This document shows positions 1 through 64,000 of a stretch of 64,000 nt of DNA, piece after piece. The notes beneath the pieces were generated by a model that worked only from the letters and a program-made list of their open reading frames with translations, searched no databases and had not been told where the DNA came from. Made by a program: the position numbers and the translations under genes. Location: contig CADCXA010000004.1 in the NCBI GenBank assembly GCA_902806565.1, forward strand, positions 1-64,000, given 5' to 3'. The first letter of the stretch is position 1, and every line of letters starts with the position of its first letter. Source of the DNA: Hypoxylon rubiginosum. Taxonomy: Eukaryota > Ascomycota > Sordariomycetes > Xylariales > Hypoxylaceae.

Positions 1-1480
1 AACTTAATTAAATTCTTTTTAATTAATAAAAATTTAATAAAAATTAAATTAATAAATACTTATTTAAAAGGAATTGAAATACTTTTTTTTAAATATAAAA
101 CATACTGTTTATTAAAATTAAACCTTAATAAAATAAATATATAAAAACTAAATTAAAAGAAATTAATTTTATAAAATTAAAAGTAAATAAAACTAAGTTA
201 ATAAATATTAAAAAATATATAAAATATATAAAAACTAAACTAATATAAATCTTAATTATAAATATTAATATAAAACAAATTAACTTAAAAAAACCAAACA
301 TTATTATTATTAATTTAGAAATTATTAAAATATAAAAAATAAAATTAATAAATAATACTTTAATAAAAGATAATTTAATAATAATTAAGTTATTAAAATA
401 TAATATTAAAAAAAGTTATTTTATAGTTATTTTATTATTAGAAATTAATATAAAATATAATTAACCGTTGTTGTAATTTTATATATTAAATAAAAATAAG
501 TTATTAATATTAAAAATAATGTTTTAAAATATTAATATAATAATTATTTAAATATTATAATAAAGTATAATTTTAATATTTTATAATTAATAAAATATTA
601 TAAATAATAATAAATATAAAGAATATATTAAAAATATATTAATTAATATAAATATTTAATTAATATAAATATTTAATTAATATTAAAACATTATATATAA
701 TAAAAATAATATTTAAAGAAAAACTGTTTTAATGTAATATTTAAATAAGTTATATAATAAATTTAAGTTATATATAACTTAAGGTATTATATAATATTTT
801 AACATTTTAATATTTTAACATTTTAATATTTTAATTTTATTATAATATATTATTAATATTTAAATAATAAAACTGTTAAAAATAAACTAATAAAAAAAAA
901 CTTATAAATTATTATTATAAAATCTTTTATATAAAATAAATATATTTTTATATAAAATAAAAATAATAAAGTTAAAATTTTATATAATAATAATAATAAA
1001 AAATTAAAAAAGTTTTTATATATATAAAAGAAATATTTTTAAAGAATAATTATAAATTTTAAAAATATTATTAATTATTAACTTTAAGTATATTTTAAAA
1101 TTATTAAATATATATATAATATTTTATAATTAAAATTTTTATTATAAATATATATATATTTTAAAAAAAAAAGTTAAATTAAAATATATATAATTATAAT
1201 ATAAAAAACTAAAAAATAAATTAAATATTTTAATAAAAAAGAATTTTTATTATATTATATAAAAAAATAAATATATTTTTAGTTAGTTAAATATAAATAT
1301 ATTTATAAATATAAATACTTAAAAAAATTATAATAAAAAAATATAAAAATTTTTTAAAGTTATTATAAAATTTCTTTTTATATTATAAATTAAAAACTGG
1401 TTTTATATTATTTTAAGTTTTTTTTTTAATTGGTTCTTATTTTTTTTTTATAAAATATATATAAACTAGTATATAACGTA
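1..1480 (+). repeat. Left copy of a long direct repeat
   Basis: This stretch aligns by eye with 25,898-27,125 in the same orientation, over nearly its whole length. It contains about 300 bp (roughly 555-850) that the right copy lacks. The copy probably starts before the window, since the right copy's match begins exactly at base 1. Where the copies differ near their right ends, this one mostly has A or T where the other keeps G or C (for example around 1,450-1,475), as expected if both were mutated by RIP and this one more strongly. Confidence 0.8.
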
Positions 1481-4400
1481 AAACACCAGCCTAGGCGATA
1501 TATAATAACCTTTATTTATATAAATTTAATAATACCGCGATTTAATTTTACTTTATTTTTTTAATTTTTAATATACACACGTCGTAAAAAATATATATTT
1601 TACGATATTTTTATTATCTATATAAGTGTTAGTTAAATATATTAATATATTTATAATTAATATATTACTAACAGGTTTTTTACGATCGGCGTTTATAGTA
1701 TTTTAATAAATTAATTAAATATCCGTAGCTTTTATAATTTAAAAGATATAAAAACTAATTAACTTTACCTTATATTTTATATATAAATTATATATAATAT
1801 TAAAGGTAATTATAATATTATTTTATACTTTTTTAAAAAACCATATTATTTTAAATTTTTCTACCCTATGTTTTTTTATATATTATTCCACCGCTATATA
1901 ATTCTAAAAAAACCTTTTTCTTTTTTTTTTAATAACATCCAATAAATATTATTATAACTCTTAAATTGTTTATATTATATAATATAAATTTCACCGTTGA
2001 TTTTTTATAAATATAAGAACTTTTTATTAAAATTATTTTTATAATTTAAATAAAATATATTATATATAATATAATAAAAGTATTTAAAACTCCAAAAAAC
2101 ATTATTTATATTAATTATTTTAAGTTATAAAAGCTTGATTATCTATTAAAAGCCATTTTTATTTAAGGTTTAATGTTAGTTTTATTTTTATTTTTTGTTT
2201 AACTTATATTTATTAATATATTATAACGGTACTTAATAAAACGTTAATAATATAACTGTTTATTATAATATTAAAAGTCCCGATTATATTATAGAAAAAT
2301 AAAGCCGTTAAAAAAAAAACGGTATATTTTGTTAGTTAAAACTAGGTAGTTTTTAAGCTATAAAAAAATACGTATTTTAAAAGATTTTTATTTTTATTTA
2401 TTTATAGATTTATAATTATTAAAAAGTTTTATAATTATATTTTTTTGGTTTTTTATTTTAAGTAATTTATAATAAATAAGTTGTTTTAAGTTATATATTA
2501 AGTGTATTAAAAAAGGTAAAAAAAAAAAAGGGTATTTAAATTAAAAATATATAAAAAATTAATAAAATAAATCTTGTTTTTTAAATAAAACTTATTAATA
2601 AGTCTTATTATTAAATATTTTTTATTTATATAAAAAATTAATCGTTAAAACTGTTTCTTTTATATAAAAAATAATTAAAATTAAATAATAAATATAAAGG
2701 ATATTATATTTATTTTTATAATATTTATAGGTTATAATAAATTTAAAATATAATAGAAATTATATTTATAATATAGATTTTTTTTATTGGTTTTTATTTC
2801 CTTTTTATATATACTTTTTTATTATTTATTACTTTTATTTAAAAAATAAAATAAACTTAAGTTTTATTTTTACTTACTTTATTATATATTATAATCTTTT
2901 ATTTAAATTATAAATAAAAAAATTAAATTTAAATAATTAATAAAAAATTAAAAATTTTTACTAATACTTAAAATTTAATTAAATGGTTAAAAAATATTAA
3001 AAATAATTTTATTTATTATATTAATTAAAATACCTAGGTTTTATATATAACTTTTTTTAATTTTTCTTAAAAAAACCCTTAGATTTTAAAATAAACCGGT
3101 TTTAATCTAACCTTTAAAAAAGGTTATAAAAAGATAATTTTATATAATATTAATAAGAACAAAATAAATTAACCAGTTAAAAATATAATTACTTATTTAA
3201 AAAACCTAATAAATAATAAAAAGTTATTTATATAAATAATAAACACTTATAAACGCTAGGAAATAGTAATTTAATTAAACGGGCACACTTAATAAAAAAG
3301 AATAATTATCGGAGCTTAACTTATAACTAAAACTCTTTTTTTAATTACCGTTAAAAAATTATATTATAATTAATACTTATATATATATTAATATTATATA
3401 TAATTTAAATTTATAGTTTTATTATATAAATTTATATATTTATACTATAAATTTAGTTTTTATATAAATAAGTTATTTATAATAATATTATTTTTTTATA
3501 ATTTATTAACAGTTTTTAAAAGTTATTATTATTTAAGTTTAAATAATTATATTAATTTATAAGTTATTTTATAATTATAAAAATCGGTAATTTGAATTTA
3601 TATAGAAATTAATTTTATAATTTTCTTTTTAATTTAAATAATAAATAAATATATATATATAAAGAATTATAATATATTTAAAAATAAATAAAAGATTAAT
3701 AAAAATAGAAAATTATTTATAACAGAAAAATAAAAATAAAAATAACTTATAATAAGCTTATTATTAAAAGTAAATAATACTTATATATAATTTATTCTTT
3801 AAATTTAAAAAAACGATTAATACCGATTTATATTTAATAAAAAAGTTATAGCTTCAGTTAATGCTTTTTTTTTACTAGCGATAAAAAGTGTAATTTATTA
3901 AAACCTATTACTTAAAATAACTATATATATATACCTATAAAATCTGTTTTTTTATAAGTTTCTTATTTTAATATAAAACTTAAAAAAGTTTCTAATAATA
4001 TCTGGTTTTATACTTTAAATTTTATAATAATAAAAGTTAATATAAACGTATATTTTATTTTATTAAAAAGTTTATTAAAAACTGTTAATATATTTTATTT
4101 TAACCTATAAATCTTATTAAAAAAAAAAATAATAACTTTTTATTTAATTTATTAAAATAAATATTTTATATAAAAAGGAAAAATATTAATATAATTTTTA
4201 ATAGTTATATTATAATAAAAATATTTATATTCACCAAATAAATAAATAAATCTAAATTAAGTATAAATATTTTTATAATATATTTTACTTTATTTATTAT
4301 TTTAAACACCTAATAGTTATTTTTTATTAATATAACTAATATATTTTTTATAAAAAGTAAATAGGTTAATATTTTTAAATCTAACTTATTTATTATTTAA

Positions 4401-7400
4401 AATGTTTTAATAAGTATATTTATTTTGTTTTTTTATATATACTTAAAAATATATTTAAATAAAAATATAAATACCTTTTAACCGTGTTTTTTTATAAATG
4501 TAAAGCAAGTTTAAAGGTTTATTATATATTATATAAAGTTTAATAATATAATAGTTTTATATTTATAATTTAAAGATATATTTTTAAATTATATTAATTT
4601 TATATTTAGTATATTTATATTTTTTATAATTTATTAGTTATAGTGTAAGTGACTTAATAAATTAATAAACCGAGTATTTAATATTTATATTTATTAATTA
4701 AAAAATATAATATTTATAAATTACTTTTAAAGTTAGTAACTATAAATATAAAATATATTTTTCTTTTTTATATTTATTTTAAATATATATTTTATATTAT
4801 TATAAGTATATTTATTTATAGGTTTTAAAAAATATAATAAAAATAATTTTTATATTAATTTAAACTAATAAAAGTCCTTATAAAAAATAATAATAAATAT
4901 ACTTTTAAAATGTTTTTTATATTAATTTTATATTTTTTAAAGTTACTTATAAATTTTATTAAAATCTATTTTATTTATTATATTATATTTATTTATAATT
5001 AAAATATCTATTTATTTTTAAACAGTTTTTTTTTTAAAAAAGATTCTTTAAAACTTGTTATTAAATAAGTTTATTATAAAATAAATAATTATTTTATTTA
5101 TATATACTTTTATAAATTTTAACGTAATTATAAGCTTAATTTATTTGCGAGTATTTTTACTTTTAAAAGTTTTAATTAAAATTTTAATCACGATATTCTT
5201 TTTAGTTTCACCTTTTTTATTAAAATAAAATAATAACTAGTAATTATTAAGGTTTAATAAATCTTTTATGTTATTAAATAATTTTATTAACTATTATATT
5301 TTTACTTTATTTAAGTGTTAAAAAATAATATATAAAATTATTAATTATTTATAATTTAAATTATTTTATTCTATTAAAACGTTGGTAATATCTACCTAAA
5401 AATAATTATAATAATACTTAATTATAATTATTATTAAACGTATTTATTCCTTATATTAATTAAGTTATATTATAAATTATAATATAAAATTCTTATTTAA
5501 ATTTATAAGGTTTTTATTTTTAAGTTTATAAAACGTTAAATTTACCTATAAATTAATATTTATATTTATACCTAATGTTAATATAAAAACACTTTATTAT
5601 TATTTATTATTTAATTCTTTAGCTATATTTATAAATGTTTTTTAATTTAATAATGAAATTTTTATTTTTTATTTTTATGTTTAAGTTATAATAGTTTATT
5701 TAATATACGTATTATTTTTTAATAAGTTATTAATTTTAATATTAATATTATTAACTATTATATAATAATATTATAGTTTTTTTTTTAATAGAAAATCTAA
5801 TAATTTATAGTAGTTTTTTATATAAAACCTTTATTATAATTATAAAATAAACGGCTTAAATATAAAGGTATTTTTATATTATATCTATTTTATAATATTT
5901 TATATATTTTTAAAAAAAATAAATAATTGTTAAAACTTTTTTATATTATTAGCTAGCTTATTATTTACGTTGTTTTTTTCCTCGGTGTTATAATTCTTGT
6001 TATTTTATAGATACTTTATATTTATTTTATTATTTTAATTTATATAAATATCTTATATTTTTATATTTTATATAACGTTTTTTTTAGATTTCTTTATAAA
6101 ATTAAAATTATTATTAATAAACTATAAATAATAATTTAAATTTTTTTTATAAGCTTTTTAAATCTTTAAAAACGTTTTGGAATTTTTATTAAGAAAATCC
6201 TTCTATAAAATAAAAAAGTTAAGGCGAAATATAACATTTTAATTATACGTAAAGTTTTTTTTAAAATTTAAAGGGAATTTCCTTATTAAAAAAAAGGTTT
6301 AAATCTTATTTTTAGTTATTATTTTTTAATAAAACCTAGTGGTAGCTAGCTTGCTAATAAATTTAATATAATTAATTATCCACTTTTTTATTTAGCTTAT
6401 TTTATAGTATATTTATATATAAAATTTAATAATTATATTAATAAGAAAAACGTAATTATATAAATATAAATAATAAAATATAAGGTTATAATATTAATAT
6501 ATTTTAAAAATATTTAGTTTAACACTTATAACTTTGTTTAAAAAAACAAATAATTTTATAGTTAATATATTATTTTTATTGTTAATAATTAAAACTAGTT
6601 TTTATAAATGTTTTTATTAGTTTTATATTATTTAATATAAGGATTTATAATATATTTAACGTTATTAAAACTTAAAGTAGTAAAATATATTATAGTTTAA
6701 AATATAATTATATATATTAATAAAAAAAAGCTTTTTTTCTAAAAAAACTTTATTAAAAATTTAAATCATTAGATTTTATACTATTTTATTCCGGTTTTTA
6801 TTATTAATAAAATTTAATAACTTTATTAAGATATTAAAATAAGTAATTAAAAAAGTTAGTTTTTAATACGTGGGTGTTTTTAATTTAGTGGTATAGTTTA
6901 TAATATAATAAAATAAAATAAGAATTTATATTTTTATAAAAATTATAGTAAAATTATAATTATAATATAAAATAGTTATTATAATTTTATTTTATTATAT
7001 GTAATATAAAAAACAACATTAAATTTATAATATATTGTTATTATTAATATATATTTATTTAATTAATAATTAAAACCATTTAAAGTAATATTATTTTATT
7101 ATATAATAGCTTTTTTTTATTTTTATTCTTATTTTAATATATTTGTAACATATAATATTACATTTATACTTTTATAAAATAATTACTATATATTATATTT
7201 ACTGTTTTTATTTAACCGTAAGATAATTTAGATTTATTTTTAATGTTTTTTTTAGTTATAAATAGTTATTTATTTTATTTTAAACCATTAACTTAAAAAT
7301 ATTATAGTTAAAATTTTTTTAAAAGTGTTTATTAACCTAGGTTAAAAACTGTTATATTTTTTTAAACCTGTTAGTTATAATATTTATAATTAGATTTTTA

Positions 7401-10400
7401 ATTTTTATATTATTAAAAAACTATAAAAAACCGTGTAAATAAAAGGTACTTTAATTATTTATTTTAATAACATCGAAATATTAATATATTAAGTTAAATA
7501 TACTATTTATAATATTAATATAAATAATTTCTTAGAAGAATGTTTTTATATAATTATAAAACTAATAAATAGTTAATATGGGATCTTAGTTTATTTTTTT
7601 TAATATAAGTAGGTGCTTTTTTAGTAAATATTTATTTAATTATTATTAAATTTATTATAAATAATATAAGTTATAAAATTATCTATTTATTTTAATATAA
7701 ATAAGTGATAATAAATTATTTAAGTTTACTATAAATTAAATTATAAATAAACTATATTAAAATATTAAATTTTTTATTATATTATATTAATAAACTTTCT
7801 TTTTATTAAAAAATGGTTATTAATAATTAAACATAGTAATTTTTTTTAGTAATTTTAATATATTTAAGTTACTAATTAGTTTATATTTTTATAATTTTTA
7901 ACTAGCTTATAATAATTTTTTACAAATAATAAATTCGGATAAAATTTAAATTTAATAAAAAAAAGATTTCTTTATTTAAGTTTAACTAATTTCTTTATTA
8001 TTATTTTTTATAATCTAATTAAACATAAGAAAAGAAAAAATAAAATAAGTTATAATAACGTTATTATATTAATATAGTTTAATAAAAGTTTATATTTTTA
8101 AATTAAAACTTTATTTTAAAATATTATTTTTATTAAGTTATTGTTTTTTATTTAATATTACCAGACCTTTTTATTTATAAAAAAAGATTTTAATAAATAT
8201 TTTTATAAAAAAATAAAGGTTTTATATAATTATAAATTAATCTTTTAAATATATTTATAAATATAACTAACTTTTTATAGTTTATTATTTCGTTATTTTA
8301 AAGTTAAAATTATTATTTAACTTTTTTATAATTAACGGTATTTTTATTACACGAAGGGATTTTTAAATAAAAAGTATTTTTTTAACGTTATTAGCCTGGT
8401 TATTACCAAGTAAAAAAAAGCCGGATAAGCTAGCTATTATAAATAACTTAAATTTTTACTTTATATTAATAAAAGTATCTATAAATAATTTATTAATAAA
8501 AAGTTTATTAAAAAAAAAACATTATTTATTATAATCTTTTTTTTATTTTAAATTATTTATATTTAGTTATTTTTATTAATATTATTATTATTTAAAAGTT
8601 TTTTTATAAGGTATAAGTTTTTAATTGTTTTATTAAGTTTATTAGGTTTATTTATTATTATTTCGCTTTTAATTTATTTATTTTTACTTTTATTAATATT
8701 AAATATAAGTAACCGGTTACCTTATAAAAATATATATCTAGATTATTTTATAGTTTTTTATATTAGGTTTAATATATATATTATATGTTATAATATTTTA
8801 ATAAATATAATCTTATTTAAATCCCTTTATATATTTTAAAAGTTATTATTTATATTAATATTAAAATATAAGTGGTTATTTTTTATTAACTATTATAATG
8901 TTATTATTATAATAGATTTTTAAAGGTTTAAATATAATAATAGATTTTTTATTTTTAGTTAATTAAAATTATATTATAAAATATAAATATTACTTATAAT
9001 ATCCTTTAAATTTTTAAATAAAACTTTTATTATAATTATTATATTATTTATAAGAATTATTATATAGCTTATAATTTTATAATAAAAAATGTTAAAAGGT
9101 TATTTAGTTTTTAAGTTTAAAAATAACTTGGTAATTATAATAAAAACTAATATAATAATAAAAAATCTTTTTTTTAACAGCTATAAAACCTTAATAATAA
9201 AAAAAAACAAATATATATAAGATTTTTAAAGTATTATTAAATAATAAGTGGTTAAAATCTTTTTATATTTAATATTAATAATATATTTCCTATATATAAT
9301 TATTTATATTTTTTATTAATATAAAAAACAATTTATATAATTAAACTAATATAAATATTAAATAAAATTAAAGAAAAGTAGTTTTTTAAAACGAATTAAA
9401 AATTACAGTAAAAATAAATTTTATATATAAATTATTAGTTTATTTAATAAATATTATATAAAGTAAAAACAGTATTAATTTATAAGTAGTTTATTAAAAT
9501 TATAAATGTTAAATAAAAAGTTATAAATATAAAATGCCTTGTTTTTAAGGTTTATTAACCTTAAAAATAATTATTAAATAAAAGCATTTATTTTTTTATT
9601 AAATTTATAGTTTATAATTATTAAAAGATTATTAATATATTTTTAATATTAATTAGATTTTTCTGTATTTTATTTTAATTTATTTAGTAGATTTATTATA
9701 TATTAAATAAAAGGTGTAATTAAACCATTTTAAAAAATAAAGTATATATTTAAAAAAGGGAAGTTAAAAAATTAAAATATAATAAAAACTAAAAAAATTA
9801 TATTATTTTTATAAGTAAAAAAACTATATTTATATGTTTATATAAATAATTTATAAAAAGGAAAACTAACGTTAATATAATAAATAGTAATAAAAAAAAT
9901 AATAATAAAAGAAAGAGATTTTAATAATAATTTAATAACTTTTAATTAAGTAAATAAATTTTAATTAATAAATAATATTAAATATAAAATATATAAAGGG
10001 TTTTTAAATAAAATACTATAAAAAGAAAAATAGATTTTTTAAATATATAATTTAATATAAAAAATACTATATATTATAATAAAAATAATTATATTATTAA
10101 TCCGTAAAAATTATTATATATTTTTATATTTATTAAAAATATTATTATATTAAATACCTTCTTAATAACTTATTATTTTTACTTATTTTAACTTTTATTT
10201 TTTTTTATAATTTATATTGTTTTTTTTTCCCTTTTTTTATTTTTTTTATTAAATCTAAGAAATATATTTCCCTTATTATTTTTTACTAACCTTTAAAAAT
10301 AACTGCTTTTTTTATTATATTACGTTGTTATTTATTAGTATAAATAGAGCGCTTAGGTTTTACTTATATATAAAATTAATAATTTTAATATTATTAGTTT

Positions 10401-13400
10401 ATATAAATATTAAGGGTTTATAAATAAAAAATAATTTAATAATATTAATTTATTAAAAATCGCCGGGTTATTTATGTAATAATGTTAAAATTATTTACCT
10501 TTATACACCATGTTATTAAAAGTGTTACCAGTTTATTATTTAAAGATATTAAACTAATATTTTTTTATATTTTAACGTGGACCTTATAAACTTTTTTTTA
10601 ATATTTTAAAACCGGGAATAATTATAATTTTTAGATAATTCTAGCCTTTTTTATTAGTTGTTAAACTATTTATATAATAATGTTAAAAAACCACTTACTT
10701 TTATATTTTATATTATTAAGAATTAAATTTCTAAGAATATTAAACTAATATTTTTTTTTATTTTAATATAAACTTAATATAATTAATTATTAATTAACCT
10801 AATAAAAAAGATCAAAAAAAAAATACTAACTTTTAAATAAAAATCGTTTTATAAAAAAAGTAAATATATACGTAATAAAATAATATAAAAAACTTATATT
10901 AAAATTTTATAAAACTTAAATTTAGTTATTTAATAAAATTAATTATAAAAAGAAAAATAATAAATAACATTATATTATAAAATAAATATATTTATAAAAA
11001 TATTAAACTTAATAAATAATAATAACTATAAAAAGCTATAAATAAGTAGATATTTAAATATAAAAAAACCATCTCTTTATTATTTTTAATTTTAAAACCT
11101 AGATATAAATATTATAAATATTATTAATTTAATATATTTAATATAAATTTTATAAAGTAACACCTTATAATTATAACTTTTTTTTTTATTTTAAATTATA
11201 GGTTTTATATTAGTTTAATTTATTTATCTTCTTTTATTATAATAATATTATTATAAATTAAAAAAATATTTATTTATTACTATTAAAATTATTAATTTAT
11301 TAACTAGAGTAATATTATTTTTTTGTTTCTTACTTAAACTTATATAAAACCAGGTTTTACTTTTTTAAAATAAAGAATTTCCTAATATTTTTATAATTTA
11401 AAATTTATAATTACTGCTTATTTTTATTTTTTAGTGTATAAATGTTAAAATAATAAAAAAGTTATTATAATTATTAATAATATTAACTTTTAAAATATTT
11501 AAATAATTAATAACTTAAAAAAACTAATATAAAATATTATTATAATTAATAACTTAAATTTTATTTAATAATAAGTCGCGAAGGTTAATTTTATTATTAT
11601 AATTTTATAAATATTTTAATAAAAAGCTAATTAGTTTATATAAATGTTAATTAAATATAACTTATTTAAAACTTTTAAAACTTATAATAAAAGGTTTTAT
11701 TTTATATAAATTTATAGGATTTATATACCATTTATTTAATAATTAAAATATAACATTTTATAATATTAACCCGCTATTTAACCATAGAATATTTATAAAG
11801 TTATAGATATATCTCCGTAAAAAAAAGTTATAAAGTAATAATCTTTTAAAAAAAAAATCTTATATATTTTATATATTTATTTTATTTAATAAAAATACCC
11901 GGTTAAAATTCTTATAATATTATAAAAACAATTATATAAATTTAAATTTTAGCTAGATATATAGTTATATTAATAAAGTTATAGGTTAATTAAAAGATAA
12001 ATATATAGTTAAAATAAAATATATATTAAATATTTTAAAAAAAATATTACTTATATTTATTATTATTTCTTAGGTTTTATATTTTAGTATATAAGGATTT
12101 ATAAAGTTGATATTTATAATATTATTTTAGTTTATATTTAAATTAAGATTAAGATATATAAAAAAATAAAAGGTATATAAAAGTAGTGGTAACAATATAA
12201 TTATAAATAAAAATACCAGTAAAACATTTTTAATTTTTAAAAAACTAGTTATAAAATCTATTATTAATATAACCTTTTACTTAATATTAACTATTATAAT
12301 TAAAGGTGTTAATATTATTTAACCGAATTAATTACCACTTAAAAATAATCTTTTTATATTTTTTATAAAACCGGCTTTTTTTATTAATAAAAAGGTTAAT
12401 ATAATAAAACATATATAGTTTTTATATTTAAAATTAAGTTTTAATATATTAAACAAGCTTTTAGTTTTATAAATTACAATAAATATAAACTTTAGTAAAA
12501 CTAACTTATATTAATAAGATCTTACCTTAATATTTTTATTATTATTTACTTTGTATTTTATATATAACTTTATTTAAAAAGTTTTTAAAAATAAAAAACC
12601 TACTTAAAAATGGTAAAAAATTACTTAAAAATAAATAAATTAATCTTTTAATATTATTAAAATTATAATAATAATAACTTTAAATATTAATAAAAAAGAT
12701 ATAAATTTATTTATATCTAAATGTTTTTAAAATATAATTTATATAATTTTATATATTTTTTTAAAGGATAATAAAATGGTTATAATTTATTAGTAATAAA
12801 TTAAATTAAATTTTTCTTTAGTATTTAAATTAGTTTTATTATTTGTTAAATCATGCTTTTATTTAAAAAAAATAAGTTTTATAGTAAAATAAAAATTTTT
12901 ACTTAATTTTTCCTTATTTTACTTTTTATTTTTATTTATAATAATAAATAAATTCTAGATTTTTAAATAAAAAGTTAATATAAAAAAACTATAATATTAA
13001 CTATAATAAAATATATATTTAATAGTTTTATTATTATAATAATAATTAATATAAACATTTTAAAAATTATATTTTATAGCTTATAATATAACTATATAAG
13101 AATTTTAAAACCTTTTTTTTTTTATATAGTTTTAATATTTAAATTAATATAATTTACGTAACTTTAATATTTAAAATAAAACTATATTAATATTTATTTA
13201 TAACGAACTTTTAAAACCTTTTTTTAAACTAACGTATTTTAAATTAAAATATAATAGATTTTATATAAGTAAATTAACTAAAAATTATATAATAAAACTT
13301 TTTAATAAAAATATAAACCTATATATATTAAAAGGGATATTATTTTAATAAGTTTTTTAAATTATATTAAATATAATTAATGTGTTTTATAATAAGGCCG

Positions 13401-16400
13401 TTACTTATTTTAATATAAACGATATAAATAACATAGATTAAATAAGGGATGATATTAAATTTAATAAAATCAAAATAACCGATTAAATAATTTCTTAAAT
13501 AATTAAAATAAATAAAAAAAAATTAAAATTTATATTAAAAAGTAATAAATATATAATAACGCGGATTTCGTTATAATCGTAATAAGCCGCGTTATACTAT
13601 AACTTAAACTTATTTTATTTAGTTTTTATTTTTTTATAAATTTTATTAATTATAAATAAAACCACTATATATTTAACTTTTATAATAACTAAATATATAA
13701 TAAACTTTTTAAGGTTTAAAAACTTAACTACTTTAATATTAAAGTTTAAAAGTATATTTTAAAATAATATTTAAAAGGTAAATATATTGTTAAATAAATT
13801 CTTATAATAGTTTTCTTTAAATAAAAATTAAACCTTATAATTTTATTATAAATAAAATTATATAAATATGTTAAATATAAGAACCATATAAATATAAAAA
13901 TAAAAAAAAGGATATAAATAAAACAATATAAAATCAAAAAGAAACAAAAGGTTAAAAATTAAATATTTATAAAATAAATAAATAATTACCGAAATATTAT
14001 AAAAATTATAAAACTGGAGAATATATTAAATATATAACGGCTATTTTCACGATAATAATATCCTTTAAAATAAAAATTAATAAGTTTTTTTTACTAGGTA
14101 TAATAAAAGGATATAAATAATTAAATATATATTTAAATTTACGTTCCGTGTATTAATTTTCTTTTTTTTCTTTTATATATATAAGTAATTTATATGTTAT
14201 TATTTTTTACTAAGTAAATATAATAAATATAAAAGTGGTTAATAGTTACTTATTATATAATAGTTTATTATTTATATAAATACTTAAAAATATTAAAATA
14301 TATAATAATCCTTATAAATAACATCCCTTTTTATAATTAAATTTCTTTTTATAACTAAAAAAATAATTAAAATTAAAATTAAAATAATATCTAATATAAA
14401 ATAAGCTTAAGTAAATTAAAACAATATATAGGATATATTAATATTAAAAACATATATAATACACTTTTAAAGTTATTTTATTTTAAATAAATATTAATAT
14501 TATTTAATTTATTTATTTTAAACTAAATAATAAATATATTTATTTTATTATATGGCTTTTTTATTTAATAAAAATAGTTTAAGTTACAGATTATATAATT
14601 TCTTTATATTTTTACGTTTATATTAGCTTTTTATATATAACCTTTAAATAAAAGAAGGTTAAATTTTTATATTTTATAATTATATTATATTTTTAGCTTA
14701 AAATACTTTTTTTAGTTATTAAAAATTAATATTATAGGTATTATATTTAATTTACTTATATATATTATATTTTATTATATTTTAAAATATAGTAAAGTAT
14801 TTTATAAATATATAAAAAATATTATAATTTCTTTTTTTTTTAACGACTATATTTATTATAAAAAATAAACTATTTTATTTTCTTTTAAATTCTTTAAATT
14901 TTTTATTAGATTATATAAGTTATTTTTTACTGGTGTTTAAATGTTATTTAATAAATAATAATAACCTAAGAATATAAAATTATATAAATAATAAAAATAT
15001 TAGTTAATAATTATATTAGTTATAATAATAATATAATTAATAAGTTATAAATTAAAATTAAACTATTATTAAGATTTTAGTTTATATTATTAAAATAAAA
15101 ATATAAATCTATTGGTAATTTTATTATTTAAATGAAATTATTAGCTTGCTGGTAATAAAAGAAATAATAGTAAAAAAGAAATACCTTTTAATATTTATAG
15201 TTTAATATTTTATTAGTTTTTTAATTATTTTTTTTATTTTATAATTAGTATTATAATATATATTTAAATATTAAAATGTGGTAAATAAAAAATATATTAT
15301 AGTAATTTTATTAAATATATAATATAATATTAAAACCTTAATAATTTAATATATATTATTTTAAAAAAAAGCTAGTAATATAGTTTTATATACCTAGGTT
15401 TTTATTTATATAAAAGGTAGTAAACAATAAATAAAAGTCCAAAAAAACAAAGTTTAAATGATAAAATATAACGTATATATACGTAAAAATTCATTCCTAA
15501 ATATATTATTAATATTTTATTTTCGCTTTTTAATATTATAATTATTTATTTAATAAGATATTTCCTTGGTTTTATATAATAAATATCAGCTAATAAACAA
15601 AAAATATAACATGTAAATAATAAAAAGAAAAAAGATAAATATATATATTTTTAAATTTTAAGTTTATTAAAAAATAATAATAAAACATAAAATAAAAAAA
15701 AAAAATAATATATTAATTTTTACCGGTTATAACTTATAATATATTTTTATGTTAAAAAAATATTTTCAGGCAAGTAATATTATAAGTACTACTATTTTTT
15801 TAAAACTAATAAAATTAAAAAAATATTTAAATAAATAAAAAATACCTTTTATTATAAAATAATAATAAATTAATTAAAAAGCTATATTTAAATAAGAAAA
15901 AAAGCCTTAGTTATTATATTATTTACTGTTAAATAAGGATATAAAAATAAGAAACAGTTATTATAAAATGTTATAAATTATAACATTATAATAAAAAAAT
16001 ACTATAAGAACTTATTAATATAAAAAAGAAAAACCCCTTTAAAAAAAAAGGTGTATTTTTCTAAATAATATACGTTTTACTAGATATAAAATATTTTAAT
16101 ATTTCTTTTTTATTAGTTTAAATAAACTTATTTAATTTATTATTTCTTAAACATTTTATTTTTTAATAATATATAACTAGTTAAATATATGTTTTATTAT
16201 ATTATAACTTTAAAAAATTTACTTATTTACTAAGTAACTATTTTAAAATACCAATTAATAATATCTTAATTATATATTAATACCATTTTCACTTTTAAAA
16301 AGAAATACTTATATTAAAATTTTTCTTTAATATATTATTAATTAAATATATTAATATGTTTTATATAAAAACCTTTTAAAACTTTACCAACTATTTAAAT

Positions 16401-19400
16401 TATTTTATTAAGTTATAAACTTAAATTTTATAAGTTAGTATATTAAAGTTTTTTTTATATTTTATATAAAACGTGATTTTAAAAAATATTACTGTGTTTA
16501 ATTATTAAACCGTGTTTATTATATATATTATAAAGTTTTATACTTATATTTCTTTATTAATAACTAAATTTTAAAAAGTATAAAATATAATTAATATTAA
16601 AAATAAATATTACCAGCTAATTATTATTAATTTTATATTAAATATAAAATTAAAAATAGATATTATATATTTAAAGACTTTTTTATTATAAAGCTTTAAA
16701 ATATATACTGGATTTACTTTTACGTGTTAATATAAAGTGGCTAAATTATATTTTACAGGTTTTATAATAATATATATTTAATATTATTAAAGTTATAAAA
16801 ACTTATAATATAAATATAAAAAAAGTTAAATAGTTTATTTTATATAATATAATAATATACTAAGATACTTTTTTTTTACATTATATATAAAGAGTATAGT
16901 TACGGTAAAAATATATTATTTATTATTTTTTTTATTTTATTTTATATATAAAAGTATATTAAATTTAAAAGGAGATTTATATTACTACTTATTTTAATAA
17001 ACATATAACTAGATTAGATTTTTTTACGAAAAAGAATTCATTAAAAAAGCCTAGAAGTTAATATTTATATATAAGATTAAATTAAACTATTAATAGTTTA
17101 AAAGTTATATAACTTAAATAATTATTATAAAAAATAACATTTAAAATTAATACTTACCTAGGTATATAGTTTAATTTAAACTTAAAGTAAGCTAAATATT
17201 TTATAGAAATAAAGTGTTATATAAAAAAGTATTTATAATAAAAAATTAATATATGAAAAATAATTAATTTTAATGTTTTATTATTTAATAATATAATATA
17301 AAAAAGTGTTTATAATATTTTATTATTTAATACTAAAATTCTTACTTTTATTTAACTTTTTTTCTTTTATAAAGGTTTTTTTTTATAATTATTTAAACTA
17401 TTATTTATATATATTAAATTCGATATTTAATTATCCTTTAATTAAAAATCTTTTTTTACATTTAAATAATAATAATAATAAATAAAAACCTGATATTTTT
17501 TTATAATATTTTATATATATTTAAGATTTCTTTTTTTTTTTATTTAGGTATTTTTATAAGTTATATAAAAAAGCAACTATAAAAACTTAATAATAAAAGT
17601 TTATAATGTTATTATAATATTTAATATATAAAAGGATTTTATTTTTTTAAAAAAACTTTAATATTATATAACTTAAGTTTTATAGGCACTTTAATTTACT
17701 TTAAAACATTATATTTTCTTTTTATTTAAAATATTAAACTTTTACCGGTGGAAAATAAAAATAGTTATTAAAAAAATAACTGGTAATTTAATCCATTTCT
17801 AGCCACTAAAAATATTAATAATTATAATACTATATTTATAAAAACTTAAATTAAAATAGAAACCCGATTTATTAATTTATTAATTTTATAAAATAATAAG
17901 TTAAATTATATATTTAAATGTGGGGATTAAGATATTAAAATTATAGTTATTTTAAATTTTTTATCTTTAGGAACCTAATTATAAAATAACGAACTAACAG
18001 TATTTAATATTAAGGTTTTTTATAAAGATTTATAGTTAGTTACTTAATAATTAAATGTTTATAAAAATAACATTAAACTTTTAAAAAAAACCGGATTAAA
18101 AGTTATATTATTAAATTAAGTGATAATAAAAACAACTTTTTTTAACATGATCTTTTTTTTTTAATTTATTAAAAAATATTTAAAATATATATATATAGTT
18201 TTAAATATTATTTTAAATTCACCAAATAAAATATTTTAATATAGTAAATATAAAAACTTAAGATTTTATTATTCTTTTTTTATTATAATATAAAAAATTA
18301 TATATTTATATTATTTATAATAAAACTAAATGTAATAATATTAAGTTTAACTTTAAAACCTAAAAATATATTAAGTTAATTATTTAACTTTTTTATTAAA
18401 TTTAAATATATTATTAAAAATATAATAAATTAATTTTTTATTACTTAAAAAAAATAAGTAAATTTATTATCACCGCTTTTATATTTTAAAGTTATAATAA
18501 AATATATAATTTAATTGTTAGCTTTTTCTTTTTAATGTTTTTTATAACTAATAATATTAAAAAATATATTTTAAGAAATACTATAAAAAATATTAAGTAT
18601 TAAAATAAGAATTTTTTTAGTTTTAATTTACCTTAATAACTTTAATCTAAAAATAATATTATAAAAAATAAGAGTGTTATTAAGCTTTATAATTATACTT
18701 TGGATATAATTTATTATTAATTAAAAAATTCCCTTTTTAAATATAAATTTTATAAAAGATTTTTAAATTATTTTTTTTATATCTACCTTTTTATTTTTAT
18801 ATGGTTTTAACTTCACTTTTAGCTTTATATCATTATAAGTGGGGAACTTTTTAATCTTTTTATTATTAAGCTTTTTAAGCTTTTTGTTATTATTTTTTTA
18901 TAATTTTATTATTTTATTACTTTTTAAGTTTAATTATTTTATATTATTATAAAACTTTTTTTTATTAATAAACTTAAGGTACTTTAAAAATAAAGCTTAA
19001 TAGTATATATATTTTATATTTTTAAATTTAATGGCTTTGATTTTAATAAATTCCTTTTTTTTAAAAGGTGGATAATTTATTTATTTTTTAATAATATTAA
19101 TAATAATAAGAATTATAATTAAAGTTTTTTTAATATTAATATTAAAATACTTATTAATAAAATAAATATTATTTTCTTTTAATCTATTAATATAAAAGTT
19201 TTTTTTAACTATTAACTTTATATACTATTAATAAAAAACCACTTTTTTAACAGTTAAACTATTAATTATATTATTAAATAATAAATTAAATTATATATTA
19301 TCTTTTAAATTAATTAATAAATATATAAAGTTTATATTTTAGTTTAATTCTTTTTTATTTATTTATATAAAAAGTAAAAATGGTTATTTAAATGGAAAAT

Positions 19401-19654
19401 TTATTAATATAAAATTAACCTAAAAAACTACTTATAAAAAAACGTTATAATTAAATATATTTAAAAATAAAATCATTAACCTAGTTAATTAAGTTAATAT
19501 TAACTATTATAATATAATTTATATTTATTAATGTTAGTTAATATTTAATATAAAACTTTTATTTTATATAGTAAATTATTTATATTTTAAATAGCTTTTT
19601 TAACTTTAAAAATTAAGGTATTTTAATTAACTTATTAAATTAAAATCTCTTTAT

Positions 19655-19935
19655 AAAAAGTGGGTTAACCTTATTTACTAGGTTATATAATTTTTTAATA
19701 AAAGTTAAATTAATCTCTTTAAATATTTTTATAGAAAAAAGGTTAACTTTATTTAATAGATTATATAATCTATTAATAAAAAGTAAATTAATTTTTTTTA
19801 AATTAATTTTATTTAATAAATTTTATGATTTTTTAATAAAAACTAAGTTAATTACCTTTTATATTTTTATAAAAATAAAATTAATTTTATTTATTAGATT
19901 ATATAGTTAACTATAAAATAAAAACTTTATTTATC
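19655..19935. repeat. Degenerate tandem repeat, about 78 bp period
   Basis: About four imperfect units inside the AT block, each with a GGTTAAC/AATTAAT-like start, a TTATTTA(C/A)TAG core and a (T)TTAATAAAAA stretch. Unit starts fall near 19,663, 19,741, 19,803 and 19,880; the third is shortened. The units differ mainly by transitions, so an older tandem array was probably mutated by RIP. Confidence 0.55.
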
Positions 19936-22900
19936 TTAAAAAAGTCACGGTTTAAAAAAACTTTATAATAAATAAAAAAAGTTATTTTTATAGTTATAAT
20001 AAGAATAAAATATATATTTATACTTTTTTAAATATTAAAGTTTAAATATGTTATAAAAACCATTAATAATTATATTTTAAATTAAAAATATAATTTTAAA
20101 TAAAGTAAACTATATATTTTATTAGTAATTAAAAATATAGTAAAAAATTTATTATAAAAATTTTTAAACTTTTAAAAAACTATATATAATAGCTTGTTTT
20201 TAAAAATAATATATAAGGTGATAAAAAAAACATTAGCTGGTTTTTATGTTACTAATAAAAAATATATTTAAAAAATGTTAAAATATTATTAAAATACTTT
20301 AAAATAACTTATAAAAATTAAAACTAGCTAATATATATTATAAAATTTAATAAAAATAAAATAATATAAAAGATTAATAATATAATTAAATAATAAAACT
20401 TATATAAAAATTATTAATAACTTGGAAAAATATAAATAACTAAAAGTATAATTATATTTAAATGTAAAAAAAAAAGAAACTTAAAGTAAGAAATTAAAAT
20501 AGTTGGTTATTAATAAAAAAATAATTATAATAAAAAATAAAAACTAGGTGGTTAAACTTTTATATTACTTATATAATATATAAATAAACATTAATATTAA
20601 AATATATAATATATAAAATTAATATTTTTATTTATAAACATTTATTTAAATATTATTTAAATAAACTTATAATTAAAATAATCGGTTTCATATAAATTAA
20701 AACTTTTTATTAATATAAATATTAATTATATTACTTTTAAAATTAATATAATATATGTTATTTACAATCGGTTAAATAAGCTATAAAAATATAATTAATA
20801 TAAAAGTTATAATATAAATCTTTTTTATAACTAAAGTTTATTTAAAGGTAAAACCTTAAAAAATAGGTTTAAGATAAGTATTATATATTTTTCTATAGTA
20901 TTTTAAGTAAATAATTTTATAAAAAAAAGTGAAATTAAAATATAATAATTATATATTTAAATGGAAGAATATTGGTTTTTTTATACCTAATAAGCCTTTA
21001 TTTTATTTTATTTAAAAATATATATAGTTTATAACCTTTATTATTAATATATTTTACTTATAGTTAAATATGTTTTTATTTTAAGTTTTTATTATAAATA
21101 TTAAGTAAGTTAAGTTGTTTTCCTTAGTTTTTTTTAAAATATATAAAACTATTAACTTTTTCTTTAAATTAATATAAATAATAATATATTATATAGTTAA
21201 TATATATTTATATATTTTTATATAATCTTTTATTTTAGGTTTTATTTAAAGAATAAAGTTAGTTGGTTTTTTTATATATATTATAGTTAATATTAAAATT
21301 AACTTTAAAACTAAAGCTAGAATTATAGTTAAGGTTAAAATTAAAACTAAAATTAATATTAAAATAAATATTATTATATATTAATAAGTAAAATTTAATT
21401 AATATTTTATTATAATAATATTAATTTATAAAACCATATTAAAAATTATTATTATTATAATAATAATTAATATATATATTATTTAATATATTAGTATTTT
21501 ACTTTAATATTATAAACCTAATTATATATTTTTACTATAAGTTATAGTTATTTATATATTACTTATAATGTTAACTTCTAGTATATAAATAACTATAAAT
21601 TTAAATATATAACATTAAAAAATTCTTTAATTATATTAATATAATTTCTATTATTTAAATTTTAACATATAGTTATTTTATTAACCGATAATAAAAAAGG
21701 TTTAAATTAACTATTTTAATATTTACTTTTTTACGGCTTATAGTAAAAAAGGAGGTTTAATAAGTTAATTATAACATTATACTTTGGATAAAAAAAAAAA
21801 AAAACACATATATAAATAATATAAGTTATATTTTACACTTTTTTATAAATTATATATTATTTAATTAATTACACTAATATTTAATTATAAATAGTTAATT
21901 TACATATTAATAAAAAGTTTATTATTTTTTTTTAAAAAAGAAACAAATTATATATTTTAAAATATATTTTATATTAAATTATTATATATTATTTTAATTG
22001 TTAAATGTATAATTTAACGCCATTTATATATATAAATAATTTATAATAATTTTATTACCATTTATTTATTTGGATTAAACTATTTATATTATTAAATATA
22101 TATATATATATATATTAAATAAGTTATATCAATCTTTTTAAACTATATTAAAAGCTAAAAAAAAATATTAGTTATATTTATATTATATAAAATAATAAGT
22201 TACATTTATAAATAATTAATAACTTTATTTTTAAACGTTATACTAGCTTGAAACTAATGTAATAAAATAATATAATAATGTGTTTTATAAATTATATTAA
22301 TTTTTATAATATTAATATTTAATTTTTAATATATATAAAGTTATATATATTTTAGTTTTATATAAGCTTTTTAAATAAATATATTTTCATATTAACTTTT
22401 AAAATAATATGTTTTTTATTAATAATAATTATTAAAAGATACTATATATTTTAGCTTATAAAGAATATTTTTTATTTTATTTATTTAAATATTTTTATTT
22501 ATATAGTTATATAAAATAAGCACTTCTTATTTATTTTAAAAAATTATTAATAATTCCTTTTAATTTCTTTATATTAATAACTAAAAATATCTTTATTAAA
22601 TTTATTAAAATAACATATTATGTTATTAAGTTAAATAATAATAAAATAAGGATTTACTTGAAAAAACTTATTTTTTTAAGAAAAAGTAATCTAATAATTC
22701 TAAATAATCCAAGTTAATACTTCTTTAACGTTAAAAAATAATAACCTTATTATTTTATTTATAATAATTAAAAACATAATTTTTAAAATAATTTTTATTA
22801 AATATTTTATAACAGTTTTTATAATAACTAATATTATAATTTTTATCTTTTTTTTTATTATAGCTTATATTATAAACCTTATTTTTATTTAATTAACAGC

Positions 22901-25897
22901 TTTTACTATTAAATTTATTATAAATTTTAATAAACACTTTTAAATACTTAGTATAATAATTTTAATATCTTGATTTATAAATTACTATTAATTTAAACAA
23001 ATTAATTTTAAAATATAAATACCTTAACTTTTCCCTTATATTTAAATATAGATTTTTAAGATATATAAAATCTATTATTTTTACATCTAAAAACAAAATA
23101 AGTGTTTATAGTAATGTTATTATTAAGTAGAATTATAAGAATATTTATAAGGTGGTTATTAATAATAAAAATAATAAAAACCTAGTTTATTAAAATTTTT
23201 TATATATTATTAAAATTAAGTATATATATAATCCTTAAATTTAAAATATGTTAATATTAAAATGGGCCGAGAAGTTAATTAACTAAGTATTTCTATTTAT
23301 AATATATTATAATAATAGTAATTTTACCTTTAAAAATTTATAATTATATTATAATTAAAATATATTTTAAATATAAATAAAAATTAATAACTTTTTAAAA
23401 AATACCATTTAAAGTTATATTATTTTATTTAATAATAACCTATTATAAAAATATATAAATAAGAATTTATTATTTAATAAAAAACTTTTTAATAATTTTA
23501 TATATATATTATTTATTTTTAAGTTAAATATTATATTTAAATATATTATAAAAATAATATATAATTAAAAACTAAATTAATTTTTTATAAAAATATCAAA
23601 GAAACTTATATTATAATGAAAATAACTTATAAAAATAATTAATAATAAATTAAATATATAATTTAAAACATTTTAAGTTTTTAAAAAAGTGGTAATTTTT
23701 TACTTAATTATAGAATATAAATCTAATATAAGGAATATATTTATAAAAATAAATTAATATTTAAGTAACTTTATAATATTTATATTAATAAATGTTATAG
23801 TGTTTTCTTAATATTATAACGTATTTAGTTTTATAATTAATTAGAAATATATAATATTTATATTTGTTTAATTAAATTAATAAATTAAAAAGTTTTATAT
23901 AAAAGAGATTAAATGTTTATATATAGTTAATTTTAATTAATATATTATTTTTAGAAAGACTTTTAATAATATTTATATTTAAAATAAGGGGAATAGATTT
24001 TATTAATTTTTAAAATATTTTAATAAATGGTGTGAAAGAAAGTTAAATAAAATACTTAAAAAGTAACTTATATTACTAGTATTAAAACTGTAAAAATTAT
24101 ATTGGTTTTTATAAGTTTTAAAAATATAATTTACTTAGATAATATCTAATATTATAACCTTATTAACTTAAATTTAATATATATTATAATTATTTTTTTA
24201 TATATTTTTTTTATAATTAACATAGTTATTTTTATAGCTTTTTAAAATATTAAATTATTTTATACCTTTTTTATTATTAGTTTAATAAGCTTTATAGCTA
24301 TATTACTCCCTTTCTTTTTTATAGTAATAATAAATAACTTTATAATATTTAATAAAATTATTTTCTATAAACCTTATATAATAAAATTAGTAATTACTAT
24401 AACCGCTAATAATATTATTTTTTTTTATACCTTATATATAATAATTATAGCTTATTTTATAACCTTTTATAATACCTTATTTTATAACTTTTATATAATA
24501 AATAAAACCAACTTATTAACTTTAAATAATATTATTTTTTATAATATTTTAAAGCTAAATTTAATAGATTTTATAACTTTTATATTAAATATTAATACCA
24601 TAATTTAAATTAATATAAGATAATATACATTTATTTATATTATTAATTTATTTATTTACCTATAAATATTACTTTTAATTTAATTATAACACTTATAATA
24701 AACTATTAATAAAATTTTATATTAATTAATAAAGTATTTATATATATAATATTTTAAATTCCCCTTTTTTTACTTAAATTAAATTAACCTAAAAAAAAAC
24801 CTAATTTTTATAAAAAGTTACTTAAAATAAGGTTTTATAAAAGAATAATAAAGGTAAATTAAATAATTAAAACTAATAAAATTAATATAAAATTAAAATA
24901 AGTGTGGTTGATTTTATAATAAAAAAAAACTTTTTAATAAAAATATAAAAAGGGGATTAAAAAATTAATAACTTTAAAATAAAATATTTTATATCTTTTA
25001 TATTTATAATAAGAAAAAAACCATTCTTAATAAAAATTATATTTTTTTTTTATTAATAGTTCTTATTTAAATTAAAATCCCGGTTAATTACCAGTATTTT
25101 AAATATTACTTTTATTCTTTTAAACTTATTAATATATTTATCATAATTTTTAAAAATTTAAATAATATTATTACTCTCTCTTTTTTTAATATAGCTTTTA
25201 TTATATAATGGATTATAAAAATCTAACAAATTTATATTTTACTTATAATAATTAAAGTTTTTTATTTATTATTATATTTATTTAATATATAAAAAAAATT
25301 ATAGATAATAAAAAAAAATTTATAATAAAGGTTAAAATTACCTATCTAGCTTATAAATTAAAAGTAAAAAAAGAAAAAGATTTTAATGATTTATTTATAT
25401 ATATTTTAGAAAATATATAAAAGAATATATTTGTTAAAAAAGTTTTTTTTATAAAATATATTTTATAATATATAATTAAATCTTATTATATATATTAAAT
25501 TAATAAGAAGTAAAAAACAAGCTTAAAGGAAAATATTACTACTTATTAAAAAAAAAGTAAAATTGTTTTATAATAAATTAATTATTTTTTTAAATATTTA
25601 AACATTAAATTGTTTTTAAAGTAATTAAAGGTATTTACTTTTTATGTTAAAAATTAAAATAAAGTAAGAACTTATTTAAATTATAAAATTTATTAAAAAT
25701 TTAAAAAAAGAAAATAAAATATAAAATTAAATAAAGAAATTATTAGTGTAAACATTAAAAGTGTTTATAAAAAGCTATATAATAAAAAGAAAAAAATAAA
25801 ATTAAAATTATTTTTAAAAAAAGAAATTAATAATTAGTGGTTTTAAGTAAATAAATTAAAATTAAATAAGTTTAAGGTTATTGTTTTATTTAAAAAA

Positions 25898-27125
25898 AAC
25901 TTAATTAAATTTTTTTTAATTGATAAAAATTTGGTGGAAGTTAAATTAATAAGTATTTATTTAACAGAAATTAAATAAAAAAAAGGATTAAATATAAAAC
26001 TTATTATTTATTAAGATTAAGTTTTAATAAAATAAATATATAAAGGCTAAGTTAAAAAAGATTAATTTTATAAAATTAAAAGTAAAAGAAATTAGGTTAA
26101 TAAATATTAAAAAATATATAAAATATATAAAAACTAAATTAATAAAAGTCCTAATTATAAATATTAATATAAAAGAAATTAATTTAGAAAAAATAAATAT
26201 TATTATTATTAACTTAGAAATTATTAAAATATAAGAAATAAAATTAATAAATAATATTTTAATAAAAAGTAGTTTAATAATAATTAAATTATTAAAATAT
26301 AATATAAAAAGAAGTTATTTTATAATTATTTTATCGCTGGAAATTAATATAAAATATAATTAATTACTGTTATAATCTTGTATATTAAATAAAGATAAGT
26401 TATTAATATTAAAAATAATGCTTTAAAATATTAATATAATAGTTATTTAAATATATTACTAATATTTAAATAATAAAATTATTAAAAATAATGTTAATAA
26501 AAAATAAGCTAGCTAAAAAAGCTTATAAACCATTATTATAAAATCTTTTATATAAAATAAATATATTTTTATATAAAGTAAAAACAGTGAAGTTAAGATT
26601 TTATATAATAATAATAAAAAAAATTAAAAAGGTTTTTATATATATAAAAAGAATATTTTTAAAAAATAATTATAAACCTTAAGAATATTATTAACCATTA
26701 ATTTTAAATATAACTTAAAGTTATTAAATATATATATAACATTTTATAACTAAAAACTTTATTATAAATATATATATATTTTAAAAAAGAAGGTTAAATT
26801 AAAACATATATAATTATAATATAAAAAACTAAAAAATAAATTAGATATTTTAATAAAAAAAAGATAAATTTTATATATTATATAAGAAAATAAGTATATT
26901 TTTAACTGGTTAAATATAAATATACTTATAGATATAAATACCTAAAAAAGTTATAATAAAAAAGATATAAAAATTTTTTAAAACTATTATAAGATTTTTT
27001 TCTTATATTATAAATTAAAAAAAAAAATTAATTTACTAAATTAAGAACTGGTTTTATATTGTTTTATGTTTTTTTTTTAATTGGTTTTTTTTTTTTTTTT
27101 ATAAAGTGTGTATAGGCCAGTATGT
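25898..27125 (+). repeat. Right copy of the long direct repeat
   Basis: Second, better preserved copy of the sequence at 1-1,480, separated from it by about 24.4 kb. It ends in a long T run (about 27,070-27,100) followed by a short G/C-retaining tail just before the composition changes. Long terminal repeats of a large nested element, or two insertions of the same family, are both possible. The left limits of both copies are unresolved, so I do not name a class. Confidence 0.8.
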
Positions 27126-27128
27126 GGT

Positions 27129-27288
27129 TAAAGTTTTACTTTCTTATTTGGGTGGCGGGCTCCTATAGAAAAAAAACACGACATAATAACCCTCATAAAC
27201 TCGGGCATTAAGGTTTTATTTTCCTATTTAAGCGGCGGGCTCCCATAGAAAAAAAACACGACACAATAACCCTCGTAAACTCGGGCAC
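27129..27288 (+). repeat. Two tandem 80 bp units at the AT/GC boundary
   Basis: Two adjacent 80 bp units (27,129-27,208 and 27,209-27,288) share the GGCGGGCTCC core, the run AGAAAAAAAACACGAC and the TAAACTCGGGCA end, with a few transitions between them. They lie immediately after the long direct repeat and only 27 bp before the first gene's ATG, so they form most of that gene's proximal promoter. Confidence 0.85.
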
Positions 27289-27315
27289 ATGAAAAAGTGG
27301 TAATTTAAGTTCGCG

Positions 27316-28901
27316 ATGGACTATCTGCCGTTGTTCAAGCCGCAGCTCCCGGTGCCTAGTAGTGATATACGACAAAGCCTAAAGAGAGAGCTCGTGATTA
27401 TGCACCCCGGATATACACCACAACTAAGACTTCTTACTCTTCGTGCTTCGGATTACGGGTCCCTGGAATATGGCATCTTGTATTACGCCTGCTGCATTGT
27501 CGCTGGAAACGTCTGGAAGCCAGACGAGGGACGCAATGGACTTAATACCGGCCCATTCTTCTCAAAAGATCGTCTTGGACAGGACAAGCTGATACTGCCA
27601 GAAAGCAATAGGTATCTTGTCCCGGCAGGGCGATACTATTTTCATGTCCCAGGATTCACCATCAGTAGGGCCACCTCCCTTCCCTATTTTCGTCTGCACA
27701 ATACTAACTTCACATCACAGAGGAACCCTACCCGATCGTCCCCAGTTTCCGTGATTGGCTCCCCCCGACCACATTGCCTAAGCCATGGGAAAGCATACGA
27801 ATTAAACCTCCTGCGACGAAGGACGTTGTTCCTAATGCTCAGAGCAGCAACAACACATCCCTTTCGACTCCTTACTCTCACGGCGTCCTCCCTAATAACC
27901 TCCGGGACTTAAGCGCCTACGACAGCAACCGAACAGCCTGCGTTGTGACGTTCGATATGATATCTCTCGAAGAGGGTCATGTCATACCGAAGAGTGCTAA
28001 TAGGTGGTCAACTGCCAACAACATGTCCCAATTCAAGCCTGAGGATGGCTTAAGATATAAAAGATTCATCGACCATCCATGCAATAAAATATTTCTTCGC
28101 AAAGATGTCCACACTCTCTATAACAACAACTACATGATCATAGTACCGAAGCCTAACTCGAAACATCCTGGAACTTATCGTCTAGGAACACATGTGTGGA
28201 CTCCACCGAACATGTCAGAAGATTCAGACATACAGGTTTTCGCCCTCTACCAAAACCGTCCCTGCTATCCAATTCCGCATGTACCAGTGGAGTTTTGGTT
28301 CGTTCGCTTCGCATGGGCTATCTTTACCTACTACACGATCAATATACTAGATGACGACAACGCCGACAAGGAATTCGCCGTCTGTTACATTGTCAACGAG
28401 GAAAACGGCGACAGATTCTACAACCACAAGACAGTACTCGGCTGTGAAATTGACGAACTAGGCGCGAAAGCCACCGGCGTTAAGGGTAAGAAACGAGACA
28501 GCAGCCAGATCACTCAGGCCACTCAGATTGCCAAAAAACGCCGCCAGCTCCACTACTCCTACCGTACCGGAGAGATGGAATTGGAATCCGATGACGACGG
28601 ATTCGAGTCTGGCGACCACGGTGGCTTTAGTGACTACTACTCGGAAGAGACAGATGACTCTTCAGACGACTGCGATCGCCATGACGACCACGAAGATGCG
28701 GAGATAAAATCCGAACCTTCTTCTCAGCATACGGTGCCAGAGCTCTCGAAATCCGTACTTAGCGTTGGCGAGAGTTATCTAAGCTCCGACCATGGCGATC
28801 AAGATCCACTGAAACATTCATCGCTCCCTCTACTCATGCATACGAATGGGAAGATTCCACATGATCATCTCGGGCCCGATTTCACTAGTCACAGGGACTA
28901 A
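27316..28901 (+). CDS. Fungal HNH endonuclease-domain protein
   Basis: Predicted 509-residue protein from two exons, 27,316-27,664 and 27,721-28,901. The 56 bp intron has a TACTAAC branch site and a CACAG acceptor, and restores the frame between two overlapping open frames. The N-terminal part (a HPGY element, then a helical region ending in YYFHVPG, then YPIVPSFRDW) and the following HNH-like domain match a large family of fungal proteins of unknown role. Candidate metal and catalytic positions are His203 (EEGHVIPK), Asn238 and His247 (LRKDVH). The C-terminal 150 residues are acidic and disordered. The family is expanded in Pezizomycotina genomes; no substrate is established. The gene has normal base composition although it lies next to a RIP-degraded block, and its promoter consists of the 80 bp repeats. 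Confidence 0.85.
27665..27720 (+). other. Intron of the HNH-domain gene
   Basis: GTAGGG donor, TACTAAC branch site at 27,703-27,709 and CACAG acceptor. Removing it joins frame 1 to frame 3 and yields the conserved YPIVPSFRDW segment directly after the first exon. Confidence 0.85.
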
Positions 28902-28972
28902 ACAGATTGCATGATAGTAAATATAACGGCGTTTTGGCTCAGGCGTATACGAATTGGAACATGGATGATTGA

Positions 28973-29052
28973 ACAAGGACAGGTTGACACAAGGACAGGT
29001 TCACACAAGGACAGGTTAGAACAAGGATAGGTTAGAATTGGGATAGGTTAGA
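28973..29052 (+). repeat. 16 bp tandem repeat, five units
   Basis: Units of the form ACAAGGACAGGTT plus three variable bases, repeated five times, with the last units carrying GGATAGG instead of GGACAGG (C-to-T). It begins about 70 bp after the HNH gene stop codon. Confidence 0.85.
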
Positions 29053-29203
29053 ACAAGATACCAGATTGTCGCTCACTATATTATCGCTTATTACGTTGTT
29101 ATTTGCTCTAGTGTCGCTCATTATAGATTAAAAAATACCAATTTCAAAAGTACTAAACGTATTTACGTAATCATATGCGCCCGTCAAGTCTCCTAAAAGT
29201 CGG

Positions 29204-29294
29204 GGTTATTGTGGTGACTCTCTGAGAGGGGCGCCCTCTAGTTTATTAGCGCGCCCGATAGGAAAAGGCCCAATTGGCAATCACCATAATAGCC
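29204..29294. repeat. Imperfect inverted repeat
   Basis: GGTTATTGTGGTGA at 29,204-29,217 pairs with TCACCATAATAGCC at 29,281-29,294 (12 of 14 positions). The loop includes a GC-rich GGGGCGCCCTC segment. It could be a small hairpin or a miniature-element remnant; no flanking target duplication was recognised. Confidence 0.45.
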
Positions 29295-29725
29295 AATTCC
29301 TTCAATTTCTACGTAATAATTCAAAATTGATTCTGGCTTCCAAACTTTGCACCCAGGGTTAATCGATAGAGCAAAATGAGACAAAAATTCCAATACCGGT
29401 TACATGTCATATGGACACCTGGTTTCAATTGAATATTAAGTTGAAGGTTGGCATCCAGTGGCGAAAGTTGGCTTCAAAGGGTGTCACGTGGCCCCCTTTG
29501 GCCAAAACATTCGGAATTACCAACCTTTATATCCAAATATCTTAACAACCAGGCTCTACACCAGGTTAAAACCTCTATCATTAGAAAGCTCTTAGTTAAC
29601 TGAAACCTTTAAACCAGGTTGCACCTTTTGCCAAAATTAGATGGCGTAAATATAAAGGTATTGGTATATAAGAGCCTTGGAATTCAATTGAAATATCTGT
29701 ACCTAGGATATCCGGCTTATTTACA

Positions 29726-29768
29726 CACTAACAAATTTATAGCATATTTGTACGGATAGTTGTTAGTG
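29726..29768. promoter_or_regulatory. Hairpin upstream of the Spok-like gene
   Basis: Perfect 9 bp arms CACTAACAA (29,726-29,734) and TTGTTAGTG (29,760-29,768) lie about 250 bp before the predicted start of the next gene. Function unknown; it may be a binding site or a chance hairpin. Confidence 0.4.
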
Positions 29769-29839
29769 CGGGGGTTTCGGCGCTAAATATGTACCAACTA
29801 AAATACAACGTAAATAAATAATAACAAAACGTTTACACC

Positions 29840-29882
29840 TTAGGCGACCAAACGTTACTTGTGTTTTAGGCGACCAAACGTT
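29840..29882 (+). promoter_or_regulatory. 17 bp direct repeat in the Spok-like promoter
   Basis: TTAGGCGACCAAACGTT occurs twice without mismatch, at 29,840-29,856 and 29,866-29,882, starting 174 bp before the predicted ATG. Two identical sites this close in a fungal promoter suggest a dimeric or paired transcription factor site, but no factor can be named. Confidence 0.5.
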
Positions 29883-30013
29883 CGGGGCAGTACTGCACAT
29901 ATAATTATTTATCTATTTAACGTAGCCATTGCCGTACGTACCGTGTTCTCGTCCCTATTTACCCACGTATACTTTTGTTTCATCACGATCAACGTGATTC
30001 ATACTTTGCCGTA

Positions 30014-32725
30014 ATGGAACATAATCGCAAAAAACAAGCCCATCCCCAAACCAAGCCCGAACTCCAACAAGAGAATGAACGCCAACTCGATAAACAAATC
30101 CAACATCTTGAACGCAAATTGGAAGAGGCTGAACGCAAATTAGAAGAGGCTAAACGAAAACAAGAAGAGGGTCAACGCCAACGTGAGGAGTCTGAACGCA
30201 AATTAGAAGAGGCTAAACGAAAACAAGAAGAGAGTCGACGCCAACGTGAGGAGGCCGAACGAAAACAAGAAGAGAGTCGACGCCAACGTCAGGAGGCCGA
30301 ACGAAAACAAGAAGAGAGTCGACGCCAACGTCAGGAGGCCGAACGAAAACAAGAAGAGAGTCGACGCCAACGTCAGGAGGCCGAACGAAAACAAGAAGAG
30401 AGTCGACGCCAACGTGAGGAGTCTGAACGCAAATTGGAAGAGGCTAAACGAAAACAAGAAGAGAGTCGACGCCAACGTGAGGAGGCCGAACACCAATACA
30501 AAGACCACTTGAACCAGACTCTTTGGCCTTACCTTCTTTCTTGCCACTCGTATAGCCTTTCTATACCAGTAGTCACTGATCCTTCCGCAACTACAGGAAG
30601 CCTTGTGGCAAATCCGCGAGAAAGATACTACCCTAAGCGCATTGTAAAGTGGGATAGCTTCATGTCAGACCAACATAAGACATGGAAGAAAGTCCAACAG
30701 AGTCAATCTTTCTTGTCTGCAGCTTCCCATCCATCTAAAAAGGTAGTCGAAGGATTCAAATCCTACTTTCGACGCATCAGATGTGAGACAGCCCTTCGGA
30801 CGTTTGAGTGGGTTGCTGTTGAGGCCAAAGTCAGGATGCTGGTCGAAGAAGCGAATAATGAGAAGATGATGCAAGACAGCTTTGGACTCCACGGAAAAAT
30901 AGAGTTTCAGAGTCACGGGAACTTTAAGGGTGGTCCTAAACAAGTCGATGGATCCGAATCCGAAGCCACAGCAGAACATTCCGAACAATTCTGCATATAC
31001 GGGCGCGAAGGTAGCCCCCAGAGAATCATTTATGCTATAGAGTATAAGCTTCCGCATAAGTTGCCAAAGGACGCGATCATAGCAGCATTGGATGGCTCCG
31101 AGATACAACCAGATCGGGACATCATCAACCGTAGTGGCGACACCTTCGAGTTTTACTCAAAAGCGATTACAACTGCTGCTATCACGCGGGCATACTCTTC
31201 TATGTGTAAGAAGGGTACGTCATACGGTTACGTATGTACAGGAGAGGCATTTATCTTCCTGCATATTCCTCAAGATGACCCCACCACTGTATATTACTCC
31301 CCGCACGTGCCAGAACACGACGTTAAGGATGATGACCCAGATAGGCTGCGTTACACTGCTATCTCGCAGGTATTTGCCTTTGTCCTTCGCGCGATTCAAG
31401 CACCAGTGGTGCCGCAGAGCTGGTTTACGTCGAAGTCCAATGACAAACGCAGTAACATCTGGCCTGAGAAGGACCCGTTAAGCTGGCGCAGAAGCCGAAG
31501 GGACTGGGGAGATAACCACCACAGCTCCGAGACAGAGAACAGCTCCGAGATAGAGAACAGCTCCGAGATAGAGAACAGCTCCGAGATAGAGAACGGCTCC
31601 GAGATAGAGAACAGCTCCGAGATAGAGAACAGCTCCGAGATAGAGAACGGCTCCGAGATAGAGCAAAGATCACCATATATCCCCCCCAAAGGAAGAAAGA
31701 CTAGGGAGAACAAGACATCGCCATATAATACACTATCGAATGCTCAGAAATGTCAACCACAAGCCGATAATCCTACACGCGGAAATAATGATAGTGATCA
31801 TAGCAGTGGCAAGGCATCAGCACCCTTACCTCCCAGGCTTGGTCAAGGCACTTTTACTCAGTTGAACAAGCCCGCCTCGGAGAGCAAAGGAGGCCAAAAG
31901 CAAGGTCAAAGCCGTGGAGACCATGATGCAAAGCAGCACAGGCAATCGAAGCCATCCATAGAGAGCCGGGAATACTGCACCCAGGAGTGCCTCGTCGGCC
32001 TTGCCTATGGTGGCTCTATGGATAAGGAATGTCCTAACTTCACCGATCATGGGCAACAGCACCTTGAACCGTTAGCGTTCCGGAATCTTATACGCGACCA
32101 GCTCGCCCATGACCGAGGCCCGGACGCCGACGCAACGCCGCTTCATCTATCTGGAGCAGTCGGGTCGCTGTTCAAGGTCCGCCTATCTGCTTATGGCTAT
32201 ACTCTTGTTGCTAAGGGCGTGATCGGAGATTACTCTGAGCGCCTGGATCACGAGATTCAGGTATACGACCGCCTCCGCCCCATTCAGGGTGTATATGTCC
32301 CCGTCTGCCTGGGCAAAGTCGACCTGGTGCTGCCGTACTATTATGACGGCAATAAGCACAACCATTTCTTGTTTCTTAGCTGGGCTGGCCAGCCCTTGTC
32401 CCTGATAGCTAAGACAGTAGCGAATAATGCCTCTATCATTGACGATATCGCTACTGCATTCCGCGCAGTGCACGCGCAACAGATTCTCCACTGCGACGGA
32501 GCACCGCGGAACATACTATACGAGCCGCGCAGAGGCAAACCTATGGTTATCGACTTCGAGCGAGCGAACATTTACAGTCACCGAAAGGTCGGTCCCGTCG
32601 ATCGAATCCGAAGAACGAGCGGTACACAAAAGGGGAAAAGAGTGATTAGTTTTGAAAAAGAGATAAGGCTGGTGAAGATAAACGTTCAACGTTATCTCAG
32701 TGTAGCTCATACCAGGATTTCGTAA
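30014..32725 (+). CDS. Spok-like protein: coiled coil, nuclease, kinase
   Basis: Intronless 903-residue protein starting at ATG 30,014; the open frame extends a little upstream without an ATG. In order: a charged coiled coil with 14-residue repeats (about residues 30-165); a PD-(D/E)XK-type nuclease region with candidate catalytic Glu343 and Lys345 (IEYKLPHKL); a disordered linker with eight SSEIEN-type hexapeptides (about 504-551); the cluster Cys655-x3-Cys659-x13-Cys673; and a kinase-like domain with HCDGAPRN (Asp828, Asn833) and DFE (Asp847). This order and the exact cysteine spacing match the Podospora Spok meiotic drivers, where one protein both kills sister spores (nuclease region) and protects (cysteine and kinase region). 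All these motifs are present and the frame is open, so it looks functional. Driver activity here is inference; similar genes occur in many fungi without tested function. Confidence 0.82.
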   Translation: MEHNRKKQAHPQTKPELQQENERQLDKQIQHLERKLEEAERKLEEAKRKQEEGQRQREESERKLEEAKRKQEESRRQREEAERKQEESRRQRQEAERKQEESRRQRQEAERKQEESRRQRQEAERKQEESRRQREESERKLEEAKRKQEESRRQREEAEHQYKDHLNQTLWPYLLSCHSYSLSIPVVTDPSATTGSLVANPRERYYPKRIVKWDSFMSDQHKTWKKVQQSQSFLSAASHPSKKVVEGFKSYFRRIRCETALRTFEWVAVEAKVRMLVEEANNEKMMQDSFGLHGKIEFQSHGNFKGGPKQVDGSESEATAEHSEQFCIYGREGSPQRIIYAIEYKLPHKLPKDAIIAALDGSEIQPDRDIINRSGDTFEFYSKAITTAAITRAYSSMCKKGTSYGYVCTGEAFIFLHIPQDDPTTVYYSPHVPEHDVKDDDPDRLRYTAISQVFAFVLRAIQAPVVPQSWFTSKSNDKRSNIWPEKDPLSWRRSRRDWGDNHHSSETENSSEIENSSEIENSSEIENGSEIENSSEIENSSEIENGSEIEQRSPYIPPKGRKTRENKTSPYNTLSNAQKCQPQADNPTRGNNDSDHSSGKASAPLPPRLGQGTFTQLNKPASESKGGQKQGQSRGDHDAKQHRQSKPSIESREYCTQECLVGLAYGGSMDKECPNFTDHGQQHLEPLAFRNLIRDQLAHDRGPDADATPLHLSGAVGSLFKVRLSAYGYTLVAKGVIGDYSERLDHEIQVYDRLRPIQGVYVPVCLGKVDLVLPYYYDGNKHNHFLFLSWAGQPLSLIAKTVANNASIIDDIATAFRAVHAQQILHCDGAPRNILYEPRRGKPMVIDFERANIYSHRKVGPVDRIRRTSGTQKGKRVISFEKEIRLVKINVQRYLSVAHTRIS
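30126..30490 (+). repeat. 42 bp in-frame minisatellite in the coiled coil
   Basis: Tandem units of 42 bp encode 14-residue heptad-pair repeats of the type EEAERKQEESRRQR. The central copies (about 30,250-30,420) are nearly identical at the DNA level, and outer copies carry ESERKL or AKRKQ variants. The unit is a multiple of three and of the heptad, so copy-number change would keep both frame and coiled coil. Confidence 0.9.
31523..31666 (+). repeat. 18 bp in-frame minisatellite (SSEIEN)8
   Basis: Eight 18 bp units (AGCTCCGAGATAGAGAAC type) encode (S/G)SE(I/T)EN hexapeptides in the linker between the nuclease and kinase regions. The first unit has T for I, and two units and the last begin with G; the last ends in Q. 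Confidence 0.92.
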
Positions 32726-32909
32726 TTTGTATCGTACTAGCCATAGGTTATTTTAACTAATCAGAAAGAAGCTTGCTTTACCCCTCCCTATTAAATTATA
32801 ACACCTAGTTTAAGCGAAAAACGTAAATTTTACTAAAATTATATTATATAAAATTATAAAATTAATTAATTTAAAACCAATAAGTTTATAATTATAATTA
32901 AAAATAAAT

Positions 32910-32965
32910 ATAATATTAATATATAATATAATATTAATATATAATATAATATTAATATATAATAT
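32910..32965. repeat. 18 bp tandem repeat in the AT block
   Basis: The unit ATAATATTAATATATAAT is repeated about three times in a row. Simple-sequence origin is likely. Confidence 0.7.
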
Positions 32966-33290
32966 AAAATATAATATAATATATATTATTATATTAATTT
33001 TTATATATATTTAATAAATTTATTAAAAATTTATATTTATAAATAACTTTAATATAATAATTTAAATATTAATAAATAAAACTATATTAAATTTAATAAA
33101 TAATATATTATTTAATATATTTAAACGTAAAATTATTAAATAATTATTAAAATTTTATATTTATAATTTTATTAAATAAACCTTATATTTTAATTAAATA
33201 AACTATAATTTTTAATTATATGTTTATTATTATATATAATAAATTTAACTTTTAAATATATATTTAATTAATTATTTTAATTATTTTTTT

Positions 33291-33369
33291 ATTTTTTATT
33301 TTTTATTTTTTATTTTTTATTTTTTATTTTTTATTTTTTATTTTTTATTTTTTATTTTTTATTTTTTAT
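33291..33369. repeat. (ATTTTTT)n microsatellite, about 11 units
   Basis: An uninterrupted heptamer ATTTTTT repeated about eleven times, with no mismatch visible inside the array. Confidence 0.95.
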
Positions 33370-34028
33370 TATATATGTTTATATATATATATATATATAA
33401 ACTATAATAATAATATTATAAAGAAATTTAATAATATATAAAATTTAAAATATAAATTTTTATTTAAAAATAATATTATTTTATTATATATATTTATAAT
33501 GAATAAATAATTAAATATTATAATTAATTTTTTATTTTTTTATTATTAAAATTGTATATAAAGTTTGAAATTTTTTATATTTAAATTTATAAATATAATT
33601 AAATAAATAAGCGTAACTTATTAAATTTATTAAATAATTTAAATTTTATTAAAATAAATTTAATATTATTTATATGGTATTATATATATATAATTATATA
33701 TATATAATTAATTTTATATATATTTTCTTTTTTTATTATTTTATTTTTATATTTTATTTTATTTATATTATATATTATTTATTTATTAGTAAATATTTTT
33801 TTATTTTAATATATATAATTAGTTTTATTATTTTTTAAGTTTTATGAATTAATTATTTATATATATTTAATATAATAAGTTATTTTATATTTTAAATAAA
33901 AAGTTTATTATATATATATTTTTTATATATAAAAATAATAATATTAAAAATAAATTATAAATTTAATAAATATATAAACTATATATAAAATAAATATAAT
34001 TTATATATATATTAATAATTTTATAATA

Positions 34029-34522
34029 TATTTTATTAAAAATATAATTACTTATTAATAACTTATATATTATTATATATATATAATTATATATATATAA
34101 TTAATTTTATATATATATATTTTTTTTTATTATTATTTTTAATAAATAATTTCTTTTTAATAATTAATTAAATTTTATTAGTTTATTTTTATATTTTATT
34201 TTTTTTATATTATATATTATTTATTTATTAATAAATACTTTATATTTTTAATATATTTAATTATATAATTATTAATTTAAATAAATTAAAATATAAAAAA
34301 AATAAATAATAAAAATAATTTATATTAAAAAAATTAAATAATATATAATATAAATAAAATGAAATATAAAAATAAATTAATAAAACTTAATTAATTATTA
34401 AAAAAAAAAAATTTACTAAAAATAATAAATAAATAAAATATATATAAAATTAATTATATATATATAATTATATATATATAATAATATAAGTTACTTATAA
34501 ATAATTATATTTTTAATAATAT
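34029..34522. repeat. Large palindrome with ~200 bp arms
   Basis: The left arm from about 34,029 to 34,230 is matched in reverse complement by about 34,325-34,522, including the paired TATATATATAATTATATATA core and the TAATTAATTAA(A/G)TTTTATTA segment. A related third copy lies at about 33,676-33,800 in the orientation of the left arm. The structure suggests an inverted pair of a small repeat or a foldback element; long TA runs make arm limits approximate. Confidence 0.75.
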
Positions 34523-34814
34523 ATATAAATTAAAAAAATAATTAAAATTTTTTATTTATTTAAATAATATATTTTTATAAAAGAAATATAATATAATAAT
34601 TTTTATAAACTTTAATAATATATTATTTTAACTGGTAAAAAACCTTAATTTTTAATCGATAGCTACCACGTGACGTCCGTGCGTTAGCCCTACGCTAAAA
34701 TGGTGCCTTACACACTAAGGCCTAACCTCACGGTGGCTCAAAGAAACAAAACACGTTTTCCTCATCACTACAAAAATCCAAAACGTCCAAATTCTTAACC
34801 AACCCGCAACCACA

Positions 34815-36736
34815 ATGGACTTGGAAATGGACTGGATTGAGCACCCTTGCGTCGGTCCGAATTCTAGTTCACCTCTAGAGTGCGTACTCGCATCTTATTC
34901 GTTTGGTCTCCCATATCTCAAGCTCCGAGGTACTACAGATCCCACTTTCTTAAACAACCCGTCTGGCTAGGCGCCTCGGGTTGATGGGAACTGGGCTGTC
35001 CCGAAGGTTGTGTATCCAATTAGCAACCATCCTATCATTTCTCTCTTCAACCCCGGCAATGATCGAGCAATCCCGCCTATTATCGGCACCATTCGAGGCA
35101 TCGTGGAACAACACAGCCCCGCCGAAGACATGCCCGCCGGGATTGATGTCCTACGCATTGGATATCCGAGCGAGACGCAACCGCCTCCTGTTGTACTAGT
35201 CATTACGGTTAAACCGAGTACCATCACATGGCAGCAGGGCTCCCTTATAGCCCAGAAAGTCCTTCGAGTTGTTCACCAATGCAATTCCGGCTTAGAAGAT
35301 GTTCATTGTGAAGTTTTTGAGGCGGATCTGGTCAGCCACGGTGCTATTATTTCGCGAGGCACGATCCCCGAAATAACTCAAACAACTCCAACTGTCCCAT
35401 CTGATTTGGATATTCCAGCCGGTAAGTACAAGCTAATCCATAATTTACTTATAAACTAATAATATCTATAGTGGAATCTAACGAGGGCCATTCGCTTTTC
35501 TGGCCTATTCAGAATGATTGGCCGAGTGGTTTTTTTGTGAATCCAAAAGACTTTGCAGTCCAATTTCGACACGACCTGCTAAACTTCACTTCGTATCTCG
35601 GACGGCCTATCGTCGCTCCTTCGGAAAACGAGGGATATGGTTCGTCAGGTTTATATCTCCGCCTTTCAAAGGGCGAGGAAGGAGACAAGGACACGCAATC
35701 AATCAATGTGCTGGTTGCGGCTCGGCACGTTGTCTGCTCAGCAACCAATGCTTCGATTATCAATCAACTTGACAATCCAAACAACCCCACATCTATCCAA
35801 GTGTTTCAGCTACCTCAGCAAGATGCCAACCGTATTCGAGAAAAAATACAGGACTATATCAACAGTCAGACACAGGCCAAAAATTACCTGGAAGCAAAGG
35901 CCGGAGCAGAAGCCTTAGAACCTAAGCAGCAACAAGTCTATCAGATGATAGCCAGAAACATTGCCCAGGCTGAAAACTTTTTAGCCCATTGCGTATCGGT
36001 TTTCGACATTACCAAGCGACATATAGGTGATGTTGTTGCCTCGCCTGTGGTGTCTACGCTGGAAAACAAACGGCGTGACTGGGCATTGATCAAGTTGAAC
36101 CGACACGTATTTGGCCGAGGGCTTCTTCCCAACCGTGTTTGCATCGCCAGTCTCGATGAAGTTTCCCGAAGACATCTAGAAGCCACCGGTAGCACGCTTC
36201 TAGTCCAGGGCCGCCGAAAGAACGAACTTGAAGATATGACTGGTGAAATGGGCGACTTCCTAGATATCACAAGGTACTTTACCTTAAAGGACCTTGATAA
36301 GCAGGGTAACCTTCCTGTGTCGAGAACTGATCACCATACCTCTATTGAGGAAACTATTGAAAAAGGATGTCTCCATGTTTATATGGTAGGTCCCACAACC
36401 AACGGCTCTAGTGGTGCCCTGAATAGGGTGTATAATTACAGATGGGAAGGCAAACACAGCGTTACCACCCGGGAATACTGTGTTATATCTTCCCGAGCAG
36501 GTAGCCCCTTTAGTCAACCCGGCGATAGCGGCTCTGTTGTCTTTACTGTGCTTCTTGACGAGAATAAAGAAGCTAGCTTTGCGACCCAGGCTACGGTGGG
36601 CGCCCTCGGCTTTCTTTGGGGTGCTTTCAAACCCGACCCCCGAAAGGAGTATTTGCAGATCAGCTACGTCACCCCGTTCGAGGACGTTAAGGATACCATA
36701 GAGGAGTTCACTGGTTGGCTTGTGCACCTCCCCTAA
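34815..36736 (+). pseudogene. Trypsin-like serine protease, in-frame TAG
   Basis: Exons 34,815-35,421 and 35,472-36,736, with a 50 bp GTAAGT...CTATAG intron, give a 624-codon frame that is open except for TAG at 34,968-34,970 (codon 52). Coding character continues on both sides of this stop. The N-terminal ~200 codons carry a conserved-looking region (VPKVVYPISNH, LRIGYP, VHCEVFE) of unknown role. The C-terminal half has a chymotrypsin-fold triad: His288 (AARHVV), Asp405 (DWALIKL) and Ser555 (PGDSGS), counting the stop as a residue. A GGC-CAG-GCG to GGC-TAG-GCG change would explain the stop and is the CpA-to-TpA change made by RIP; the AT block lies 330 bp upstream. Alternatives are an 87 bp intron (34,884-34,970) that keeps frame but lacks a good branch site, or readthrough. 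Confidence 0.7.
35422..35471 (+). other. Intron of the trypsin-like gene
   Basis: GTAAGT donor, ACTAATAA branch region and CTATAG acceptor. It joins the two frames so that the conserved N-terminal region and the protease domain form one reading frame. Confidence 0.85.
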
Positions 36737-37293
36737 GAATATAGGTAGGAGGAAAGTGAGGTGCTTCTATCCTATTTCTGGCGCGTCACTGGACACGTTT
36801 ACTACGTGGTAGTACTTGTATATATCTCCCAAGTACTTAATTTACAGAGCCAACCAAAATAGCTAGCCTCTCCTCGCTCGCGCCCCCGGCAGAGCGCCTG
36901 TCCGCGATATGCAGGAACGCCTCTTCGAAGGCCTTTTCGTAGACGGCTAAGGTAGGTGCTGTCCTTTGTGCAAAGAACTTGCGCTTCCAGCTGGAACCCG
37001 CGAAGTTCACCAAGTACATTACGAAAAGGGTATCCAGCTCTGGGCCGTGAAAACCATCCAATTCAAAAAGCCTTCCCCGGATCTGTCTTGCAAGATGCTT
37101 CACGTCGCGCGCAATTCCCAAGCTTGAACTGGACTGCACTTCACCTCAGCTAGATCCTTCCACAGTAGAGTCAATCTCTACTCCTCTTCCCTGCTTCATG
37201 CAATCAGAACAGGCGGCCCCGGTGCCGATTGTCACCGAATGCAATTTGGGGAGTCAATCTCAACATTAAACCGGGACAGAAATAAAGGTCGAT
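36737..37293. other. Intergenic region with a possible minus-strand exon
   Basis: A minus-strand open frame at 36,837-37,139 would encode up to 100 residues (ELDTLFVMYLVNF, then a WKRKFF segment). It lacks an ATG and begins right after an in-frame TGA, so it could be the last exon of a small gene or a remnant. I do not recognise it. The rest of the region shows nothing clear. Confidence 0.35.
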
Positions 37294-37767
37294 ATGAGCA
37301 GAAACGCTATGGATACTAGTGGTTATCGCGAGCGCTCAACACGAGAAGTCGGAATCGCCCATGCTACCATAGATACGATGCAAACGCAAGTCCCAAATCA
37401 GAGTACGGCCGAAGGAGATAGGATAGCGACGCGCGAGGACGGCGTCTCGGACATCGTCTGGGAGCGAGTGCAGAATGCCAAGACAGCCGCGACTGAAGAA
37501 CGGAAAACGTTCGAGGATCTGGCGCAGCGGCGGGAAGAAGCCCGTAAGGCACTGATCAGGGGGCAGGGGACAGACACAGAGCGCCTGCGACAGGAGTACG
37601 ATGCTATCGAGGAGAAGTATGCGAAGACCTGCGAACTCTTACAACGCAAGGAGAAGATCCAGGAGGCCCTTCGGAAGATGGACCGGTGCGTCTATGGATA
37701 CGTGTGGACGCGCGAGGGCGGTGGTTACCGATGTGAGGGCGGTATGCAGCGGTATGCATTTTGTTAG
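37294..37767 (+). pseudogene. Small coiled-coil protein, frameshifted C-terminus
   Basis: The 157-codon frame has a disordered N-terminus, a charged coiled coil (about residues 62-127) and a Cys/Gly-rich tail (CVYGYVW, then GGYRC). In related fungal proteins as I remember them, a GGYRC tail continues with a GGxHFVS-type ending. Here a perfect 10 bp tandem duplication, GCGGTATGCA at 37,739-37,748 and 37,749-37,758, throws the frame into an early stop at 37,767. The +1 frame just after the duplication does encode a HFVSDAKLL ending, with a stop at 37,804-37,806. The protein may still be made with an altered last five residues. Role unknown. Confidence 0.65.
37739..37758 (+). repeat. Perfect 10 bp tandem duplication
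   Basis: GCGGTATGCA occurs twice head to tail inside the 3' end of the small coiled-coil gene and shifts its frame. Replication slippage, end-joining fill-in or an excision footprint could each produce it. Confidence 0.9.
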
Positions 37768-37913
37768 CGACGCCAAACTTCTTCGCGCCGTAGGGCATTG
37801 TGACTAGTAGATACAGTGGATATGATAGGTAGTGTCAGTCCCGTAGCATCGATTGGCCCGGTCGCGTGATGATCTTGTCCACACATATCGAAGACAAAAG
37901 GTAATAACTTCGT

Positions 37914-38660
37914 CTAAGGTATTTCGTACATCAAGGGCGGGGTCCCAGTTGTACAATCAGACGGTGTCTGATATGGAGCTTCCCATATCACCTCGTACTT
38001 CCCTGAGAGACGAAACCCATGCGTGCCACTCCCCACATTCCATACCTGGTCGCCCGCCCCCGGCAACTCGACCTCGGCCCTTGAATTTGGTGGGACAATA
38101 AGATTCAAGTGAAATCCCTCGTCATCTACTTGCTAATCGGTCGATACGACCCCATACGCCCCGCGATACGTCGCGCGGGCAGCCCCCCCCCCCCCGGGTA
38201 CCTAGGTATAGACGCAACACGCACCGTCTTCTACCCGGCCTCGGCAGGCGCTAAGCCACCAATAATTTCAAGCATCCAGTTCGCGACGGATCCAAAAGCA
38301 TAGTGGTTGAAAGACGTTATCATGTTCAGGTTCATGGTCCCGTCGGGCAGGAGACTATCCCAACACTCCCAGGTCGTCGTACCGCCCATGACAACCGGAT
38401 ACAGCAACGACGGCGCCGTGGTCTGCATCAGCATGCAGTAGAAATCGGCCGTCAGGCCGTACGGCTTCAGCATCAATCCCAAGAGATGCGTGCCCGCGAG
38501 GTATTTGTTTTCCGCGATGATGGCCCGCAGACGCTGCACCGTGGCGTCGTCCTGTCCGGATGGAACAAGTCGAAGTACGGTGATAGCGCGAGGCCCGTCT
38601 GCGTCTCACAAGCCACAGTGCCGTTTGGCGAGATCTACGCTTCCTGGAACGTCTTTACTG
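37914..38660 (-). pseudogene. GH78 alpha-L-rhamnosidase remnant, C-terminal part
   Basis: Minus-strand fragments in order match the end of fungal GH78 enzymes: NGTVACETQTGLAL, then RLRAIIAENKYLAGTHLLG, then WECWDSLLPDG and MITSFNHYAFGSVANW (the GH78 hallmark), then a jelly-roll tail with VPPNSRAEVELPG and GSGTHGF. The frame is broken by TAG at 38,635-38,637, a frameshift near 38,560, TAG at 38,231-38,233 (expected Trp), an indel in a 13-base C run at 38,183-38,195, and TAG at 38,133-38,135 (expected Trp). The roughly 600 N-terminal residues of a complete GH78 are missing. The two Trp-to-stop changes fit G-to-A (RIP-type) mutation. Confidence 0.85.
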
Positions 38661-39085
38661 TTACGCGACTCGTGGGCGAATTTCCCGCAGAGGCAGCAAT
38701 GCAACCTCTAGCAACTACTACGACATCGTCAGTCGCCCTCGTCGGTTCGTTCGGGGTACCTGGGTTGGCATCTTCTTGCAGTGCTCCTCAAGGGTCATCA
38801 AACTTCCTAGGACACCGGAGGAACACGCAGTCCGTCTGCAGTCTCGCTATAGAAGATATAGAATATTGTCCCAATCGGATCGGGTTCGGTTTGACGTCGA
38901 CGTTGTGGTCGCACAAGACTTCTCGGTATTAAATCATTATTAGAAGCAGCGGCCGGAAAATCGCTATTCTTTCCGACCCTTCGTGACCCGCATTGTGACT
39001 CGACTGAAGAGAAACGGCCGGCCGGCCGACCGGCGGCTGCTGGCCCCCGAATACAACGAGGCCTACGAAGTATATATCAGACTTA
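38661..39085. other. Gap with a possible coding scrap
   Basis: A plus-strand frame of about 45 codons ending at 39,094 (RPFVTRIVTRL, then LLAPEYNEAYEVYIRL) reads like protein, but has no start and no recognised family. The palindromic CGGCCGGCCGGCCG run sits near 39,015. Nothing else is clear, and the missing 5' part of the GH78 gene was not found here. Confidence 0.3.
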
Positions 39086-39739
39086 TCAAGGGCTGAGTTT
39101 TATACATCGGTGGAAGCGGGGATCGTGTTTATAATATTGTATGTCCCCTAGTAGTGCCCATTCCCGTACCTTTCGTAATGATAATAGCAAGCACTTGTCT
39201 TGCCCACTACTTGAATCATCGGTGTTATACCAGATTTCGGCTCGTTTCAGATTTCTGTCACGTCGTAGATAAGCAACAAGAGAACGCTGCTTTCCCCATA
39301 AGATATATTTCCATCTCTTTGATTCCGATGCTCCTTTCACGGGGTCGCAATCCCAAACCAGAATTCGTTTTCCTCGGTCTCCGCTGATAATGGCTATCGT
39401 GAATACGTGCCATTCTCTCTCTTCCCACTGATTTCCCACAAGTGAGCCGCATGGAATGCTAATCAGCCCGATTCGGGTTTTCTTGCCATTGCTCGGAGCC
39501 CTCGCGAAGTTGCTGAACGTGTCTCTGGAGTCGGAGTCTGGCATGTAGCCTCGCCAGTTCACTCTGTCTTGATCGTTGTGGAAAGATATGGCTGTTGGAT
39601 GTATGTAGGGTCCTGAGCTAGCACATTGTCGTAGGAAAGCAGCTAGCTCTGTTCCCAGGGTTTGTGGATCGAATGGTGGATCGAATGGTGGATCGAATGG
39701 TAGATCGAATGGTGGTGTTCTGAGCATTGTGGGTGACAT
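39086..39739 (-). CDS. Unrecognised fungal protein with FDPP repeats
   Basis: Uninterrupted 217-residue minus-strand frame with an ATG start at 39,739. The N-terminus has FDPP tetrapeptides encoded by a 12 bp repeat. The rest reads as a folded domain: EREWHVFTIAII, then ILVWDCDP, then SGQDKCLLLSLRKVREWALLG. A His (111), Asp (130), then Cys (183) order recalls Ulp1-type cysteine peptidases, but the Gln-to-Cys spacing is not canonical, so this is only a weak suggestion. It has no signal peptide or membrane segment. It lies between the GH78 remnant and a region without clear genes. Confidence 0.6.
   Translation of the reverse strand: MSPTMLRTPPFDLPFDPPFDPPFDPQTLGTELAAFLRQCASSGPYIHPTAISFHNDQDRVNWRGYMPDSDSRDTFSNFARAPSNGKKTRIGLISIPCGSLVGNQWEEREWHVFTIAIISGDRGKRILVWDCDPVKGASESKRWKYILWGKQRSLVAYLRRDRNLKRAEIWYNTDDSSSGQDKCLLLSLRKVREWALLGDIQYYKHDPRFHRCIKLSP
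39664..39714. repeat. 12 bp coding minisatellite (FDPP)
   Basis: GGATCGAATGGT-type units repeated four times, one with GTAGATC; on the minus strand they encode FDPP, FDPP, FDPP and FDLP. Confidence 0.85.
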
Positions 39740-41067
39740 TGCGAGGAAAACAGTTGGTGATGGGAGCCTTACTCTTGTGGGTCTTGTGGTGGACGTGTGA
39801 GCACGGACCTTCTCCCTGTCAGGAGTGAGCTCTATTCGTATGCCCCCTGCAACGCTAGCTTGGGCAGAGGTAAAACTTTCTTCAATTGGTATCGTTTAGA
39901 AGCCCTGATCTCTCCCGTTCCAATGATGCCATTTGTAGCTGTGCGTGGTGGATCTAACGATGGCGACTTCATGATATGTCTCCTGCTTGTGTGTCGCCTC
40001 GTTGTTGGCTTGGGTCTGCCATTTTGTAATCCGCTTATCGGTTAGCGCTCGAAGATCTCTGTAGGCTCCAAGGGCTGCAAGGTCAAGCCACCTCATTATT
40101 GACGTTCAGCTCAATCGGAGACTAGCTGACCGTGTTTCCTCAAATCTCGCCCTTGGTTCAAGGTTCCGCGGCTACCCAAGTTGACAGTTGGGAGACTCTA
40201 GAAAGAGAGCGGTAAGTAGGAAACAGACTGGCAGCACTCACACAGGGTTCTCTCGGACGGGTAGAAATGGTCATACGAATACCGAAATCCCGAGTTTGAA
40301 GATGTCTCTGGGCGCGAAGGACTCGCCACGTTCAAAGTGACTCTGTCCGATGCTGACGCGCTCGAGGCCGTTTCGCTCCCGTGTCCTTCTAAGTTTAGTC
40401 CTAACTTCGGCTTGCTACCACTTGGCATTCTACCTAATCTCGATTTCCTCACCCGTCCTCCTCCGGCCCCGCTTGGCGTCGCCCTAGTATTGCCGTTGTG
40501 GCCGAGCGGCGGCGGCGGCGGCAGAGACACTCAGCCATCCGGCCTATCCCGTCCCAGCTCGGATGTCAACCGAAAAAAGGCGCCGCCCGAAAGTAAAAGA
40601 CGTGGCATGATAGAATAGAAGTAATCAGAGGACCGGAGATTGTATTTAGTTGTGACGGATTCGAGATCGCCTTCCGCGGGAAACTCCCCGCTGAGTCGCG
40701 GCTCGTGTGTGTCACGCCCCCGAACCGTTTCCGAACAATAGCTCCAGCCAAGGCGCGCAAGTTTGTCCTCGGAGACTAATATGATAACTCGCGTAGATTT
40801 GGGCTCATTGGATGTCGGGGGATTGGGGTGGCAATCGGGGATTGGTTGTTTCACACTGGATATAATAGGTTATTCTTCACCAATAAGCTCTCGTCACCAC
40901 GCCTCCAAATTCTGCAGGCAGCCGGGAGGAAAATAACAGATTAAACAACAGAACCAAATGACCTTTACGCCTTTTCGATGTTCAAATTCTTGAGCTCTAA
41001 GGTTGGCTGATCCTTGTCAGTGTAATCACATCCCATACCGAGCACCGTCGCGCTAAGAGCCCGGATT
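39740..41067. other. Region without a firm gene; broken ORF candidate
   Basis: On the minus strand 40,198-40,854 is open for 218 codons apart from one TGA at 40,531-40,533. It is Pro/Ser/Gly-rich and matches nothing I recognise. A further minus-strand frame at 39,896-40,096 (66 codons, MRWLDLAALGAYRDLRALTD) reads like protein but stands alone. These may be exons or relics of one gene. A (CGG)n run at about 40,505-40,520 encodes the proline stretch. Otherwise nothing is seen. Confidence 0.35.
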
Positions 41068-42233
41068 ATGGCTCCATCAGTCGTAACAGATGATTATTAT
41101 GTAGTGCTAGGGGTAGCCAGAACGGCAGATGCCGATACCCTAAAGGCCGCTTGGAGAAAACTGGCGAGGATCAAGCATCCGGATAAGAACCCGGGAAACC
41201 CGAATGCGACGGCCGAGTTTCAGCGGGTATTAATCTCTTCCTCTAGTCATGCTGCGAGCTAATTGTGGGATAGCTCGAATCGGCATATTCAACCTTATGC
41301 GATCCCATTCGAAGAAGGGCGTACGACCTTCAATTCCCGCCCGTCTTTACCAGCAATGGTCCAACCCCTGAGGCTTACTATCATAATTACGCTGGCACGT
41401 CAAGCAACGACGCGTTCGAGCACAAGAACCGCGAAAGAGAATCGAAGCGTGATACTTTGCACCATCAGAAGAGAAGAGAAGAGGCAGACGTTTTCGAGGC
41501 GAGGCGAAGCTTAAGACGGATCCTGGAAGAGATCAAGAAGTTGGATGAAGAGGCGAAGAGAGACGTCGCTGAGGAGTCTAGTTGGTGGGGATATTTCACG
41601 TCCATCATTCCTGGGTCTCAAAAGCAGCGCGAGGAAAAATCAAGAGAACGTGATCGTCGCGGCCTAGACAGAATTGCGGCAAGACGAATCAAGGAAATAG
41701 AGTTGGAAAGGCAGTCAGTCAAGGTGACGCTCTTCGAGCATGCCTTGCGGGCCACCCAAGAGGAGATTAATAAGATAACGCTTGAGATAAATAGATGGAG
41801 AGAAGAACAGGCAGCGGCACGGCGAAGAGAAGCGCAGCAGCAACAAGAAGAACAGGCAGCAGCACGGCGAAGAGAAGTGCAGCGGCAACAAGAAGAACAT
41901 GCAAGACGGGAAAGAGCTCGCCGCAAGGAAGAAGAAGCCGAGGCGGCTAGGAGGGCATCCGAGTGGGAGGAAAGATGGAGACGGGAACAGGAAGAAGAGG
42001 CCGCTCGACGATTTGAAGAGCTTCGGCGTGCTCAAAGTGAAAGAGACGAAGCAGCGTCCTGCAACCACAGGAGCTGGTGGGGAAAGGTCGACGGCCCTCA
42101 TTTCTGTTCGAACTGCTCAACGATGACAACTCTATTCGCCCTCCAGTGTCCACTGTGCAGAAAGATTGCATGCGCATCTTGTCGTAAAGCCCTCCAAACG
42201 GGTCGCCAGAGGAGACCTAGACGAGGCATCTAA
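41068..42233 (+). CDS. DnaJ-domain, coiled-coil, zinc-cluster protein
   Basis: Two exons, 41,068-41,226 and 41,274-42,233, give 372 residues. The 47 bp intron has a CTAAT branch and a GATAG acceptor, and joins AEFQR to LESAYSTL as in a normal J domain. The J domain (residues 10-75) keeps the HPD motif at 37-39, which stimulates Hsp70 ATPase. It is followed by a long charged coiled coil with (R/Q)REEQAAARRRE repeats and a C-terminal CNH...HFCSNC...CPLCRKIACASC zinc-binding cluster. This architecture is common among fungal type C J-proteins of unknown client. No signal peptide is seen. The frame is intact, in contrast to many neighbours. Confidence 0.85.
41227..41273 (+). other. Intron of the DnaJ gene
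   Basis: GTATTA donor and GATAG acceptor with a GAGCTAATT branch region. Without splicing the frame stops after 64 codons inside the J domain. Confidence 0.85.
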
Positions 42234-42636
42234 TATTATAATTTCGGCTTAACTAGGGCGGCTTATCTCGCAACATAGGAAGGCATCGCCATAGTTGCTG
42301 CTCCGAGCCCTAATGCATTTCGCATCTTGCGTATTGCTTACGCGTGCCTCCGTCAACGAAACGTTCTTGGGTATCTAGTTAGGTATTCAAGAGGATCAAG
42401 CCTTGGTTGGAACTATCATACATTCTCTACCTAGGGTTTCATACTCGTAACTTTCTTAGCACCACCGTCGAAACGTGCGGTAGAAAGTTTGGTTACGTCT
42501 CCCACCACGTCTGCAGTTGGAGCTTTAAATAACATATTGTCCTTCCCCTCCCTGACACTGGCCTGCTTTCTTAATATCACCATCAAATATATGCCAGAGG
42601 AGTGAGCCCACTCATCCGAAGGGTCTCTTTCAACTC
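42234..42636. other. Intergenic, promoter of the deacetylase
   Basis: No gene seen. A TTTAAATAA element lies near 42,524-42,532, about 105 bp before the deacetylase ATG, and a pyrimidine-rich tract follows at about 42,541-42,575, as often found before fungal start codons. Confidence 0.5.
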
Positions 42637-43575
42637 ATGGCGTCTGCTCCCGTATTCACGAGGTGGCTCATCTTCGTTCTATGTACCATTGTAATCACTA
42701 CGGTGGCGCGTCAGAATACTGCAGATACCTCCACATATAATCTTGCACGACCTCGCCCTACCTTTCCCATAACTGAACGTGACGAATCCGGAGTGTAAGT
42801 TGACCACGTCCCCAGAAACGAAACAGTGCTCTCCTGACAAGACAATTTCATCTATAGGAATGTCAGTCAAGTAATAGACATCGCCGATATCCACCTCCCG
42901 TATGGGTTAAAGATTAGCTCGTGCACGGAAGCAGGCATGGTCGCGCTGACTTTCGACGACGGACCATACGAGTGGACGCGCGCGGTGGCGGAGAGTATGG
43001 ACGAGGCGGGATTCAAAGCGACATTTTTCTTCGTAGGAAAGCTATACAAGAGACAATTGGGGTGGACGCGCCGGATGGACGACGAGAGAACGCAGTACCC
43101 GGAACTTCTACGCAGCCTGCATAAGCGCGGGCATCAGCTCGCCTCGCACACGTGGACGCACGAGGATCTTGAGGAGTTGAAGCGTGGAGACCGGCTGCAG
43201 CAGATGCGGGACAACGCCCAGGCGTTCCGCAACGTACTTGGAGTTGTGCCTACGTACATGCGACCGCCGAAGGGACATTGCGGGACGACCTGTCTGGAGG
43301 ACATGAAGACGCTCAAGTATCATACCATTTTGTGGGATATCAACCCCGAAGACTGGAAATACAACTCGGAGGATACGTGGAATGAGACAACCAAGCGGTT
43401 TGACAGAGACTTGAGCGCTGGTGGTTCTATTGCGGTATGCCATGATGTTGAGATGTATACCGCGCAAAAGCTCGTGCCTCATATGATTTCGGAGCTTGAA
43501 AAGCGAGGATTAAAGGGGGTGACGGTGGGAGAATGTCTGGGTGATTCGAAAGAAAACTGGTACCGTTTTGAGTGA
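42637..43575 (+). CDS. Chitin deacetylase (CE4, NodB domain), secreted
   Basis: Exons 42,637-42,794 and 42,858-43,575 (63 bp intron, GTAAGT donor, CTGAC branch, CTATAG acceptor) give 291 residues. The N-terminal hydrophobic stretch (WLIFVLCTIVITTV) is a likely signal peptide or anchor. The NodB domain has motif 1 TFDDGP (Asp86, Asp87), motif 2 SHTWTH (His150, His154), motif 3 RPPKGHCG and WDINPEDW, and a CHDV segment near the end. Such enzymes remove acetyl groups from chitin or chitin oligomers, giving chitosan; in fungi they act on the wall or help hide from chitin sensing by hosts. All metal-binding residues are present and the frame is intact. Confidence 0.9.
42795..42857 (+). other. Intron of the chitin deacetylase gene
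   Basis: GTAAGT donor, CTCCTGAC branch and TCTATAG acceptor. It joins the signal-peptide exon to the NodB exon in frame. Confidence 0.85.
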
Positions 43576-44032
43576 AGAAATTTCCTACCAATTTGGGCAA
43601 TCCGCCTTCGCGAAGACTTGACAATTTCAGTCAGTTCATGCATCACTGTCAGATCGTCTAAACCAATCTCTACGCAGTCCTAGATGTGCACTCGATCAAT
43701 ACCATCGTTGTAAAGATGATGGTGGCGCTGAGGTTCGAGGACCAACGTGATAGGTCGAGCAAGATTTTGGCATGTGGTCTTTAGGCATCAAGCCTGCAAG
43801 CCAGACAGCCAGACAGCCGTCAATGCTTAGATACCTTACGTACCTAAGCAATGTTGGTTCTCCAACTAAACGGCCCCTCACTGTCGTGAAACCATGGAGC
43901 TTACTTCCTCTCATTCCATCAAACTTTCCCCCCCCTGTGTGGTCATCTGCAATACCATGATCCGGCTTATATACCGGACCTGAATGCTTCAAATCGAAGA
44001 GGGAATTTTACAGCGTTGGTAGAGTAAGCAAA
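43576..44032. other. Intergenic, promoter of the NLR
   Basis: No gene seen. A TATATA element inside CCGGCTTATATACCGG (43,962-43,977) lies about 55 bp before the NLR start. Short CCAGACAG repeats and a TACCTTACGTACCTAAG stretch occur near 43,803-43,850. Confidence 0.5.
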
Positions 44033-47000
44033 ATGATGGGATTTTCGAGTCTTTTAACACTGGACGAAGCCAGCAGTCCTATGAACAAGATATGGCAAGC
44101 TGCATTATCCAAATACTACTTGGAGCTACAAAAAGGTGGCGTTAGGGGTTCGGCTATTGACAAGGACTTATGGAACATCCACGGCCCAGATGATCTCCTA
44201 GCGCAAATTCAATTGTTGGCGCCCCTAGACGCGACAGCGTCAAAGACCTGGACAACGGTGCTCGGCCAGCTGAAACCGATCTTGCTTGGTTTAAATGATT
44301 TCGCTGCTGTCGTGAATTGGGCTTTTGGTATGAATGGGAAGCTTGCTGCGGTAATTTGGGGCTCGATTAGGCTTATTATCAAGGTATGATATCGAGATAC
44401 GGCGTGAATGTGAATACGTCGGCCGGTGATGTCCCTGACAGACTCCCAGTTTTCCCAGCCGGTCCTTCCAGACGTGGTGGACATGTTAGGCGAACTTCAA
44501 CGCTCGCTGCCTCGCATTCGCCAATACGAACAAGAACTGCCCATGACAGAGGCACTTGAGAGTGCCCTCGTCGACATGTATACTGAACTTATCATCTTCT
44601 GTGCACACGCCATCACATTCTTCCGTAACAACCTAGCTGCAGTTCAACTGCGATTTTACATTGGTCGTGAAGAAGTTGCGTTCATATGCAAGGCGTGTTG
44701 ATGAAGCAGCTGATATGGCAAGGCTCTCGAGGGAGAAGCAGACGGCAGAGACGCTCGCCACCATTCAAGGCTTGCAGAAGTTGAAAATTAGCAATGCGAA
44801 GTTGCCATGCTACTGCATCCCTTACGGTTTGAATCTCAGGTTCTTTGGCCGACCAGATGAAGTAAAAAGGATGAAGACGGTCCTGGATCCGGTTGATCCA
44901 AGGACGCAAATGAGGGTCCTTGCTATTCACGGTCTAGGTGGTGTTGGTAAGACCCAATTAGCACTCCACTACGCTAATACTTCATTAAAGGTGTACGACG
45001 TGATAGCTTGGATATCGACCGAAAACCAGATCAAGCTTGTTCAGGCGCTTTCCAGCTTAGCGGTAAAGTTAGGTTTGGTTGAAAACGGCGCTCAAGACGA
45101 CTACCAAAGTGTGCAAACAGTCCGAGACTGGCTTAACACGACGGATGCAAAATTCCTTCTCATCTTCGATAATATTGACGACGACAGTATGATGGAGCAG
45201 ATTTGGCCAGCGACGGCGGAAGCATCTGTAATTATCACGACTCGCTCACCCTCGGTGGCTGCCAAGCGGGCGATGGATATCATGCACCTTCAACCTTTTC
45301 AGGGGGAAATTGCGAATTCCGTGCTATATGCCATGACGGGAATGGGCACGTCTGGTGAAGAAGAGATGGCTGCAGCGACCGAAGTATGTCGCCTTCTAGG
45401 CGGTCTTCCCCTTGCCTTTACCCAGATTGGTGCATTCATGCGCGATCGAGGCTGCTCGTATCAAGAGTTCTTACACCTGTACAAGAAATCAGCTGAAAAG
45501 ATCTTCCGTCGGTCTGAGGCGCCCCCTGAGTACGGCCAATCGCTGTTAACGGCGTGGAATATGTCTCTGCAGAAGCTCTCACCGGAAGCAAAGACGCTCC
45601 TTAATGTTTTGGCATTTTTCGACCCTGACATAATCCTAGAGCGCCTAATCGTAGATACGCAGGCCAAGATTGACGACCCACGCCTAGAATTTCTGTTTGA
45701 CGAGTTCGAGTAAGTTACGGTATAATTCGTCTCATACCTACCGCTAAATTTAATGCTGATTATTAGTTTCGGCGATGCCGTCATGGAACTCACCAAAGCC
45801 TCCCTAGTCAGCCGCTTGGCAGCATCAAAATCTCTATCGATGCATCGCCTCGTTAAGTTTGCGACTATGTCGAAGATATCCGCCTCGGATAAGGTTTTCT
45901 ACTTTGATAATATCATCAAGATGCTATCTTACGACTTCCCAAATACTTGGAATCGGCGTGGTCCTCGTCAAGGGCACGGGTTTCAGTCGTGGGAAGCCTG
46001 CAGTGCCATTTTACCACACGTCAGTTCACTCATGGACTTATCAAAAGAGTTCAAAATCGATACACCTCAACCGGAGGACTGGGCCGAACTTGTTTTCCGA
46101 TCTGGAACGTAAGCATACCCCGGTCTGTAAAACCGACGCGTCGTTTCTAACCTAATCTAGGTACCTGTGGGAAAAGGAACAGCCTACACTAGGACGAGCA
46201 TTCTTGGAATATGGCCTTGATGCCAAAATCAACCCATCAGGCCCTATTGCTGCTCAAGCATATCGTATTCTAGGTCATATATCATTAGACATGGCTAGGC
46301 CGAATGCCGCTCTGCAGGCGTATGAAAAGGCCCTCACCATTCGTGAAGCACTAGAAACCCCGGATTCTCCGCCCATTGCTGATGTATACGACTCAATTGC
46401 GTGTGCGCATACAGAAGCCGGAAGAGTTTCAGAAGGGTTCAAGTACGTAGAGAAATCCACAGCCATCCATCTCCGTCATGATGCCACCAAAATAGCGAGG
46501 ACAGAAGCCATCAGGGCCCTTGCATGTTTACGGGCCGGCCTGGCCGACAAATCGCTGGAAGCGCTCCGAAGATGCTGGGAACTGCAAGGGTTTACGCAGG
46601 AGCAGATTGTTCAATCTAAATACCCTAAGCACAGTGGCGATATTGTGCTGATGGCGCGTATCAGATGGCAGCAGGGTCAGATGGCGGAGGCGCAAGAGTT
46701 GGCATCGCGTACTATTGCGATCCGTAAAGGCACTTTCGGGAAACACGGGGGCCCTCGTGTTGCGGACTCGATGTTCATTGTTGCTCGCATGCTGCAAGAA
46801 AAAGAAGAAGACGTGCTCGCGGCTAAGCTGTTTCGGGAGATTGTTGAGATGAGCGGAGAGATGGTGGAGATGAGAGGGCATCGTCAAGAGCTTTGTGGTT
46901 TCTGGCCGATGCGGAAGAGAAGATTGGGGATAGCCAATCAGCCGCCGAGCTCCGAATAGAGGCCAAGGATGTTCGGAGCCAGATCAAAAGCAGGGAGGCA

Positions 47001-47057
47001 GAAGATGAAGACAGCAACGAGGGTTTCATGAAACTGGTGAGCTGGATGCTATGGTAA
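44033..47057 (+). pseudogene. NB-ARC/TPR NLR-type protein with two frameshifts
   Basis: Exons: 44,033-44,383; 44,450 on; to 45,709; 45,767-46,108; 46,161 on, with introns of 66, 57 and 52 bp. In order they encode an N-terminal helical domain typical of fungal STAND proteins, an NB-ARC domain with P-loop GLGGVGKTQ (44,931-44,957), kinase-2 FLLIFDN and GLPLAF (about 45,400), and a TPR-like C-terminus. Such proteins are fungal intracellular sensors linked to non-self recognition and regulated cell death. Two breaks: between FFRNN (about 44,636) and VVKKLRSYARRVDEAAD (44,661 on) the frame changes with no usable intron; and near 46,880 the frame slips, so the conserved RALWFLADAEEK...SWMLW ending (to 47,057) is read only in another frame, while the uncorrected frame stops at 46,959. 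It is probably a recent pseudogene. Confidence 0.75.
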
Positions 47058-47078
47058 TATTGCTTCCTGGTCGGAACC

Positions 47079-47522
47079 CTAGAATACACCTTCTGAATAG
47101 TCGACAACGATGACCTTCTCTACAAAGGGCGCCACAAAAGTTTTGAACTCTTGGTGGAAAGGGTCAGCATCGACATAATAATCGCGATCCTCTATCGATT
47201 CGAACTCTACGACAAAGGCGTGAGTAATGCCGTTCTGCCAGGGTGGTGAGCAACCCGGCGGTATCATGTATATGCGGCCTTGCTCGACCTACCTGTGCCC
47301 CTTCGTTGGAATTATCTTTCCCGCCAGTCAGAGACTTAATGTACTGCTTCTGTGACGTGGGGTGGATGCAGCCATCTTTCAGACCAAGCATGCGCAAAGA
47401 AGACTATTACGCCAAGTTCAGTATAAATTGGTGGGACTGCCGGGATTATGACGGACCTCCTTCACAGATTCGGCACCGGCCTCGGGCTTGAACTGGAACA
47501 AAACCAAGTGCTTCACGGCCAT
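47079..47522 (-). CDS. Stress-response A/B barrel (Dabb) protein
   Basis: Three minus-strand exons, 47,522-47,457, 47,403-47,293 and 47,234-47,079, give 110 residues, the usual length for Dabb proteins. Conserved segments are in order: MAVKHLVLFQFKP, MLGLKDGCIHPTSQKQYIKS, GITHAFVVEFES and VEKVIVVDYSEGVF. The first intron (53 bp) uses a GTCCGT donor, the second (58 bp) GTAGGT...GGCAG. Dabb domains form dimeric alpha/beta barrels; some bind or convert small aromatic or polyketide compounds and others are stress-induced, so the role here is open. An upstream in-frame extension to 47,636 begins with a hydrophobic stretch and could be an alternative start. It is convergent with the NLR, whose end lies 22 bp away. 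Confidence 0.85.
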
Positions 47523-47778
47523 GCTGGTGCGCGGAGCCGATAGGTACACTAAAGTAACCGGGTCGAGGAACCAGAACAGGCAAATGAATATCAAACTAAG
47601 AATGGCAATACTGCTTGAGAACCGACTGCTTCGCATCTGCGAGGGAATACTGGATAGCTACAAGGTAAATGCAAGGTAAATGTACATACGTACCTAGGTA
47701 GGAAAGAAAAAGGAAAAAGAAAGTGAAAGAAAGGGGGGGCGGAAGAGGATGGCCATTCAGCCATTCAGATCTCGTTGC

Positions 47779-49258
47779 TTAGCGCTGTGGGGGGCCACAC
47801 ACACACATCACCTTTTTCACCACTTGAATCATACTCAGCAGGATACTGACGCCACCGAATATAGCCACCAGCCAGAAGGTCCACCATTGTAACTTGTCCC
47901 TCCTGTCGTGCAGCAGATCCGCCACGGACATTGGCTTGACCGCCTCGAGCTCTTTAGCAACGAGCTGAACACGCTCATACAACACGGGGAAATCCCGCGC
48001 TGCAAAGTAGACCTGTCTGTCCTCTGGCATCACCCTGTCATAGATACCCCAGTCCACATGCTTACACGCACACAGCTCTGAGAGCAGCGCGTCGGCATGC
48101 CGTAGCGGAAGCCCCTCCGCGACCGCCCACACGCGCCGGAAGAGCCGCCGTGTCTTGGCTTGCTGACCAAAGAGCAGCCGATATGAGATATGAGATCACC
48201 ACCTCGCGTAGCATGCTTTCGATTGCCCCGACATCTGCGCGTGGATCTACTCTATCGATCCCGGAGCTGGCAAACGTACCTAAGATGGCACCGCGTTCCT
48301 GCAGTGCTTTCACGCATGCCGAGGGAAATGCAAATAACGAAAGCGTCCGTGTGGTCTTGTCGTAGTCAAAATGCAGTGCCAACGAATCCACCCAACGAAA
48401 GCGGACTCGCAATAGGTTTTGCAGCATGTACGCGTTGAATCCGTGTGGGTATATTGCGGACCATAGAGCCGCCGATCTAGTTGATTCGGATGCTAGTTGC
48501 GTTATTTCCGGCGGCCGTGCAGGTAGGAGGTTCCCGAACCCTTTCAAGAGCACCCACAAGGGCCGATCGGCCAGGTCTATCGGCACGCGATACGTATCAA
48601 AAACCAGCTTGGAGTCAGGCTGGTCTCCTGGCTCGCAAATGGCAAGTTGGGAGGGCGCGCAGGTGTTGAACGCAGGCTGATATAGCAATGTTTGCCAGCC
48701 GAGAATCGCGAAGACCAATTGCCGCTGTCGCGTGGAATGCTCATGCGACTCTGGTCGACCTGGTAATATCACTCCACTCTCAACAAGATGTTCGACGATA
48801 TCGTCGATACTCAAATTATCGTCGAATGGTTCCTTTCCGGCGCATTTCTCGATTGCAGAGAAAGCTGGACGCAGGAGATCATCGGCATTGAGCCCATGGT
48901 CCACATTGACCAGTTGTCTTAAGTCCTGGGGTAAATTTGCAACTTGTTCAGCAAGCCAGGACCGATACCATACCCAATCCACAAGCGAAGTCTTCCGAGT
49001 TTGGGTGAAGGTAGATGAAGATGTCAAAGACACCAATCTTAACTTTGAGTTCTTCCGATATGTACGTGACAGATCTATAATGGTTAGCAACCTTTCGAAG
49101 TGGGATTGGTCTTACTTACATGTTGATTTCTCACGCTTGGCAGCTGATGACCATATGTTTCTACGTAAGGGACCCGGAGCGAATTGTTGCAGCTCTTTAC
49201 GCCGCTCACTCTGCCCGGCTACGACTGCAGATTCGACGTTGTTAATTTGTTTACCCAT
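47779..49258 (-). pseudogene. C-terminally anchored fungal protein, 7 bp duplication
   Basis: Exon 1 is 49,258-49,120 and exon 2 runs from 49,074 down, separated by a 45 bp GTAAGT...GCTAAC...TATAG intron. The frame is open for about 1.4 kb, but a tandem duplication of ATATGAG (48,181-48,187 and 48,188-48,194) shifts it: the long frame ends at 48,062 with a GC-rich nonsense tail, while the coding sense continues in another frame to 47,779. With a single 7 bp copy the gene would be 475 codons long and would end in a membrane helix (WWTFWLVAIFGGVSILLSMI). This C-terminal anchor is common to a group of uncharacterised fungal proteins. Function is unknown. Confidence 0.72.
48181..48194. repeat. 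Perfect 7 bp tandem duplication
   Basis: ATATGAG occurs twice head to tail at the exact point where the minus-strand gene changes frame. It is the second short frameshifting duplication in the window. Confidence 0.9.
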
Positions 49259-50253
49259 GGTGCAGACCTAATAGTAAGACAGTCAGCCAGGTAACAGTGA
49301 TGGGATACTGTGTATCTAACATATGTCGGCATGCCTTGTAACGATACGGCGTAACACGAGCCCATCGATATACGTACTAGAAATCATCTCTGGGTCCCGA
49401 CGCTTACTGCCTGAAAGCCGGAGTCAGGGGCTAGATATTTCAGTCGACGAGGAGAAATCCGACCCTCTATGCCGTCTTAAACTAGGTGATTCCACCTCGC
49501 TTTTAATTATTTACTCATAGCGCGTCCATTTACTAACCAACCAACGTACCGCAGGTACCTACCTAGGTGTAAAAGGAATGCGAGGTGAGGCGCCCCCACG
49601 CCCGAGCTTGTTGAGCCCTTGGGGGCTATGCAGGACTTAATACGGTAATGCAGTTAGTTCCTCAAGATTACCTACCTACCATCTACCAGTGTCAAAGCTA
49701 CCATAACTTAGGTACCTACTTCTATTCTACTACTATCGAAACTTCCATTTCTTAAGACATCCTTGTCATCACCCTCCCTACGTTGATGGCCTAGTATTCA
49801 TATCCAGCAATGCGACCAGTTTTATGACGTACTTCGGCAGGTTGTCAAAGTACCTAACGTATGGCAGTTCAAGCTCGTCATTGATCGCTTCCGTGATATG
49901 GTATATCATATACTCGATCCTACAGCACAGTATAAAAATCTCGACAGCGATAGTATAAGGATCCCGCTTTTACCAGCTGCAACAACATTTACATATCTGC
50001 GAATACTTCTTGCCCTTTCTCCTTCGAGCCCGCCGAGTGAGACCAAAACTGCCCCTACCAGTATGCCATTTGCCCTGAACAATTTCCTAAAACTTCGTCA
50101 AGAAGTGTTCATCTACCTAGGTACCTAAGGTATACACTCCGAGTGGCCACTTACCTAGACGTGATTTAGGTGAACAGTCTAATTCGAATGCTGTTTCGGT
50201 GGCTTGAAGAATCAGCAAGGTTCGAGCTCGTGATAAAACCATTAGATGCGCAC
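49259..50253. other. Intergenic region with TACCTAGGTA motifs
   Basis: No gene is supported. Several CCTAGGT/GTACCT motifs lie at 49,557-49,568, 49,711-49,722 and 50,114-50,127. Small open frames here (for example 49,898-50,128) have no coding character that I can support. Confidence 0.5.
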
Positions 50254-51548
50254 TCATCTCGGGGCAAGACTTACTTGTGGAGCAGCAACCCAGTCGAAGG
50301 TACCAAATCGTCTAGTCAACCAGACGTCAGCTGGATGTGTGGCACCTCCTGGGCCCCCTAGCATTGTCTGTGGATATCCAAAATCAAACGGAACGGCCCT
50401 CTCGATATCTTTGATATTTTGCTCGCTGAGCTCAAGACCTAGTGCTTCGATGCTTGCTTTCAGGTGCTCGATCTTGCGCCCGCCCACGACTGGAAAAATG
50501 TAAGGCCCCTTCGTCCTGGCCCAAGCGAGAGCGACGCTCGTGATACTGGTGTTCTTGGCAATCGCAACTTTCTCCAGCGCATCTGCCATAACGGTCTTCT
50601 GCGGCTTATCCGTAAAGGCAATGTGTCGCCCCTCTCTCTTTAGCCCGGCCTGCTGCTCGACGGAGCGCTGAGCCGATGTCCTGAAAGAGCCCGATCCGAG
50701 CACCCCATAGGGGATGAGAGCCATGCCCTGGTGGTTGCACATGGGGAGTATCTCGCGCTCTACGTCTCTCTCCGCAACGGACCATTGGCCTTGGTATACT
50801 GAGAATACAGTGAGACCTTTTTGGCGGGCGTACTCGTTAGCTATGGAGACTACCCATGCCGGAGTATTCGATATTCCGAGGTATAACACTTTGCCCGATG
50901 TTACAAGGCCGTGAAGGGCGTGCATGAGCTCCGGGATGCTCGTCGTAAAATCCCATGTGTGTACGTAGAACTGACGGTAAAGGGTATGATTAGCGGCTTG
51001 GGTCAAGCGCCCCATTGCCAGATTGACCTGATAACTGCAGAAGACTCACCAAATCGACATAGGTTGTCTGAAGCCTCTGAAGACTAGACTCAAAGGCTGC
51101 GCGCATACTTTTCTTGTTATTGCCGCCAAAGTTGGACTGGATCTTAGCTTCCGGGTTTGCTAGCTGCCACGCAGAAGTGTACTTGGTAGTGAGAACGATT
51201 TCTTCGCGGTTGTCCCTTTCCTTCATCCACTCCCCAATAATCGTCTCCGACTCCCCGTTTTGATATACATTTGCACTAACAGTTGGAGCTATAGTAAGCA
51301 TCATACAACGATGTGTGGGATTGTGGAACGTACGTGTCAATGAAATTTCCCCCGTTTTCGTAGAAGAAGTCGAGGAGCTCGAAAGAAGCCCCTTTATCAC
51401 AGGGGCCCATCAACTCCTCGAGCTGCGTGCCGAACCCCATAGTACCGAGGCATAGAGGACTGACTTTCACCGCAGCACTTGGAGCCAGCTGTCGGTGATA
51501 GCCGAGCAAGCTCTTCGGCTTCGGGGCGACGAACATGATGTTAGCCAT
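50254..51548 (-). CDS. Aldo/keto reductase, norsolorinic-reductase-like
   Basis: Three minus-strand exons, 51,548-51,334, 51,275-51,050 and 50,970-50,254, give 385 residues, the usual size of fungal aryl-alcohol dehydrogenase/norsolorinic acid reductase-like AKRs. The catalytic tetrad is complete: Asp71 (FIDT), Tyr76 (ANVYQNGESE), Lys103 (TTKYTS) and His151 (YVHTWDF). These enzymes use NADPH to reduce aldehydes or ketones and often tailor polyketides. Introns of 58 and 79 bp have GTACGT...TTAG and GTGAGT...TCAG ends. It is on the same strand as, and 430 bp downstream of, a Zn2Cys6 regulator, close to a polyketide synthase remnant. The frame is intact. The exact substrate cannot be told. Confidence 0.9.
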
Positions 51549-51981
51549 ATTAGGCAATGAGGATCGGAGTCTCAAGAGGAAACTATGACTCGTAGTTATT
51601 GCAAGAAACTGTTATGTCCAAGTGTCACAGCCTAGGATATACTATTTCTTTTGACCTCAAACATCTTTATACTCGTCGTAACTTGATAAATATTTACGCT
51701 AACCGCTCTGGTCATACGAGCGTCGTTCTTGAAATTACTGATTTGGCGTACGAGTCCCATTTTGGGAATACGATATGTTATATATACCTACCTAGGTATG
51801 TTAGGTATGTAAGCTTGTCCAGTTAAGAATTTTGTTCCTTGTACCGAATGCATGTCAGCGGCATGATGATGCGTCAAGGTATGGTGGTAAACGAATGCTA
51901 CGGGGCTCGTGGAGAACTACATTAAGATGGCAACTTGGACAAATCAAAGGACATGTTTCGCCAACAGGCAAATACTACTCA
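51549..51981. other. Intergenic, AKR promoter and regulator 3' end
   Basis: No gene seen. A TATATACCTACCTAGGTATG stretch (51,781-51,800) lies about 240 bp upstream of the AKR start. Confidence 0.5.
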
Positions 51982-53552
51982 CTAAGCTAACTTCGAGCTA
52001 CTGGAGTTTATGAGCCGGTTTCCAACTTCCCAGTTGCCATCGCGGTCCTTGTTGAAACCAAAGTACTCTGTTATCTTGGATACGTTCTGCTCCCACTGGC
52101 CCGGCTTCTCTCGAGTCAGATGAGCCAAGATAGACTCGCACATAACTTTTGACCGATAATGTGCCCACCAAACCGTGTCCGACAAGACAAACAAGCTGCT
52201 AGCATAGAAACTAAGCATGGTGATCATTGCCCAGGGGTCCTTCTCCCCGACCTCATCTTGGAAGGGCCGTATGGCTTTCGAAGGCCACATGAGCGAATAT
52301 GCCAAGATAGACGGCATGATATGGGAGATGTCTCGCCCTCGCGTGACAGCGTCGACGGCGCGGAAGATTGGCACGAGTCGCTCTCCTGCATTCGCGTTTC
52401 CGCAGCCCTGCAGGCAGTCACCTTCTGGGGCCTTGTAGCTAGCCGACGGGGACTGATGCAGAAAGTTTTCCTCAAAGTTATATGAACATTCCTCTTCCTC
52501 CGACCATGCATAAAATCGCCTCACATAATCCGCCTTCATGTACCCGTGGAAGATCCCCTCCTTTGGTTCTTTCTCGTACGCGGCTAGGATGACGGCCTTC
52601 AGCCCAGCTGCGAACCACAACAATCCGTCGGACTCGATACTAGGCGACGTATCGTTTGGAACGTTAAAAAACGGGACGGACCAGGCGTAATGAAGCAGAA
52701 TAAAACCGCACGCAATTACTACATCAAAGTGTTGCTGTGATATGTTGGTTCCACTCAAGCTCAATCTGAATCCTGACAGGGCGCGATCCAGATGCACAGC
52801 TGCTGCCCTAGTATGCTGGGGAACTTGCGGCTGGAGATGATGTAGATGGGAGGCGCTAATAGTCAAAATAGCACGCATGAGATATTCATGCTATGAGAAA
52901 GTTAGGAGCTGCAGGCGTGTCGAACGGGCCAACAAACCTGGAGGGCAAGGGGTAGGATCTGCTCCTGCCATAGCAGTCGACCAAACAGAAGCGTGCCAGA
53001 CGTAAAATGCTCGAAATGGTACATTAGCTGTAAGCATTCGAGGTCCAATGTCGACGATCCGAGCTCTCGTACGCTGGATGGCTCTCCTGACACGCGTGTA
53101 TAAGTTTGGTTTCGGTGGGAAGCACTGGGCCCAGAAGACTGGTGCCGTTGGTGATAATGATCAGAACATGGTGCAAGTTGTCTTTCCCGAACCGATTCGT
53201 CGAAATCACATTCCAGGCCCCTCGTGGAACACTTACGGCATGTCGGCCGTTGCTCGTCGCACTACACCGCATCAATACATCAGTTGACGCACTCTTCTTG
53301 ACGATCGGATGCACGCTGGGAGCCGGGGAGCAGTTATGAGGCGGATAGAACCAAAACGGTATACGAGGGAGGGACTGTCTAGTACAGGCGAACCTTGACT
53401 TTCCGAGACTTGCAATTCATGCACCCCAGTCGGGATTTAGCGTGGTGCCGTCGTTGGCGAAGTGCTCTACCTCGACTATCCACCCCTGGTCCGTTGGCTG
53501 GCGCATTTGTGGGTGATAACGAGAACATTCCGAAGCCTCCGTTATTAGCCAT
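51982..53552 (-). CDS. Zn2Cys6 transcription factor, Upc2-like type
   Basis: Three minus-strand exons, 53,552-53,394, 53,261-52,938 and 52,890-51,982, give 463 residues in one frame. The binuclear zinc cluster is split by a 132 bp intron: Cys44-x2-Cys47-x6-Cys54-x6-Cys61-x2-Cys64-x6-Cys71, all present, in a HAKSRLGCMNCKSRKVK context. The regulatory half (LDLECLQLMYHFEHFTS, then a helical domain with HYAW) resembles the sterol uptake control (Upc2/Ecm22)-like group that also includes pathway-specific regulators. The gene is divergent from the PKS remnant that starts a few hundred bases away, the arrangement of a cluster regulator. Its target genes are unknown; the AKR downstream is a candidate. 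Confidence 0.88.
53262..53393 (-). other. Intron splitting the zinc cluster
   Basis: GTTCGC donor and GTGTAG acceptor on the minus strand, 132 bp. Its removal places the third cysteine exactly six residues after the second, which fixes both splice sites. Confidence 0.8.
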
Positions 53553-53789
53553 CTTGCTTTGATGCTACCCGTCCCAACTGAGACGATCAAGAATATTTGG
53601 AGAATAGACGTAGTGTGTAACAGATTGGGTGACGCAGTTCGTTAAACCATCCAAACTTGGGTATGTATAGGGGTAGGTACCAATGGTATGCCACGTCTTA
53701 CCAGCAGATAGTTCGTATCGCCTCGTATAACGCTTTAGGAAGTCAAGCTGACCGCCCTCCCTGACCCCTGATCAGCCCCGCAACTGTGC

Positions 53790-56010
53790 TTTCGATTTTT
53801 CATGGCTACACCAGATTTTGGCCCCCTTTACTTTCAGCTGGTCCACCCAGAATCCCCACCTACCTTCATCAACCACACGGTCCTTCTGCCTAGTACGGGC
53901 ATGCTCACCATAGCAGTCGAGGCGATACTGCTCCGAATCATATGAAAATGAATCAGTTTAGTCCCGTTCCAGCATTTGTTCTTGCAGCAGTGACCGATGT
54001 AGCAAATGTTTCAAGACTACTGCCCAGGTTGGTAGATGATGGTGCAGAAAAACGCATAAGTAATAAGAGGACAATCCAACGTTATCTTCAAACCCGAGAT
54101 GAGTGTTTGACATCAATAGACACGAATTATATCCGCGAAGCTCTCAGAGAGGCTGGCGTCGCGTTCAGCCAGACATTTCAACTGCGCAACGAGATCCGGC
54201 GCGACAATACCGATACTTCAATTGCTAGCATTGGGTTCGAGGCTGCTGGGAAAATAAACTGCCTCTTCTTCCATCTAGCAGTCCTAGACGCAACTATCCA
54301 TCTCACGCCAGTGCAGGGTTCGAACAAGCTCAGGGAGACGGGAGAGACAATAGTTCTGCGTGAACTACACGACATGTGGATTTCGGCAACGGCGTGGGCA
54401 AAAACGTTGGCAGTTAACGTAATTACGATAGCAAACAGACCCAAAGATAGCAACGGGGCGCAGGCAACCTCCAGTCTTCTTGACGAAGCGACCTTGACGC
54501 CCCTGTGCGTGATGGGCAGTGTGTCGCTCATACCAGTCGCACGTGTCGGATCAAATAATGAGGGTAGAACGAAGTTGCTCTACGGGATTGAATGATGCTA
54601 ACGCAATTCTCGAGAACAACACAGGGATGGGTTCGTTCTACCCTAGGCTCGAGGCTGCTTCGGATATTGACATTCGAAGAACTTTGGAGCAGCTGCCCAA
54701 AGACGATATTACTGGAGTCCCTGGACATAGGTATGTCAAAACTCATCTCGCGGATGAAAGAACATGTAGCCCATCAGCCAGTTGCTAACCTCCACACGGA
54801 CGGGTCACCCATTGAGGAAATACCCCAGTAGTTAAACGACGAATGGCCAAAATGGAGACTGTACCATGAATCGGGATCCAATATCGTACCAGTCCTTCGC
54901 GGTCCAACCGATCCTCCGGGACTATTATTGAGCTCGGTCTCCTTCGAGACGTTTAAAGTGACATAGTCGGTCGCCTCTGTGACTTCAGGTTGAAGAAATT
55001 TCTACAGCTAGCCTCGCACGAAAACTCAAACATGCGAATCCTAGAAGTGGGAGCTGGAACGGGTGGAAGGGCGCAGGGCGGCCTTTGAAGAGCTTAGTGG
55101 AGCGACAAGTTTGCCGAATACACCTACACTGAGCCAATCACCTCGAATTTTTGAGGCCGCTCAAGGGAGAAGTTTGCTGGTCCCTTCCAGGGTATGATAC
55201 TGTTCATGACGTTCGATATCGAAAGGGACCCTTCGCTAGAAGGTTTCGAAACGGGAAGTTATGACAGGGTCATAGCTGCAAGCGTGCTTCACGCTGCTAG
55301 AGATTTATCTGTAACCCTGGGTAATTTGCGCAAAGTTCTCAAGCCCGGTGGGCACTTTGTTCCCGAGGTACTCGCTCCCTATTCTATATCAGCGAACTTT
55401 GGCTTCGGTGTATTTGAGGGGTGGTAGCTTAGTGCTGAGGACTGGCGGTCGAATGGATCGACAATCACAGAAGAAAAATGATATAGTCGTTGAGGACCAC
55501 GAAAGCGACTTATCTCATCTCTCTGGTATAGTGGTCCTAGGAGCAATAACAGAAACTCCGCAAAGCCTACAATTCATAACGCCAAACGCAGCGCCGTTCA
55601 TGATTCTAGGCAGTCGATGTGACCACCAGACCAGCTTAGGGGAGGGGGGCATTACCACGGGGTATTCGAAGGCACCGAGGATCCGAGAGCAAAAAGACTA
55701 TGTCTCTAGACCAGTTAGAGGGCACTGAGGTAAGTGTAGAGGACGTTGTCATTGTCTTGCTGGAAATGGTTCACCCAACCCTCCAATCTTTTTCAGAACA
55801 CAAGTTCGGGGCTCTTCAGAAATTGGTGAAGATGCGAAACTTGCTCTGGGTCACGGTGACACGATATCTAGGTAGGGACGGAATCATTCTCAGTATCCAC
55901 ATCATCATCTTTCTCCAGGGTTCTTGCGAACTATGCGATCAGAAACCCTCGATCGCCAATTTGTCGTCCTCACCCTCGAGCCAGACCTCCTAGATCTGAC
56001 AACCTGTGCT
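53790..56010 (+). pseudogene. Highly reducing polyketide synthase remnant (DH-MT)
   Basis: Fragments in PKS order on the plus strand: dehydratase N-lobe (FINHTVLLPSTGMLTIAVEA, about 53,870-53,930), dehydratase body (53,942-54,595), the lead-in to the methyltransferase domain (IRRTLEQLPK, then MSKLISRMKEHVAHQ in another frame), SAM motif [10 protein letters not shown] (55,041-55,067), the core YDRVIAASVLHAARDLSVTL...LRKVLKPGG (about 55,260-55,350), and the post-methyltransferase linker (LLEMVHPTLQSFSEHKFGALQ, about 55,755-55,820, then GFLRTMRSETLDRQFVVLTLEPD to about 55,990). Many frameshifts and stops break it, including TAG at 55,425-55,427 where Trp is expected. The KS, AT, ER, KR and ACP parts are absent. 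It cannot make a product. Confidence 0.85.
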
Positions 56011-56460
56011 GGATATGGCTGACATTGTACCCAGGTACCTACCTACCTGCACCAACGTACGGTGAAGCAGAGAAGTAGTAAAGGATAAAGATAGATCTTT
56101 GCGCAAATTGTTCCATTATTATTTTCATTTCTCCTAGTGCTCTGTTGGCATCTATTAGGACGTTCCTAATCTGGGAACTCATCTATAAGGCAGAAATCTA
56201 GAATCTTTTGGACTCATTACCTCCGCAAACTCCAAGGGTCCATAGCCTGGCTCAGGTACGGATAGAGCAATCTAGCCGTGTAGAGAAGCATGAATGCAAC
56301 ATATCCCGCCTACTTGGAAGTTCATCCAAAACTAATGCAAGCAATGTAGGATCGGCGGACTGATTGAGTATGCTCCGTGCCCCTAAACAGGCTAATTCAT
56401 TGACTGCAGTAGATATATACCTGCCTATGATCGACGCATTTTGTATTTTCTGTCAACATC
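56011..56460. other. Intergenic, promoter of the GH79 gene
   Basis: No gene seen. It carries (GG)TACCTACCTACCTG at 56,035-56,049 and an AGATATATACC element near 56,411-56,421, about 45 bp before the GH79 ATG. Confidence 0.5.
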
Positions 56461-58147
56461 ATGGCTTCTCGTCTCGGTCTTTTCGGTCTGTTCCTAGCTG
56501 CGATCCTTGATGTGGTCGCAGCAGTGACGTTCACGGTTCCCCAGCAGGCACACACGGGGACTTATAAATATGCGCCGCTAGATCCAGCGCCAGTTGGCAT
56601 ATCGTAGGTTGCGCAACGCAAAAGAAAAGGAACCTTTAATATTGGACAGCACTTACCAAGTTCACTCCTAGCTTCGAGTTCTTTGCCTTTCCGTCGTACT
56701 TTAGCAATGTCACCGCCACGAATCAATGTCTTTCTAACTGGAAAGATCTGACTGGCGTGTGGCCACCGATACGTATCGGAGGCACTACACAGGATCGAGC
56801 TCAGTATGATTCCGCGACCTCGGCATATGTCGTGTACAGTGTGTCGAACCCAGCCGATGCACCAGCCAGTTTAACCTTCGGCTCCAAGTTCTTGACCCTG
56901 GCGGGAAGTTATGCCGGGAGCGTAGTGGTTGGGCTGAATAGGGGCAAGAATAATATCGTGAACACGATCGCCGCAGCCAAGATCGCCGTATCCGAAGTGA
57001 AGAACTTGCTTGCTATCGAGCTGGGAAACGAACCAGAATGTAGGTGTAGCGGTGCGTATGAATTGGTAGCAGCATCGCTGACCACCTATCTTGCCGCCAG
57101 ATTACTCAAGAAACGGCCAACCCATAGCCGCCGGGAGCTGGTCGCCCGCGATCGATGCGGCGTCGCAGAATAATTGGGGCATATCAGTTGGATCAGCTGT
57201 GAACAAGAAACCAATCATACAGGCCGGCAACTCCAATGACTCGCCTCCAACATGGGTAATTTTCTCTTTACCTCTTTTTGGCATGAGATTCTTATTTGAA
57301 ACTAGGGAGCGGCGGAGTTGATCGCAACAGAGAACGCGACTGTCAAGCAATATGTCCAGACCTATGCCCACCACAATTATCCCGGAGGCAGCGTGACATC
57401 CCTGATGAGCCATAAGGGCATCTCTAGCAACCTACACGTCTTTGATGCGGATGTAGCAGCTGCTTTAAAGGAGGGTAAACCTTACGTCTTCGGAGAGACC
57501 AACTCCGGTATGGTGCTTCCCGAGTACTACGAGATAATTGAGGCGATACTAATTCTGTGGTGATAGTTTCGGGAGGAGGTGCCGCTGGCGTTTCGCCCAC
57601 CTTCGGAGCAGGTCTCTGGACGATGGACTACGTTCTCCGCGCGAGCTACAGCAACATCTCGAGGACGTACTTCCATCACGGGACAGTGGGTAACTGTCAA
57701 TACTGCTTCTGGGGTCGCTACAGCATGGGAGCGCCTTACTACGGCGCGTACGCAGCCACCGCCCTGCTTGCGAAGGCCTCGCACCTCACTGCCCTTGACG
57801 ACGGCACCACGAATTATGCGGCCTACGTCTCGTTTGGCTCAGACGGGAAACCGCTGCGGGCGCTGCTATATAATTCCGATTACTTTAGCGGAAGTGGAAC
57901 TCGGTCCAGTCAATCTTTCGAGCTTCGCGGGTTGACGGGAAGCTCACTCAGAGCGAAAAGACTGACGGCGCAGAGTGCTATGTCTAGGGTTGACCAAGGT
58001 GGTGTCGTATCTTATGGTGGGCAGACGTTTACAGATGGAAGCTGCACTATTGCGGGAACAGAGGCCGTAGAGTCTTTGGCGGTAACTAATGGGCAGACCA
58101 CAGTTACTGTGAAAGCCAGCGAAGCCCTTCTAGTTTACCTCCAATAA
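56461..58147 (+). CDS. GH79 family glycosidase (beta-glucuronidase type)
   Basis: Five exons, 56,461-56,603, 56,672-57,039, 57,101-57,255, 57,306-57,507 and 57,567-58,147, all splicing in frame to give 482 residues. The introns (68, 61, 50 and 59 bp) have clear donors and acceptors. The N-terminal 21 residues are a signal peptide. The TIM-barrel part has FEFFAFP, PPIRIGGTTQDRA, the acid/base motif ELGNEPE (Glu168) and the nucleophile motif FGETNS (Glu286); a beta-domain with AKRLTA and SEALLVYL ends the protein. Fungal GH79 enzymes cut glucuronic acid or related sugars from plant arabinogalactan or similar glycans outside the cell. The model is complete and intact, unlike its PKS neighbour. 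Confidence 0.88.
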
Positions 58148-58433
58148 ATAGACTGTACTATTGCGTATAATCTACGAGTCACTATCTGTAACCTAAGTGG
58201 TAGCGGCGAAGGAATAGAGAAGGAACAATCTCTCTTTCTTTGACCAGTGATAATAGTCAGGGTATTCTTTATACACCTTTTGATTATACACTGGTCAAAA
58301 GATACAATAACTTCGAAGTCAGAATACTTCTATGGGAGTGATCTGTTTGCCCGTGTGCTACTCTAACAGTTGCGATTTGAGGATCCAGGCCCTCGAGATG
58401 CGTATACACCCTGCACCCTTTTCTTGGTGTAGC
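58148..58433. other. 3' region with an inverted repeat
   Basis: The region between the convergent GH79 and DDR48-like genes. It contains TTTGACCAGTGATAAT and ATTATACACTGGTCAAA (about 58,239-58,299), which pair as a ~17 bp-arm hairpin with one unpaired base. It could be a 3' end-forming structure or a miniature element. Confidence 0.55.
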
Positions 58434-58849
58434 TTAGAAGCGTTCTTTGTCTTTGACCGGAATGCCTGTTTTTCCGCGGATGAAGTCGGAGATCTGCTCA
58501 TCCTTAGCTTGTTCGACAGCACTTTCGTTGCTTTGGTCCCCCTGACCAAGAACGTGTTCTTGAACCCAATCTACGCCTGCAAGTGCAATAAAAGTCAGCT
58601 CCGCAGAATGAGGTAGCAGATATATGGTGGGCTTGATGGTAGAACAGGGAGGCATAACCCCACGGGTAACTGACCTTTGTCAAGCGCATCTTCGTTCTTC
58701 TCACTCTCCTTACCGCCCCCGGCCATAGAGTTTAGCTTGCCCATAATACCGCCACCGGACGTCTTCTGCTCGTTGCCCTGCTTCTGTTGTTGCTGCTGCT
58801 TCTCTTGGTCGTCCTTGGAGCCACCAGTGAGTTTGTTGACGAGATCCAT
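58434..58849 (-). CDS. DDR48-like small stress protein
   Basis: Two minus-strand exons, 58,849-58,675 and 58,576-58,434, joined over a 98 bp intron (GTCAGT...TGCAG), give 105 residues. The order MDLVNKLTGG, a Gln-rich stretch, GKLNSMAGGGKESEKNEDALDKGVDW, VQEHVLGQGDQSNESAVEQAKDEQIS and a short basic tail is typical of small fungal proteins often labelled DNA damage-responsive protein 48. No enzymatic function is known; they are hydrophilic and probably disordered, and some are stress-induced. The promoter side carries an A/T-rich T tract before the ATG on the minus strand. Confidence 0.82.
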
Positions 58850-59734
58850 GTTTGATTTTTTTTTTTCAATGCTGTAGGATTTGATATATTGATATGATAA
58901 GTTAGGTCACACCTTGTTCACTAAATAAAAGTGAAGATGGGGGGAGAGTGGAACGAGCTGTTGGGCAAATAGGCCAAGGCAGAACTAATAACGTAGGTGG
59001 AGAATCAAACGTAGACGTAAGTGGCGCGGTGACCAGTGATGTCACCAGTCTGAAACACAAAGAACAAGAATGTTTGTGTTCTTGTCTCGTTTGATCTCTC
59101 ATCGAATTGGCATGGCAGCATGGGCGGTGACCATAGTGTGATGCTATTAATCCATCCATATAACTAGGATGTTGTCTCTTCTATATCGAATCATACGCTG
59201 AGCACTCGATCCTAAAACATGCACGGAACAAGGTTTCGGTACTGTATTTCCCGACGCTTTACTTTAATAGGGCTGGCCTCGATCGATCAGCGTTCCTGAT
59301 CTGCAGCTGACATCTGACTAGCCAGCCTAGCTAAGAATGAACCTCAGCTCAATAATCGGGAAATTTGGATTGAAACACTGTGAGCCTCTGGCATGGATGG
59401 TATGACATCCTTCTCTAAACAGAATATCACGGCGGCGTAGGTCCAGTGAAACCTCGCTCTGTTCTAGCCCACCAATTAGGGAAGGGCGTAGATGATCCAC
59501 GAAATCAAACATTATCGTAACTGTATCCTTTGAAGTATGACGTACTGCCGAGTCTCTAGTCGGAATATACAATCTTAGAAGCTGTAGAGATGAGCGAGAG
59601 ATTCACTGGGGATATATGGCAGGCCAGTCCATCGCGGAGCGCAAGCGGGCTGAGCGAGCCTCCAGGAATACCTTCGGAGTTATAATCCCATAAACAATAA
59701 TGCCGCCCAGTAATGTAGACTTTGCGCAGGACTT
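58850..59734. other. Region without a supported gene
   Basis: Minus-strand frames at 59,327-59,572 and 59,556-59,744 overlap and read partly like protein (FDFVDHLRPSLIGGLEQSEVSLDL), possibly the remnant of one gene split by a frameshift. I recognise no family. The rest shows nothing clear. Confidence 0.3.
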
Positions 59735-60450
59735 CCTTGTGCATCTGGCTTCCTCACCGGGCGTGGGTTGTCAATTACTGATTCGTCAGCATCGGACGTT
59801 GTGGTAAAGATTTCGACCGGGGAATGGATAGCGATTGGCGATTGAGATGACCAGGCTTTCGCTCGAGCAGCTGAGCTAGACGAATATCTCAGTAGGGATG
59901 GCAAAACAGTAGGTCCATTACACAGTCTCCCCATAAGCCTCAAGAACCAGTTCAGCCTTGGGGGCGTCGGTTCGACCATAGCATACGTCGCGTGGGCGGG
60001 AAGAAGACTCGAGGAGGAATCGACGCTCGTTAAACTTCTGTGAAATGCCGGCGCCATATTCTACGTCGAAACCAACTTCCCCAGAACACCAATGACGGGC
60101 GAGACGGTGAAGAACCTCTTCGGCGGGACTATCGATCCTCGAAATCGCAAGCTATCAGCTGTGGGTGGGTCGGGGGGCGAGCCGGCTCTGGTGACTTTCG
60201 GGGGCAGTATTCGACACTCAGCTTCGTACACGGGCTTGTACGCGCTACGGCCATCTCGCAGTAGGGAGTCGTAGCAGTAGTGTACTAACATTTTCTCAGG
60301 ACAGGAGGCGGTGCAATCATGCGCTGGGTCAACGTGCCGATCTCCCGAGGATATTTGGTTGTTTATGAAAAGTCTTGCTGTTCAAGAGGCCTAATAGTAT
60401 GACCCGCAAATCATTTCATTACCGATATGTGAACGCGATGCCTCATCGAA
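59735..60450 (+). pseudogene. Amidase (acetamidase-type) remnant
   Basis: Plus-strand pieces in order match fungal amidases: SGFLTGRGLSITDSS and VVVKISTGEW (about 59,740-59,825); QAFARAAELDEYLSRDGKTVGPLHSLPISLKNQF (about 59,850-59,960, with the Lys of the Ser-Ser-Lys triad region); STIAYVAWAG; AGAIFYVETNFP; a GGSGGEPALV piece in place of the amidase-signature GGSSGGE; TGLYALRPSR; and, after a shortened intron, GQEAVQSCAG and SPEDIWLFMKSLAV (about 60,300-60,385). Breaks include TGA near 59,843, TGA near 60,040, a deletion after GGEPALVTFGG that removes the signature's end, and TAATAG near 60,391. The catalytic signature is incomplete, so it is dead. Downstream parts were not found. Confidence 0.82.
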
Positions 60451-62806
60451 TCTATATTTCCTCAGCCGTCCGATCTAGGTTCGAGATGCTCCCATCGAGG
60501 CAATATCCTCCCAGGGTTTCGTTTCGTCCGCTAGGCGATGAGCTCTCAACCTAATGCCAATCATCGGTGCGACAGTAGAAAACAGGAGCAGAGGCACTTC
60601 CAACGAAATTGTGCTTCAGGTTCGGAATGGGCAACGGATACGTTGCACCTACGTAGGTCGGTCTCTTGCATTACCTAGCTAGGCTCGATGCTCAATAAGA
60701 TTCCGCAGTCCCCCGCTTCGGAGGGCTATGGGAATAACCAAGGCTACCCACAGCAGGCCATAACATTGTCGATTTCATCCCATATGAGACGAAAGAGGCA
60801 GCAGAGATGATTTGGAAGATATGACTTACGGATGTCGCGAGGAGATCCGGCGAGACTCGGGATTGACGGGAGAACCTTTGCCGCCGTCGGTTGAATCGAA
60901 TTATGGCCACAGCAACACCTCTATCAAGCCACTCGGCGTGTTTGAAACGTGGCAAAAAGCCAGCACAAGAGGACAATCCTAGCCCAGAGATTCTTAGAGA
61001 GATGGCAGAAGACGGTGGAGCATACTGGGACGGGGCGGCCGGTCGATGGGCCGCCATGATACACGACCGCCATGGAACTATCACCACTGCTCCATCTAAC
61101 TACGGGCGTCTTCCTTGTTATCAAAGTTGACCTGTGCCTGGAAAAGGATGCGATCCCAAAAGATTGGAAACCGATCTCAGATAGAGATAGGTAACAAAAA
61201 CGCGCTAGTAGGACTCGCACGGATTGGCCAGAGTTACGAAGAATATTAATCGATACGGTCAGTACTGATCCGTCTGCCGGTCTAGCCCATTTTTAGGCTA
61301 TGTGCCTAATGCACTAAGAGGTGCGATAAGCTTATCAGGTCAACTAACACGTGCGTAAAAGCCCCGCATGCTAGCCATTGCCTGCCTGCCTGCCTGCTTA
61401 CCAGCTTGCCAGCTTGCCTGGGATACCGGTGTGGCAGGGCGTCTACCCCGCTGCGGCTGAGATGTGATGATCGTCAAGAAGGTATTTCCACCATGTCAGC
61501 CATGTGAACCTACCTACATGTAGGTAGTGGTTTCAAACAAAAAAAAAGAAAAACATAAAAAAAGGTGTACTAGCTAAAGGTAAATGGTAAATGCATTAGT
61601 ATTTATAACGTGCTGTGCCTTTCCTTGTATTTTAATATTTTAATATATTCTTCCATGTGTGGATAATTTCCAGTTATTCGAGTACTTGCGCGGGTCGAGC
61701 ATCATCTGTCAAACCGTGCACCCGGACGCCTTAGGCATATGATGTGTATAAACAGGTACATTTGCCATTAGGTACCTAAATTGATTAAGCAATGCAGGCA
61801 CACGCAACTTGGATCTTCCGCATTGTCACCTTAGGCACATACATGTATCGACCCGTATCTGTTAACTGCCTCAGGTGTGCAATGTCCACGCAGGTACCAT
61901 ATAACGATATAACCAAAGCACACCTTCGTGTGTTCGGCCGCAGCCTTGTCATCTTGACTTGCAAACATTACTTGATCGTGGTGGATATCTTGTTTGTTTC
62001 TTCTCTTCATGGATCCTCCTTGGACCAATCAATCAGTCTCACCGTACAGGCAGCCATAGACATCAGAGCCCAGCCAAGTCAAGCTCGGTTTGAGCAAAGC
62101 AGAGCAGCAGAGCAGAGCAGCAAAGCTGTGGCCAGCCTCGTCAGCCCATACACCACGGTTTCTTTTGACCTACCTAGGTAGCAGCCAGTTTTCATACCTC
62201 GACCTTTTGCATTTCCTTCGCACATCTTTCCCGTCGACTCGAGCCTAAAGGTGAGGTATGTTGGCGTCGTTGGTGTCTTTTTTTAATTTGCTACTTTTCT
62301 GCCTTGTCCCTCGCCCACGCCCACGCCCACGCCCACACTCACACCCACACTCACACCCACACTCGCACCCCTCACTACCCATTGTCGACCACCATACATC
62401 AAATCAACAATCACACATCTCGGCTGACCTATGTGCAAGCTCTACCAAACTCTACCAAACTCTACCGAACAGTGCTGATATTGAAGAACACCAGCCAGTC
62501 TACATAATATTCTGCCGGATTTGCGAGCCAGCAGTAGACCCGAGCACGCCTTCGCGCGAATTGCCGGCGCATTCTCGAGGTGATAACTCTTTTCGTCTGC
62601 GCGTCGACGCGTGGTAAAGCACGGACATCGTATGGCTAGCTAACTGATACACGTATCTTCTATAGATCCATTTCCTGGAGCTTCTGGAAATTGCCTGCGG
62701 TGGGTTTATCGTGAGAATCAACGCTCATCGAGCCTGGCGCAGTGGCCGACAGGTATCACACATAAGGAGATAGTTGTGCTCTTTATCTAGAGGAAACGCA
62801 TGTGTC
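60451..62806. other. Long region without a supported gene
   Basis: Overlapping frames on both strands at 60,692-61,220 show no recognised family. The region carries CCTGCCTGCCTGCCTGC and CCAGCTTGCCAGCTTGCC repeats (61,380-61,420), the palindrome CCTACCTACATGTAGGTAGTGG (61,509-61,530), TACCTAGGTA at 62,171-62,180, an AGCAGAGC repeat tract (62,095-62,128), a CCCACGCCCAC/ACTCACACCC repeat tract (62,310-62,372) and three CTCTACCAAA/G units (62,439-62,469). The last 500 bp probably form the 5' leader of the next gene. Confidence 0.5.
62310..62372 (+). repeat. CCCACG / CACTCACAC simple repeats
   Basis: Four CCCACG units (6 bp) followed by ACTCACACCC-type 12 bp units, about 500 bp upstream of the last gene. 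Likely slippage-prone. Confidence 0.85.
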
Positions 62807-63908
62807 ATGCGCCCCTCGATGAAGCAATTCTCAAGTCGACTGAAGCGGCGATTTCACCCGGAAGATCAAGATTCTACCGAGACGAGCAAACTACCCCAGT
62901 CTGAAGCGCCATCCACACCCACCAACTCGCGACATCCAGACCCAACTCATCCCAAGAAAATTGCAGAGAAAATGCATCATCCGACGAAATATTCGAGCTC
63001 CAAATTCAGAAAGCATTCATGGAAACCATCTATAGCTTCGGGTGCGTCGGTCTCCTCTAATGTCGCAACTCACCCCAAAGCATCGGCCGCTAAGGGTACC
63101 TTCGGTTCCGCGCCGTCTCTAGAGCCCGTAACTAGTCACGACAAAACTAGTACCCAAGACACTATCGACAGGTTCAAGGCCACCAACATGAGTAATCCCG
63201 CAGCTTCTGGCACGAGCCACGGCATCCCTCCCGTCTACCCCGAATTCGGCTCTCTATCCTACCAAGGTTTAGACGTCGTGGCGCCGATAGACTATTCATC
63301 CATAGACACCCAAGCCATGGCCTCTCTAGGCCATATGCCTTTCTTGACACCAGGCTCCCAACCGCCTCCTCACCCCTGGAATAGCTACGCTATACCACAG
63401 ACCTTTTTGCCCTGGCCGACCCTGCAGCCCGCTCAGCCCGCTCAACCCACTCAGTCCGCTCAGTCCGCCCAGTCCGCTCAGCACGCTCAGCACGCTCAGC
63501 TCGCTCAGTCTATGCATTTTACACCATTCTTGAGCCAATTGCAATCCCTAGACCTTTCGAACGGCATGTCGTTTCCGCAGCAATTTCCACACTGGCATGA
63601 GCCAAGTTCAAGTTCGTTCTGTCCGATACAGCCAGGTGGGGAGCCCATAGCCGGCGAGACCGTTGCGGACGACAAGATTCTTCGTGGCAGTAACGAGTCT
63701 TTAGCAAGCCTGGAGCAGCCCGAGGTAGAAACAGCTCTCGTGGAAGAGGTTTCAAGAGCCCTAGAGCCATTGCAACGATTTGTTAGAAGGTGCGTTAGGC
63801 AGAACTGCGCCGCGTGTCGTCGGAAATTGGCCATGGGCATGGATGATGTTGGGGAGATGGCCAACTCCTGGGCAGCAATCGCCACAAGCCCGGATGCTTT
63901 AGTCGGCA
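62807..63908 (+). CDS. Unrecognised fungal protein, 5' exon at window edge
   Basis: The first exon runs from ATG 62,807 (a second ATG at 62,819 is also possible) to a GTGAGT donor at 63,909; the remaining exons lie outside the window. The 367 residues begin with a basic stretch (SSRLKRRF), then a long Ser/Pro/Thr-rich disordered region, an AQ-rich repeat (PAQ/SAQ/HAQ, about residues 208-232), and a conserved-looking C-terminal helix with RFVRRCVRQNCAACRRKL and MANSWAAIATSPDALVG. The cysteine-containing basic segment looks like part of a folded domain, but I do not recognise it. Nuclear function is possible given the basic and low-complexity regions; this is a guess. Confidence 0.6.
63428..63510 (+). 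repeat. 9 bp coding repeat (xAQ)n
   Basis: Units of CCCGCTCAG/TCCGCTCAG/CACGCTCAG type are repeated about nine times in frame, encoding PAQ, TQ, SAQ, HAQ and LAQ tripeptides. Confidence 0.85.
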
Positions 63909-63920
63909 GTGAGTTGTTTT

Positions 63921-63950
63921 TCTCTTTCTTTCTTTCTTTCTTTCTTTCTT
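63921..63950 (+). repeat. (CTTT)n microsatellite in an intron
   Basis: Seven or so CTTT units directly after the GTGAGT donor of the last gene, inside its presumed first intron. Confidence 0.9.
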
Positions 63951-64000
63951 TTTATGTGCTCCTTAGCCGTTAAGGGGCCATTCTAATCCCATCCTCATCA

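What the first reader, a model, noticed from the sequence alone, without database searches (positions are those of the whole stretch)
27126..32740. Spok-type killer candidate in a GC island between RIP-degraded blocks
The 903-residue protein has the three-part order of Podospora Spok meiotic drivers: coiled coil, PD-(D/E)XK nuclease with EYK (Glu343, Lys345), then Cys-x3-Cys-x13-Cys (655, 659, 673) and a kinase-like domain (Asp828, Asn833, Asp847). The cysteine spacing is exactly that reported as needed for resistance in Spok3, as I recall it. The frame is intact though most neighbours are broken. The island is the only normal-composition DNA between two repeat blocks, as expected for cargo of a large element. 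A single-gene killer and antidote active in a new species would be a real discovery.
Basis: partly seen in the sequence, partly recalled or inferred. Interest (0 to 1): 0.86.

Follow-up and report, generated by a model that had tools for sequence, protein, structure and literature searches.

The report
Spok homologue with degenerate killer half
A wood-dwelling fungus carries a relative of the spore-killing Spok genes whose poison half looks damaged while its antidote half is well kept, so it may protect against such killers rather than kill.

Summary
It is a Spok-family homologue: domain order, Cys cluster and kinase triad align with 161 database relatives, and the model has a kinase fold. A near-identical protein is known from Hypoxylon rubiginosum.

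The reading 'active killer' is weakened. The PD-motif Asp (D in 163 of 170 aligned sequences) is Glu324, and QxxxY reads R392...S396. Against its sister copy on contig C10, domain 1+nuclease has a neutral ratio of replacements (dN/dS 1.05) and the Cys+kinase core is constrained (0.30). That contrast is carried mainly by domain 1 and weakens if the C-terminal tail is counted. I judge a resistance-only Spok most likely (0.45); a divergent active killer or a dying gene remain possible.

Seven other Spok-like frames of the genome keep all twelve residues checked. All lie on contigs C10 and C60, 2.2% of the assembly, with 20 of 25 HNH_2 and 3 of 3 DUF3435 matches. They are the better killer candidates.

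The parts
30014..32725 (+). Spok-family gene, 903 aa, single open frame
30014..30493 (+). N-terminal coiled-coil-like repeat region, nested 21/42/63/84-bp periods (residues 1-160)
   Evidence: tandem repeats; sequence
30494..30913 (+). domain 1 (residues 161-300), function unknown; fastest evolving part
30914..31423 (+). PD-(D/E)XK-type nuclease domain (residues 301-470), by homology to SPOK domain 2
   Evidence: order of strands and helices in the model
30983..30985 (+). codon 324, Glu at the column of the PD-motif Asp (D in 163 of 170)
31040..31048 (+). E343-Y-K345, kept
31187..31201 (+). QxxxY motif, here R392...S396 (Q in 166, Y in 162 of 170)
31521..31663 (+). 18-bp x 7.9 tandem repeat in the linker (SSEIEN-type units), not present in the C10 copy
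31976..32050 (+). Cys cluster C655, C659, C673 and H679
32111..32593 (+). kinase-like domain (residues 700-860) with D828, N833, D847
   Evidence: kinase fold
27708..28901 (+). neighbouring 397-aa frame, HNH endonuclease-like (HNH_2 20.8 bits, cut-off 21); 91% identical relative on C60
27128..27287 (.). two tandem 80-bp units of a repeat dispersed over many contigs
1..27120 (.). RIP-type AT block, about 10% GC, reaching the contig end; no TTAGGG/CCCTAA in the first 5 kb
32750..34630 (.). short AT block, about 4% GC

Best explanation
It is a Spok-family gene whose killer half (domain 1 plus nuclease) has lost constraint and part of its catalytic site, while the core of the antidote half (Cys cluster plus kinase) is kept by selection. 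In Podospora, killing needs the nuclease, and resistance needs the kinase and Cys cluster (shown there, not here). I infer that the protein no longer damages DNA effectively but can still neutralise a related Spok toxin through its kinase, so that spores or nuclei carrying it survive a Spok driver: a resistance-only Spok, comparable with the Spok2 allele of P. anserina strain A or with antidote-only wtf genes. Shown here: homology, open frame, motif changes, constraint on the kinase core. Inferred: loss of killing, kept resistance, expression. Which driver it would protect against is open; the sister copy C10:360216-362840 and the full-motif copies on C10 and C60 are candidates.
For: E324, R392 and S396 stand where D, Q and Y are conserved in 163, 166 and 162 of 170 sequences; E at 324 occurs only here and in P0001; C655, C659, C673, H679, D828, N833, D847 are all kept. 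Against C10:360216-362840: domain 1+nuclease (161-470) dN 0.083, dS 0.080, 56 N: 16 S, what neutrality predicts (p=1.0); Cys+kinase (641-860) dN 0.022, dS 0.075, 11: 11, fewer replacements than neutral (p=0.011); halves differ, Fisher p=0.016. Similar dS in both halves argues against gene conversion. Departures at columns at least 90% conserved: 20 of 76 in the nuclease, 4 of 73 in Cys+kinase. Distance relative to the family mean: 3.2 domain 1, 2.4 nuclease, 1.4 kinase. P0001 carries the same E, R and S, which speaks against a sequencing error. In PMC6660238 (passages) a nuclease point mutant lost killing and kept resistance.
Against: Asp to Glu keeps the charge, and E343 and K345 remain, so residual nuclease activity is possible. 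The dN/dS contrast depends on boundaries that I set: nuclease alone is 0.78 (25 N: 10 S) and does not differ significantly from the kinase core (p=0.16); with the tail 861-903 included the antidote half is 28: 16 (dN/dS 0.52) and the contrast is p=0.09; domain 1 carries it (p=0.007). One pair, NG86 counts, not corrected for six pairs. dN/dS near 1 can also mix constraint and positive selection; domain 1 alone is 1.46. The C10 sister shares the fast front half and the Ser for Tyr, so most of the acceleration predates the window-specific changes. A row with intact motifs, P0094, also has a raised nuclease/kinase ratio (1.44; window 1.79). Eight of 170 rows depart more often in the nuclease, and by the departure ratio the window is only 13th of 170. 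No expression data.
Confidence: 0.45

Rival explanations
1. One reading: an active single-gene killer and antidote with a divergent but working nuclease.
For: Open frame; E343 and K345 kept; domain order; a homologue only 33-34% identical to Spok1/2 still killed in P. anserina (PMC4022471, passages); the nuclease alone has dN/dS 0.78, not clearly different from the kinase core.
Against: E324, R392 and S396 at positions nearly invariant in the family; domain 1 and nuclease at 3.2 and 2.4 times the family's mean distance, kinase 1.4.
Confidence: 0.22
2. A dying Spok copy: no function left, the frame happens still to be open.
For: It sits at the edge of a RIP-degraded block; interrupted Spok-like pieces occur on C10, C25, C31 and C60; Spok-like genes are often pseudogenes (PMC4022471, passages); the C-terminal tail (861-903) has 18 N: 6 S against C10.
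Against: 903 codons without a stop; kinase core below the neutral N:S ratio (p=0.011); no RIP signature in the CDS; P0001 differs by one substitution between residue 161 and its differing C-terminal end.
Confidence: 0.2
3. The front half has been turned to another task (for instance DNA or target binding without cleavage) under positive selection, with the kinase kept.
For: Domain 1 dN/dS 1.46; the three-member clade shares the fast front half.
Against: The excess over 1 was not tested as significant; no partner or new motif was found.
Confidence: 0.1

Closest known systems
SPOK1-4 of the Podospora anserina complex (proxies here: P0118, P0121)
   Same: Coiled coil, domain 1, nuclease, linker, Cys cluster and kinase in the same order; C-x3-C-x13-C; kinase D, N, D.
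   Different: 43% identical to P0118 over 635 aligned residues (36% domain 1, 48% nuclease, 53% kinase); three nuclease-motif residues changed; on a long branch of its own. SPOK1-4 themselves were not retrieved by name.
Hypoxylon rubiginosum F4820DRAFT_462990 (P0001)
   Same: 654 of 663 aligned residues beyond 160 identical; same E324, R392, S396.
   Different: 728 aa as annotated; repeat region, linker stretch 489-552 and C-terminal end differ, perhaps through predicted introns (not checked).
Spok2 allele of P. anserina strain A (PMC4022471, PMC6660238, passages)
   Same: Natural Spok with changes in the nuclease domain and, as reported, resistance without killing.
   Different: There one substitution and a two-residue insertion with tested function; here changed motif positions in two sequences and no functional test.
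Antidote-only wtf suppressors of S. pombe such as wtf18-2 (PMC6283613, passages)
   Same: Same logic: a killer-family member that keeps only the antidote.
   Different: Unrelated proteins; wtf drivers encode poison and antidote as two proteins of one gene, Spoks as two domains of one protein.
FuSpoks on Fusarium accessory chromosomes (PMC12693581, sections 15 and 17)
   Same: Many Spok copies in a small genome fraction, some in Starships.
   Different: Another fungal order; C10 and C60 are not shown to be accessory chromosomes.

Membership tests
Spok family (broad: Ascomycota homologues) | full-length homology over domains 1-3 | tested here: met
   E 1e-165 for the best hit after P0001; 38-45% identity to 97 of the 98 other rows of A1, 98% to P0001
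Spok family (broad: Ascomycota homologues) | N-terminal coiled coil of variable repeat length | tested here: met
   repeat of charged heptad-like units; no coiled-coil predictor was run; P0118 is modelled there as one long helix
Spok family (broad: Ascomycota homologues) | C-x3-C-x13-C-x5-H upstream of the kinase | tested here: met
   C655, C659, C673, H679; the last His of the printed motif (x7) is Leu687 here and that column varies in the alignment
Spok family (broad: Ascomycota homologues) | kinase catalytic D, N and DFG-type D, kinase fold | tested here: met
Active SPOK killer | complete PD-(D/E)XK site plus QxxxY | tested here: not met
   E324, R392, S396; E343 and K345 kept
Active SPOK killer | PD-(D/E)XK fold of domain 2 | tested here: inconclusive
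   Element order matches the P0118 model; kinases filled the fold-search lists, so domain 2 was not compared
Active SPOK killer | killing and resistance in crosses or yeast | not testable with these tools
   needs experiments
Podospora SPOKs proper | groups with Podospora sequences in a tree | tested here: not met
   window, P0001 and the C10 copy form their own long branch, apart from P0118, P0121 and P0128; deeper placement unsure, long branches meet; whether it falls in clade II of PMC6660238 was not tested
Starship cargo | inside an element with a DUF3435 captain | tested here: inconclusive
   no DUF3435 match on C4, three matches on C10 and C60; C4 is a 213-kb fragment and element ends were not sought

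The most novel reading that the evidence does not exclude
Resistance-only Spoks arise repeatedly: killers decay nuclease-first and leave kinase-only protectors kept by selection. Among 164 aligned Spok-type sequences, 11 (about nine lineages) have a substituted nuclease triad, against one or two with a substituted kinase triad. In this genome such a protector on C4 would face an accessory, Starship-linked compartment (C10 and C60) loaded with full-motif Spoks and HNH nucleases.
Probability: 0.27. Interest if true: 0.72.

Novelty: new variant of a known kind. Interest (0 to 1): 0.48.

Why it matters
The 2019 Spok paper remarks on the lack of resistant strains in Podospora, with one exception (PMC6660238, passage). 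A natural Spok with a damaged killer half and a constrained antidote core would show that such resistance evolves and persists, and would offer a direct test of how the kinase domain protects. The survey also points to C10 and C60 as the place to look for active Spok drive in a xylarialean fungus.

Tried and rejected
Gene conversion as the reason for the better-kept kinase core: not favoured, dS is similar in both halves. RIP as cause of the nuclease changes: not favoured; the codon pair GAA/GAC is a transversion, CGG/CAG carries the G in the window, and the CDS has no RIP signature. Deep position from FastTree: not relied on; the mixture model on 47 rows puts the trio inside the family with unstarred support. 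Core-gene test for C10 and C60: Mito_carr 0 of 126 matches, p=0.058, not decisive; MFS_1 scored only 9 of 493 candidates, useless. Rfam match in the last 2 kb of C10: none. Contig ends: no TTAGGG/CCCTAA in the sampled ends of C4, C60 and the left end of C10; five dispersed TTAGGG in the last 2 kb of C10, no array. Solved structures by sequence: apart from coiled-coil, designed and two bacterial toxin chains, the window protein matched kinases; among the 60 of 549 profile matches shown, kinases only. Pfam on the front half: nothing. In the rows shown of the fold searches no nuclease appears; kinases fill them, so this says nothing about domain 2.

Full report
Observation. The nearest database protein is P0001 of Hypoxylon rubiginosum; beyond residue 160, 654 of 663 aligned residues are identical, with one substitution (position 434) before a differing C-terminal end. 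An aldo/keto reductase frame of the window is 99% identical over 90% to an H. rubiginosum protein, while a second H. rubiginosum protein is 89%, so the host is probably that species or near it. The window is the first 64 kb of contig C4 (212,730 bp) of a 48.3-Mb, 70-contig assembly.

The nuclease site. In the alignment of 170 sequences (nine from this genome, 161 from the database) the PD-motif column is D in 163, E in 2 (window and P0001), G in 2, N in 1, gap in 2. The QxxxY Gln is Q in 166 and the Tyr is Y in 162. The window has E324, R392, S396. E343, K345 and the seven Cys/His/kinase positions are kept. In both models the first position lies just before a strand, the E-Y-K at the end of the next strand, and the QxxxY positions in a later helix, as expected of this superfamily (recalled). 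PMC6660238 ties the nuclease lysine to killing and the kinase and cysteines to resistance (passages).

Selection. The closest copy in the genome, C10:360216-362840(-), 874 aa, keeps Asp and Gln and has Ser at the Tyr column. Between the two, domain 1+nuclease (161-470) shows 56 replacement to 16 silent differences, the neutral expectation, and the Cys+kinase core (641-860) 11 to 11, fewer replacements than neutral (p=0.011); the halves differ (Fisher p=0.016). Five other paralogue pairs show no such contrast, but four of them have few differences. On recounting, the contrast is carried by domain 1 (32:6 against 11:11, p=0.007); the nuclease alone (25:10) is not significantly different (p=0.16), and with the tail 861-903 the contrast is p=0.09. 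Relative to the family mean distance the window stands at 3.2 (domain 1), 2.4 (nuclease) and 1.4 (kinase) on 48 chosen rows; P0094, with intact motifs, has 1.8 and 1.25 for nuclease and kinase. On 164 rows the window has the second highest nuclease/kinase ratio of those ranked, after P0093. By plain departures at conserved columns eight of 170 rows exceed it in the nuclease (six divergent frames of this genome, P0112 and P0113), and it is 13th by departure ratio. The C10 copy shares most of the acceleration. So constraint on the kinase core and loss of motif residues are the firm parts; relaxed selection on the nuclease is suggested, not shown.

A wider pattern. Of 164 sequences (the six divergent frames of this genome left out), 11 have a substituted D/E/K triad without gaps, in nine separate places of the FastTree; three more have gaps there. 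The kinase triad departs in 4 of 164: P0122 by substitution, P0120 reads L and then gaps, P0080 and P0123 have gaps. Nine lineages (P0001 and P0113 left out as near-copies) have a higher nuclease/kinase distance ratio than 150 others (medians 1.28 and 1.01; p=0.001), which is partly circular because the lesion columns lie in the nuclease. Gene models were not checked, and several changes (E to K, D to N) could be RIP. It fits nuclease-first decay but does not prove it.

Genome setting. Searching the genome (30 candidates scored, lower bounds) gave nine Spok-like frames over 600 aa: seven on C10 (679 kb), one on C60 (397 kb) and the window's. Seven of the nine have all twelve checked residues, C10:360216 lacks one, the window three. 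Interrupted pieces lie on C10, C25, C31 and C60. C10 and C60 are 2.23% of the assembly and hold 20 of 25 HNH_2 matches, 32 of 42 matches of the window's neighbouring HNH-like gene, itself included, and 3 of 3 DUF3435 matches. These are exon-level matches: the two on C10 (594,225-595,539) are probably one gene, about 5 kb from the full-motif Spok C10:586932-589277, and the one on C60 has seven stops. DUF3435 as the Starship captain domain is recalled. The contigs were chosen after seeing the counts, so the small binomial values are descriptive. That they are accessory chromosomes or Starships is a hypothesis: element ends, empty sites and strain data were not seen, and the Mito_carr test is inconclusive.

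Literature. Spok homologues in Xylariales: PMC6660238 (passages). Fusarium Spoks enriched on accessory chromosomes, and two of six toxic in yeast as kinase mutants: PMC12693581 (outline, sections 15 and 17, passages). DNA damage by SPOK1: PMC9972908 (passages). Resistance without killing in strain A: PMC4022471 (passages). Antidote-only wtf suppressors: PMC6283613 (passages) and the review PMC12941216 (passages). A search for Spok with Hypoxylon rubiginosum returned no paper. Searches for Spok in Xylariales or Hypoxylon with Starships, antidote-only and nuclease loss (14 of 15, 10 of 25 and 8 of 12 papers listed) showed, beyond the strain A allele, no title or abstract start that describes a resistance-only Spok homologue; PMC10763133 (Anthostomella pinea) holds one match to 'spok' that I did not read. 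The library lacks most subscription journals.

Verdict. Most likely a resistance-only Spok; confidence 0.45.

Noticed in passing
G000 contigs C10 (679 kb) and C60 (397 kb): Eight of nine Spok-like frames over 600 aa, 20 of 25 HNH_2 matches and 3 of 3 DUF3435 matches of the genome lie on these two contigs: a candidate accessory or Starship-rich compartment.
   Followed up: partly
C10:573961-576243, 528500-530824, 419126-421339; C60:264710-266971: Four nearly identical Spok-like copies are free of stops in a genome with RIP-type AT blocks, although RIP should hit such duplicates (recalled).
   Followed up: no
C31:2237-3670 (in L058): Spok-like pieces with many stops in 6% GC DNA near a contig end: RIP-type decay of a Spok copy.
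   Followed up: no
P0112 and P0113 (Sporothrix epigloea), P0055, P0093, P0031, P0095, P0108, P0152: Other Spok-type proteins with a substituted nuclease triad and intact kinase residues.
   Followed up: partly
window 27128-27287: Two tandem copies of an 80-bp repeat found on many contigs; perhaps part of a transposable element.
   Followed up: no
window 44637-46959: NB-ARC frame followed by a TPR frame: a likely fungal NLR-type gene.
   Followed up: no
window 42838-43575: Polysaccharide deacetylase frame.
   Followed up: no
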